A stretch of 64,000 nt of DNA from Norana najaformis. Taxonomy: Eukaryota > Annelida > Clitellata > Crassiclitellata > Hormogastridae. The notes under the pieces were generated by a model, which was given only the letters and a program-made list of their open reading frames with translations, did no database searches and was not told the DNA's origin. Within the stretch, counting starts at the first letter, position 1, and every line of letters begins with the position of its first letter. Shown here piece after piece: positions 1 to 64,000 of the stretch. The stretch covers positions 41,533,238-41,597,237 of the forward strand of contig OZ029915.1 in the NCBI GenBank assembly GCA_964023275.1. The letters are read 5' to 3'. A program made the position numbers and the translations under genes.

Positions 1-559
1 CTTGAAATATACCTATTTGCTAAGGTATATATATATATGCGTGCTGCACTTAAGACAGTGTTGAAATATACAGGCTATAGATATTACATCGGACACGACA
101 GGTTAGGCCCATATATGGCCTATACATGCGCCTACCTTAGGACATCGGGTGATAAGTGTGGTCCCTGGATAGGCCTCTGGTCGGCGTCTCAGCTGAGGAT
201 CAGTTCTTGCAAACGTCCAGCATCAGTCTACCCTTAACAGGAAGCAAGAGTCAGTTAACGAAGTCAGTTCGAACCCGTGACGAAAAGTTTAACGTTCCGC
301 AATGGAATCCACTTTCAATGGTTGACTGATCTCGCGCCGCTGATTCTAGTAAAGCATCGTCATCAGATGACACGCAGACTCAGCAGCCACCGAACACATT
401 TATCGCTTTAAACGAATACAACGAGGCTTAAGTGTGTGTGCATATATAGGTCCTGCACAGCGTCGTTGAGATTAGTATTACGCGACTGTTAGGCAGAGGA
501 GTATCAATTGCATGGAAGAATGTGTGAAAAGAACGTCTCCTGTTACTGTCCTCACAAAC

Positions 560-760
560 GCCATTGGACAGGCGCCCTGTCAATCACCTTCCAGGCTGAA
601 GACACGCCCATAGTTTGCCGGAGCACCGTAGCAACGGTACGCCGACCAATGACATCGCTTTGTTGCAAAATCGGTTGACGCGGTGGGCGGAGTCAGTTTC
701 TTTTCTCGTGACAGTTAGCGGCAGTTGATAGACATAGAACTAAGCAGCGTCTCTAAAACA
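560..760. promoter_or_regulatory. possible CG-rich promoter-like patch, no gene attached
   Basis: A CG-richer patch contains a CCAAT element (ACCAAT near 645), a GC box (GTGGGCGGAG near 683) and AGCACCGTAGCAAC near 620, which is close to an RFX X-box. These elements look like an animal proximal promoter, but I find no coding exon downstream before the hAT remnant at 1381. It could be the promoter or first noncoding exon of a gene outside the window, or chance. The rest of 1-1380 shows no gene and no recognised repeat. Confidence 0.2.
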
Positions 761-1380
761 CGGTGCATTAGAAAGCTAGGCATCAGTTGATTCAGCAGAA
801 GAACCTTTGAATGCTTATCCTGTAGGCCTACACCTGAAGTCTAAACTAACAGACCAGGTTATGGCCTGCCATGCAGTTATAAGCAAGGATTAGCAGATCC
901 ATCCACATAACCACCCATATTCATGCTCTACTTATAAGAAATTGACCTAACAGAAAAAATATTTAAACACATTATTGCTACTAAAAGTCAATCAATTTAT
1001 AGGATGCAGCGATGCCAGGTGGAAAAATATGGGCTCAACTTCTCAAACTTTCTGTGGTTATTGTTAGACCTTACCATTATAGCTATAGCTATAGGCTTAG
1101 CCATATATACTCAGTGTTTTAGTTGTCAACCTTCCAGTTCTTCTTCTAACTCCCTCACCTAAGATACTAAAAAGATGTTGGGGGGTCAGGTTTACCCGCC
1201 CCCAGCTCTGTCATGAAGTGCAGGAAAAAATACTCCAATTATTTAAAGTGTGTTTTGAAGTAAACTAGTTACTTACCTATCGAAATGGTTTATGGCTGAG
1301 AGCAGGGCATGATTTATTTTGCTTGAATATTCTGCGTTTAAAAAGAGTGAAGTGTAACGCTTGACCACAAATTACAGACT

Positions 1381-1581
1381 CTTATTAACTTGTTGGAAGT
1401 TCTACCTGTTTCATCTGCTGAATGTAAAAGAAGATTCAGTCAAATGAATCTCTGTAACATTAAAGGAAAGAAAGAGGCTTCTAGTGAGTTCAGTGACTAG
1501 CATCAATGGCACACCTCGTAAAGCATGAAATGTAGAAAAATATGTTATTTCTTGGCTTAAAGGTGGCAGGCATGGTGCTTA
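1381..1581 (+). mobile_element. hAT-superfamily transposase C-terminal remnant
   Basis: The plus strand reads LEVLPVSSAECKRRFSQMN. This fits the hAT dimerisation region, in which P-(V/T)-SSAE-C-x-R-x-FS is the hallmark. A one-base frameshift near 1475 leads into a second hAT-like block (SSVTSINGTPRK, then YVISWLKGGRH), broken by a TGA and ended by a TAG. Order and spacing match the hAT C terminus. No N-terminal or RNase H-like part is recognisable upstream, so this is a dead fragment. Terminal inverted repeats were not found. Confidence 0.6.
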
Positions 1582-2212
1582 GGACGAAGTTAGTGGACTA
1601 GATAAAAGAAGTCACAAAACATAGTTCAAAATTATTTTGTAAACTAAAGTCTAAGAGTTCTTTAAATTATGTTTTCTGTTATTTTTGCATCACCAATTTA
1701 TGACATGATGTAAAATTTTCGACCCACAGCTCTTTTTTGACAACTAAAAAACTGCATATGCTAACAGGAATGACTAACTGGAATGATTAAATTTTTGATC
1801 CACTTGACGTGAGTTTTTAGAACCATATTAGCCCATATACCAACGTGTAGTGGCTATGAAAATTTATAGGCTAAGCTTACACACATAGGCCTACTTTAAA
1901 AGCTTTTTCTCAAAGTCATGACATGCGACACCCCATGCAGAACATTCTACGAAGTGGAATGGCATGACGCAACATTACCTTGAATATTACATCAAATCAG
2001 AAGCAGGTCCGGGCCTGCATGGGGCTTATGGAAAAACAAAGGAAAATGTTTCTTATAGGCCTAAGGTTAACCTATATCCATTCCCCCCACTGTCCCCCAA
2101 TGGGCTTTACATTACGTGGCATGCTATCACATTGCATAACATTGAATTGCATTGCCATAAGATTGCAATATTTGTAGGTTTATTTCCTTGGATTCGTTAC
2201 AAAGTACATTAT

Positions 2213-2296
2213 TGATGATAATAATGATGTTGATGTTGTTGTTGTTGATGATGATGATGATGATGCTGACGATTACGATGACGATAATGATGATGC
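2213..2296. repeat. GAT/GTT trinucleotide-rich tract
   Basis: Imperfect TGATGA/GTTGTT repeats. Open frames here are compositional artefacts. The surrounding 1600-2790 has no gene I can recognise. Confidence 0.8.
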
Positions 2297-2790
2297 ATAC
2301 CAAAGGAGATTTGATTCCCTTTGACTCCATTTGGTCGTGTAGCTAATAGGACAAGCAGGCTCTATATATCAAGCAAAGGACAGGTACCACCCTCAGATTA
2401 CAAGCAAGATTTATTTATAGAGGACAGGCGCACAGAAACTACCTATTGTATTCGATATAATAACAACAGCCTATATTGTTTCAACATTTTATCTTAAATA
2501 CCCCATCATGAACAGGGCAAGCTAGAAGGGTCAGGAGGACCATTTGGTTCAGCTACAAACTCTGTATTGGGCCTAAAATTGTTGTAGGCTTCTTTTAAAC
2601 TTCGCTTTATAAACATGCAGTGCCAACTGTCCTCAAACCCTGGAATTGTCCTGAACTTTTTAAAATCCCTTTTAAGGCATGAGGACAAGGCTATGAAATT
2701 TGGAAGGCCTTTCTAAATATGAATTTTATAGCCGTTTTTTAATCTTTTTCGCCCCATCTTTTAATTGACAACAGCAGAAGTAGACGTAGG

Positions 2791-2791
2791 C

Positions 2792-2855
<64 letters not shown>
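2791..2855. repeat. (AT)n microsatellite
   Basis: About 65 bp of almost uninterrupted AT dinucleotides with one central phase slip near 2818. Confidence 0.95.
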
Positions 2856-2858
<3 letters not shown>

Positions 2859-3799
2859 GCCTAAGGATGGCTGCAACGGGTCTGGGTCGATTATCCAAAT
2901 AGGGGCCTACCCCATGATGCACATGGTATGCATGAAGGTTGCTTGGCAATAATTATTCACTAATCAAGACAGAATGAACCTTCTCATTCTGCCCATCGTT
3001 TTCACCGACCGCCACCCCCTCTGGTCCGTTTATATCCATGTATACGAACTCCGTAGCCTCCTTCTTCCGACCTGCGGCTTAGAAAGCAGGACATGCATCG
3101 GACAAAGCCTCACCGAATAGGCCGATACCTCGAGGCATTACAGGTTTTGTCGTAACATTCATAGCGACCATAAACCACTTGATTGATTCTACTGGCACTT
3201 ACTTCTGCATGACAAGGCCATTATGCAGCCAAACACCAACTACCCAGGGGAACGTTACATTCCCTATCACTGCCCATCCATGGGACTACCGTACGCAGAC
3301 AGCCTATACACGACAAACGTAGACCTATATATGCTACCAAGAGATGTCTTCAACCTACATCTACCTGAAGGAGGGGCGAGACCCACGGACCGTGCTCTTC
3401 CGTCCGCCTTCTTCTTACGTATACGTGTGCATGCGTAGTGTGTCAGGCCGACGCCTTGGAGGCGACGGCGGCCATTCGTACAAATTACGTGGCGACTCTC
3501 AGGCGGCGCTGTATAATTGCGCCAGTTTCCAATGACCGATGACGCAACTCACCCAACGACGTCAGACCATTCACGGCCAAGACGACGATGACGACGATGA
3601 TGGGGCAGTCAATTAGCGGTGGTCGTCTTAATTAAGACGCTCTTGCTTGGCCTAAGCACCACTCCCATCACTTCCACGGACCCATTCATCAATATTAGCA
3701 GAAACCTCTGTCAGACCTCAAGCTCTCGATACCAAAATTACTGATTCGGAAATTCGAGCAACCATCTTCATAGTCTTCATAGTCGTCATCGCTTTTGTC

Positions 3800-3938
3800 A
3801 TCGCTGTCTTCATTGCTGTCATCGTCGTCATCATCATCATCATCATCATTATCATAATCATCATCATCATCATCATCATCACCACCACCATCATCATCAT
3901 CAACATCAACATCATCATCATCATCATCATCATCATCG
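3800..3938. repeat. (CAT)n microsatellite
   Basis: Imperfect CAT/CAC/GTC triplets. The poly-Met or poly-His/Ile frames across it are artefacts. From 2856 to 3800 I see no exon, only mixed-composition intergenic DNA. Confidence 0.9.
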
Positions 3939-3964
3939 TTACATGTTCTTAATTGTCCCCACTG

Positions 3965-4085
3965 AATCTTGGGTTGCCATGTGGATCTGGAATTGCTAAC
4001 AATTGGGTTCGACCCTGGTCATCTCAGTAATCTCACAGATTCTGCGGCTTTGTCTCGAAAAGGATCAGTTAAAGATACCTGAGCT
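3965..4085 (+). mobile_element. possible tRNA-derived SINE fragment
   Basis: GGGTTCGACCCTGG near 4013 resembles a pol III B box (GGTTCGANNCC), with a tRNA-arm-like context upstream. The A box is weak and no second copy was identified in the window. A decayed SINE head is the best guess. 4086-5990 holds no recognised gene. It does contain a short tandem of GAATAGGCCTATTGA-like units near 4860-4905. Confidence 0.25.
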
Positions 4086-5994
4086 TCATCCATGGGTGGT
4101 CCCTTTTGTTTGCACCATTATACTATAATTTTTATATGCTGTCATAGCGCCCCCCCCCAGTCCACGTCACAGTTACACCCCATTGTATACGGTCCTCTGG
4201 TTGTCCTTTGGCAACTACACTTGACAGCTGGTCTTTGTTGCTGCTGTTATATATTTGAATGCACTTCCATAATGTGCTTGCTTTGTGGAGTCGTTTTTGT
4301 TTCAGCCTGCTTATTCTCTTTAGACTGCCTTTCTGTCTCATTGGACTGACCCTTGGAGTTGACCGGATTGCGAATATTTTTGGAGAGCCAATGACTGATG
4401 TCTACTGCGTTTTTATAACAGCACTAAGATTAGATTGCCATACGATTAGATTAGATACGATTTGATTAGATTAGAATGGGTTTCCTCTTGATGTTCATCT
4501 TCTGGTCCCTTAATCTATACGGTTAATCCCTTTATCAACCAGGCAAAATTGTCGAGTCGATTGCGCAGAAAATCTACCCTACCGATTCGCATAGATTATT
4601 TTCTTTTTTCTCCTCAGCTTTAGTCTCCGCATTCGTCTTATATCCCAAAATTCACCAACTCCTTGGATATTTTCGACCGATCCGTGCACTCGGAGAAGAG
4701 CATCTTCTTCGGCTTACTACAGACTTTGCAGGCTGATATGCTATTACCAAATTCGTCCATGGATGGCTTTCCATAGCCACAGCGGCAACCGTCTTATATT
4801 CCCTTGCTAACTGTTTATCTTCGCATAATGAAGTAAAGTGGGCCACTGAAATTAGGTCTATTGAGAATAGGCCTATTGAGAATAGGCCTATAGAGAGTAT
4901 AGGCTTATAGAAAGGAGGCACATACACACGTTAAATAGTTTAATATTAATAATACACATGAATGTGTGCAAATTCACCATCTTCGTTTCCTCAGTCGAAT
5001 TAATCTAAGAACGCAGTTGGCATCAATCAAAACAGTTTCGCAATCCAGTCAATTCCAAGGGTCAGTCCAAGGAGACAGAAAGACAGTCAGAGGAGAATAA
5101 GCACACTAAAACTATATTAACTGACTCAATCAAAATATTAATAGAAATGCGGCTGACTTTTGACATAATTTCTCACCGTTTAACAATACAAATCTCCCGC
5201 TCGGAGCAAAGGCCCGATACCCGGATATTAGAGGAATCATCCAGATGGTCGAAGACACGACTTTACATGCACAGCGTACATGTATACCCGGCAGCTGTAT
5301 GTCGAAAACAAGAAGTTATACTGAAACTTGTTGGTTCTTTCGCTTAACATTAAAAACTGTGAAATTTATCCAGTTAGTACCTCATCCAATGAAAGTACAT
5401 GCATATTTTATCGAGTATCATAAACTCTATGCGACTGAAGTAGGCCTACAGGTCCGCGATCGAATCGTTTAACTAGGCCTATATGTTTTCACATGGCCCC
5501 ATGTATTACGTATGTATGCTTTTATAGTACTATGTTTATATAACTCCTGGTGTGATGCGTTTCTCTCATTACCTACAGCCGTGGAACCGGATATACAGAG
5601 AGGTCGAGCTTCAACGCATGTTGCTGCCTACATGAACATCTGCATGCATGCAGAGGCCGTTGGTTGCCCCCACGGTACGTATAGGCCTACACGTGTCTTC
5701 GTCGCTTTAGAAAGGATGGACCTTGAAGACGATCTGCAAGGATGTGTGGGGGCAATGAAGGATCCGTGTGTAGACCGAGGCCACATGTCACGAATAGCAC
5801 CTCGGAAGGAACAAATATCGGCGCTGGCGGCCGAATCATCAAAGACAACCCGTTTGAACGCCACTGCAGATGAAAGATGAGCCGATCAAGTGTTTGCGAA
5901 TCGCTTGAATAGGCGACTGACGTAGGGTAACTGGCGTATGATTAGTAAAATATGGGAAGTAGTTCCTGCAGATTGCCAGTCGAAGTGCATCGTG

Positions 5995-6302
5995 AAGGAC
6001 GTAAAGTAAAAGTAAAGTATCCCATATCCACAAGTGAGACGTATGGAGGCGCTCATTTCCTTTTCTTTAGGCCCTTGAGCCGGCAACGGACGAATTCCAA
6101 AGTCCTGGACACGGGACCAGAGCATCGCAGGACTTGCCGTTTACTTCCCAGCTTACGCCGGTATACCAAACTATAGGCCTACTTCTTGGTGACAGAGGCA
6201 CGGTGTGCGCAAACAACTTGCCCAGGGTCGTTACACGAAGTCGAACCCGCAACCACATGATCAGTGACCAAACGCGTTACCGACAGACCACCGTTGCGCA
6301 CA
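5995..6302 (-). mobile_element. tRNA-derived SINE, minus strand
   Basis: Read on the minus strand from 6302, a tRNA-like head shows an A-box-like TGTCGGTAACGCG and a B-box-like GCGGGTTCGACTTC. A tRNA-unrelated body follows, and the element runs out in TTTAC-rich sequence (GTAAAGTAAAAGTAAAG on the plus strand near 6001-6017). The head resembles the fragment at 53190-53290 (shared GGTAACGCG and GCGGGTTCGA). The decoding fold is not maintained, so this is a retroposed SINE and not a tRNA gene. Confidence 0.5.
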
Positions 6303-6539
6303 AGGGAAGGACGTGTATGCTTGCAAATGCACGCAGGCTGTCGTGTTGTGTTTAACTTGAGCGTTTCACCGATAACACATCTAACGAATCGTCATGATCT
6401 CACCCTGCATAATCGGTGCAGCGTAGACATCTAGTAACATGGCTTGAGGGTAGGGAGACTAGATTTTTACGAGTTAAGAGTTAGGTGCTAGCATTATGAG
6501 AAAAATATGGGAAAGATTGCAGAAGAGCAATGTATGGGA

Positions 6540-6680
6540 AAAGGGTATGTTTAATGAGGATTGTCTGTGTGTGTACATGTGTATGTGAGTGTATGCGTGT
6601 GTATGTGTATAGGTGTGTATAGATGTATGTATGCGTGCATGTGTGTGTTGTGTGAGTGTAGGTGTGTGTGTGTGTGTGAA
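6540..6680. repeat. (GT)n-rich microsatellite
   Basis: Degenerate GTGTGTAT/GTGTGA repeat on the plus strand with a pure GT run near 6663-6678. Confidence 0.85.
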
Positions 6681-6764
6681 GGAGAATGAAGAGGTAAGTT
6701 CCTTTATCCCCTACAAATCGTCCACTAGTAAAGAGACACTCTTAATTTCCTCCCACTCATGCGC

Positions 6765-7045
6765 CGTAGTCTAGTGGCTGGTGCTAAACTGCCATTCGAG
6801 AGGTTGGGACTTCAACTTCAGCCAGGACAGAAAGATGTTTCAAAGCATCAGCTGCTTTTGCACCCACTAGCTACTTAGCTAAGCTATGAAATGAGTACAT
6901 TGACCTACACTGTCGGTGGGTAGATCAGACGGCGAGGGAGATGAATGGCCTCTCGCCTGCATCAGCCGAGGATAAGAAAATGTAGTCGCTAGCAATTCAT
7001 TACCCATGGCTGCCTTTCGGGATTGGCTTTAAAAGACAAATCTTA
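6765..7045 (+). mobile_element. tRNA-derived SINE, plus strand
   Basis: The head has an A-box-like TAGTCTAGTGGCTGG near 6769 and a B-box-like GGTTGGGACTTCAACTTC near 6801. A roughly 200-bp body ends in GGCTGCCTTTCGGGATTGGC near 7010. The arrangement, a tRNA head followed by a non-tRNA body, is that of a SINE. It differs from the family at 45565, 54752 and 58535. No clear target-site duplication was found. Confidence 0.5.
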
Positions 7046-7408
7046 TTCTTCTCTTCATATGTTGTCCTATTCTTACTTTTCTGTCTCTACCAATTAATAC
7101 GTGCTCCCAATCGCAAATTAGGCAGCGTTCGTTATTCTCTTGTCTGTGTAGTATCCTTCACTCAATTCCACGCTATCAATTATGCAAGTTTAAATGTACA
7201 CACTCTCCTTTGAAATGTTCCACGCTCAATTACTCATTCTTCACTTTCAACCAATCCAGCCGTCTGGGAATGAAATCGCTGGAAAATTTTTACTTTCTTG
7301 GCACCTTTCAGGATTTACCATACTGTTCTTAGATGCTTAGATGAGATAGGTCTGTTGCAGGCTTAATAACAATGTGTAATAGCATGTGTAATACTTGAAT
7401 ATTATGAT

Positions 7409-7500
7409 TATGTTTTGATTGAGCGCCTGCGAATAAGTTGGTTCTTGTAACTTAGCCTCCTTGGACGCTGAAGAAATCTGGAGGTTACTATTACAATAAA
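7409..7500 (+). mobile_element. degenerate LINE family A 3' end
   Basis: The stretch GATTGAGCGCCTGCGAATAA is recognisable as the 3' untranslated end of the family A LINE that recurs at 7603, 38649, 45255 and 46240. It is diverged and has lost the GATTACGATTACGA tail. Confidence 0.55.
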
Positions 7501-7602
7501 TCTAAGGTATCCTCATTTCTCCAGATGCAAGTTGTGAGAACCAGTTAATTTTATTCAGTTAGGCCTATCTGACCGATCATACAAACTCACCTATACTCCA
7601 CC

Positions 7603-7863
7603 GCTTGCAATTTCTGCATTGGCCTTTCACTCAAAACTGAAAACACTCCTCTTTCAAGGTCTTATCCTGACTCCTCTTCTTAGGCCTATCTCTTTTCCGC
7701 TCCAATCTCAAACATCACCCTCCGTAGACGCCACGCTGTCTATCTGTCTGACTTTGGATCTTGACCTGGAACCGGACCCATTTTGCTATCGATATGGTTT
7801 TGACTAAGCGCATGTGAATAAGTTGGTCCCCGCTACTTTCGTTGGGCACTGTAAATCATAATC
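7603..7863 (+). mobile_element. LINE family A 3' end (5'-truncated)
   Basis: Begins TTGCAATTTCTGCATTGG and encodes the last residues of a non-LTR reverse transcriptase (FHSKLKTLLF). About 200 bp of 3' UTR follow, including TCTTGACCTGGAACCGGACC, GTGAATAAGTTGGTCC and TTTCGTTGGGC. FxSxLKTxLF is the usual C-terminal motif of CR1/L2-type ORF2 proteins. At least nine copies or fragments occur in this window, all 5'-truncated as expected for target-primed reverse transcription. Confidence 0.7.
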
Positions 7864-7983
7864 TCGAGATTTCTACAGCGCCCAACGAAAGCTAAGTCGC
7901 GGGAACCAGCTTATTCACAGACGCAAACAATTATAACAGACAGAACTGGGAAGTAAAAGTCTCGAGATTACGATTACGATTCA
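7863..7983 (-). mobile_element. inverted LINE family A tail with captured RBM22 exon 1 fragment
   Basis: 7863-7921 is a minus-strand family A tail (TTTCTACAGCGCCCAACGAA), placed tail-to-tail with the preceding plus-strand copy. It is broken at 7922 by 32 bp identical to RBM22 exon 1 (7922-7953 equals 8321-8352). A plus-sense family A tail motif, CTCGAGATTACGATTACGAT, follows at 7962. The block is therefore a composite rearrangement. See the findings. Confidence 0.65.
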
Positions 7984-8303
7984 TTAGCGCTCTATTTTAT
8001 GCTTTTAATTTTACCTTTAAAGGGATCATAAAGCATAATTTTAGCTCAGTTGACAATTTCATAGCAAATTACAAAGAATTTATATCTGATACCATCAAAG
8101 AACAACACTGTACGAAAAGCGCTACAAAAATCTTATCTGAAAGCGCTATATAACCTTAGGAAAGACAAGACATAAAGAATGCGGTTCCTTTGTGGTAGCT
8201 GCTCGTAAGCAAAAACTGTTTTACACGAAGTTTGTTATTGGAAGTGTTAGTACTGAATAAAATTACCTTTTATTTGGTTAAATACTTTTATTAACGAGTC
8301 AAA

Positions 8304-11300
8304 ATGGCGATGTCAAAAAGCGCAAACAATTATAACAGACAGAACTGGGAAGAAAGCGTGAGTATTTTTGGATTAAATTTGTATTAATACATTTAGTCTA
8401 GATATCGATTTTAAAACACCAAACATTCTGATCGAGGTCAACAGTCAAAATGTTTCGGTGGTGAAATCAGTTTTGATCAGTCGTACTGTGTTGAATAAGA
8501 ATATGACAGTTTAAAATGATTATAAGTTCTACTTTTTATGATACAGTATGGTTCGCTTAATAAAGGGTATATTTTCGTCTGATGTGTAGTTAGTATGGCA
8601 GCCCTGCAAGAATTTTGTCCCGAGTCTTTATGTTTACTGTCTGAACCGCTTCCTGTGTTATGAATCAGTCAGAGCCGTTGTACATATTGGAGATGCACTG
8701 AGCACTGCACAGCTGTGATGAGGGTGGACAAAGCAGTCTTTTCAAAATAGTTTGTGTTACTCTGTGATTTCTTCATTTATTGACAGCAATAAAAGTATTT
8801 TAATAACTCTGTGTTCGTCTGTTACTTACGGATTACCCACTTTCTTATTTTTATTTGGTAGTCTGTTACTTACGGATTACCCACTTTCTTATTTTTATTT
8901 GGTAGTCCTTCTGGTAACTTGCAATACACTAATTTCTCTCACAGTATGGGGTGGTCACATTATTTGTAAGTAGGGCAATAGCAAGTCAGCCAGCTGGCGA
9001 CAAATCCCTGCCCTGTGCAGACCTGGTAGATCGAGAGATGTCAGAACGCTGCAAAATTCTGAATGGCTTTCATTATGTAATTCAGCATGACAACATTTTT
9101 AGTGCCGGTGCTTCTTCTGGGAAATATAGTTGTTCTATTACTCAGTTTGCTAGCCTCTTTACAGTGATACCTCTAGGAGCCATAACAAGTACTGTCATAT
9201 AACAAGTTTGCATTCTATATTCATACTCTAAAGCTTCATTAAATTAAGTTCTATGTCTGTGAGCAGAATTTGCCTTTGAGTGGTGTTGTTATAAGGAGCT
9301 TCAATGCACTAATAATTAAACTGCAATAATAACGTGATAGTTTTATTATTATTAGTTTGTCTGTATTTGTATAGTACACACTGTTAAACCAATGGGTATC
9401 GATTTATGATGCTACACAGTGACCATCTTTGGACTGTAAGCTTGTACTACATGTTACATGACAAATACTTAACCAGTCTTGCAAGTGCTCATTAGTTAAT
9501 GTGATGTTGCTCATAATAAATATTGCATGACTTTGAGGGCATTTGTGCATGCTTGGCTGCATATAAACTTTATCCTGTTACAGTTTGATGAAATTGTTTT
9601 TTTTATTTTGTAGGAGTTTCCCATCTTATGTAACACATGTCTTGGAGACAATCCATATATTCGCATGGTGAGTTGTCTGTATACTGACATTGGTAGTTAT
9701 TATTAATCACAAATTATTATTAATTATAAATTTCATCTGGGAATGACATACAAAGGGAAGATAAGATTGGCCAAGTGTGTTCACTGAGGTTGTATGGAAA
9801 GACGAAAAATTTCTGCTGGCCAGCTGAGCTGGAGAAGTGTTCTTTGGTAGAAAGTGCTGCTTGTGCAAGTGTTACTACTGTAGTAATGTTATTTGTTCAG
9901 AAATCACTTTTGACTATCACTGGCCATCAGTTAAACGATTTTTTTCTGGCCAGGTCAAGGATACATCATAATTTATTCTGGTAACAGCTTGCAGTATTGT
10001 TGGATGTCTGACAGATGCAGTCTGCTCATGCAAGTTTTCTGGGCACATAAAGTTGGAGTTACTTCATGTTACATAGGTTCTGCTATGGTCTCTTGCAGGC
10101 CAGCCTCTTTGTCCTTGGCACGGCTGTTGTTTATCATCACTCTTATACTGCTGATGTCAGGAGATGTTGAGAGCATCCCTGGGCCTTCTTCCCGCATAGT
10201 CCAGAGTTTGAGCCCTTGATAGCTGATGGTAGATTTGCTTTTGATACACATCAGTGTCCATCCTTAGGCAGAAACATTCTGCATAGCCTCATTTCAGGTT
10301 CAGCTGGTGCGACTCGGCCGATCATCATCGTCAATCACTGTCACCAACATCTGCCACCCTTCTGGTGCAATAAGTGATTGCTGCAATGACCTGACAAATC
10401 TGATATCATCTGTCTGTATCAAGACTGGTGAAAGACTTCTGCTCTGTGGTGACCTGAACTGCCCTTGGTCTTAGTTACCTATTATATATTTATGACTTCT
10501 TTGGTAGGATGACACTTACAGAAAAGCCAGACAATGATACTGATTTTATAAAAAATTGTTTACTACTATCTGAGCATATTTTAAACGAATGAGCTTGCTT
10601 TACTGAGCTGCAATTTGGTCATGTCCAGACAAAAGATAAATTTGGCAAAGAGTGCAAGACATGTGCACGTCCATTCACTGTATTCCGATGGTGTCCTGGT
10701 GCTCGTATGAGGTTCAAGAAAACAGAGGTCTGCCAGTCATGTGCCAAGATGAAAAACGTTTGTCAGACGTGTCTCCTAGATTTAGAATATGGTAAGCATC
10801 TTCCATCCATACCTTTGTGTGCATTGTGTCTGAATGCTGGTATGTGCATTAGCATTAATTTATTTGATTTAAAGCTGTTTTGATGAATGTGTAAGGATTG
10901 ATATCTCAAGTCAGATAATATTGTTATCCATTAATATCATCGGATGAGTGTTTGCTAGGTAAAATGAATGTTGCTGGCCTCATTCAGCCTATCCATGTCT
11001 TGGATCGTCTTCCCTCTCCCAACTTCAGTCTGTCCTAAATGCTGCAGCTCGCTTGATTGGCGGCATTCCAAAGTTTGACCGTATCTCCTTATTCATGCTG
11101 GAAAAACTCCACTGGCTTCCAATCCGAGAACGCATCCAGTTTAAAATTCTGGCCGTTGTGCACAGCTGCCTTGTTGGCAGTGCACCCATTTATCTAAGGG
11201 AACTCTGTGTCCCTGTTTCTTCTGTCCCTGGCCGCCGACTGCTGCGATTGGCAGTCCGGGGAGACCTGGTAGTTCCTATGGCTCGCACTACTACTGCACA

Positions 11301-14300
11301 GCATCGCAGCTTTGCCGTTGTTGGCCCTGCCTCACGGAACAACCTACCTGGTGACCTTAGGTGGGAATTCCTCTCTCTTCCTCCCTCTCTTTTCCGCAAG
11401 CGTTTGAAGACCGTGTTATTCCCCATTAGTCATGGGAAATTGGGCCGGGAGCGCCTCTGATGAGTTTTATCTTGAAGTGGCGCTTTATAAGTTTTTGATT
11501 ACAATTACAATCCATCCTTATATAACACCTTTCGGTATAGGTAGACTATAGTACCACTGTTTGACACCTTTTGCGACGTTTAATTTATGTAATATATCCA
11601 GTTATTTATATCCTTCTAAGATACACCATTCATAAGCATCAGTGACCTGAAGAGTTTCACACTGTTAGTCAGGAGAAGTCAGTGAAGTATGTTTATGTTA
11701 CAGTATAATGCTTCTGGCCCTTGCTATATGTGATGTTGAGCTCATAAAGAACAATGCCCTGAAAAGCATCAGATTACACAATTTTTGTATTTGTTTATAT
11801 TTGTTAAAGCTTGTGAAATAATATGCCATCTGTTGAAGTGGCCTGAATGGGAGGAGGATATATGATATAAGGAGTTATTACTGTTCAAGAGCCACACCAC
11901 TGATCATATTTTTAGGTCTCCCAGTGCAGGTGCGAGATGCAGCTTTACAACTACAAGATGAAATGCCCAAGTCAGACGTGGGCAAAGAATATTATATGCA
12001 AAACGTTGAACGTGAGGTCAGAATAACAATTTCTGTTACAATTTGCTTGTTTAATTCAAGCTGTACTAGTGCAATTAAGAATTGTATTAGGATGCATCTA
12101 TGTGGTGGTACTGGTGAGATGTAGCTCAATTTTATTTTCGGACCTTGGTACAACATGATATGGCCTCAGGTACAGTGATACTACTGGGTATCTGTGCTAA
12201 TTACAAATTACTGGACTGCTTTCCTGTTTGTTTAACTAACTTATTAATTAAAATTTGATCAACAGCTTTGATGACTGATAATTTGAGCTGTATGTAGCAT
12301 TTTATTCTATTTATCCTTACTTTTTATGTTTGCAGATTTCCAATTCTGATGGTTCTAATCCTGTGGGAGCCTTGGGAAAATCAAGGCCAGCCAGTGACAT
12401 GCTCCTCAAATTAGCACGAACTGCACCATACTACAAACGTAATCGTCCGCATGTATGTTCTTTTTGGGTGAAAGGCGAGTGCAAGAGAGGCGAGGAGTGC
12501 CCTTACAGGTTAGGAACTGTGCAATTTACCTCTGTTAAATGTTGAGACAGATTTAAAGCTTTTAAGGCTTTGTTTTTTGGATATCAAATTTTTAACTTTG
12601 CTATTATATGCACTTAAATAGTAGCTGGAACAATTTAGGCTTTGTATTATTAGTCGACATTAACTGTAGTAAAGTAATTGTATTTTAATTCTCTGTGTTG
12701 TTGAATACAAAGCATCTGTCAGGCACATTGATCTTTTTGACCCTTTTTTATAATACGTAGTGGCAAATGGCTTCAGGTGGTAGGTACTGCAGAACTACAT
12801 GAAACTGGCCGTTTGTTGAAAACTGAGATCTTTCCATGCTAGCTTAGAGTGTAAAGCCAATGGAAACATATGTCTCTCTGATGTCCTGCTAGTTATATAA
12901 CAAGTTCTGTCTGAGTTACTGTATGTGCATTATCCTACAAAATAAACTGAAAATAATACCAAAGCAGTTTGCTAAATTCATGTGATTCTGTTGCATCAAA
13001 TGAAGCATGACCAACCAGTTATCTAGATGTGTTATCGCACTGTCCGAACACATTTGTTTCCTGTTTTTGTCTGTTAAATGAATAGTTTTAAAAAAAAATA
13101 GTTCTTGAGTGTGCATATCACAGAATTAACTCAATTTTCACCATTTTCAGTTGTGCATAAGGTGATTTTGCAGTTAATTCTTCATTTTCTGTTGAGTGAA
13201 GGTTTTAAAAAAATTGTATTGTTTCTATAGACATGAAAAGCCAACTGATCCGGATGATCCTCTGGCAGACCAGAACATCAAGGATCGTTTTCTCGGAATC
13301 AATGATCCTGTTGCAGAGAAACTGATGCGACGTTATGCAGAAATGCCAAAGCTGGAACTACCAGATGATCGTTCAATTACAACAATCTATGTCGGTAACT
13401 TGGGCGACCAGATCACTGAAAGTGACCTGAAGTAAGTACTTGTCGGATACAGTTAAACAGTTCATAATTTTGCACAAAATCTATTTTAGTTAAAGTAAGC
13501 TAGTTGTATATCTGTCAGCTGAATGTTGTATTATGATTTATAGTATAATTTATAAAATTTTAAACTTAAAAGTGATAAAATGCCGTTGAGCCTGTTTCAC
13601 ATATTTTGTTTGGAATTCCGTGTTGGTCATAACTATGTGAGAGCATCGTTACAGCAAAGATAGTTATTTTCCAGAGAAAAGGTTCGTGCTTATTATCCAG
13701 TGCAAATCGTATGACTTTGTTTTATATACTATGTTATTATTGTAACATGAACTTTGTTATTATGTACCGTTTTGCTTATGATACCTTGTGGACTTTTTAA
13801 CTGTTTTTTATACTTCACTTTATATGACACCTTTTTATTTTGATATATACCAGTATGATATATGTCAGTGTGATACTTTGTTGGAATGATACCTTGTGTG
13901 TTATGTTTTGCATCATATTGTTATAAACGTGTGAGAAAAGTTTAATATTTTGTTTCTTATATTTACATAATGCTAGTTTTTGGTGATGACAGTAAGTGGT
14001 AATTGTTTAATGATATTCACACTGTCCCTATACAGTGAACATCTTGATCAACATTTCCACGTATACGTTCAACCAGTCGGCAGATGTCTCATGTAAACAA
14101 AACAGTGCTATGATTTTTTGGTACATATTGTTTTCAGAGATCATTTCTACCAATTTGGAGAAATACGAAGCATTACAGTAGCGTCAAAGCAGCAGTGTGC
14201 ATTTGTGCATTTCGTAAATCGAGCTTCAGCTGAACTGGCCGCAGAGAAGTCCTTCAATAAACTCATCCTGAAGGGCAGACGTCTCAATGTCAAGTGGGGT

Positions 14301-16303
14301 AAATCACAGGCTCAGCAGCCGGCTCCATTAACAGCCTCAGAAGCAGAGTCTGGAGGAAAAGCCCTAGATCCTGTTCCTGGACTCCCTGGAGGTATGACCA
14401 GTGTTCTGTTTTGATTGCAGTGGCCACATGTTCAAAAATAAATCGTAGATGCATCAGTAAATTAATTTTGATTACAAATTTAGATTAGCAATTGTTCACT
14501 GCTTATCAGTTCATTTGGTCACAACATCCGACCTTCATTCTTTCATTTAGTACTGAATATTATGAAATTGTTGACAAAAATATGACTTTAAATTTAACTT
14601 GTGCTGTAAGGTTTAATCTTAACTGCATGTTTACGGTTTTATTTGTGTAATTAATTCTGATTAAAATTATTAGTCAGTGTCCATCTCATATTAATTAATT
14701 ACAATTATCAGTATTTAAAGGCCATGTGCTTGAAGTGTAGGTTGATGATTTTTCAGTGTTGCCTGCTCCACCTGAGGACTTCTTCAATTTGAGCAACATG
14801 TCTTCTCCGTATTCCATGCCTCCTCTTCCTCCTCCACCCATGTTCCCAATGCCTATGGTAGGGCCACCAGTGATGGGAGGTCCATTTGGGCCAATGAGAC
14901 GACCCCCTCCACCTCCACCACCAGGAATGCCATTTCCTCCAGGTATGTTGTAGCTATCCCATCTAGTTGCATGCTACTGATCTACAGCTCACAGACTGGG
15001 CATAGTCTTCATGACAATCTATCGTTCTAAAGAATCTAGCTGTCAAATCATGTATATTATAATTATTACCTAAGTAGTATTGTTATTAATGCATGCGTAT
15101 TGTATGATATATTAATTCTTGTTAACTTACAAAGCACATTTAAGTGTATGATTGTTGCTTTTGGGAAGATGAATGGAACCATGCCAGTGTCCAATAACAC
15201 TGAGCTTAAATGCATTTAAAAGAAGGGTCTGTTAGTTTTTTGCCTTCCTGTATAGCCCACCCTTTTGTCATAATCGTCAAATCTTCTGTAACCAAAATTG
15301 AGGCAAAGTTTGTTTTAAATTGTCAGGTTTCTGCATCAGTGAGGTGCACTGATTAATTCAGTGTGAAATACCCAAATATCAATGCAAATTTAATGAATTC
15401 AAGTTTACCAAATGTAACATGGCAGCAAAGAATTCTTTGTTGTTAACCTCTTCGCTGCGGATGACGAGAACCTCTCGTCATAAAATTGTAATCCCATACG
15501 CGGATGACGAGTATGTCTCGTCATAACTACAGTTCACGCCCCTTTGTTATAAATGTTGCTCAGCGTGTTGGAATACAATGTCATCGCGTATTGGAATGAT
15601 GAAAAATAATAAATGAAAAATGAAAATAACATTTTATGCGGTAGATGGCGTAAATATTTTTTATGAATTCATTGGTCTGACGTTATAGGTACTACGTCTA
15701 CGTCATCGCTGAAAACCAAGTTGTTTTTTGTGATATTTTTAGAAACTGTAAATAAAATACAAGCATTTATAAAAGTGAATATTGATAAATAAAGTTATAA
15801 GTATGGCGACAATGAGATGTAGATTTACCGCTGCTCAGGTTAGAGATATATTGACAACTACCCAGGATACTGACGCCAGTGACATGGATTACGAAGAATC
15901 GAGTGATGGAGATCCGTCTGAAGATATCATACTGAAGAAAACTTTGAGGAAGAGGAACTATGAGGAACTATGAATAACCATGAATAACTGATAGTTTTTT
16001 GTGTTTTCCAAACGTCATTTAGTTGTTCCATAAAATTTTTTTTCTTAAATTTTACATGACGCGTGACGTAATAAACACTAGCCGCAGTGAAAGGGTTAAG
16101 TGTACTAGCTTATTCAAGATGTTTAATGGCATTTTCTAGGGATGCGCATGATGCCTCCAGGACGCATGAGACCTCCACCACCACCAGTGTTTCCCCCTCG
16201 TATGCCGGCAGCAACTGCAGAAAGCAGCTCATCGATTCACTATCCTTCACAAGACCCTACACGAATGGGAGCCGCTCACAGCAAAGAGGAGGTCAAAGGA
16301 TGA
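8304..16303 (+). CDS. RBM22: RBM22 (Slt11-type) pre-mRNA-splicing factor, complete, 9 exons
   Basis: RBM22 is a core spliceosome factor (NTC/Bact stage) that contacts the U6 snRNA stem-loop and pre-mRNA near the catalytic centre, in the nucleus. Exons: 8304-8357, 9614-9667, 10629-10791, 11916-12016, 12336-12508, 13231-13431, 14138-14391, 14757-14942, 16140-16303. All junctions are GT-AG, the frame is unbroken, and the product is 449 aa (the human protein is about 420). Visible parts are the N-terminal motif NRQNWE, a Cys-rich zinc-binding region (CNTC, CKTC, CQSC, CQTC; residues about 24-85), a CCCH finger (C165, C173, C179, H183) and an RRM at about 231-303 (RNP2 IYVGNL, RNP1 QCAFVHF). A Pro/Met-rich tail ends near [12 protein letters not shown], as in vertebrate RBM22. 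The ATG at 8304 was chosen because it gives the conserved N terminus. Another in-frame ATG lies two codons on. Introns 2, 3 and 8 carry transposon fragments. Confidence 0.95.
8817..8904. repeat. perfect 44-bp tandem duplication in RBM22 intron 1
   Basis: 8817-8860 is repeated exactly at 8861-8904. The unit starts GTCTGTTACTTACGGATTAC. Exact identity implies a recent event or an assembly artefact. Confidence 0.95.
9960..10475 (+). mobile_element. LINE 5' fragment with 2A-like peptide and endonuclease piece, RBM22 intron 2
   Basis: A plus-strand open frame reads [21 protein letters not shown] at 10124-10186. This matches the 2A-like ribosome-skipping motif D(V/I)ExNPGP, with Ile in place of Asn. 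Such motifs sit at the N terminus of CR1-type LINE proteins in sea urchin and other invertebrates (established knowledge). After internal deletions, 10300-10470 reads [10 protein letters not shown], the CGDFN-like motif of the APE endonuclease domain. No reverse transcriptase follows before RBM22 exon 3. It is a dead, internally deleted insertion. Confidence 0.65.
10960..11512 (+). mobile_element. LINE reverse transcriptase C terminus plus tail, RBM22 intron 3
   Basis: The frame gives [54 protein letters not shown] and [10 protein letters not shown]. This is the canonical order of the C-terminal region after the reverse transcriptase core in CR1/L2-type LINEs. The frame from 11053 to 11460 is open, with more eroded sequence upstream. 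The 3' end is GCGCTTTATAAG followed by GATTACAATTACAATCC, a short-repeat tail typical of these LINEs. It is 5'-truncated and inserted in sense with the host gene. Confidence 0.8.
15443..16099 (+). mobile_element. piggyBac-derived nonautonomous element, RBM22 intron 8
   Basis: The element (15447-16095, 649 bp) is bounded on both sides by TTAA (15443-15446 and 16096-16099), the piggyBac target site. Its termini are imperfect inverted repeats: CCTCTTCGCTGCGG at the left, and CCCTTTCACTGCGG from the right end read inward (11/14 identical). Subterminal hairpins pair GATGACGAGA with TCTCGTCAT, twice. An internal frame at 15803-15973 starts [17 protein letters not shown] and is followed by an acidic Asp/Ser/Glu-rich stretch. 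That resembles the N terminus of piggyBac transposases, and the DDD catalytic domain is absent. It looks like an internal-deletion derivative mobilised in trans. The right TTAA is only about 35 bp upstream of the exon 9 acceptor. Confidence 0.85.
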
Positions 16304-16432
16304 AGACTTGTAACTTCATAAATACAATGCGACTGTCGATTGCAACAGCATGGTTCAGCCTGTTGCAAAAAGCTCATCCAGTTTTTAAACAACAGAAGCA
16401 GTTATGCCTAAAGTCTGAAAACATGCTTCTGC

Positions 16433-16438
16433 AATAAA
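16433..16438 (+). promoter_or_regulatory. RBM22 poly(A) signal AATAAA
   Basis: Canonical AATAAA 130 bp after the RBM22 stop codon, the first one in the 3' flank, so it is the likely cleavage signal. Confidence 0.7.
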
Positions 16439-16444
16439 TTCTAA

Positions 16445-18270
16445 AACTATAAACTTAGGTGGTTAATGTGATTCTAATGAGTATAAACAGCATCTGGCAT
16501 CAGGATTGTTTTTGGTACCTGCCGAGAACTGAGCCATAAAGTCAGGAGTTTCTTATTATCGTCTGTCAGGCAGGTAGTAACTCAGAAGTTCAGAGGCCCC
16601 TACCATCTTATTTAAGAAAATGGCCAGCTTTTATGGTTTGAACAGTTGAATTTGAATTGGGATCGAAATGCAGTGATCTGCAACATGGTGATTTTGTGTT
16701 ATGTTGTCAAAAAATGCAACTGGCTGACAGTTCCTTGTGTAGTTTACTTTGGGTCCTGGTGCCCTATGCCATCTGTGGATTGAACAAAATAGACACATGG
16801 ATGATGTAGCAGGTTCAGGGCCTAGGTTTGATGAGGCTGTAGTGGTGACTTCCGGATTTGTGGAGTTGAAAGTCAACTTGAGTGTAAACATTTCAAATTA
16901 AATGTTTGTCCTTTAGTTCATTTTCTGGTAAGTAGATACAATGTAAGTGAAAAATCAACCCTCAAGAATTAACATAGCTACATATACTCACATTCAAGTA
17001 CTTAATGTGAAAACTTTGATGTCCTTTTTGAAGCCAACGGTTGACACTTAAATACACCTGCTAAATGTGTGATTTCTAACATGTAAGCGAGACTTTTGCA
17101 AGTCTAACATTCATTAATATTAATTATTCTGATAATTCTAGATACTTGTTTCTTTCACCAGGCCATTTGCAAGTTGTCACATTCATTAGTAATATCAGTT
17201 ATCCTAATCATTCTTGGTTGCTTGTTTTTCACTGTGTAATGTTGGCAGCATGTGGTGTCTTGCCACTGCCAAAGTTTTCTGGATTACTTTGTACATTTGT
17301 GAGATATATTTTAAAACAAAAGATTTAATCTTAATCTTTACAGTAAAAAGAATGGAAATTTAGTCAAGATGAGAGTTGAGAAAAGCACTATACTCAACAA
17401 CAGGGTCTTCAATTAAGAACGTCTGCATGCATTGTTGAATCGAGACTTCCTAAAACTGGTCACTGCGAAATGATCCACGTTGAGCAAATCTTTACCACAG
17501 AATTGCTAAGCACCATTGACTGATACTTTAACACTGTGTGGCATTATACCAAATCATAAATAATCTGATGCTGCCTCTTACGAGACTTGTGATACAATAA
17601 TTTACTTGACTTTGTAAGACTCAGTTTTTCTTTTTCTCTTGACAAAACAACACCACAGCAGAAAGATATATAACTGGCATATAATTAACATGTTTCTAAT
17701 GGTAAAATGACAGAAACTATGTAAAATGCATAGATAAATGTATCTTAATGCAAAAGAAGTCTTCATTAAATAGATGCTGAGGTTCTCAGAAAGAAAAGTT
17801 TTGACTTTTGCGTACTTCTTGGTAACAGAATATTGTCAAGTTAGATGCCTCGATTGTAATCTAAAAAACAATTTAAACGACTCAGTGAAATAGTACCAAA
17901 AGGTCAATATTGTTGTCATAATAGATTTGCCTTGCAGATGGCACGGAAATGTAATGGCACCTTTTTAATGTATTTCAATGAGTAAACATTCACTGAAATG
18001 CATTCATTAAGCAGGCACTTGTCACCTGCAGAGGTAAATAGATTGGCAACACCTGGAAGCTGGCCATGCATGACACAATAATGTAAGTGTGAATCTCCAG
18101 AATTTCTCAGCATGCCACAAAAGCCATGTCAGGGAAATCCGGCTTATTCTTCGGCGCTGACCACAAATAGTATGACAATGGTTTGTCAGTGAAACGTTTG
18201 AGGCACTGCTTATGGTTACTAAATTCATCAGTAAAAAGAAACAAGCAAGCCTTTCAGTGACTATGCCTCA
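16445..18270. other. convergent intergenic region, nothing recognised
   Basis: AT-rich DNA between the ends of RBM22 (+) and the JAKMIP-like gene (-). Open frames here are short and lack splice or family support. No repeats with copies elsewhere in the window were noticed. Confidence 0.6.
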
Positions 18271-18274
18271 GAAG

Positions 18275-18280
18275 TTTATT
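18275..18280 (-). promoter_or_regulatory. JAKMIP-like gene poly(A) signal
   Basis: TTTATT on the plus strand is AATAAA on the minus strand. It lies about 256 bp past the proposed stop at 18536, a usual 3' UTR length. Confidence 0.55.
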
Positions 18281-18535
18281 ATATTGGCCTTCTCATACAC
18301 AACTTGTACTGGTTGGCCATATAATACCTAGGGTATTCTTTTGATATACTGTACCCTATTCTAATCTGGAGACTTACATAGTGCCACTGACATGATACAG
18401 AAGTTATTCATTGATGGTTGCCTTGCTGGGAAACTGCATTCCAAAATCAATCATTAGGACAGTTGAGACCCAGAGATGATATATAGGGAATTGTTGGATA
18501 TCCGATACTTTTAAGGTTGAATCGAGCCTACGTTG

Positions 18536-21500
18536 TTAGAAGTCTTCGGTGAAGTCTGAGTTCTTACCTTGACTGTCCATAGGATTAGAACCGTCAAAAG
18601 CAGAACACACCGGATTCTGATTGTCTGAGCATGGACATGCATTCTTGGTCAGGTATCTGATACTAATAGGTATCAGAGATATTCTGTGGCTCCGGTTGCC
18701 ACGTTTGTAAGCATTGGGCTTGACGGTCTGAAACAGAAGGCAAATACAGTGCACCAGTGAGGCAGTTAGGTGTAAACATACATTATTTATTAATTATACC
18801 GACAAGTACCTACGATATGCATGAATACCAGTAGATATACTAGCTTATACGTGAAATGTACAATGCATAATGTACACTGAATACGGTTACATTTAGTTGT
18901 ACATCATTTCCCTTCGGTGAATATGCTTCTCAGATAATACCTCTTGGTATTTTTGTAGACCAGGCTATATTGAAACAAATCTATTCCCTATGATTACTGG
19001 TAGTTTGCAGAGAACAAGTCTAGATCTGCAAGCAGGAACCTAAGAGCACACTCAGCCAATCAGATTCCTGCAAATCATATGCCTCACTTCATACTTCGTA
19101 CAATACTGGCTACCATCACAAACAAGACATCCCTGACAATAGTAACTCTTCATGGTTTAGTGACCTGGTGTTTATGCTATGCCTGTCCTGTAAAGAATTG
19201 CTGGCAGCATCCAGCCACGTTTATAAGAAAAGACTTCACAAGACACACCTTGCTTTTGCATTCCAGTCTATCAGATTAATAATTAGTACAACAAAAGCCT
19301 GGTTCCTTTAATTTAGGGTTACGTTTCAAAACATTTAGCATAGCATCTGGTATATATGTCCAGATGCATATATGTAAATTAAAAAATTACATTACACTGA
19401 CATAGTCTCACAAAATATAATTTTTCTCAGTTGTCTGCATCTAAGATAATTCATTACCTTAACAATTAAAATAAAAAATTACCAGTGAAACCTTTTCATG
19501 GTAAGCTGAATTCTCCTGACCAGACTTCTGGCCATCCTGTTTCAGGGATTCTAAACCGCTGTCATCGATGCTATCCAGTGATGGTGACTCAGTCAGCCTA
19601 TTCAGATGGCTGAAAGAGAAAAACGCATTGGGAGCTAAAAGCTGCCAACACTCATCAGGAATTATGGTGCTGCCATCTGGTGGTGGAGAAGCACCATCGT
19701 CCTCGTCGATGATCTCTGATGCCTCATCTGCGCTCTCAACATCATCAGCTGCAACTACACCAGAAGATAGGTATGAAGTCAAGGAAAGGGATTCCTTGCT
19801 CGTATCATCTCCCAGTTCCTCCTCAACTGGCTGGTCATCATTAGCACACTCACTAGACTCCGGCACTCCCTTGTGACAATCTAACAAAATAAGCCAACAA
19901 AAAAGTTTTCACTTCGAGGTAAAGTAAATGTAAAATCTCAAAATGTTTCTAGACCACACAAAAAATAACAGGAAATCCACTGGCCAAATAATCAAGTCCT
20001 TCAGTGCAAAGTTGTCAGGTTCAGTAACAGATCAATATCCAGGTCAGGCCATGACAGGCTGTAAGGCTAAGTTTAAGCACTGTAAGAAACCGCACAGCAA
20101 TCAAGCGATCACTTTATACTTAGTGAACACCAATCATCAGTTAAAGCACAATTCATAAACAATCTCACCTTTGCAACTGTCATCACAACTTTCAGAACCA
20201 GTTAATTCCAGCAGTTTGTTTGACTCAAACTCAACTGCATCACTTGCAGACTACAAGAAACCAGCACATCATAAGACTAGAGGAAAGGAGCTTAGGCATA
20301 GGATTACACAGACAATGGCTTCAACAATAAAAAAATTTGCAACCTAGTAGCTAATTAATTAGCATGGTGCATTATCAGAGAGAAAACAAAATTAATACAA
20401 AAGTCAGCAGAGTCTTTTTAATCAATATTCACAATTAAAAGGCAACAAATCCTACAACAGACTGTCAGAATAATACATACTACTATCACATAATGCGCAG
20501 TTAAATAAAAGTCACAGCAAGAAAACGCTAGCACTAAAATATAAGAAATTAATATGTCTGCACAAACCTTTCGATTGGTTCCATGGGCTTGTTTCTGATT
20601 GGCAGTACTATGCATTAATTGGCTTATGGTCTCAAAGGCTAATAGTTTCCTCTGTAGTTCGTTTTCATGCAACTCAGATCTGTGTAGTTTCAATTCCAAT
20701 GCGGATATTATTGCTTCTTTAGAGGCAAGTGACTGCTCCAAGACTTTAATCTGACAATTCATCTCAATCATTTCCACAGTCATTGCTTCCTTTTCTTGTT
20801 TCAGATGAATCAACTCAGTTGTGAAGTCCAGATTCTGCTTGTCAAGTTTCTGCAGCAGAACCTCTTTTTCAAATTCCAAGTCAGAAATACGACAAGCCGC
20901 AGCATTGCTCTCTCGTCTGACATCCTCCAACTCTTTCTGCATATGAATTTCCAATTTTTCCAGCTTCTTGATCTTCTGTCTGAGGACAATCTCGGTTCCT
21001 TCAAGGTCTCCAACTTGCTCGTCAAGCTCTTTGGTCTTTCCTTGCAGAAGTCGCTTTTCTATTTCCACCTCTGACAATCTCCTCTTCCACAAAGACTCAT
21101 TACTCCGATTCTCTTCTACCATTTCTTCTAGCCTCATTTTTAACTCAATCTCAGTTGATCTCATCTTTCTTACATTTGACAACAACACAGACTTAGACTC
21201 TTTAAGCCGTTCGATTAGCTTTTCCATGTCGTCGTTTTGAGCTGCCATGTCATCCGCTTTCCTTCTCATTCGTTCTTCTGCCGTCTCTAATCGATCTATG
21301 ATACGCTGCAGGTCTCTCTCTGATTGATGGAGTTTAGAGATTTCTAACTGCAGTTCATGTATGATGCTTTCATTTTTGTGAATAATTTCATGAAGTATAT
21401 CTCGATCTCTCTCCAGATCAGAAATCTACAATGACAACAGCTCAACATATGTACCGATGTATATGGTACACATAAAGAAAGTATTATTACACCGACATAC

Positions 21501-24500
21501 ATAAAACACAGATTAGATTATTTAGAATAAAGACATAAATTAGAGACAAGTCTACTGTAAGCATCTTCCTAAACAACTCAGATCAATTCATTCTGATTTA
21601 CCTATGGAAAGGCACACCTCACTTACAGTGCTTACATACTAGCTTTTAACGAACTTTAAAAAACTGCCAAGTACAGAAGAAGAAGAATAAAACAGAAAAA
21701 TGAGTATAAAATTAGTAAATAACAGTACAAAAATAGTTTTAAAACAGAGGGAAAATAAAAACCTGTTGATACAGTTGTTCCTCCTTCGAGTCCTTGTATC
21801 CAAGATTTGGACAGAAGTTGAAATCTCCACTGACTGGTGTTGAATTAAAGATGTCTGCTGGAGTTGCAACCCAGTTTAACGTTGTATCCAACATAAGTTT
21901 TACAACCGGATCATTCTTTCCACAGAACGCCTCATTTCTTTCTCCATTTATGTGAGTTGATTCACCTCCACACATAAGCTGTTCAGTGTTTGGCCCACCT
22001 CTGTTCTTTTCCACCTGTGCAGTTCTAGGCATTCCAGGCCTCTCCATTTCCAGACATTGTTGATTTGACGCAATAAGGTTAATTTCTGGGCCTTCCAGCA
22101 AGTCCATCTGCTGCTGAAGCAGTTTTATTTGTCGGTTTTTCTCCTCTTCCAGCATTATCAACTGGTCCTTCATTTGATGCTCTCTTTCTTGACTCCGGCT
22201 CAGTCGCCTCTTCAGGCTCTCAAACTCAGACATCCACTCCATCTCTTTATCTTTATATTTGTCATGTGCCATCAGGCCTTGGCCAGTTACTCCATCACCA
22301 CCACTAGCATTCAACTGAGGCACAGTTTGACTGACAGCCTCATTCTGGCAATGCTCCTGCTGTAAAGCAAGTATGGCACCAATGTATGCAGAAGATCATC
22401 TTAAATTTCATATTTTAACATTAAATTAAAATACAGATAAAAGTATTGCAATTTTCATTCAAAATTATGTTATTTCTTTTCTTATTTCTTTATTACACTT
22501 ATTGCTTGTGCAAGATCATTAAATCATAATCTGAGGTGTGAGACAGGTAAGTGTGAACAACTTGTTCTAGATCACTGAACTGAGTCCGCTCAGCAGGCTG
22601 AAACCAGCAATTGCTGGACCACAGACCCAGCATTTTACAGTACAGATCACTGTGTGGTTGTCCATAAGGGAAGTCTGCAAAAACATCTACTTTGGACCTT
22701 GCATTTGCAATTACCCTCCCCATCCTCTTTGCAGAAGTTCCCTTTCCAAGTGAATACTAAGGCTTACGTTAGGCCATCTTGCTGATGTTGCAGAGATAAC
22801 AAAGGGACTCTAATCAGATCAAAAGCAGTTCAAGGTGTTCAGGGTGCAAGTCACACTGATGTAGCTCTACATACCAAACTTTTATGTGGAGGTCCACACT
22901 GGGCATAACCCCCTCCCTTGTTTGTATTTTTCCACATCTGTCTGCATATGTGACCCCTCCCTCTTTGCAGATGTCCTTAGTGGATGGCCTCTGTGCCCCT
23001 CAAATCGACTGCTGTGCTGCTCAACTGACAGTTTCAAGGATTCCAAAACTTGTGAACTGAACTCTTTTAAAGCAATTTCATCTCCCACGGACCAACTAAT
23101 TATACCTCAATTGGGTTTATATTCTCTTCCAACTTTTTGTTACCCATCAGTTATAAACATGAGGCATAAGCTATTGGTTTATCATCAACTGACTGAGAAA
23201 TTTGTAAAAGGTTTTCAATCTGCTGTAGAAAATTTTAAAATTTCTTTAGTATATTTTATCAGACACTGATCGATTAATTAAGAAAACCAGGTTCCTATAC
23301 AACTTCCTATTTACTGTCATTCAGCACTATTAAAAAACAAGACATATGCTCTTATTTAGTCATCAACCACTGACTTTAAAATTCTTCATAATTATTAAAA
23401 ATCTTCATATATTATTTATCAATCTACAATAAGACAAACCTTGATATCAAACATTTTGTCTGCAATCAAATGAGTTGCCACAATTGCATTCAATTCAGCT
23501 CCAAGTGAAAGTTTGTATTCGTCAGTCAACTTGTGAAATGAGTTTTGCTGTTCTGAAAAGACCTTTGCAAGCATTTCCTCATCACACTGTGTGGCAACAT
23601 TTCTTTCCATGACATCATTTGATTCATAGTGCATCAGCCGATTTTTCATAACTGATAGTTCAGATTTCAGCATTTCATTTTCCTTCTGCCACTGAAGTTT
23701 GTTCTGAAATATTATAAATGTGAAAATAAAAAAATTCATACAAAGGAGTTTTTTGCATTTTTAGAACCTTGAAGGAATTAATCTCAAGCACAGACACAAA
23801 ATGAGCTGAATGTAAATGAAAATTTAAAAAATTAGTCAAATTATCTGATAATTAACAGCTAACCAATTCTGGTGAATCTAGTACATGTACAGCTATCATT
23901 AACTATGACTAAAACACTATGAATCGAATGATGGTTGGTCAGAAGTGAAATTGCAGTTTGTATTTGTCAAAATCCATTAGAAAGACGAGGTCAAAATCTG
24001 AGAGGTGATATATACAAAATGTACATTCAGAAAAGTTAAGAAAGTATTTGTTGAATTATTAAATGAAATGATATTTATGTTTAAAAACTAGCCTTTGAAA
24101 TTACAGAAACAATTATGTGCAAAGATCTCTTGACATACTTTGGTCTAAGGTTCTAGTGATTGCACACTTTTGCAAGTGTTGAAACATATGCAGTATTACA
24201 CAGAAACTGATGTTAAAAATATATGACTGATAATGTTGTACCTCATCTGTGCCATTTTCCAGTTCCAGAATCTGAAATTCCAGTTCTTCATTCTGATCAC
24301 AGACTTCCCTCACTTTCAACTTTAGCTTTCCTTCATCCTCTTCACATCTTTTTAGCTATCATGTAAACATGAAAAAAATTATTTAGGCCTATTAAGCCTT
24401 AAAGTACGGATAAACAGACATTTATGTAGTGCCATTGTAATGAAACTCCTCTGCAGCGCTTATGACCCAACAAATCCATTCTAGCAGTGAACACGACTAA

Positions 24501-27500
24501 ATGACTCATGTAGGAGATGATAAATAGATGTAATAAATAGTAAATAAATTTTCATGACTTTATGGATTATACAGTTTTGTTACACTGACTGCTATACTGT
24601 TTCAAACAGGTATAGAAATGACATCACATTTATATCCAACTTATGCAGGAAATATCCAGGAAATCTTATATACATCAGAAACAAAAGAAACCAACAAAGA
24701 TTTTGTAATAATGTAAAAATATCCCAAGAGTTAAGCCTAAATAATTGCTGAATGTGACATATTGCATATTTTTCTTCTTCATCCAGAGGATTGTTGAGCA
24801 TTGAAACTGGCTACCAGAAGAAGTAACATCTGCAACAAGCTTAAACAGTTTCAGAAAAAAGCTTTGACAGTTGGATGGAGAGATATAGGCACTAAAAAGA
24901 CTTATTTAGCCTATTAACTGAAACTGCAACTGTGGCATTGCTTTTAACATGTGATACATACCTTGTCTTCAAGAGTCTGTATTACAATCTTAAGTGATTC
25001 CTTCTGGATATGCCAATCCTAAATATAGAACACAGCTTGACTTGAATCCACAGGTGCTGTTCATCAAATGGAAAAATCAGAATCCAGTAGGACTTTGTTA
25101 ACGATGACTAAATCAAGCATACAACTTTGAAAAAGCTCTAAATATATGCCATAACTTTTCTTGCGTTAAAGATAAGAAGACATTTGTCTTTAAGTTCAAA
25201 GTAAACTGTTTTCAATTTGTGAAATCTGCAACTTTTAGAAACGATTTGAACACTAGCTGTTTGCCTTGTGGAAAGATAACTGCAAATGACTTAATAGTTA
25301 CCACAGGTTCTTTAGGATTTTCTTCTTGTGAAAACTTGTACTGATGGTATAACTTTTCCATTTCCGAATATGTAGCTCTCAGCTCTTCCACATTATCCTG
25401 GTTTTCTCCAACAGATATCTATACAGGAACAACATCAGAAAACAAAGACAGAGATAGCCATTACTGCTACTTTAAGAACAAATTCTTGAGATCATGCTAG
25501 CTCAGAGGACACCTCTGATTAGCTCTGTTGAGAAGGTGCTATACAAATTTACAGTTACAATCACCCAACACAGCCTGGTTTTTGGATTTCTCTGACCTAC
25601 TGGATTTCAACCAGGTTTCTCCAAATGATTACGATTTGTGATAATTATGGTATGTTGCTTTACATTACCCTGCCTTCCTAACCATGGGAATTTTCCACAA
25701 AAAGTCATAGCTCCTCGTAAGTGAAAATACCACTTTCATAAGTTTGGAAACCAGTTATATGTTTTGAAAAGTGATAGACAAATGGCAAATATTAAAAACT
25801 AACCCTGAAAAAATCAATTTATTACAGTCATAATTCATATCATCAGCCTGAACAGTGGAGTCTGCATGCCAGAGGTGGTTTTAGAAACACAGTCTGAAAA
25901 CTGCCTTTGTCTATGCAATTGATTAGCATCATTTCATTAATTAGTAATAACAAGAAGTTAAATCAAGTCAGCATATTATGCCCAACAGTGTTTTAAGTAG
26001 CTCAGACATGCATTACCACATAAAGAAACCGTGAAAATAAAAAAAAACACTCAATTATTGTTGAGGAAAACAATTTTTCACAGATGTTTTGCATATATGT
26101 TCCTGTAACTTGGTTAGTCACAGCCACGGTTTGTAAAGCGTGTTGAATTGCTACAACTATGAATAGCCTCTAGGTGTTGAATATTGAAAAATATATCAAC
26201 AAAAATAAAATGATAATTTACATCAGGAGCAGGAGCAGTAGTACAAGATGAATCAAGCACCTCCAGCTCATCTCCTCCTTCTCCTCCTCCATCCAATCCT
26301 CCTCCTCCATCGTCATAACAAGCACAGTTACTATCATCACCAGCACACTAAGAAACAAACCAACATTACTGTCAAGTCCAAGTATGTCATCGTTCAAGTC
26401 CAAGTATGTCATTGTTCAAGTCCAAGTATGTCATTGTTCAAGTCCAAGTATGTCACTGTTCAAGTTCAAGTACATCATTGTTCAAGTCCAAGTATGTCAC
26501 TGTTCAAGTTCAAGTACGTCATTGTTCAAGTCCAAGTACGTCATTGTTCAAGTCCAAGTACGTCATTGTTCAAGTCCAAGTATGTCATTGTTCAAGTCCA
26601 AGTATGTCATTGTTCAAGTCCAAGTATGTCACTGTTCAAGTCCAAGTACATCATTGTTCAAGTCCAAGTATGTCATTGTTCAAGTCCAAGTATGTCATTG
26701 TTCAAGTCCAAGTATGTCATTGTTCAAGTCCAAGTACGTCATTGTTCAAGTCCAAGTACGTCATTGTTCAAGTCCAAGTATGTCATTGTTCAAGTCCAAG
26801 TATGTAACTGTTCAAGTCCAAGTACATCATTGTTCAAGTCCAAGTATGTCATCGTTCAAGTCCAAGTACGTCATTGTTCAAGTCCAAGTACGTCATTGTT
26901 CAAGTCCAAGTATGTTACTGTTATGCAACTTGGGGTAATGCTATCAGATAAACAGATAAACAATTACAAAGCTCCTTTCAATGCTATTACTAAACCCCTA
27001 AAACATAAGAGTAAATAACTCCAGCTCTCCAAATCCATTTGCTGGAAGGTTCCTAAATGCACTTGCTATAATTTTAAACCTCTTACCTAATTAAGGTCTT
27101 CAAAATAAAATTTTTTCATTAAAAAATAAAACTTTTTCGTTTCATATTTGGCAGTATTGTGTCCTTAAAAATTCTGAATTCAACATATGAAATTACTGTA
27201 TGTTAAATTCAACATTTTTAAGGACACAGTGCTGCCAAATATGAAATGAAAAAGACTAAGCATACATTAAAGTATTCATCAGAAAGTTGAAACTTGGATC
27301 AAACCCAGCCAAATAAATAATCATAATAGAATTTTAAAGATTAATCATTTTTATTATATGCATATAAAGTTTTCTCATCATGGCAGCTGCAACTTACCGC
27401 TTCGTGGTCTTCAAATGGTAGCAAAAATCTAACAGTCTAAAAGACAAATATAATCTTATGGCAGAACTTCATATAGAAAGTAAGTAACACATTTGTGTAC

Positions 27501-30500
27501 AGACCATATGTCCATCAGCTGAATTAGGAATTGTAGGTTCATAGGCTGTTAAGCCATAGGGCCTGGGGTCACTTGACCCCTACTTCTGAGAATACTGGGT
27601 CTTGTGACAGCATTAGACCCCCATATTTTGCCCCATCACCATCTTAGTCAAGCCAGAACTTAAATATTGTGTTTAAGCTTAAATAATAAAAAAACTGAAC
27701 TCTGGCCAACCACAGTAATATAAAATCAGTCCTCATTACCCAGACTTACCATTATTCAGCCAGATCATCTGATTGTCTTCCTCTGGTTCAACCTGAGACT
27801 AGAACTGTTCTCGGTGAACTTTTTAGTTGCTGGGTCGAACTTGGAACTGTCTACCTGTATCTGTTCATTCAGCCCAGTCACTTGTGTCATTTTGTTCTCA
27901 ACTTAAGACTTACATTTTTCAAACTGCTTATCCACCATAGGCTGCTACTCTGTCTAAGCAGACTGACCTTCTGGATATTGACCTAATTGCCGCTTGGCTT
28001 TGTGTGCCATCAGTTGATGCCTTGTGCATTTGAACTGGTGTGATAGAATTGCAAAAGTAAAACTTTATTTAAGATTTCATATTTAATGAGCCATATTGAA
28101 GTTCTAAAATTCAGTTTGAGCTAGCATGGTACATGTTTAACATAAATAAAAATATTTATGTTATTTAAAATATAAAGATTTTCATGAAACCCTCCATAAC
28201 TAAACTACTAAATCAAACAACTTAGAACAACAAACCTTCTTAGGTTTTGATTTCTTCTTCTCCAGCTTTACTCCGGTCTCATGATCTTTCAACTAAAATA
28301 AAATACATTTTGTCAGACTTCATTCAGTTGCCAAAATGCATTAAAAACGAATGAGTAGTAATCATAATCCTGAGATTTCTACAGTGCTCAAAGAAAGCCA
28401 AGTCATGGAAACAAGCTTATTCACAGGCGCTCAGTCAAAACAAAATTGCAGGCAGGTAAGTAAGGTCAGTGTCGGTGCCAGGTCAAGATCCAAAAGTCAC
28501 ACAAGTAAACAGGCACAGGCATATGAATGAATGCTGTACAATGACTGTATAGTCTTAATTCTGCTAATTTTCAATGATTTTATCAGGTTAGACCAATCAT
28601 TATTGCTGTCCAACTGAACAGACACCATGCCATTTAGGTTTCCTAGACACAAATCTCTGAAATATTGTTACTAGGATTCAAATCCAGAGGCACAAAACAA
28701 GAAAACATAAAACACCATCAGTTTTAAGTCGTTCAGAAGACACTTCATTTGTGTTAGAACCACTGCGTTATACAGAGTACATTCAGTAGCCAATTCTTTG
28801 TAACATCCTCTTAAAAGCTTTGATGACATCCCCACACAGTAATAACATCTTACTGTTCTGTAAGTCTACAACCCGTGCACTGAAGAATTTCTGCCTTTTG
28901 GTTTCTTAAATAATTTATACCTTTTATATCTGTAGCCTCGAGCCGCCTTGTTTGGTGCTAATTCAAAGAACCTCTCCCACTGCAATGCCTCCTTTCCAGT
29001 GATAATCTTATAAGCTTAAATCAACTCTCAGGTTATTCTTTCTATGGTTATTAGCCCACAGCTTCTCAGCCTTCCTTAAATGCTATTCAAGTATCTAGGT
29101 AGTAAAATAAATATAAACTAAATTTACAGAATAAATCTATTCTGTAGGAACAAATATTCAAAAAAAACATAATTAGCAGATGTGTTTAAAGTTAACAATA
29201 AAATTGCTCAGTCTAAGTCTCGAACCTGTCTTTGTAAATATTCAAGATCAGCTGTAAGATTGCTAATTCCAGTTGAGGTCATGAGACCATTCAGTCGCCT
29301 GATCTCACCTTTCGCTGACTTCATTTCAATATTCTAAATTCAAAAGAATGTCTTTTCATGAAATATCAGAACTAGCCAATGGCCCACTTATTAATTTTCC
29401 AACTGTCATTTCCAGAACTCCAAAGTACTGCCACATGTTCCCTTTCTTTAAACATTAAAAAATCCTTCATGACTAAAGATCTGTCACAAATAAATTAAAT
29501 TTTTTTCGCTAAAAAGGTTCTATATTGGCAGGTAGACAAAGTGAAGAGTGATGTATTCACACAGCGGCAGAATGGTTATCTCCAGCCAATAAAGTAGTCA
29601 AGCCTGGCCTCAGAGGGTTAGGTGTGGGGAACTTCAGCAAGTATTTAATAAACAATTGTTTAGTGCTAGCAACTGATATGTGTACAAAATTATTGGTTTA
29701 AGGAGTACAAGAATTTTAAAATAAGCTCCTATATAATGGAAGATTAACTTGAACAATCTAGAATGTGAAAGAACAAATCTGTTCTACAAGAAAAACAAGA
29801 AATCTATAATTTTCATTTCGGCTGCAGTTACTGTCACAGTAGCAGAAGAATTGTAAATGTGTTACTACTGACCAGTGCATTGTTTTGTTCAACCACAGCA
29901 CTAACTCTTTGCTCCAGTACTTTGTTGATGGTCTTTAGCGCGTTGTTTTTTTCTGTAAATCCAATGCTCACTGAGGCCACGTGTTTCAGCTGCTTCTCAA
30001 TTTCGTACAGTTTCCTTTGCTGAAAAACAGAATGAAAAACAAAAAGGCTGTAAATAAGAATTAAATCTATTAGCTACAGTCAAATAAAAGTACAAAAATG
30101 TTTTTAACACATAAAATGTCTATCTGTATTACAACGCGTTCTTACAATTGTTGTCAAAAACATGCATGAAGCTGATGCTGAAAATTGTTTCATTAAGCTA
30201 AACATCCTAAAAAATTGACTCAATTAGTAGCCTTTACATTTGTGTGTTCATGCACTGCTATCAAGATGAACTGTTGCCCTCAGGCTTTGATGGCTACTGG
30301 TGCTTCATAAATACTTCTGATCCTCACTCCCATGGCCAATTTGCTTGCACCCAGCTATTTAATATTAAAACTGCAAGTCCATCAGAATGGAAAGTGCTAC
30401 CAGCATCCATTCTTCTATATATATATATATATTCTATTGTATTTGCAAATTTAAATATCCCCTCTTACAGAATAAACTACTCGGGGATGCTCCTGGCATA

Positions 30501-33300
30501 ACAGCCCCAAGGAAACAGGCGAGTCTAAAGGAAGAGTTGCAACAATCCCACTTCCCACAGTCACCTGAGCTCAAACAGTAAATGTAAGATTGTTCCAAAG
30601 TAATGGACCCATCACCAAGACAGCCTTAAGTTGTGTCATGGAAATCCTCACCTAGGGAACAAGCAGCTGAATAATGAAAGAATGGACACTGGTAGATTTA
30701 ACACATATCCCACATCTATACTGATTATTTAGAAATGAAACAGTATTGGAATCAACAAGTTTAAATATAGAGAAGTAAAATATAAAGTTCAGCAACAGAA
30801 TACAGATAATCACAAATGCAACAGTAAGGAATGCTTCCTGGCAGCAATGGGAACATGCTCTTGACTGTACACATATGCTGGATATAAACGTAAATGCGAC
30901 TGTAGACAAAATACTCTGCCCTGACTTTACATTCATCGAAAATAATAGACCAAAGGACATAAAAAAGCAATAAAAAGAAGGCAAAGAATGTCTTCTATCT
31001 CTTTTTTCCACCACTAATCTTCTGTCTGTTGCTCCCACTTACTTCTCTCCTGTCTGTCTGTCTGTCTGTGTCCTTCTGTCTGTCTGCCTCCCTCTTGTGA
31101 GTTATATTCAGCATATGCAGCTGTATTGCTTGCCAAAGTATGTCTGTCAGCCTGCACGTCTCTTGGTGGTTTATATTTGAACTACAGGTATTCAACAGCT
31201 ACAGACAAGGAAATACTTCATGATAAAAGCCTACATAATTATTAGGGTGTCAATTGATGCTTTCCATAGGCAGCAGTAAATTATACTCCACTCATCATAT
31301 CTGATGGATGAGAATAGTTCCTTTGTTATGACCGGCTTTCCTCAACATGCTACACGACCTCTGATCTCTGCAGCCAGAGCCATGGTTACCTACGGCAGCA
31401 AGGCGAAGTTTCCCTCTGCCTGGTGAGTAAACACCAAGGCAGATGGTTGCTGCAGTAGATGAGGCAAATATGCGAAGCCATTGTAAATAAAGAACTGTGT
31501 ATTCTCGCTGAGTCAGAGCACTTCAGAACATCACCAGAGCTGCCATGAATCAAAGATTACACAGAAGCAGTTTCCCAGAGGGCCGCACTGGGCCCATGGC
31601 AGGCCTTCATTGTACTCCACAGAAGTGGGTCAGATGTCAGGGTGTCTGTTAAGTTCTAGTACAAAAGGTTCAAATTCAACTTTGACATGCAAGCCAATGT
31701 AATCCCATCTTGGATTTTAACAAGGTATGCTTTTTAAAATGCATTAACCAACATAAATTCCAATAAGCACAGATTTCTTGTTAGTATTTTTGATCACTGC
31801 TGGATAATTTATAAAATGCCTTATAGTAAATTATGTAATACTCATGAGAAAAATAATTTTGAGTCTCAACATATACATTCCATTATTTCCATTATTTAAA
31901 CGAGCTCTCAAAAGCAACTCACAAGGCTAAAATTTGGTAGACTTCCTCCTTGGTTGATCACTTCTGCAGTGTCTCCAGCTGAGGAAAACCTCTTTTCCCA
32001 AGATTCAATTTCTTTTGACAGGCTAACAAGTTCAGCAAGGCCAATGGATCCATTATCTGGCAGACACTTAGCAATGGATCTGCTGCTGACGGAATGATTT
32101 CCTTTCAAGGCAGCCATCGCCTGGTCCTTTGCTTTCAGCTGTTCAAGCTAAGTATCAGTGACATACAGTAATAAGAAATTCAAAATCATCTATTTGTGAA
32201 AACTAATCTGTCCTAGACTCCATGTGTAAACAAAAATTAAAATACCCTCAATGCAATGAAAACACTTCATCAAAGTACCTTACAATTTACAATGAAAAAT
32301 ACATGGCAAATTTGAAGTCATGATTTAAGACTTTTTACCTGGCCTATCCCATACACAGATTATTATTATTATTTCTGCATTTATTAAACACAACTATCTA
32401 CCCAAAAGCACCAGTCGATGGTACTGAACAATTATAAGTAAAGTACTTGCTCAAAGTCCCTACAAAGTAACCGCCTAAGGGGAGTTTCAAACCTGCACTT
32501 TGGGTTACATGCTGAGTGCTCTATCCCACTGGAGCATGGGTGGGCTACTATGCCCCATAGTTGGCTATCATGGGCTATGATTCACTTCAAAGTGACCATC
32601 TGCCTTGTTGTTTAACAATAGTAGCACTTATAGAGAGAGTCTCCAGATCAGATTAGGCAAAATATTGCAAGTAATAAAACAGACAATAAATTCTTACAAG
32701 TTTTTTAATTTCTATATTTGCATCTCTGTTAACTTTTGCAATTTCATTTCGACTAGTTTCCTGAAGCAGTCGAAGCTCGTTAGTCCGTTGCTTTTCTGCT
32801 TCCATAGCAGACGACAGAGCATCTTCAGTCTGTTTCTTGGAAGCACTTAGTTCCTTTATTTCTTGGAGCAACTTGGATCGCTCCAGCTCGAAAGCTGCAC
32901 GTGCCGAAGTAGACAAGCCACGTTTGAATAGTTCCTCTTTCAGGTCATCCTGACATTTGACAAGGTCCTTTTTGATCTTGTTAGCTTCTTTGTCTTTCTG
33001 TTTCACGACCTTGACAATGTCAGATTTGTGTTTGCACTGCAGGATCTCAGTTTCCCGTTCTTTCTCCTGGTGCAGTTTTGCCACCATCTCCTTCAAGGAC
33101 ATGGCAGCCTTGTTCCGTTCCTGTTCCCGGGCCAGCTGAACTTCGTAGGTCTTCTCACGCCGTAACCGTCGGACGCATTTCTTCTCCGCATCAAGTTCAG
33201 ATCGGAGGTGGACGATAGCTGCTTTCAGGCTGTCCACAGTCTCTTCAGAGGAATGATTACTTCCACTGGCAATTGTTCGTCTTCTGTTATTGTTTGCCAT
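18536..33300 (-). CDS. JAKMIP-like coiled-coil protein, 16 exons, about 1327 aa
   Basis: Vertebrate JAKMIPs bind microtubules, JAK/TYK2 kinases and the GABA-B receptor. Exons in order: 32698-33300, 31923-32147, 29873-30019, 29226-29333, 28236-28292, 27398-27436, 26222-26347, 25302-25418, 24962-25018, 24242-24355, 23440-23703, 21763-22359, 20568-21425, 20169-20250, 19483-19880, 18536-18727. All introns are GT-AG, and all are phase 0 except the one between exons 14 and 15 (phase 1). Residues 1-201 align with the JAKMIP N-terminal coiled coil (AFELERSKLLQEIKELSAS). DQNEELEFQILELE (513-526) matches the conserved DQNELLEFRVLELE block. Exon 6 resembles the FFGFDEE segment. Exon 13 is a long coiled coil (819-1104). 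Exon 7 is Gly/Asp-rich, exon 15 is acidic and Ser-rich, and the last 63 aa are unrecognised. The protein is about 500 aa longer than vertebrate JAKMIPs. The ATG at 33300 starts MANNNRRR. A strong donor (AAG|GTAAGA at 18568) inside exon 16 means the C terminus may be alternatively spliced. Confidence 0.82.
22659..22990 (-). mobile_element. MITE (GGTCGTCC family) in JAKMIP-like intron 11
   Basis: The left end GGTTGTCCATAAGGGAAGTC and the right end, read inward as GGCCATCCACTAAGGACATC, form terminal inverted repeats. The interior aligns, in reverse orientation, with the copy at 44165-44489 over its full length, including TGCAAAAACATCTACTTTGG and AATACTAAGGC. No coding capacity is present, so it is a nonautonomous DNA transposon. 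The superfamily and target-site duplication could not be fixed. Confidence 0.65.
24560..24895 (+). mobile_element. decayed LINE reverse transcriptase C-terminal fragment
   Basis: With stops ignored, the plus strand at 24792-24890 reads NWLPEEVTSATSLNSFRKKL, the W-N-x-LP...SxNxFKxxLD signature at the end of CR1-like ORF2. Several stops show it is dead. It lies antisense within the JAKMIP-like intron between exons 9 and 10. Confidence 0.5.
26372..26921. repeat. 22-bp minisatellite, 25 copies, in JAKMIP-like intron 6
   Basis: 550 bp equal exactly 25 units of TCAAGTCCAAGTATGTCATT plus GT. Variants occur at a few positions (TATG/TACG/TACA, CATT/CACT/CATC, TCC/TTC). Because 22 mod 3 is 1, all three plus frames stay open with a 66-bp (22-residue) protein period. 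The long frames of up to 256 aa are therefore artefacts. The array ends 24 bp from the 3' splice site of exon 7 on the minus strand. Confidence 0.95.
27132..27254. repeat. about 120-bp imperfect palindrome (foldback element)
   Basis: The left arm from 27132 (CTTTTTCGTTTCATATTTGG) pairs with the right arm ending at 27254 over about 56 bp with roughly six mismatches, leaving a loop of about 11 nt. Transcribed within JAKMIP-like intron 6 it would form a long hairpin. It is probably a foldback MITE, or less likely a small-RNA precursor. Confidence 0.8.
27740..28035 (+). mobile_element. LINE family B 3' end
   Basis: Shares the block CTTCTGGATATTGACCT, then TTGATG, then CTTGTGCAT with the minus-strand copy at 37765-38215. 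It also shares an upstream frame-broken segment equivalent to AGPKFWNSFPVS. This is a 5'-truncated, heavily decayed CR1/L2-type copy, antisense to the host JAKMIP-like gene. Confidence 0.6.
28358..28505 (-). mobile_element. LINE family A 3' end, minus
   Basis: Minus-strand copy recognised by TTTCTACAGTGCTCAAAGAA, GCTTATTCACAGGCGCTCAG and GGTCAAGATCCAAAAGTCA on the plus strand. It is diverged and lies in the JAKMIP-like intron 4. Confidence 0.65.
28760..29100 (-). mobile_element. LINE reverse transcriptase C-terminal fragment, third type
   Basis: The minus strand reads KEALQWERFFELAPNKAARG, followed after one frameshift by FSARVVD. This is the (R)GDLIxxYKIxxG...FF.....RG...K...FS.RVV.LWN pattern of LINE C termini. 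Frameshifts and stops are present. It is in sense with the JAKMIP-like gene, in intron 4. Confidence 0.6.
30240..30430 (+). mobile_element. possible LINE C-terminal remnant
   Basis: The frame FMHCYQDELLPSGFDGYW resembles the FM(Y/H)K-Y...LP..F segment near the end of some LINE ORF2 proteins. It is short and diverged. A (TA) run at 30417-30432 follows. Treat as tentative. Confidence 0.3.
31030..31100. repeat. (TGTC)n microsatellite
   Basis: TGTCTGTCTG tract on the plus strand. The rest of the intron, 31100-31920, shows nothing recognisable. Confidence 0.8.
32345..32565 (-). mobile_element. tRNA-derived SINE, minus strand
   Basis: Read on the minus strand from 32545: CCAGTGGGATAGAGCACTCA (A-box-like) and then GCAGGTTTGAAACTCC (B-box-like). 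A body follows, with an ATT-repeat end at 32362-32372. tRNA structure is decayed. It lies in sense with the JAKMIP-like gene, in intron 1. Confidence 0.5.
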
Positions 33301-35749
33301 TGCTTCTATTGTCCTTCGGCTAATTAGATTAACTTGGAATTGGAAGAGCAATGGCAAACTCTGGAGTTTTACTTCGGCACGTGGTTCTCTTGTACTTCTT
33401 AAGTGGCTGCAAAGATCAGAAACCAGAATAACAATTACTGCCCAAACTCACTCAGATGTCATTTGTTGTTAAGAAGATTATTTGCTTAGAAAACAGAAGT
33501 TAAGTGACCTATTTTGGTTAGAAGCTTACATCAATATCACGATGAAATCCATGCTGGCTGCATATGGGATGAAGATATAGAGGATCTTTGACTAGTAATC
33601 AGTTTTTTGACATTGTAACTTAAATTTCCTTCATAGTTGAACAATCGTTTATGAAAACTTTGCATTTCTTCAACACCCTAAAAGCCAAGCTAAGAGTCAC
33701 AACCCAGAAGTTAGACAGGCAGACATACAGGCAGCCAAGATCAGGATATTAGGACAGTGGAGCTTGCTTGCCAGATTTGCTAAGACTGTTAAAGCTTGGG
33801 CATAGATGAAGTAGTGTTTACATGTTCATTGACACATCAAAATCTTTTCTGTCTGCATAAGTGAAAACCAGGATTGGCTAAATCTCCTAAACAATCCTTA
33901 GACTAAACTTCCTGTAAGTATCGTGGAAACAACCCATAAATTAATCAATATTTCTTTGCCAGTTAAATAAGTACTATTATTTGCACTCATAATTATTCTG
34001 CACTGCTTGGGTTGTTTGTTTTTAGTCTGAATGGTAATCAGTTAGCCCACCCCCAACTGCACTAGTTTCCCTGGCTTCACAGCTGCATTTAGAAGCCATA
34101 CTGCTTTTACTGAAGCCATGATCTGGCGTTTTGAGAGCCAGATACTGAGCTGTATCACGCAGTGGTAGCCGGCACAGGTTCAGTCAACCTCTCACTCAGA
34201 CTGTGCATTATATTAAGCATTAAAAGCCTTGCAGTGGAGGCTGAAGTTGGCAAAATGCCCAACACCAAAGCCAGTAATTTTCCTTCGATTGTACAACCAA
34301 CACCAGCGTCTTATTTTAAAACATGCAATTTCTGCCTAGAGACTGAAAAGAATCTAACCTCTACAGCTCTGTTATAATAACGTGCTAATTGTCAACTTCT
34401 ATCTGAAAATCTGGTGAAAAGTAGAAATTTAATCTGGATCTGATTAAAGCCCAATTTTGTTGATTAACAAATGGAATGTTAAAATGCTATTGCTTTTACA
34501 TTCACGATTCACGGCCTTAGTCCTTCTTAGTTGGACATAAGTTGTACATTAAAAATATCCAACTTACGCCTGACAAATGTCTGCAACTTATAAATTAAAG
34601 GTCACTGTTTGTTGCTGGCTATTGCATTTCCATGCCCAGTGGCCTTAGTCCTATTAATAATCATTTGTAAGTCCACCTGGCATCAAGTCTTCAGTGCCTC
34701 CTTTTGCTGGAACACATTATCACTAGTCTGGGCATCATTCAGTCTTTAACCAATTCATTTCACACTAATATATAACCAGAAAAACTGCTTGTGTTCTGAC
34801 TTCAGATGAACCAATACAGGTCTTCATAACACCAATCTCCCTTGTTATGTTTGATTCCTGACTGCTCTCCATATCTTCCCAAACAATAACTTTATTAAAT
34901 AACTACTTCAGCTCTTCTGCTGCACATAATCATAAATTCCTTTTCACAATTCATTTATTCGTATATTTAGCTTAGCTCTCTCCTCTCTTTATGTCGTAAT
35001 TAATAAACTGTTATAGTTTCTATAATAGTCTTGGCCGTTTTGAAATTAAAGTTGCTTAACTATGAGTAACTAACTATGAGTAATTTTAACTGACACTTTG
35101 ATCTAGAAAGTGGGGTATCAATTTCTTTTCCTCCTTTCCTCTTTCTTATAATCATTATTGTTTTACCAAAAGTATGAAAAATCCCTGGAGAGCATAAAGT
35201 TTATGCTAAATTTAATGCCTATTATTTATTAACGGTATGAAAATGTACGGGATCTGGTACCACAGTACAAAACGTGGGGTACAAGTACCCCAGTTCCCCG
35301 AAAATTACACCAATTACCAGAATATCTGGACATTAGCGCAACAATTAAAGTTTTTCATCATAACATTTTTAAAGTTGAAATACATGAAAGTGAGTGAAAA
35401 AATACTTCAGTAAGTTGCTCATATGTGCAGCTGAACTTAAGATTTTTACTGCCGTGAGTTACCAATAATGACTAACAAGTGAAGTTTCAATAAATGTTTG
35501 GCCACATTAGCTTCAGATACAATCTATTATTTAAATAGTTGAATAAGCCTAATGTAAGGCATCCCTGTATTTCCAAGTGGTCCATCTGCAATGTCTTAAT
35601 AGTTATCAGACACCTAGACAGCTTAGAAGCAGAAGCTGAAAGGGGAAAAGAGATAGACACAGGATTTGCATCATAATAAAGCTAGGAGCTCTATCACTTA
35701 AATCCACCACTGCATAAAGTCTAAAAGGACTTGTGCTACATTTGTGTAA
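33301..35749. other. intergenic, upstream of JAKMIP-like gene; nothing recognised
   Basis: AT-rich. It probably contains the 5' UTR or promoter of the JAKMIP-like gene, but I cannot place a start site. A minus-strand donor-like GACAAG|GTATTT at 37140-37147 could end a distant noncoding first exon, which is unproven. No coding exon seen. Confidence 0.4.
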
Positions 35750-36400
35750 GTTAATGGAGTATTCTAAGTACTTTATTTTGAGCTTTTGAAGCATCATATC
35801 ATGCTTTCCGCTGAAATTCTGGTTTTGATTTTGTTATGGCAGCAAATTACATTCAAAACTGTTTATTATTTGCATAACAAGTATTTGTAAGTTCTTTGAT
35901 TGAAAAAGAATAACAACAATAATAGAGATATATGCCTTATGATTTACAAAGCAGGATGTAGAGATACTCGATGCTTTTAACTGCGGAATGCAATTACTTT
36001 GGAAATTCAACTTGCCAGACTGAAGATCAACTTGTTGCTTGCAGTCATAATAAAAATGTACAATGTGTTGATTGGACTAAGTTTATACGATAATTGACCT
36101 GAACAATTATTGTTCAATAGAAGTAATTTGCTCTTGCAAAATTTTTGTATATCCATTTTAATTAAATCATTTTGAGTTGAGGAAAAGTTGAATTTGCTCC
36201 AAGACTGCCATATTTGGTGCTAATACATCAAACCACCACCTATCTACCATAGGATTTAAGGAATGCTTTTTTCAAAACATCTTGCTTTGCATTTTTACCC
36301 TACAGGTCAATGAGGTAAACATTGATTCATCTCAGGTGAAAAGAGAATGCTATCTTGAATATGATGTGCAGCTGGCATTTCTAAAGAGAATAAAAAAGTC
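35750..36400 (+). pseudogene. decayed duplicate of F-box-ARP intron 3 end and exon 4
   Basis: This 650-bp block aligns in direct orientation with about 42030-42657, the end of intron 3 plus most of exon 4 of the F-box/actin-related gene, with scattered substitutions. The acceptor TACCCTACAG is retained at 36296-36305. The exon copy (VNEVNIDSSQVKRECYL) runs to about 36395 and then diverges before the donor into a TAG. No copies of the other exons were seen nearby, so this is a segmental duplication fragment and not a second gene. Confidence 0.85.
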
Positions 36401-37384
36401 TATTATATATCTTCGCTCCAACCACATGTAGGGCCTACTCCAAGCATACTGGTAGTGGCTGAACTACACGTACACAGGTCTTGTAAATAAATTTGGGTGG
36501 CAAGGTAACAATCACAAAGCCTTTGCCTTCTGCCTCTGTGTCTCTTACTTGCAACTTTGCTTCACTTAGGCCCATATCAAATGAAACTGACAACTTGTTG
36601 CCCACCTATATAACTCATAAGGAAAGACTGTCCCACTGTTGGATTATTCTTATCGTGCTTGTGCTTTAGCCGTAAGATCCTTCAACACCAAGCAGGCCTA
36701 TATGTCACTGAAGCTTAACGTTGATTGGAACATGTAGGCCTAATGAGTAACTACCTTATCTCACATTACCTTACGTAGATCCTGTAAATAGCACCAGGAG
36801 AGTACGGTAGGCTACTCTGTATGAACTTGAAACACGGCCAAACTTAAAAGAGCAAAACTACAGCCGAAGTATTCGATGGATAATTCTACGTTGGCAAATA
36901 TAGCCATGAACCTCAACGGGGCTTCTGGTTGTAAAAGGATAGCTTTGTTCATAGCTTTATGTCTTCGAGACATAGCAACTCAGAGTGGGTGTGAAGCTGA
37001 CTGACTGGCTATGAGTCATACAGACAGACCGTATGAGTGAGAAAGGTTACACAAAACTAGTAGTCTAGAACTGAAATCGTGCATGCTTGATAACGATTTA
37101 AAGCTAAAATTATAACAGATGGATCACGAGAAAAGCAAAATACCTTGTCTTTAAACTCCAAAAACAGTACGAACAAATTTACGGCGTGAATAAGCTACGA
37201 AGCGCTGGCCCGAAACCCTTGAAACTAGCTTCCTTTGGACGTATTCGTCTGCTCTGTTCGCTAGCTAATGATGATCTGCGGAGCGGTGGCTGCTGCGCCA
37301 AGCACCTCTCGCTCCCGAAAGTAGTCCCACGTACGGAGCTTAAAATAGCACGGATTAAGGCGCTTACATTAAATTTTCAAAAGT

Positions 37385-37725
37385 TATTCCGTTCCCTAGA
37401 GTTTATTTTTAGTATTTTAATGATTTATGTTTTAATTAAATTTAATATAATTAAGTTCTTATTTCATTTCAACACTCGTTCCCCGGTGTCCAATAATTGC
37501 TGACGCTCAATGAATGCGGGGCCGGCCACCGTTTGGGTCATTATTGCCCTTTGGTAAGGACGCCTCTGAGTAAATAAATAGAAATAAATTGGAGCTAGTA
37601 AAAGATTTCCCTACGCGCGAGAAGTCATGGGAAATACAGCTTATTGCTTTGGTAATTAAACACCGATTAACTAGTGCGAAAGATAATAAGCGTCGTTCGA
37701 ACCGCACTGTAAGATGCACACAGCG
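37385..37725 (+). repeat. unclassified interspersed repeat, copy 1
   Basis: Shares ordered blocks with 56365-56620. The first is the AT-rich start around TAGTATTTTAAT and TATAATTAAG. The others are TGTCCAATAA with (G)CTGACGCTC (CCGACGCTC in copy 2), and a terminal CGTTCGAACCGCACT compared with CGTTCGAGTCGCACT. The conserved TTCGA near the end suggests a tRNA-related SINE, but no clear A box was found. Confidence 0.45.
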
Positions 37726-37763
37726 AAGGCTGCTGAATATCACTATCTGCACGGTGTGCTGCT

Positions 37764-37764
<1 letters not shown>

Positions 37765-37848
<84 letters not shown>

Positions 37849-38215
37849 GCTTCTAATGCGCCGGTGCGTAATGCACAAGACATCAATTGACTGCGCACCA
37901 AAGGCAAGCCACAATCAGGTCAATATCCAGAAGGCCAGTCCACATGACAGAGAGACAGCCTGTGGATAAACATTTTGAAACAGGTAAGTTTTAAGTTGAG
38001 AACGACAACTGACAGAAGAGACTGAGCATAACGAACAGACACAGGGAAAGAGTTCCAGAATTTAGGTCCAGCAACCGAAATAGTACGTTTACCCAAAAGC
38101 GTACAGTTCTAGTCCAAGGTATGACGTGATTTTAAGTTGATCTCTCTGACGTGGCTTTTGTGTGGCGCAGAGAAATTTCTAAGATACACATTTACATACC
38201 CAGTGATTTAGCTTG
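37765..38215 (-). mobile_element. LINE family B 3' end with (TTA)n tail, minus
   Basis: From 38215 leftward on the minus strand the sequence encodes RTISVAGPKFWNSFPVSV and the following LINE C terminus with frameshifts. A 3' UTR (CTTCTGGATATTGACCTG) and a long (TTA)n tail, seen as (TAA)n at 37765-37849, follow. Shorter pieces of the same tail occur at 49205-49260 and 60130-60180 (CACAAG(A/G)CATCAATCGAT). Confidence 0.7.
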
Positions 38216-38517
38216 AAATGGAAGCCCTTGAGTTTATCGTAAATAACTGCCAAAGAAACGCAATCCCCCTACCGCAGCTTACCACCGACGGTCAGGTTTT
38301 ATGTAAAACTTATCCAATTAAACGAGTTTCCATACCCGGTCAAATTATATGATATGACGTAGATGAGCATCCAACACTAGAAAGTCTATGGCGGAAACCA
38401 TCAGCTCCAGCGATCTCTATTTATAGTTATTGTATCTATGCTGTGAACCATAGTGTTATTATGTGTATGCTTGGTACGGCTGAAACCATCGGGGGCTGAA
38501 AGGAATCCATATATGAA

Positions 38518-41500
38518 ATGGATGATTATCAACTACCGGATGAAATCTTAGCGAAAATCTTCACTTATTGTACTGTGGGGACGCTGTACAATGTAATGCT
38601 TGCCTGTCGACGGTTTCGGGATTGTGTCAACATTAATTCAGTGTGGTATGCAATTTCTGCACCAGCCTTTCGCTCAAAACTGAAAACATTCCTCTTTCAC
38701 ACCCTATCTTCTTCTTATCTCTCTTTCTGCTCCGATCCCAAACACCACCCACCCTAGCTGCCAGGCTATCTCTCAGCCTGAGTTTTGGATTTTGACCTGG
38801 AACCGAACCTTTTTGCCTGTCGATTCTGTTTTGACTAAACTGATCCCAGTGACGTGGTTTTTGCTGGGCGCTGTAGAAATCTTGGGATTACGATTACAGT
38901 TTCAATGGCGATGCTTTGTTTCAAAGTTAAAACCGATAGTATAAGTAATTTATCTGGCGCTATGGCATTTCGATATTGATACTGTTGCAGTACTTTGTGC
39001 GGAGAGCTTTGTAAAAGTGATTCACGAAAGTATGTCTCATGGAGACAAATTATTGAAATCAACTGATTGTTGCTCCAACTTATCCATTCAGGATATCAGT
39101 AAATGCAACAATTTAAATAAGAAGTTTAGCTATATGTGATTGTAATATTCAGCGTATTACAAGATAATCATCCATTTAACAATAATATGCAATTCAAGGA
39201 ATTATCGAGAAACAGCCGCCTGCAATTGCCCCACTTATAAACAACGACGCCACCCAGACTGCAAAAGAAATTAGAGCACTGCAAGTCCATTTATCATTTA
39301 TTGTTGGACTCTTGTGCACACCGACATTTGACATTGTAAGCATCCTTGAAGTAGCTTGCTACTTACGATGCTGTAAAAATTGTTGTGATTACAATATAGG
39401 AATATTTGAGAAAAAGCTCTGAAATTACTCTTTGCTGTGTCCTTATTTTTCTCTCTGTCATGAGTAGCTGTATCCACATGGTGCCTTCCTGTCTTTGGTT
39501 GTCTTTTGTGCAATATTCTTTATGCTATGCATTGTAAATAAGGATTCTATTGCTGTTTTGTAGGAAGTCAAAGCTACAAGAACTGTTGGGTCTTTCATCA
39601 CTGAGGAAACATTTGGAGGTGACGGAATTTACAAGCCACCCTGATGAAGCTGAAAACTGTAAAGAGATTTACCAGCGATTCTGCTTGGTGTTTAATCAGA
39701 AGTTCAAGTTTGACAATGATCTGTTCAAGTGTCCAAAGTGCAGTTCAGTTTTCTGCGCCATTTGCTGCATACATGATCGGGATGAGATGATTACGTTTGA
39801 TTTTGGCAGCAAAACCACATGGTTCAAGTATGCAGGGGAAATGACAGGCCAGCTGAGTATGCATCCTACAATCGGACCAATGAAGACACATGCTGAAGAT
39901 TTCTGGACTGCTTTCAGTACATCGTTCACTGATTCCACTGCATTGGCATATGAATGTTGTCCTGTCTGTGCTCGTATAATCCTTCGCCGATCGGCTAACA
40001 ATGTGATGCTGGACACTGGACTGGACAGAAAGATCGGACAAGTGACTGTTCATCCCAGCCGGTTTACAAAGGCTCTGTCAAAGCTCTCTTCTTTCAAAGG
40101 CTTGCAGTGTTTCAGTTTTTCTGAGGGTGTAGATGATGACCTAGTTCTTCTGCCAGACCCAAGTAACCGAAGTGCTACAGTGGCAGAGCCAGTACGGGAG
40201 GTTTCATCAATGGTAGCAGTGGATAATGAAAATAAAGCATTTGAAATGTACAAGTTTCTTTTACAGCATCTTCTCAGTCGGAGTGCGTTCTATCATCTGC
40301 ACAACATACCTTTCGTCATCTGTGAACCTGTTGGCTGTGACAGTCGGCTGAAACTGGAACTGGCCAATGTTATTTTGTGTCATTTCAAAGCACCTGGGTA
40401 ATTTTTCAAACCAGACCTAGTACAGTCTGTTACGTATACCATTTAGTTGGACATTTAGCACTGTGTTTAGTTCTAAACAAGAATTTGGGATTAACCAGAC
40501 TAGCATTGTCTTGTTTTCACTTGCAGAAGTTGGCTGCATTTATTTACCCATTGTCTACAATTCTCTTCAGTTTATGGCTTGTCAACAAGCCTTTCCTGTC
40601 CAAAATGTGAAGAGATTTCTTTTCTGTTGCATAGTTTTACCATATTTATTGTTGTGCCTTGACTTTTAACTGATGCTGATTAATTTCTTTGATTTCTAAA
40701 GTTTTATAAATTTGGTTTTTCTTTGACATTGACCAATTTGCATAATGGATTTTATGTTAATCCAGGAGTATAAAGTTGTGTGTTTGCACTGATGTGACCG
40801 TGCCTTAGAAAACCCTCACAAATTTGGAAAAAATCAAAACTGGGTTTGATAGTGCATTGGATTAGGCTGGAGTTTCTGAATATTTTGGTGAAAACCGCAT
40901 GTTACTATCACCGTTAGTAAAAAAATTACAATTTTTTAAAGATGTTGGTCTCGGCTACTTTTGAGAAATCATGAGTTAAAGTTTACCATGCCCGACTTAT
41001 ACCGCTGCGTCTAGAGGCCATGAGTGTTAATTGGTATAGTAAATTTGAGCATATTGATATGCCTCTGAGGCTGCCATCAATGAAATCTTGATAAAAAAAA
41101 CTGGTTAAGATGAGTATTTACATGACTTGTTGATTTGGATGATAACCTATGCACACAACTTCAAATTAGGGCACCAAGTAGACATGTTAATTTAAGTCTT
41201 TGTTGGGACATCATATTAAAATTGAAAATAAAAATACATTGACAGCAAAACCAAATAAGGACTTACAATTTGGAAAGCTCACACAGCAAGTAAGGCAACT
41301 ATGCAAAGAACTCATTTTTACCTATTTCATGCCTACTTGCCTTCTGAGCGCGTTTCTCATAAATAAACTTTTCCACTTTGTGAGGGTGTTCTAAGGCACA
41401 GTCATGTATGGCCAGTTTCGGTCTCATCATGTACTTGTGTTAGCTTCTTAAACTTGCTTCAGATTTTATCTTTATAAAGTTACTGGTTTTTTCCTTTATT

Positions 41501-43602
41501 GTTTTTCTGGTTTTGCCTATTTGGTGACATTATGTGCTTTTATTTGTTTATCCTGATTTGTTTCTGTTGTCTTTAGGGTCTGCTTCATTCCTAAGGCTGT
41601 GGGCATTGCGTTGTACTCGGGATTGGAGACTTGTCTCGTCGTTGATAGTGGAGCTAACAACACTGTTGTGACACCAGTTGTTGATTCACTTGCTCTTTCT
41701 GATTGCGTACAGCACTTGGAAATTGGTGGGTCACATCTAACCAGGCAACTTTTGGCATGTCTGTCAACCAAAGGCATTGAAGTTGAGGCAAGTTTCAGCA
41801 GACTGTTGTTATCTTGTTGGTTTTAATGCTTGAATGGCTGATAATAGAATTCTCCAGGACTTAACTCAGTACATCAAAGTAGAGATGTGAAGAAATTGAG
41901 TACATTTAGACAGCTGTATCATTCAGAGCTCAGTGCTTGCAAACATTGGATTATCCTCTGATGAATTAGTTATTGGGGTATTCTAAGTGCTTTATTTTGA
42001 GCTTTTGAAGCATCATGTTATCCACTGATGAATTAGTTATTGGGGTATTCTTAGTGCTTTATTTTGAGCTTTTGAAGCATCGTGTCATGCTTTCTGCTGT
42101 AATTCTTGTTTTGATTCTGTTATAGCAGCAAATTTCATTTAGAACTGTTTATTATCTGCATATTAAGTATTTGTAAGTTCTTGGATAGAAAAAGATAATA
42201 ATACTAGAGATAAATGCCTTATGACTTACAAAGCAGGATGTACACATACTCGATGCTTTTAACTGTGGACTGCAGTTACTTTGGAAATTCAACTTGCCAG
42301 ATTGAAGATCAACTTATTGCTTGCAGTCAATAAAAATGTACAGAATGGACTAAGTTTACATGATAATTGACCTGAACATTTATTGCTCAAATGAGGTAAT
42401 TTGCTATTGCAAAGTTTTTGTATATCCATTTTAATTAAACCATTTCAAATTGAGGAAACGATGAATTTGTTCCGAGACTGCTATGCTTGGTGTTTCCATG
42501 TCAAATCACCTTCTATCTACCATGTATGATTTAAGGAATGCTCTTTTCAAAACATCTTGTATTGCATTTTTACCCAACAGGTCAATGAGGTAAACATTGA
42601 TTCATCTCAGGTGAAAAGAGAATGCTACCTTGCGTATGATGTGCAGCTGGAGTCAAGAAAGAGAATTGTTCCAAGAGATATTCATATCAAGGGCACAAAG
42701 TAAGTCATCAACTGAAATTGCTGCCTTCATTATTCACAAATTTCAACTTCTGTGAACATTATTTGGAGATTGATTTGTTGTCCCATCAGCTTTTTGGTTC
42801 GCAGTTTCAATATGTTGCTCTTTGTTAATAGTGTAATGTAATAATCACTGTCGATTATGTTATAATTAACTCTAGATAAACTTTTAATATTAATTTAATT
42901 TAGAAATTGCGCAGTCAACCTAGTCTCCTGCTGGAAAGTGACTGTCCCATGCGTAAAAAAGGCCCCAGAAGTCTGTATTAAGTCTCAGGTAGTGTCCCCA
43001 ATCTAGAGGTGTGATGGACCATATACCACTGATTATTTCTCTGTTTCTTAATAATATGCCAAGTTAGGTTTTCTTGTTTTTGTGACTGTAGGGATGACAA
43101 GCCAAAGTATTTTGATGTCAAACTGAGTCATGAATTATACCTGCTGGCTGAGGATATGTACCTTCATCTTCAGCTACCTCAGCTGATTCTGCAGTCATTG
43201 GAAACTCTTGACTCCTCAATGAAGAGGCAGTTGATTTCCAACATCATTCTTACAGGTGGCAACTGTCGACTTTCCGGCTTAGCTCATCGACTGAGCCACG
43301 ACCTTCAGCGTTTGTTACCTGCGGATCTTAGCTGCAGCGTGCATGTGGTCGATCCACGCTTAATGACTGGCAGATCGGATGCTGTCATTGGTGCATCCTA
43401 CATAAAGAAGTGGCACCATGCTCACTGGATTTCACGGAAAGACTTTATAGTACTCGGAGAGAAAGCTGTGAACAGCGAATGCAGTTCTGTTGAGCTTTCT
43501 GCATCAATGAACCATATCATTGACAGAACAAATTCTGTTAGAAGTAATTTATCAGCTGTGGATGGTTACTCTTGTGGGTTGTCTGACTCTCCTCATATCT
43601 GA
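38518..43602 (+). CDS. F-box/actin-related fusion protein, 600 aa, 5 exons
   Basis: Exons: 38518-38645, 39564-40397, 41577-41787, 42581-42699, 43092-43602, with one unbroken frame. Residues 5-45 are an F-box (LPDEILAKIFTYC ... CRRFRDCV ... SVW), the SKP1-binding module of SCF ubiquitin ligases. From about 110 onward the protein follows the actin fold. The phosphate-1 loop is DFGSKTTWFKYAGE (122-135), phosphate-2 is VVDSGANNTVV (343-353), and the adenosine-site motif is LTGGNCRLSGLAHRL (484-498). ATP binding is therefore plausible. An unusual Cys cluster, CPKCSSVFCAIC (C99, C102, C107, C110), precedes the phosphate-1 loop, and ECCPVC follows later, suggesting a zinc-binding insert. Introns 1, 2 and 4 are GT-AG. 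Intron 3 uses a GC donor (GAG|GCAAGT). F-box plus ARP is known from plant ARP8. I do not recognise a described animal orthologue, so function is inferred from domains only. Confidence 0.88.
38649..38905 (+). mobile_element. LINE family A 3' end at the 5' edge of intron 1
   Basis: From 38649 the sequence is family A (TGCAATTTCTGCACCAGCC, FRSKLKTFLF, TTTTGACCTGGAACCGAACC, then GGGATTACGATTACAG). The element begins three bases inside the intron, immediately after the donor G|GTA of F-box-ARP exon 1. Confidence 0.75.
41952..42085. repeat. 67-bp tandem duplication in intron 3
   Basis: 41952-42018 and 42019-42085 are near-identical (start TATCC(T/A)CTGATGAATTAG, four differences noticed). The distant duplicate at 35750 has only one unit, so this tandem probably arose after, or was absent from, the copied segment. 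Confidence 0.9.
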
Positions 43603-43937
43603 TGTGCAACTGAGCTTTTGTCATATGGCATGTTGCAGTTTTTGACATTCATCATTTTAACTCGCTGACAACAAACAATATGGTATACATAAAACCAATT
43701 TGCTGTGATTATGGATGTTGAATAATTTATTATTTAAAGTTCAGTTACTGTGATACATTTTTGTATAAATATCACGTTGGCCTGTCCCTTAATTACTTTT
43801 TGTATTAGAGTATAACCGGGTACTTATGCAGCTCATTTAATTAACGTCATGTATGTTTAGTGTGATATTTCAGTTCTTTTACTCTAGGTCTGTTACATTT
43901 GGTACTGTATATTTGTATATCGTCAAATCTTTAGGTA

Positions 43938-43943
43938 AATAAA
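43938..43943 (+). promoter_or_regulatory. F-box-ARP poly(A) signal AATAAA
   Basis: AATAAA 336 bp past the stop codon, just before an ATATAT run. It is the likely 3' end signal of the gene. No closer AATAAA was seen. Confidence 0.6.
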
Positions 43944-44164
43944 TATAAACATATATATATATATATGTATATATATGCCAAACTTGCGAGATCCTTAAAA
44001 CTTCCAATATAAGTATCCGGACATATATTTAATCATTACAGAGTACTGGATAATAGTTATTGTGTAGACGTGAAACTGTCGTTCAGTTGTATGGAGCTAT
44101 ATTTGCTTTCAAGTGTGGATTTTTACAGATCAGTGTAGAGTATTAGTCAGGCTTGAATGTAACA

Positions 44165-44489
44165 GGTTGTCCACTCGTCCGTAAAGGACGTCTGCTAAGA
44201 GGGTAGGGAGGGGTCACTCAATGCGGGCAAGAGGGAGGGGTTATCCCCGTGCAGACGTCCACATCTAAATTTGATGCATACAGTTATTTCGTGCCAAGAG
44301 TTAGCAGGGTGTGGCATTATAACCCCAGTTAGTCCTGCAAAGTCAACAGGGCAGCTTAATCTAGGCCTTAGTACTCTGCTGGAGTCCGGGCGTCTGCAAA
44401 GGGGGACAGATGGTAATCTGAAATGCAGACGAGAAGGAGGAAGGGGTCCGAAGTAGGTCAGTTTTGCAGACGTCCTTTATGGACGACCC
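44165..44489 (+). mobile_element. MITE (GGTCGTCC family), reference copy
   Basis: The left end CGTCCGTAAAGGACGTCTGC (44174) and the inverted right end GCAGACGTCCTTTATGGACG (44467) pair over about 20 bp with one mismatch. The interior has G-rich repeats (GAGGGAGGGG, GAGGAAGGGG) with extra GCAGACGTCC or GTCTGC motifs and no coding capacity. Two relatives lie at 22659-22990 and 46083-46606. It is nonautonomous and of unknown superfamily. Confidence 0.75.
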
Positions 44490-45011
44490 CTAAGAACTTG
44501 ATTGTCTGAACTGTAGACTCGGTCAATTACTAAGTATAATTTAAATTTAGGAATGAACAATGCGTTACTAATGACGTGAGTGTTGTTTAACAGCAGGCTT
44601 TATCGTCCTGCGACCAAGACTACTAGTCAGACAGTTTGGACTATTATTAGTCCAGTCTAAGACATTCTATATTTGGACGAAATAAAGTATGCTTGCTGCA
44701 GATCATGAAATATGTGAATTATGTTAAAAGACGTTCAACGCTGTTGTGAAAGGAATGATACGTATAGACCTATTTACTGAACTGACCCAGTCATATTGTG
44801 GCTGTTCATGTCATGTGAAATCTTCGGATTTCTCAGAGCCTAAGATGTGTCACAAAACTAAATGAATGAGTTAAATATTATAGTAATCGTCATCACAAAA
44901 TGTAGGCCTATATATCGTGTTGCCAAGAGAAATTCTTCAGCAGCGCTCTCAAGTGCTATGCTTACAGCCTTGGGCCTGGATGTCAGGTACACAATGTGAT
45001 TAATGGAGCCT

Positions 45012-45160
45012 CTAAGTGTAATCGTAATCGTAATCTCGAGATTTCTACAGCGCTCAACGAAAGCTAAGTCGCGAGAACCAGCTTATACGCAGGCGTTTGA
45101 AATTAAAGCGAGAAGAGTGAAGGGGAAGAGGAAGAATCGGGATAAGATTTTTGGAAAAGA
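45012..45160 (-). mobile_element. LINE family A 3' end, minus, internally deleted
   Basis: Plus-strand GTAATCGTAATCTCGAGATT is the inverted tail. It is followed by TTTCTACAGCGCTCAACGAA and then jumps to the ORF-end region (GAATCGGGATAAGATTTTTG, like 63690-63720), so about 130 bp are missing. It faces the plus-strand copy at 45255 head-to-head. Confidence 0.65.
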
Positions 45161-45254
45161 AGTGTATGTGAATTCACTCTTTAATCTTGCTATTAATTCA
45201 ACGTTTTCGTTGCTTTTATTATTGAATTCATATAAAAACACGGAAACTGTAAAA

Positions 45255-45525
45255 AGATCAATCCCATACTTTACCCCAGCGAGTGGCATTCCTCTTTCAC
45301 AGATCCTATCCTGACTCCCCTTCTTCCTCTTATCCCTCTTTCCGCTCCAATCCCAAACACCACACACCCACTGTAGCTACCACGCTGTCTCTATTTCTGA
45401 CTCATCTTGACCTGGAATCGAACACTTACCTATCGATTTTGTCTTGACTGAGCGCCTATGAATAAGCTGGTCCCGTGACGTGGCTTTCGTTGGGCGCTGT
45501 AGAAATCTCGGGATTACGATTACGA
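45255..45525 (+). mobile_element. LINE family A 3' end, plus
   Basis: Near-consensus copy: CTTGACCTGGAATCGAACAC, CGCCTATGAATAAGCTGGTC, GGCTTTCGTTGGGCGCTGTA and the tail GGGATTACGATTACGACGA. Confidence 0.75.
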
Positions 45526-45564
45526 CGAGTGTATGATAACCTTTATGCGAGCCTAGGCCCATAT

Positions 45565-45836
45565 AAACTATGTGGCCTGGTTAGCTACATATTTGGTTAA
45601 GCGTACGTCAAGGTGTCTGAGCGTGACGATGACGGCTCACGTCCCGGCGGTGGAGATTTAAGAGATTTGAATTTCGGGCTATCACGGTCTGTACTCGGAG
45701 ACCTTCAATGGCGTGGCACCCATTCAAACGGGCAGCGGTACTGAAGGATCTTCCCCCATAAATTCATTGAAAACTGAAAAGGGTCGAGGCCATACGGTGG
45801 CTATGTAAAACCGCGTACATTTACATATAGGCAGAC
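45565..45836 (+). mobile_element. tRNA-derived SINE family E
   Basis: Head GCCTGGTTAGCTACATATTT, then a B-box-region equivalent GGCTCACGTCCCGGCG. The shared body is AGAGATTTGAATTTCGGGCT and ATGGCGTGGCACCCATTCAA. The shared 3' part is GGGTCGAGGCCATACGGTGG, with a TACATTTACAT tail. The same modules in the same order occur at 54752, 55332 and 58535 (reverse), which defines a roughly 260-bp family. Confidence 0.75.
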
Positions 45837-46082
45837 CTCTTCATTTTGAGCTACATATTTGTAGGTCATTTTCCTGCAGTTCAACTGGCCGAAAATATTT
45901 TAGCTATGCGACTGCCTGGGGCCAGCGTTGACCTGGCCGCATCTCGTTTAGGTCAAAGGTTGTGTTCGAGTGTATCCGTAGAATTCGCGTATATTTATAT
46001 TTATATCATATTATTGTTTATATTATTTTTATACTGTAACGTTAACCGGGGAGTTAGCATCTTGAACCTCGACCTCTTCATT

Positions 46083-46606
46083 GCAATGGAGGTCGTCCGT
46101 TAAGGAGGGGGAAAGAGATGTCATCCAATGCGGACGACGGGGTTCGACCGGTTAGGCCCATTGCTGACGAGCGCATACAATTTTGCAAATATAGTGATTT
46201 TATTAAAGCCTGTGTCTTAAAGTCTTAAACAACAGCTTCAGTCAGACGGCAGACGAATCTAAGTTCCTCTTCGTTCCCTTATCTGTTTGGTCGCTCCAGT
46301 TCCAAACACCATCCACCGTAGCCGTCTGACTTCCTGCCTGCCTGCCTCTTGGATCTTTCTCTGGAATCGTTTCTAACCCTCCTGTCTAACGGTTTTGTCA
46401 TGACTGAGCGCCTGTGAATAAGCTGGTTCCCGCGACTTAGCTTTCGTCGGGCCCTGTAGAAATCTCGAGTTTACGATTACGATAAGTTTTCCGTACTCAG
46501 AGTCAGTTGGAGAGGGAGGGTATTGGAGGGGGGGGGGTAATGACAAATATGAAAAAGGAGAGGGAGGAGGGGTCAAACGTAGGTCAATACGAACGACCTA
46601 TAGCTG
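46083..46606 (+). mobile_element. MITE (GGTCGTCC family) split by a LINE family A copy
   Basis: The left part 46089-46150 (GGTCGTCCGTTAAGGAGGGG) and right part 46487-46606 (CCGTACTCAGAGTCAGTTGG to GTAGGTCAATACGAACGACC) align with the two halves of the 44165 copy. Between them, 46240-46486 is a plus-strand LINE A 3' end (GCGCCTGTGAATAAGCTGGT ... TTTACGATTACGATAAG). The termini GGTCGTCCGT and ACGAACGACC are inverted. Confidence 0.65.
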
Positions 46607-48099
46607 TCGGGTCAGTGCATGGTAGACATATGGTTTTTCACATGAAACCCATATGGGAACTTTGTCACATGGGCTTCATATGTCCCATATATGACGTTGG
46701 TGTTGTGGACTTCTTGCAATACAACTACTGTTGACAAATACTTTCTCGTGACGATTGTTTCTTGGCGATTTATTATCTCTCCTCTTCTGCTCTTTCACTG
46801 TTGCTTTCTTGTGATACATTTATTTTGCGTGATGTACTTCACTGAGCTTGACTGCTGGGCGAATTTTTTCCCTTCATCGGTAGGCCTACATATCCTCCGG
46901 GCCAGAATAGGCCTACGTAAGAGTGGCAAAGTGTGTTATACGAGGACGCCACCGGATGGATAGTTATGGCACTTAAGGGTAACTGAAGTACGTCCTACGA
47001 TGTATACGGTAGCTAAGGGAATTCGAAGAATGTTTAGGGTGAAGCTATGGGGATGACACCGGATAGCGCTAAAGGAGGTTAATTAAAGAGTTCATCGCCA
47101 CAATATAGTTTCCGTGATAACGGTTAGTGCTTTGACAGATACAAGGAGACTTCGTCGCAAATGGTTCCCATGGCAACGCATGCTTAAAGGTGATGGGGAA
47201 CTGGGCTACACTGATAATACAACTACAATACACCTAAGAGGCGTCGATCCGTCGTAAACATTGGAGGGTTCGGGCCTATAATAGGGGGTCTGGATGCGAA
47301 GCCCCTACTGAATTCCAGTAGCAAAGCCCCTAGTATAGGGGGTCAGGAAGTAGGCCTAATGTAGGCAGACATAAAACCCAACAGCTCAGTAGACAAACAA
47401 TGAGAAATGTCACTAATATTATTTACAATGGAATGTCAACTTATGCCTACACAACAGTTATGAACAGTATGTCAGCAGTAATGCTAAATCAGCGCAATAT
47501 GCGCACATAAATATTTATTCAACACTGAACTTGCCGAAAATGATCTCCCTGATTGTGCTTCTTCTAGCAAACTTAGCCGCTAGTATAGGCTACAGGTTAC
47601 CTGTCATCTACTTCAGTTTCTATCACTCTAGTGTCAGAATAGACAGTGGAGTCACTTGCTTTAAATTCAGATTGTGTAAATGAAAACAAAAAATATATAT
47701 TTTACACTTAATATTATTGTAATACAGCATTTATATAGCGCCTCGCACAACCTCTCAAAACCGCTTTTAATTTATTAATTACTCATTTATACCTAGATGT
47801 CAACATAATGAGGCAGCTGTTTAACCCACTTATGTGATTCTTTTCTTTTACCTATAGCCCTGCAGATGGAATGGATAGTTGAGTCAACTTATGAAAATTT
47901 TCTATATCTGAAGTTGAACCTTGGAAAACTAAATAACTGGCTTTCAATTTCATCTCATTGCACCTACACTGAGTGATGAAAAGCTGATGAGCCTACATTC
48001 ATATGTGCAATTTCACCATCGATATTGTCCTCTCGTCGCTTCCGTTTTGTAACAAATTTATCCATTGTTCGTGTCAGCAAATCCGAACGCAATGTGTCT
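46607..48099. other. intergenic, no gene; small repeats only
   Basis: 46620-46695 has interleaved direct and inverted copies of CATATGGG / CACATG(G/A). 47265-47350 has two ATAGGGGGTC(T/A)GGA units bracketing GCCCCTA motifs. 47718-47765 (CAGCATTTATATAGCGCCTC) looks like an inverted LINE 3' UTR end. No exon was recognised. Confidence 0.5.
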
Positions 48100-48232
48100 A
48101 TAAATGTTATTTGTTCAAAATCAACGAAATCTCATATTCATATATGAAAACAGAGGGAGCTTTCTTCGGCTAGCGATGCAGGGACTGTGTAGGGTTCATA
48201 ATTATAAAGGGCGACTATACGAATATAGGTAT
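48100..48232 (+). repeat. about 130-bp dispersed direct repeat, copy 1
   Basis: 48105-48232 (AAATGTTATTTGTTCAAAAT, CTTTCTTCGGCTAGCGATGC, GGGTTCATAATTATAAAGGG) matches 49887-50020 with a short indel and a few substitutions. Function unknown. It may be part of a larger interspersed element. Confidence 0.8.
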
Positions 48233-49414
48233 GTATGGCCCTCGGGCACCCTTGTGATCGACGCCTCTGCATAGCAGTATACTGGTAGATTCTGTACCAT
48301 TGTAGTATCGTAGCATCGTACAATAAAGTAGTATCATACAATAAGAAGCCTACTGTCACATAGTGATTGGCTAGAGGGTTAATCACCCTAGAAGCCATTA
48401 GCTGACAGGCATTCAGTCACAATAAGATCGATCGATAAGGAAGGTTATAGGTTCAGTTCCAAGCCCAAATTCAAATGTGAGACAAACAGATTACGGCGAT
48501 GGTGATTTTAGTTGCAGGCATAAGCTTATCTCGATCGCTGTAGGCCGCAATCATTATTATTTTTACGAGGCAATTTATACCCTGCAATACTTCTCATTTG
48601 GAATAATTACGTGCACACGTGTGAAGGCCAGTAAATTACTTACTTCCTTACTTAGCTCTTCTCGAATTAGCGCTAATAGCGATGACGCATATAAAAATAA
48701 AGACATCAGTTTGCGATTGTTGTTTCGATGACGTCATCGCAATATAGATGACGTCATCTTTGGCACTATTGTTTCGAGCCTTGGAAACGAAGTTCATTGT
48801 TGGAAAATCGACTTTGAAGAGATGAGACGAAAAGTATTTTGAACAGAGAATTGTCGAAAATCATCGAACAGAAAGAAGCAGAAATCTGAAGTTCGAGATG
48901 AAAATTGTTCCTGTTGAAGAGAAATCTACCTGAAATTGAATGATCGACATAAAATTGTCATTTAGAGCAGAAAATCATTGAAAATCAACGAACAGAAAGA
49001 AGCAGAAATCTGAAGTTCGATATGAGAACTGTTCGTGTTGAAGACAAATCTACCTTCCAACAGAAAGTCTTTGATCAGACAGAAATCCGAAGTTAAATGT
49101 AAGAATTGTTTAACTTGATGGCATAATTGATCAACAGTTTAAATACTAATCGATCGATAGATGTAAAAATCTCCTCAAATCTGGAAACTATTCTAGCTCC
49201 TTAATTATAATATAATGCACAAGGCATCAATCGATTGCCATTTGAGCATAATGTTAAATATATGGCCAGGCCTCCATGCTTAAAATATTGACTGGGCCCC
49301 AGAGGCACCCTTATGATCGACGCCTCTGAATTACACATGCTTTACACGCATGAATACCTGATTACCTGTTAACTAAAGTGATCGACCGCATTGTTTCAAC
49401 CCGACTTAATGGCT

Positions 49415-49416
49415 GT

Positions 49417-49460
<44 letters not shown>
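49415..49460. repeat. (TAA)n microsatellite
   Basis: Pure TAA triplets, probably a retroelement tail. The adjoining 49461-49570 block reappears inverted beside an ATT-rich tract near 51868. Confidence 0.9.
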
Positions 49461-49477
49461 TTAAATTGGCTGACGGC

Positions 49478-49568
49478 AGGAACTGCCCTTACATTACATT
49501 GCATTAGTGTTGGATCATTGTTGCCTGGTCTGTGCTTCAAAGATGCACGCTAAGAAACCAAATTTTCC
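49478..49568 (+). repeat. inverted-repeat arm, left
   Basis: The block from GAACTGCCCTTACATTACAT through TTGTTGCCTGGTCTGTGCTT to AGAAACCAAATTTTC recurs inverted at 51655-51760 with very high identity over about 70 bp. The two arms lie about 2.1 kb apart. Confidence 0.85.
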
Positions 49569-49886
49569 AGATCACTCTTAAGCTTCTTGTAAATGAAGTA
49601 GGCCTACCTCCAAGTGTCAAGTTATTTTTTAATAGACAACGAGAAGTTGCGGATATTTTGTTCGGATTATTACACTTTCAGCTTTGCATAAGTTTGATGA
49701 TGTCAACAATTTGTTTGGCTAATAATGCTTAAACCAGTCGAGGCCTACACACATTTGACATGCTTTGTATTGCGTATACTGCGATCACGGCCACAAGTGT
49801 TAATACTTCAGAGTGTTAAACGAACTTCTTTTGTACAGGTACGCAATATCAACCTATATCCAATGTATAACATTTTTATGATTAGT

Positions 49887-50020
49887 GTGCAAATGTTATT
49901 TGTTTAAAATCAACGAAATCTCATTCAAATATCAAACAGAGGGGGCTTTCTTCGGCTAGCGATGCAGAGACTGTGTGGGGTTCATAATTATAAAGGGCCA
50001 TGATACGAATATATGTAGGT
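49887..50020 (+). repeat. about 130-bp dispersed direct repeat, copy 2
   Basis: Second copy of the block at 48100-48232, 1.8 kb away in the same orientation. Confidence 0.8.
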
Positions 50021-50439
50021 TTATATATGGACATTCGCAGCCTCATCTGCACGCACATGTCCTTGAATAGGTCGGTCAAGTTAGTCACTTTAAGTGCCGT
50101 AGGCCTATATGCATGTATGGCCTTTCGGCCTATTAATGTACTTCTGCATGCCAGACTTGTAGTGCTGTGTTTAATTGATATACGCATGTATTTGCTCGTT
50201 CATTCATTCATCGCATCTGCGTATGTTCTTTTGGGCTACGTATAGGGCTTTAGGTCCATACAAGCCGTATATCCACAGGGCGTTCGATGTCCGCAGGTGT
50301 TTGTGGATTGTTCACTCTTTTCTCTGAACAGCAGAAGGTAGGCTGCATGTGAACACACTTTCTGTATGCTAGTAGCATCCTGTTCTCTTGTTTTTAGCTA
50401 TTAAATCCTTTGCCGAGCACATTCGTCTGTCTGCCTGTC

Positions 50440-50597
50440 CGTCCGTCCGTCCTTCAGTCTGTCTGTGTATCTATCTATTTACCCATCCGTCCATCCATCC
50501 ATCCACCCATCCACCCACCCACCCATCCACTCACCCACCCACCCAAACCCACCCACCCAAACCCACCCACCCATCCATCCATCCATCCATCCATCTT
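50440..50597. repeat. (CATC)n/(CACC)n tetranucleotide satellite
   Basis: CCATCCATCCACCC tracts. The Pro/His/Ser-rich open frames in three registers are artefacts. 50598-50830 adds a cluster of TAGGCCTATA motifs and a short (CTG)n at 50809-50823. Confidence 0.9.
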
Positions 50598-51654
50598 TCG
50601 CACTTCATCTTCAGCTGAAAATTAAGTCTTTTTCGTCTGTTCTGCTTTTGCGTAGGCCCACAAGCCTATAGACCTATAGCACTGTAGGCCTATAAACGTA
50701 TAGGCCTATAACACTCTAGGCCTACCTTACCACAGACGTTCAGTACTTCTTCCCACGAATGTAGTGCATCAATCGATCCTCCTCTTCCTCAAATTTTTTT
50801 CCATCAGCTGCTGCTGCTGCTGCTTAGTTTCACTCGACTCTGGATGCGTCTTCCGATGTCACCAGCTGTTGCATCTCAGTCTCAGCAACACTGAGCAGCT
50901 TAAGTAAATACGGCAATCTACAGACAGTCTCAGCAGACGACAAGCGTGGGCTGTACGCTTCTCCAGACCCTACAGAAGACATACGCAGACCCACCGAGTA
51001 TGTGTGGACGAGGGTACGTAGGCACATAACGCACGACGCCTGCCCCACAGCATGTGTTCAATTACAATATTACATTTTTACGGCTGCAGTTGAAGTGTTA
51101 GACTCATAGTCTTAGTCTCTGACCAATCAGGTTCCACCGACGAGGAATCCAGGCTGTTGGGTAAACGAGATATCAGGTTACTGCTAGCTTTGCATGTCCC
51201 GCACATCCGCAGTGGCCTGGGCATTTCCACCTCCCCCATCTCCGCGCTTGGCCCAGACTTCTTAATGCACGAGCTACTCCTGAGTTCTTCTCTTTGTTCG
51301 AGGAACATCGCTGCAGTGGTTCGCTCAGGCTCTGCGCGACCAGGTAGAAGTCTAGGCTGAGGCGCAGCGTTGCCAAGCTGTCCAAGATAGCGAAGTAGCA
51401 AAGAGTTAACGACTGGTTAGCTGTCTTTCTTTCAAGTATTTGGCGTTACGTCTCACTCATAATTTTTTATTCAGCTTTTGATTTGTATGTAAAATTCCCA
51501 TTTTAGGCTTAGCGTTCACTTATACGGTTTCCATTTTTTACTTAGTTTTGGTTTAAAACTCTTTCATCATTTTTAATGTTAATGATGAAATTGGTTTTTT
51601 TTTTATTTCGTTAAACCTTTTCTTTTGAGGTTGTGCAGTAATATCGCTGAGAAA

Positions 51655-51760
51655 ATTTGGTTTCTTAGCGTGCATCTTTGAAGCACAGACCAGGCAACAA
51701 TGATCCAACACTAATGTAATGTAATATTTCTTCTATTTCTATGTAAGGGCAGTTCAAGGG
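51655..51760 (-). repeat. inverted-repeat arm, right
   Basis: Reverse complement of 49478-49568 (AAATTTGGTTTCTTAGCGTG ... ACCAGGCAACAATGATCCAA). This copy has an extra AATAGAAG-like stretch before the GGGCAGTTC end. Confidence 0.85.
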
Positions 51761-51865
51761 CAGTTCAAGGCCATTATTTGTTTCTACAGCGCATATGCTG
51801 ACACTTGCGCCGCATATGGCTGCCGTCAGCTAATAACTGTACATGTACAACGCCCTTTTTCAGCC

Positions 51866-51926
51866 TTATTATTATTATTCTTCTTCTTTTTCTTTTTTTC
51901 TTCTGCTTCTTCTTCTTCTTCTTTAC

Positions 51927-51987
<61 letters not shown>

Positions 51988-52150
51988 TTCTTCTTCTTCT
52001 TCTTCTTCTTCTTCTTCTTCTTCATCTTCTTTTTCTTCTTTTTCTTCTCCTTCTTCTTTTCCTTTTTCTTCTTTTTCTTCTTCTTCTTCTTCTTTTTCTT
52101 CTTCTTCTTTTTCTTCTTCTTCTTCCTCCTCTTCCTCCTATTCTTCTTCC

Positions 52151-52189
<39 letters not shown>

Positions 52190-52190
52190 A
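51866..52190. repeat. compound (ATT)/(CTT)/(CAT) microsatellite
   Basis: About 325 bp of triplet repeats: ATT, CTT with TTTTTC interruptions, CAT (51927-51986), more CTT, then ATT (52152-52187). All open frames are homopolymer artefacts. Confidence 0.95.
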
Positions 52191-52530
52191 AGATTTATGA
52201 TCTGTTGTATGGCTACACTGTGCCACCGCAGCCACTCAGTCGTGCATGCCATGTCCTCAGCTGTGAACGATCCGAGTGAGATCTGTGTAGACATAGGGAT
52301 CTACGCAGAACAACGGCGGAAAGCAACGCGTTGCTGGCTATCGAGGGAAAAGCTGGCCCAGCGATGTAATCGTTGTTTGATAAGAGATACGATCCGCCAC
52401 CAAATAAGCACCCTTACCTAACAAAGGCATCGAGTTTTATTTGCCCGATGAGTCATAAGCGCCGACCCGACACGACACAGACAGACGTACATACACTGTA
52501 AGATAGACAGGCTGTCTGACAGACAGACAA

Positions 52531-52816
52531 GCAGGCAGGCAGGCAGGCAGACTGACTGACTGACTGACTGACTGACTGACTGACTGACTGACTGACTGAC
52601 TGACTGACTGACTGACTGACTGACTGACTGACTGACTGACTGACTGACTGACTGACTGACTGACTGACTGACTGACTGACTGACTGACTGACTGACTGAC
52701 TGACTGACTGACTGACTGACTGACTGACTGACTGACTGACTGACTGACTGACTGACTGACTGACTGACTGACTGACTGACTGACTGACTGACTGACTGAC
52801 TGACTGACTGACTGAC
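52531..52816. repeat. (CAGG)n then (ACTG)n tetranucleotide satellite
   Basis: Five GCAG units, then about 66 perfect ACTG units from 52550 to 52816. The Ser-Gln-Ser-Val poly-frames are artefacts. Flanks are CAGACAGA-rich to about 53010. Confidence 0.97.
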
Positions 52817-53189
52817 GGTATTGCGTACAGACATACAGACAGACACTGCAAGACTGAGAAACAGACAGACAGACCCCCTAAGACAACAGACAGAAAGTTA
52901 AACAGACATACAGTACAACACAGACAGAGATACACTGTATAAGAGCCAGACACACTGCCAGAAAGACATTGACACAGACAGACATACATGCAGACAGACA
53001 AGCAGACAGCCCCACTTCAAGTGTCTGCATGGATTCATCGCCGGGCGTGTTATGAAGAAATTTCTGTAATTTGGCACACTGGATTGATGCTGCATTTGAA
53101 GGGGGTTTTATCCGGAGGCACCTGATGACCGATCAGGACACTGTCGATCGTCCGACAGGGAGTTTCTATAGACAACTGGCGCTCGTCTA

Positions 53190-53295
53190 AGCCCCCGATG
53201 CGGCACAGTAGTCTGTTCGGTAACGCGCTGGGTCGGTAATACAACCATTGCGGGTTCGAGCCTGCAGAGCGTACTCCGAGTAAGTCTTACCTTGG
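53190..53295 (+). mobile_element. tRNA-like SINE head
   Basis: A-box-like TGTTCGGTAACGCGCTGG near 53211 and B-box-like TTGCGGGTTCGAGCCTGC near 53248, spaced as in a tRNA. It resembles the head of the minus-strand SINE at 5995-6302. The acceptor stem does not fold, so it is not a functional tRNA. Confidence 0.45.
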
Positions 53296-53366
53296 AACAG
53301 TTGTTCGCGAACATCTGACTCGCGCCTCAGATTCAGATTTATTGACCTGGAGAGCGTAATAACTGC

Positions 53367-53368
<2 letters not shown>

Positions 53369-53430
<62 letters not shown>
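53369..53430. repeat. (TA)n microsatellite
   Basis: About 60 bp of TA dinucleotides with one TTTA interruption. Confidence 0.95.
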
Positions 53431-53431
<1 letters not shown>

Positions 53432-53699
53432 CTCTGAGGTAAAACAAATGTCTACAATATATTCTTATCTTGCATGAAGACGTCAATCAAGGAATATGCA
53501 GACCATTCAGTAAGAGAATTTTTTTGTCTTATGTGCATGTATATATATATGCATATATGTGTGTATAATATAATATAGTCTATGCAAATATATATAATTA
53601 GCTCACATTCTGACAAAACGCAGACAGCTAATATATCACATGCACAGTGGCTGTTCATATTCGGTCTGTCTGTATGTCCGCAGATATACAGACAGACCG

Positions 53700-53850
53700 A
53701 ATGATAACAGAAAGAGACAAAGACAACAGAGAGAGACAGACAGGCAGACAGACAAACAAACAGACAGATACTTACAGAGACAGACAGCTAGAGGGACAGA
53801 GAGAGAGAGAGACAACAGACAGACAGACAGAGACAGAGAATATACAGCCG
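53700..53850. repeat. CAGA/GAGA-rich satellite
   Basis: Degenerate GACAGA and GAGAGA repeats. 53983-54033 adds CCG/CTG triplets. No gene in 52817-54400. Confidence 0.8.
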
Positions 53851-54424
53851 AATGCAAATGAGCGTAGATCTTGGTCCTTATTCCCGGGCCATATATAATT
53901 TGCCATAAAACGAACACTCGGCTTCGGATTACAACAGCCAATCAATATGAAGGAACTGAAAGCGGAAGAAGAGGAGTGACATACCGTCTCCGCTGCCACC
54001 GCCGCCACCGCCACCGCTGCTGCTGCTGCTGCTGTTGCATATGGATGACCAGCACACACTGGAACTCGTTCTTATACATAGCCACTGTGCGTACGATATA
54101 GAAATGGCCTGTTCTGGCTAGCACCGTCTGTTTACGGCTTCTGCAAATGGCATCCGACTGATGGCCCTGGGGTCACTGCATTCTGCTGGGCAGCGTGGGG
54201 CTTCGTGGTCACGAGAGGCAAGAAAGACATAACGCATTCTCTGTGTAAAGAAATAGGGAGTTCATAACACACTGGGAAAATTAAACACTGATCATGCAGA
54301 GTTCCTATGCGCAAGATGGATGGACCGCTGAGTGCTTATGTCTGCACTTAGGACATTCATGCGAAATCCTGTGTGGTACTTGCACTAACTGATGCTTACA
54401 GAAAAACTTATGAATACTCATCAA

Positions 54425-54735
54425 CCGATGCATACTCACAGACAAACAGATGCACACTCACAGACAAACGGACAAGCTTATACATACCACAGACAAACGG
54501 ATGCATAATTGCAGACAAACTCATGCATACTCACAGTCAAACTGATACTCGCAGACAAACTCATGCATACTCACAGACAAACTCATGCATACTCACAGAC
54601 AAACTCATACATACTCACAGACAAACTCATACATACAGACAAACTCATGTATACTCACAGACAAACTCAAAAATGCAGACAAACAGATGCGTAGGCCTAC
54701 TCACAAACGGATGCATCATTACAGACAAATAAATT
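54425..54735. repeat. degenerate 22-bp tandem repeat
   Basis: Units like CAGACAAACTCATGCATACT plus CA, about a dozen copies with truncated units (for example 54540-54555 and 54640-54690). It is unrelated in sequence to the 22-bp array at 26372. The Thr/Gln/His-rich open frames are artefacts. Confidence 0.85.
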
Positions 54736-54751
54736 GTTGCATATTATTAGA

Positions 54752-55015
54752 CACTGGCCTAGTTAGCTGCATCGGTAAATGCGTACGCCATGGAACCTCT
54801 ACGAGTGAGGATCCCGGTTCGCGTCCCGATTGTGGCTTACTTCAGAGATTTAAATCTCGGGCTAGTACAATCCGTGCTCGGGGACCTTAAAAGGCGTGAA
54901 GCCAGCTTATATATCGTATAAGCTTATACTCACCCGGATCTCATCCGATAAACTGATTGCAAAATGAGCAGGGTGGAGGCCATACGGTCGCTATATAAAC
55001 CTTACATTTACATTT
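54752..55015 (+). mobile_element. tRNA-derived SINE family E, best head
   Basis: Clear pol III promoter: A-box-like TAGTTAGCTGCATCGG (54760) and B-box-like CCCGGTTCGCGTCCCG (54815). The body AGAGATTTAAATCTCGGGCT and the 3' module GGCCATACGGTCGCTATATA follow, with tail TTACATTTACATTTTAC. Confidence 0.8.
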
Positions 55016-55331
55016 TACTACCGGATGCGTACTGCATAGACCCCCAACTGCTGCTTACTATAAACTGGCGGATCTTCCTATTTATACTGCGCCCTAATAA
55101 ACGGGACAGCAACGGAGCATTACACGTGCCAAACAAACATGGGATGTACGTGTATGCGCGGTCATACCTATATGCATATGGAATGGTGTTGAACAGCGCT
55201 TATGTCCGCCGGACAAATAGGCGTTCATATTTGTAAGCATGTGTAAGTGTTGAACTGTTTATTAGACGCCGTTGACATCTGAGTGCTTCTACACAGCGAC
55301 AGGTGCCAAAATTCACGGCTGTCAACTAGTT

Positions 55332-55795
55332 TTTGCCTGGTTAGTTACATTACAGCGTACGCTACAGAGCCTCTGGACGTGAGGATACTGGTTCGCATAT
55401 CGATGGTAGCTGTATTTCAGAGAGTTGAATCTCTGGCTAGCACAGTCCGTACGCGGGGACCTTAAATGGCGTGGCTCCCATTCAAACGGACAGCGGTGGT
55501 GAAGGATCTCATCGGATTAATCCATTGAAAAATGAGAATCGTAATCGCAATTCCGAAATTTCTACAGCGCCCAACGAAAGCCACGTCGCGGGGACCAGCT
55601 TATTCACAGGCGGTCAGTCTAAGCAAAATCGATAGGCAAAAGGGTTCGGTTCCAGGTCAAGATCCAAAAGTCAGACGGAGAGAGCGTGGCAGCTACGGAG
55701 GATGGTGTTTGGGGTTGGAGAGGAGAGAAATACGAGGAAGAAGGGTCGAGGCCATGTGTTCCTATAGAAAAACATGTACATTTACATTGACCGCT
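55332..55795 (+). mobile_element. SINE family E interrupted by LINE family A
   Basis: The SINE head and body run 55332-55535 (GCCTGGTTAGTTACATTACA, CTGGTTCGCATATCG, AGAGTTGAATCTCTGGCTAG). The SINE 3' module resumes at 55742 (AGGGTCGAGGCCATGTG, tail TACATTTACATTG). Between them, 55536-55741 is a minus-strand LINE A 3' end, starting with the inverted tail AATCGTAATCGCAATTCC. The LINE therefore inserted after the SINE. Confidence 0.8.
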
Positions 55796-55892
55796 TAGTT
55801 TAGCCAACTTAGACGTCAACGTCAGTAGCCGCACGACATCGTTAAACCTTGGACCAATCAGTCAACATAGTTTGGCGGTGGCTGTTTCGACG

Positions 55893-55945
55893 GTGGGTCG
55901 ATCGGTCGGTCGATCGGTCGGTCGATCGGTCGGTCGATCGGTCGG
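55893..55945. repeat. GGTCGATCGGTC tandem repeat
   Basis: About four 12-bp units. Unusually CG-rich for the neighbourhood, with each unit internally palindromic (CGATCG). Confidence 0.9.
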
Positions 55946-56364
55946 CAGTTTCCGGTGGGAACAGCATCAACAGGCACGCCACCGGCAGCGGTCGGTGACT
56001 GGCGGTCGACCGCCCTTGGCGGAAGTCGTTTGTGGTCGGTGAGGCTCGTCATTGGTGTGCGACAGGGGCAGTTGGTCGTTTTTATCGTGCTGCGGGCAGA
56101 GTATGTTCGGTTGATGTGCCCTCACTGTATATCAGTAAATATTGCTGGTCATAAAACGTTGCATGCACATCACCAGAACGTCTTTACTTTTGAGTATTAA
56201 TTCAAGTGTGCTGTGCATAGAACATAAGTAGCCTCATTTTACATATGAGTTGTTATATAATTGTGTGGTATAACTGGTTATCGAGCTAAATGCATAGGAT
56301 TTATAAATAAAAATAATTTTATTTGATTAATACCAGAATCGTGTAATAGTTTCAGATTTAGATT

Positions 56365-56625
56365 GCTCTGTTCGTTTTAGTTTATTACTAGTATTTTAAT
56401 CAGTTGTAGCTTAATTCAATTTAGTATAATTAAGGCCCTATTTCATTACGACACTCTGCTGTCCAATAACAGCCGACGCTCGATCAAAAGCCAAATTTCT
56501 AGGCCGACCTCTGATACGGCGCTTGAAATATTCCTTTCCTACGTGCTTACGCACTATAGTTATTAAACTCGTATCAGATAGTGCTGTGTTCAAAGAGACC
56601 GCCGTTCGAGTCGCACTAGGAGAGA
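56365..56625 (+). repeat. unclassified interspersed repeat, copy 2
   Basis: Collinear with 37385-37725: TAGTATTTTAATCAG, TTTAGTATAATTAAGG, CTGTCCAATAACAGCC and CCGTTCGAGTCGCACTAGG. No coding frame. Confidence 0.45.
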
Positions 56626-57237
56626 TAGATATGGCCAAGATAGGTTGAATAAAGACTGTTGCGCGATACGATGCCTTAGATGTGAAGTGGAGTTGCGACC
56701 ATTACACATTTAGACGTTTCAAAGCGAATTTGACCTCGTATGGTTAGCGATATTCAGGGCATTCTGTAATAAGCAAACAAATAGCGCATAGGAAAGTCAA
56801 AGCCCGTATTCGGGGCAAGGTACGAAATATATTCGGATGAGAGGGCGTCCGGGAAAGAGATTATTCACTGCGCTCCCGAATCACAGCCGAAACTTACTGA
56901 TTTCTGGCTGATACCGCTGATCCGACAGGGCTGAGGCCCACCCTGTTGTAAGATCGCGAGACGGTCTAAGTTGTGATAACTAAATCACAGGTCTATGTAA
57001 AACGAGTGGGAAAGTTACGGACGTTAACCTCACTGGTCCCGGTCGAGAAACTAGTCTGTCTAGTCACTGTAAATGACCGAGTAATCAACGCGCTCCCGGA
57101 AAAGTCACAACCTTAGCGGTCGCTGTCCGATTCAGAAACCGACTCAAAGGGACCCAATTTCAGGGTACGAGCTCACCCTGCCGCGAGATCGTATACAGGT
57201 CTGTGTGAACCTAAAGAGGCAGAGGTTGGAAGCCTAC

Positions 57238-57297
57238 CTCAGAGAGAGAGACAGAGACAGAGAGAGACAGAGACAGACAGAGACAGAGACAGAGAAT
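57238..57297. repeat. (GAGACA)n microsatellite
   Basis: GAGACAGAGA repeats. 56626-57237 and 57298-58530 hold no recognised exon, only short CAG/CTG triplet runs near 57817 and 57976. Confidence 0.85.
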
Positions 57298-58534
57298 TGT
57301 CAACTGAATTCCGCCTCGAGAACTTACTCCGTAAGTAGTGGTGCATGTGGCCTTGAGATCAACAGAAACACACGGAGGATGCTAATCCTTTCGATGGACC
57401 TGGATGAAGGAATTCTGAGTTCTATGCGGACCACACTTGACTGAGGTCACTTAAAACCAGTCTGCTGTGTTTTAGAAGCAAACCACTCATACATTACAAA
57501 ACTGTACTAAGACGACTTTCTCTGATTGCTGCCAGAGCGATTTCCATTAATATCAACTGTAAATCATTGACCTATGCACGTTGTAAGGAAAGGGCCAGTC
57601 TACTGTAGCTATGTGCACGATTACAAGTATATTTATTTGCGTAGTTCCCACATATATTGCGTTCACTGTCGTTAGCAGTTCAGTGATTGTTTTGCATTTC
57701 TAAGCACGTTTATTTGCCGATCGGCATCGCCGCATCTTTCGCGTGCCTTCAGCCTGCCTACTTGTCTGCTTGCTATTAATGCATGTGGCATGCACTAGGT
57801 ATAAGAGCAGTCTGAAGCAGCAGCAGCAGCAGATGATGATGATGTTGCTGTGCAGACGGTAAGTCACCGCGTAGCGCATCATCCACGCAGCCGACTGCAA
57901 GCCTGCGCTGCCATCATCCAATCCAGTTTCCGATTATGCATGTAGACCCAAACCATCACCACCAGCAACACCAGCATCAGCAGCAGCAGCAGCAGTAGAT
58001 GAAGACGTAGGAGGAGTTGGAGGACGAACAGTCGATTGACTTTGCACATGCTTGTCTGTGTTTCAGCAGTCGAAGCATCAGTCGATGGCTCTCGTTAGTT
58101 CTTCGGTTTCGTAACAACAGAAAGTCGAAGCAACAACTGACGAACAACATCAAGAAATAACACAGGTAGGAACGACCAAGGCATGTTGCATCAGTCCACA
58201 TACTTACTCGCTCGACCATTTAATCGCCCATTCGATCAATATTCAGCATTCCTTTAATAAGTCAGTCATGTATTCATTCATGTCTTAGTTTATGCGTATA
58301 TACAGACAGACTTTACTGAGCTTGAATTGCACGTATGCACTATATTATGTTTTGTATGCATCAAAAAAGATGTTGGGAACTGAGGGCTCCTGCTGAGAGA
58401 TTATAAAAACTGGTTTTATTTTTATTTACGAGATAATTTTGCTGTCATCATCAGCCCAGTCTATTCCCGTAGCTGCAAGAACTGTCTGTCATGTCTCGTT
58501 TGAACACAAAAAGCTGGTCGATTTTCAGCTGTCC

Positions 58535-58750
58535 CTATCTATAGCCACCGTATGGTCTCGACCCTGCTTGGGGAGAACCTTCACCATCGCTGCCCGTTTG
58601 ACTAGGCGCCACGCCATTTAAGGTGCCCGTGCTAGCCCGAGATTCAAATCTCTGAAATAAGTCACCATCGTGTTGCGAACCGAGGCTCATCACTCACAGA
58701 GGCTCCTTGGCATAAGCGTTTACCGATGTAGCCAACTAGGCCAGCTGTCC
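58535..58750 (-). mobile_element. SINE family E, minus strand
   Basis: Read from 58750 on the minus strand: GGCCTAGTTGGCTACATCGG, GCCTCGGTTCGCAAC, AGAGATTTGAATCTCGGGCT, AAATGGCGTGGCGCC, then GGTCGAGACCATACGGTGG. The terminal TTACAT tail is missing. Confidence 0.75.
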
Positions 58751-61185
58751 CTGTTTGCAAAGAGTCCAGATAATCACTTCGGGAAAGTTGAATGGGTAGA
58801 AACAGAGGACGCTTTCAAGAATGAAGTCCAATTCAGGAGCAGCATTTGAAGTTACGAGGGCGAAGAGATAGGGTGGGCAGTTGCGTATTGATAAAACGAC
58901 TGCACGTGATGGCGCCAGCTTTAAGGGCCCTACACCCATTACACCAAAATCTTAATGAGACCTTAGGAGGCCCTGCGTACAATTGTTGAAATTCTGTAGC
59001 TCCACTGAGTAGTCACATAGAGTTCAATGGTGGGCATGACTTGTCTTCAACCACCGACCTTTTCCCAGCACATTTCTCAGAGGGAAAAGAAATGAATATA
59101 ATTTCAAACAGTTAATGTCAAAAAGTAATTTAAATATTATAATCTTCGATGTTTGTCAAAATTTTCCCATCTACGGCCTATCTTATTTTTTATAGGCCCT
59201 ATATCTCATAATTTTAGTTCTTTTAACCAACTGTAATTCTTATTTTTGCCCATGTGACAATTGATTCGAACGATCAGTCAATACAGTGTTTAGAGCTAAC
59301 ATTTTGCCATAAGATATGCTTGATGCTTAGATGACAAAACAATTTATATACTGGACCGAATTTAATTGGACCTGACTTGTTTCGCGAGATCGTGGTTCCC
59401 AACTGCCGTAGGACAATCTTTCACACGTTCGTAACGCACGTCTCTACCAATTCGGCCACTGTAGATGATTATGCTGAATCTAATAATAGATACGCATGAT
59501 ATTATGCGTTTACTAAACTCTGTACTCATTGACGAATTTACAGCGATAATGACTGCGACTGTCCTCGTATATTTTTAAAGATCTCTGTTGATTATAAGGC
59601 CTAAGCCTTGATATTAGACCTAGGCCTAACCATTGACGCCTCTTGTGACGGTCAGAGCATAGCTTAAGTGCAACAGGCATTTATAATATATATATTTACG
59701 TCAAAATGATGCCACTAGTTTTTGCTGCATTCCTTCTGAAAGCAGCGACAGAAGTGCAGGCAGAGAATTGCATTTATCATCGAAGGAAATGCGATTTGAA
59801 TTTCTGAAATCCGAGACCAATGAGCCGATTGACTTCAAAATTGACACAGATATTCAGTTTGGGAATCTTCACCAAAATAGAATGGGATTGGGAGAGAAAG
59901 AGAAAGTGAGTGAGTGAGTGAGTGAGAGAGAGAGAGAGAGAGAGAGAGTTTGATGGAGAGGTAGAGGAAGAGGAAGAGAAAGAGGGGCGTGACCTATAGC
60001 CACATACATACATACATACACACATGCATACATACACACATGCATACGTACTACATAGGCCTACGTACATAGTACATACGCACATACATACATGCACGAA
60101 CACATATACACACACGCTCTAGCTTCATTATGATAATACACACAAGACATCAATCGATGCTCACTGCAAAGAAAGACCGCAACCGCAAACAAAAATGTTA
60201 GCTAGATCTATTCTAAATCCACGCAAGAGGTCAGTCTGAGAGGCCTGTCTACAGCTTATGCAGAATTCTCCACCCTTTCATTCAATCACTTTCCATTATC
60301 GGTGACTGTCGTATGAATTAGATGCCAGCGAATCAATCAGGTTAATAAGATTAACAGGATTGGATACAATTTAAGTAATCAACCGAACCAAGAGCGTCTG
60401 CACGGTTTTAAAAGTGGGGGGTGGCAAGTATAAAAAGACTGGGCTTTGTATCGCCGAACAGTTTGACGATCAGGACCTAGTTGACCGTTTCTAAGTTGCG
60501 AGCCCTGCGAGCTTATAGTTGCACTAATGCCTTCCCCTGTCTTTGTCAGATGACTTCCCAACTAATTAGCTCATCCGGAAAAATTAGGCTCCCAAAATTC
60601 TGATGACCGTGTTTCTTCTCGCTGTTTTCGTGGTGTATTCAGTCCTCTCTCTCACGCACGCCTCGTGGATGTATGATTTATTTCCCCCCAACTTCAAATT
60701 TCCTTGCAGGTATTTTTAGTAATGACAAAAGTTCGCATTTTGTCAAACTCTGAACAGTCCCCTCTTTTCAGATTCGGGCCCCTTCCCCGCAGTTATGGGC
60801 TCTTTGGGTCCACAGTTAAGCTAATGACTTCCTCTTTCCTTGCCATATGACATTTCAATATTTTTTAACCAATGTGGAAACATTATGCTCCAAATATTGA
60901 CCATCCTGTGCCAACGACTTAGATTCGGACTAGAACAGACACTAAAAACAATCCAATCACGTGGTTTAATTATACTTTTCGGTTCGTCAGATGATTGAGG
61001 AATTTGAGGTACATTTCAAATATATATTAGGCCTATTGTTTTGAAGCTTAACTCATAAAATTAAATTCCGTCAAAAATGAAAAATAAAGCCAATGCAATG
61101 GCGTACACTTTTAAAATAATTTTTGGATATGTTCACTAGTTTCCAAATTTTCTCACACAGACCTCTCATACGTCAAGAAGATGCT
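58751..61185. other. gene-poor DNA with microsatellites
   Basis: 59905-59948 is (GAGT)/(GA)n and 60001-60110 is (CATA)/(CACA)n. 60130-60180 is a LINE B tail fragment. 59380-59465 (minus) resembles a decayed tRNA-like head. No coding exon recognised. Confidence 0.5.
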
Positions 61186-61285
61186 TAATATTTAAGCATA
61201 ACATATGCATATTTATTTATGCTATAAAATGGTGAACTACATAGAAGTAATATGAAAAAATAAAAGAATGCTGCCGTTTCATCAT

Positions 61286-61463
61286 CATCACCTTCTTCTT
61301 CTTCTTCTTCTTCTTCTTCTTCTTCTTCTTCTTCTTCTTCTTCTTTCATCATTATCTTCATCTTCATATTCAGCTTCATCATCATCTTCATCTTCATATT
61401 CATCATCATCTTCATATTCATCATTACCTTCATCTTCATATTCAGCTTCATCATCATCATCAT
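61286..61463. repeat. (CTT)n and (CATCTT)n satellite
   Basis: Poly-CTT to 61344 followed by mixed TCATCATCTTCATCTTCATA repeats. Open frames of Glu/Asp or Leu/Ser are artefacts. Confidence 0.95.
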
Positions 61464-62567
61464 GTAATGTAATGTAATGTAATGACGACAATTTATATAG
61501 CATCGTATGTAGCAAGCTACTTCTAGGGTGCTTTACAAAGTCAAAGGTCGCCCAAGAACTAAGAGTTATGCACCAAATACAGTTTCAGCTGTTTTTTTAA
61601 AGAGGTTGACACTTTTGGACTCCCGAATGGATACCGGAAGACTGTTCCAGGCGTGCGGACCAGCAACCCGAAAGGCCCGATCACCCATTCTAGTCTTAGA
61701 TGCCGGTACAAATACATTGGCGGACTTTGATGATCGCAGTCGCTGTCGGTTGGGGTCATCAGATAGTGGCCTGATGCTGTCTGCGAGATAGCGTGGTGCT
61801 CAGTTGTTCAGACATTTGTACACAAGTAGGCAAAGTTTGAACTTGACGCGCTCGCCGATCCTTAGCCACTGAAGTTGGTCCTGAAGCACGGGCGTGATAT
61901 GGTCGGATATGTGTGTCCGAGTGGCCAGACGAGCAGCGGCGTTGATGACTGCCTGAAGCCGAATGGTTCTGCACTGTGACAAGCCAGCGAAAGCAACGTT
62001 GCAGTAGTCGATTCGGCTTAGTACCAGACTTTGTACAAGTAGGCGAGTTACGTCTTTTGTGAGGGACCGAGAGACAGACCTCAGCTGTCTCAGGATGGCG
62101 AAGCTGGTCTTTACAAGTCCTGTAATGTGTGATGACATCGAGAGATCTCTTTCAAGTAGGAGACCAAGATCACGAACCTCAGTCGCTGGCTCGACAGCGC
62201 ATTCACCAATGAAGAAATGGCTAGTGTCTAATTTGTCAACCCTACGTGAAGATGAACACCAGAGAAATTCTGACTTGGACGAATTCAACTTGAACCGATT
62301 GCATTTCATCCAGTCAGCAACGTCATTCACGCAGTTCATTGAGACGCCCCTTAGGTGCTGAACATCAGTGTCGTCAAGGCGACAGGAGCCATAGATTTGT
62401 GGTAGAGATGACCATGCAGACCGTGCTTGGATATTATGTCTAGGATGTCGGCAGTATAGAGGAGGAAAAGAATGGGTCCCAGGACTGAACCTTGAGGAAC
62501 GCCGCTGGTTAGAATGGTAGGTGTGGACGAGGAGGAGGCATGACGGACACTTTGCTGTCTGCCTGTC
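61460..62567 (-). mobile_element. 5'-truncated LINE reverse transcriptase with lost catalytic Asp pair
   Basis: On the minus strand: SGVPQGSVLGPILFLLYTADI (about 62510-62445), HGLHGHLY, a frameshift, then QIYGSCRLDDTDVQ, NDVADWMKCNRFKLN, VRDLGLLLERDLSMS, LSRIDYCNVAFAGL, INAAARLATRT and LQWLRIGERVKFKL. A stop follows near 61800, then APRYLADSI and GDRAFRVAGPHAWNSLP. This is the thumb-to-C-terminus order of a CR1/L2-type ORF2. The YADDTQ motif should join HLY to TQIYGS, but about 8 bp are missing, which removes ADD and shifts frame. The 3' tail is (ATTAC)n, seen as ATGTAATGTAATGTAATG at 61461. A (CAT)n run marks the truncated 5' end. Confidence 0.85.
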
Positions 62568-62575
62568 ATCATCAC

Positions 62576-62614
<39 letters not shown>

Positions 62615-63660
62615 AATTTTCTGACCCCAGCCATTTGGAGGTGATGGGGCCAGTGAATGACCCCCATTGTCTTCAGTCATTTTTCAAGTTCCATAGTTGC
62701 CTGATAGTTGTTTCTTTTCGAGTTTTGTTTAGTCTGCGCTGGTTACCCATCCCATAGTCTTGCTCTTTCCTTTGTCTCCTTTGTCTCAAAATAACTTCCT
62801 GCCTTGTAGGTGTCTTGATCAGCTCGGTCAGTAGTCACCATTTCCAGACGGCCAAAGAACGGAGTCTTCACTGAACGACTTTATCCGGAAGAGTTTTTCT
62901 CTCATCCACTCAGCTTCGTAGTTCCTCCTTTGTAAGCCCTGAAGGCTAATAAACTTGAAATATTTCTGAAAGAGGCGCATGCGTCGTCCTTAGCAAAGTC
63001 TCTGTTTATTCCTCAGGAGATGCTCTGTTGCAGTGAAATAGTGAGTCCACACATGCAAAGATAAGACGAGGAGAAAGAAGTCTTCGGACATCTGTTCGTC
63101 TGCTATTAAGAAAAGAAACGAGGCAGTGTCTCGTAAATCACGCCAGTGATAAAAACAGGCGCGTGTGCATAGCCTCTGTATAGAAATGCCTGCGTTGTGA
63201 GGTGCATGCAAAGCCATAGGCTACATGAGTATGTATACCTGCGCATATGTCTGCATATATGCCGTGCACAGGCGTGCTGATCATTCACAAGAAGAAAGCC
63301 CTCTAGGCTACTGAGTCTGCATCTACAAAGAACGAACCATAGAATACACATTATGAAACGTGCTTCAGCACAACACTCATCAGACTGTTTGCAACATCTT
63401 AGACTAAATCGGGCGATACATGTTGCTTTAGGATTATTCATAAAATGTCATCTTGCCTATGGCCACAGATAAGGAATCATATATGGAACCCATAATTATA
63501 TCAAATGGAGTTTTAATTCCAAATAGCGGGACAGACTTGAATTCTTCTTTGACGCTGTTCTCAGGCTTTCTTGGGTTTTGTATCATCGTCAAACTGTTGT
63601 TGATCAATAGAGTCTTGCTCATTTCAATTCATATGTGGATGGTGTTTAGAATTGAAACAG
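62568..63660. other. (CAT)n then unrecognised DNA
   Basis: 62568-62613 is (CAT)n. The remainder has several short open frames but no family signature or convincing exon. Confidence 0.5.
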
Positions 63661-64000
63661 CAGGATAGGTAAGGGGTAGAGAAAGAATCAGGATAGGATT
63701 TGTGGAAGAGGAGTGTCTTAGTTTTGAGTTTAAAATCTGCGCAGAGATTGCAAGGGATGAAGTGTTGGTGAGTTCATAGGATGGGTCAGATAATTGGGGT
63801 AAATCTTATGGGAGTTTATTGCAGAGGTATGGGACAACTATGGCTATTGAGCAATTTCCAAATTTTAAGAGTGAGGTGACGGGAGGGCGGAGAAGTAAAA
63901 GTGTTAGGGCAGAGGAGGAGCGGGTTAAATAGAGTGTCTGGATTGTAAATAACTGACGAAGGTTTGAGGGTTAGCAGGATTAAGGTGTGTTGTAGGTAAG
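63661..64000 (-). mobile_element. LINE family A, longer copy running off the window
   Basis: The minus strand encodes a decayed ORF2 end (LKIWKLLNS, LKTKTLLFHKSYPDSF), and GCAATCTCTGCGCAGATTTT matches the family A start at 7605 and 38649. It extends at least 200 bp further 5' than the other copies and continues past the window edge. The 3' UTR is missing on the left. Confidence 0.6.

What the first reader, a model, noticed from the sequence alone, without database searches (positions are those of the whole stretch)
38518..43602. An animal F-box/actin-related (ARP) fusion protein
The first exon is a clean F-box. Four further exons, in the same frame, encode an actin fold with recognisable phosphate-1 (DFGS), phosphate-2 (DSG) and adenosine-site (TGGN..LSGLAHRL) motifs. 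F-box plus ARP is established for plant ARP8. I know of no characterised animal protein with this layout. Inference: an ATP-responsive, actin-fold substrate receptor of an SCF ubiquitin ligase, either anciently shared with plants or convergent.
Basis: partly seen in the sequence, partly recalled or inferred. Interest (0 to 1): 0.88.

Follow-up and report, generated by a model that had tools for sequence, protein, structure and literature searches.

The report
Animal F-box/actin-fold fusion gene family
This animal gene joins a protein-destruction adaptor (an F-box) to an altered actin-shaped domain, a combination reported so far for plants, and related genes in a centipede and an acorn worm suggest that it belongs to an old animal gene family.

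Summary
Five exons at 38518-43602 (+) splice in phase into a 600-aa protein with an N-terminal F-box and a C-terminal actin fold. The fusion is not local: a centipede (Strigamia) and an acorn worm (Ptychodera) protein have F-box plus actin in the same order; an annelid (Capitella) protein has the actin part only. Two papers state that F-box+actin is confined to plants. An actin-fold substrate receptor of an SCF ubiquitin ligase is the best explanation, by inference. 'ATP-responsive' is not supported: actin's K18, Q137, D157 and H161 are replaced in 4 of 4 animal sequences, and plant SUSA2/ARP8 nucleotide-site mutants still work. Whether animal and plant fusions share one origin is open: the tree has little power, while profile ranking and published distribution lean to independent fusion. 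A new feature is a conserved cysteine cluster, perhaps zinc-binding, between F-box and actin fold. No transcript or binding data could be examined, and the species was not identified.

The parts
38497..38499 (+). in-frame stop upstream of the start codon
38518..38645 (+). exon 1: start codon and F-box (protein residues 1-43, W43 codon split by the intron, phase 2)
   Evidence: Pfam F-box-like 1.2e-11 on the unspliced ORF that contains it
38646..39563 (+). intron 1 (GT-AG), contains a dispersed repeat at about 38649-38897
39564..40397 (+). exon 2: post-F-box linker, cysteine cluster C99/C102/C107/C111, phosphate-1 loop DFGSKTTW, long insert with C175/C178, first part of the actin fold
40398..41576 (+). 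intron 2 (GT-AG)
41577..41787 (+). exon 3: actin fold incl. phosphate-2 motif VVDSGANNTVV
41788..42580 (+). intron 3, GC donor (gcaagt) and AG acceptor
42581..42699 (+). exon 4: actin fold (VNEVNIDSSQVKRECYLAYD, K403 aligned with actin K213)
42700..43091 (+). intron 4 (GT-AG)
43092..43602 (+). exon 5: end of actin fold (LTGGNCRLSGLAHRL adenosine motif), a tail of about 43 residues mostly unaligned in Capitella, Strigamia and Ptychodera but partly similar in the close relative fragment P0011, and the stop codon
35749..36391 (+). diverged partial copy (86% identical over 645 columns) of intron 3/exon 4 (42035-42666)

Best explanation
The locus is one five-exon animal gene of a bilaterian family that I call F-ARP. 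Shown by sequence: a canonical F-box, a linker with a conserved cysteine cluster, and an actin fold in which a long variable loop stands in the subdomain-2 region. Inferred: the F-box docks on SKP1 so that the protein is the substrate receptor of an SCF (CUL1) ubiquitin ligase; the actin fold binds the substrate or a partner and is not a filament subunit. If it binds a nucleotide, it does so as a structural cofactor without hydrolysis, as recalled for ARP4. The cysteines, perhaps with zinc, tie the linker (C99-C111) to the loop (C175/C178) and hold F-box and actin fold in a fixed orientation. The fusion more likely than not arose independently of plant ARP8/SUSA2.
Against: No transcript, SKP1 binding, ubiquitin ligase or zinc data. 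Capitella's database protein has no F-box (472 aa, starts at the cysteine cluster); a short gene model is possible but unchecked. The Cys cluster is largely lost in Ptychodera, so it is not essential to every member. Sequence matches of the F-box region to solved F-boxes are weak (best E 0.0059). Some F-box proteins work outside SCF (recalled). The tree does not reject a joint plant-animal clade, and in single-sequence comparisons Capitella and Strigamia score a plant ARP8 above conventional actin. One intron needs a GC donor. F-box placement relative to the actin fold is uncertain in the model (linker pLDDT blocks 52-77, pTM 0.56).
Confidence: 0.65

Rival explanations
1. One ancient F-box-ARP fusion predates the plant-animal split; plant ARP8/SUSA2 and animal F-ARP are orthologues that diverged fast and were lost in many lineages.
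For: Same domain order. The joint clade is not rejected: AU p = 0.227, 0.485 with all 19 rows and 0.46 with two long branches removed; its likelihood is 5-7 units below the best tree. Single-sequence scores of Capitella and Strigamia put the Arabidopsis-type ARP8 (25.8, 28.8 bits) above actin (21.4, 10.5). F-box regions of Ptychodera and plant ARP8 both have FBXW7 as best solved match.
Against: Profile ranking: animal profile scores ARP3 75, ARP2 73, ARP4 70 and plant ARP8 54/47/46 bits; plant profile scores actin 149 and animals 31-40. The free tree puts them apart. The Cys cluster and long loop are absent from 3 of 3 plant rows, and plants keep K18 and Q137, which the animals lost. [quoted passage not shown] sampling not read). 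All could reflect fast evolution and sampling.
Confidence: 0.3
2. The actin fold is an ATP-gated switch that controls substrate binding.
For: The positions of actin D11, G13, D154, G156, G301 and G302 are conserved in 4 of 4 animals.
Against: K18 to W/Y, Q137 to K, D157 to A, H161 to V in 4 of 4 animals. SUSA2 G258A, K313A and G399A/G400A fully complement.
Confidence: 0.12
3. The F-box serves a stable SKP1 complex without ubiquitin ligase activity, for instance in assembly of an actin/ARP or chromatin complex.
For: ARPs usually act as architectural subunits and some F-box proteins act outside SCF (both recalled). No result here separates SKP1 binding from ligase activity.
Against: Most F-box proteins studied are SCF receptors (recalled); plant SUSA2 associates with ASK1 and is treated as part of an SCF ligase. 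Nothing specific excludes the rival.
Confidence: 0.13
4. The F-box exon is a separate gene or an alternative first exon, and the main product is an ARP without F-box.
For: Capitella's annotated protein begins after the F-box. No RNA evidence was available.
Against: Database proteins in two other phyla carry F-box and ARP in one protein. In-phase splice sites, and the same exon-2 junction in six fragment rows.
Confidence: 0.05

Closest known systems
Plant ARP8 / SUSA2 (Arabidopsis At5g56180)
   Same: N-terminal F-box, C-terminal actin fold, similar size (471 vs 600 aa); probable SCF receptor
   Different: No Cys cluster and no long loop in 3 of 3 rows, keeps K18 and Q137 but has N at D154; its actin-domain profile is closest to conventional actin, not to F-ARP
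F-box substrate receptors of SCF (e.g. FBXO31, FBXO44, FBXW7, SKP2)
   Same: F-box with LP..(I/L), C..(F/W) and W positions
   Different: Their substrate modules are of other folds such as WD40 or LRR (recalled), not an actin fold
Nuclear ARP4 (ACTL6A/BAF53)
   Same: D157 to A (also in an Entamoeba actin-like row) and T303 to N (also in ARP6 rows) as in F-ARP; altered Q137 and H161; groups with the animals at UFBoot 73
   Different: No F-box, no Cys cluster; only 70 bits against the F-ARP profile, below ARP3 and ARP2; the grouping is weak

Membership tests
Actin superfamily / ARP | significant match to the Pfam Actin profile | tested here: met
   PF00022 3.4e-36; Strigamia 2.1e-27, Ptychodera 3.9e-35, Capitella 1.5e-24
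Actin superfamily / ARP | actin fold in a model | tested here: met
Conventional (hydrolysing, polymerising) actin | catalytic/phosphate residues K18, Q137, D157, H161 | tested here: not met
   W/Y, K, A, V in 4 of 4 animal sequences; roles of these residues recalled
F-box protein | F-box above Pfam's curated cut-off | tested here: met
   PF12937 41.3 bits against 24.3; unspliced exon-1 ORF 44.6 bits
SCF substrate receptor | binds SKP1 and CUL1 and recruits a substrate | not testable with these tools
   needs an experiment
Plant ARP8/SUSA2 family | F-box followed by actin domain | tested here: met
Plant ARP8/SUSA2 family | actin domain groups with plant ARP8 in a tree | tested here: inconclusive
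   separate in the free tree, joint clade not rejected (AU 0.227; 0.485; 0.46)
Plant ARP8/SUSA2 family | actin-domain profile is reciprocally closest to plant ARP8 | tested here: not met
   profile ranks; profiles built from 4 animal and 10 plant sequences, so unequal rates could matter
Zinc-binding Cys cluster | conserved C-x2-C-x4-C-x3-C plus C-x2-C | tested here: met
   C99/C102/C107 16 of 17, C111 14 of 17, C175/C178 17 of 17 exon-2 rows; largely lost in Ptychodera
Zinc-binding Cys cluster | binds zinc | not testable with these tools
   no Pfam zinc family above its cut-off in the proteins scanned

The most novel reading that the evidence does not exclude
Animals invented, independently of plants, an SCF receptor that reads its substrate with an inactivated actin fold, stapled to the F-box by a zinc cluster. 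The family was present in the last common bilaterian ancestor and has gone unnamed, because the standard model animals have lost it or diverged beyond recognition.
Probability: 0.45. Interest if true: 0.78.

Novelty: new variant of a known kind. Interest (0 to 1): 0.62.

Why it matters
Two papers state that F-box+actin is confined to plants. An animal family with the same layout changes that and shows the actin fold recruited, perhaps twice, as a likely ubiquitin-ligase module. It gives a second natural system for the open question of what the actin fold of ARP8/SUSA2 recognises, whose substrate is stated as unknown, and whether nucleotide matters there. It also raises a testable link between the actin/ARP system and protein degradation in animals.

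Tried and rejected
Own-genome search for paralogues: the genome search did not complete, so copy number in this genome and the species are unknown; 'animal' rests on the nearest named relatives. A local second gene: rejected, since 35749-36391 matches only intron 3/exon 4. Origin of the F-box: F-box regions against solved structures gave FBXO31 and FBXO44 (E 0.0059, 0.0094) for the window, FBXW7 for Ptychodera (0.0038) and plant ARP8 (1.7e-4), and nothing below E 0.6 for Strigamia; the plant query also drew many antibody chains at E up to 1. Too generic to tell the origin. Named zinc-finger family: none above cut-off. NCBIfam: only matches far below cut-off to prokaryotic actin-like models. 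A first tree run with a mixture model timed out and was replaced by LG+G4. In one search the quick unconstrained search came out worse than some constrained trees, so that run is rough; none of its eight topologies is rejected at AU 0.05 with all rows, and only animals+ARP2 (0.034) with two long branches dropped. Absence in insects and vertebrates is not claimed: none is named, but only 7995 candidates were scored in each, and one search missed P0002 although it was in the query alignment. No F-box match was seen among the listed fold-search rows, which are filled by actins.

Full report
The observation. The coordinates given are right. I rebuilt the gene from splice sites: exons 38518-38645, 39564-40397, 41577-41787, 42581-42699 and 43092-43602 on the + strand, 1803 nt, no internal stop, 600 residues. 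Introns have phases 2, 2, 0 and 2. Three are GT-AG; intron 3 needs a GC donor (gcaagt). The start codon has an in-frame stop 21 nt upstream (38497), and a polyadenylation-type hexamer begins 336 nt after the stop codon. The unspliced ORF holding exon 1 scores as an F-box (1.2e-11), and those holding exons 3 and 5 score as actin (3.2e-15 and 1.6e-14). The spliced protein scores Actin 3.4e-36 and F-box-like 1.3e-10. This is no chance match.

Is the fusion real? No RNA could be examined. Two protein searches gave 22 proteins that I count as family members (P0001-P0004 and P0006-P0023); the other five hits (P0005, P0024-P0027) look like ordinary actin-like proteins. Three members carry a species name. 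Strigamia maritima (575 aa) and Ptychodera flava (642 aa) have F-box and actin in one protein in the same order; Capitella teleta (472 aa) has only the actin part in its database protein. These are an arthropod, a hemichordate and an annelid, so the family goes back to the bilaterian ancestor unless it was transferred; the F-box itself is shown in the first two and in the window. The other 19 are unnamed short ORFs, 17 of them corresponding to exon 2 and two (P0011, P0018) to exon 5. Sixteen of the 17 were aligned with the window (P0023 was left out); six of the 16 read through the exon-2 acceptor at the same place (RK.KL). The nearest is 85% identical over 46% of the window protein (P0006), so a close relative exists.

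Nucleotide site. Aligned to actin, D11, G13, D154, G156, G301 and G302 are kept in 4 of 4 animals, while K18 is W or Y, Q137 is K, D157 is A and H161 is V in 4 of 4. The roles of these residues are recalled from actin biochemistry. Hydrolysis is unlikely; static binding, as recalled for ARP4, is possible. In plant SUSA2 (PMC7562919, section 8 read), G258A, K313A and G399A/G400A mutants fully complement. 'ATP-responsive' therefore has no support.

Relation to plant ARP8. With 19 sequences and 347 columns the four animals form one clade (UFBoot 100) apart from three plant ARP8s (100); ARP4 joins the animals at 73. Forcing animals+plants costs 5.6 log units and is not rejected (AU 0.227). Among eight topologies with all rows none is rejected at AU 0.05; with two long branches dropped only animals+ARP2 is (0.034), and that run's quick unconstrained search was not fully converged. 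The tree thus has little power. Profile ranking: the animal profile's best outside hits are ARP3, ARP2 and ARP4 (75, 73, 70 bits), with plant ARP8 at 54, 47 and 46; the plant profile's best outside hit is actin (149), with animals at 31-40. Against this, single-sequence comparisons of Capitella and Strigamia score one plant ARP8 above actin, though below other ARPs. Unequal rates could produce all of this. [quoted passage not shown] its sampling was not read). I favour independent fusion at about 7 to 3.

Mechanism. Shown: F-box, actin fold, Cys cluster, altered nucleotide site, relatives across Bilateria. Inferred: SKP1 docking through the F-box, substrate or partner binding by the actin fold, no filament formation because of the loop, and a zinc staple between linker and loop. 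The plant analogue associates with ASK1, which supports the analogy but is no test of this protein.

Literature. Searches (20 of 190 listed) showed no paper on an animal F-box-ARP, judged from titles and abstract starts. I read passages of PMC7562919, PMC2441452, PMC12062965 and PMC11096116, and section 8 of the first. PMC7562919 says the combination is found only in the plant lineage. PMC2441452 (an actinome survey) has no occurrence of 'F-box'. The library holds open-licence papers only, so subscription literature was not searched.

Verdict. A real, conserved animal family, not described in the papers searched, of a known architectural kind: new variant of a known kind. The function is an inference, and the origin relative to plants stays open.

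Noticed in passing
35749-36391: Partial, 86%-identical copy of intron 3/exon 4 of the gene (42035-42666), about 6.3 kb upstream; its exon-4 copy departs from the parent after VKRECYLEYDVQL.
   Followed up: partly
26240-27032: Array of 22-bp tandem repeats, copies mostly 92-97% alike in the middle.
   Followed up: no
20418-33447, - strand: Coiled-coil-looking ORFs (20418-21425, 21739-22395, 32653-33447), perhaps exons of one gene read away from the F-box/actin gene; Pfam gave only one weak match, CENP-F_leu_zip on the first. A resemblance to JAKMIP proteins is recalled, not tested.
   Followed up: partly
38649-38897, 7606-7807, 45318-45523, 55541-55746: Dispersed repeat about 75-77% alike, one copy in intron 1 of the gene.
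   Followed up: no
10963-11460 and 61800-62672: ORFs that look like the end of a LINE-type reverse transcriptase from memory; Pfam gave no match at E 0.01.
   Followed up: partly
51725-52421 and 52418-53016: Long simple-sequence stretches that leave open frames in several registers.
   Followed up: no
41951-42088: Tandem duplication of about 67 bp inside intron 3, 94-96% identical.
   Followed up: no
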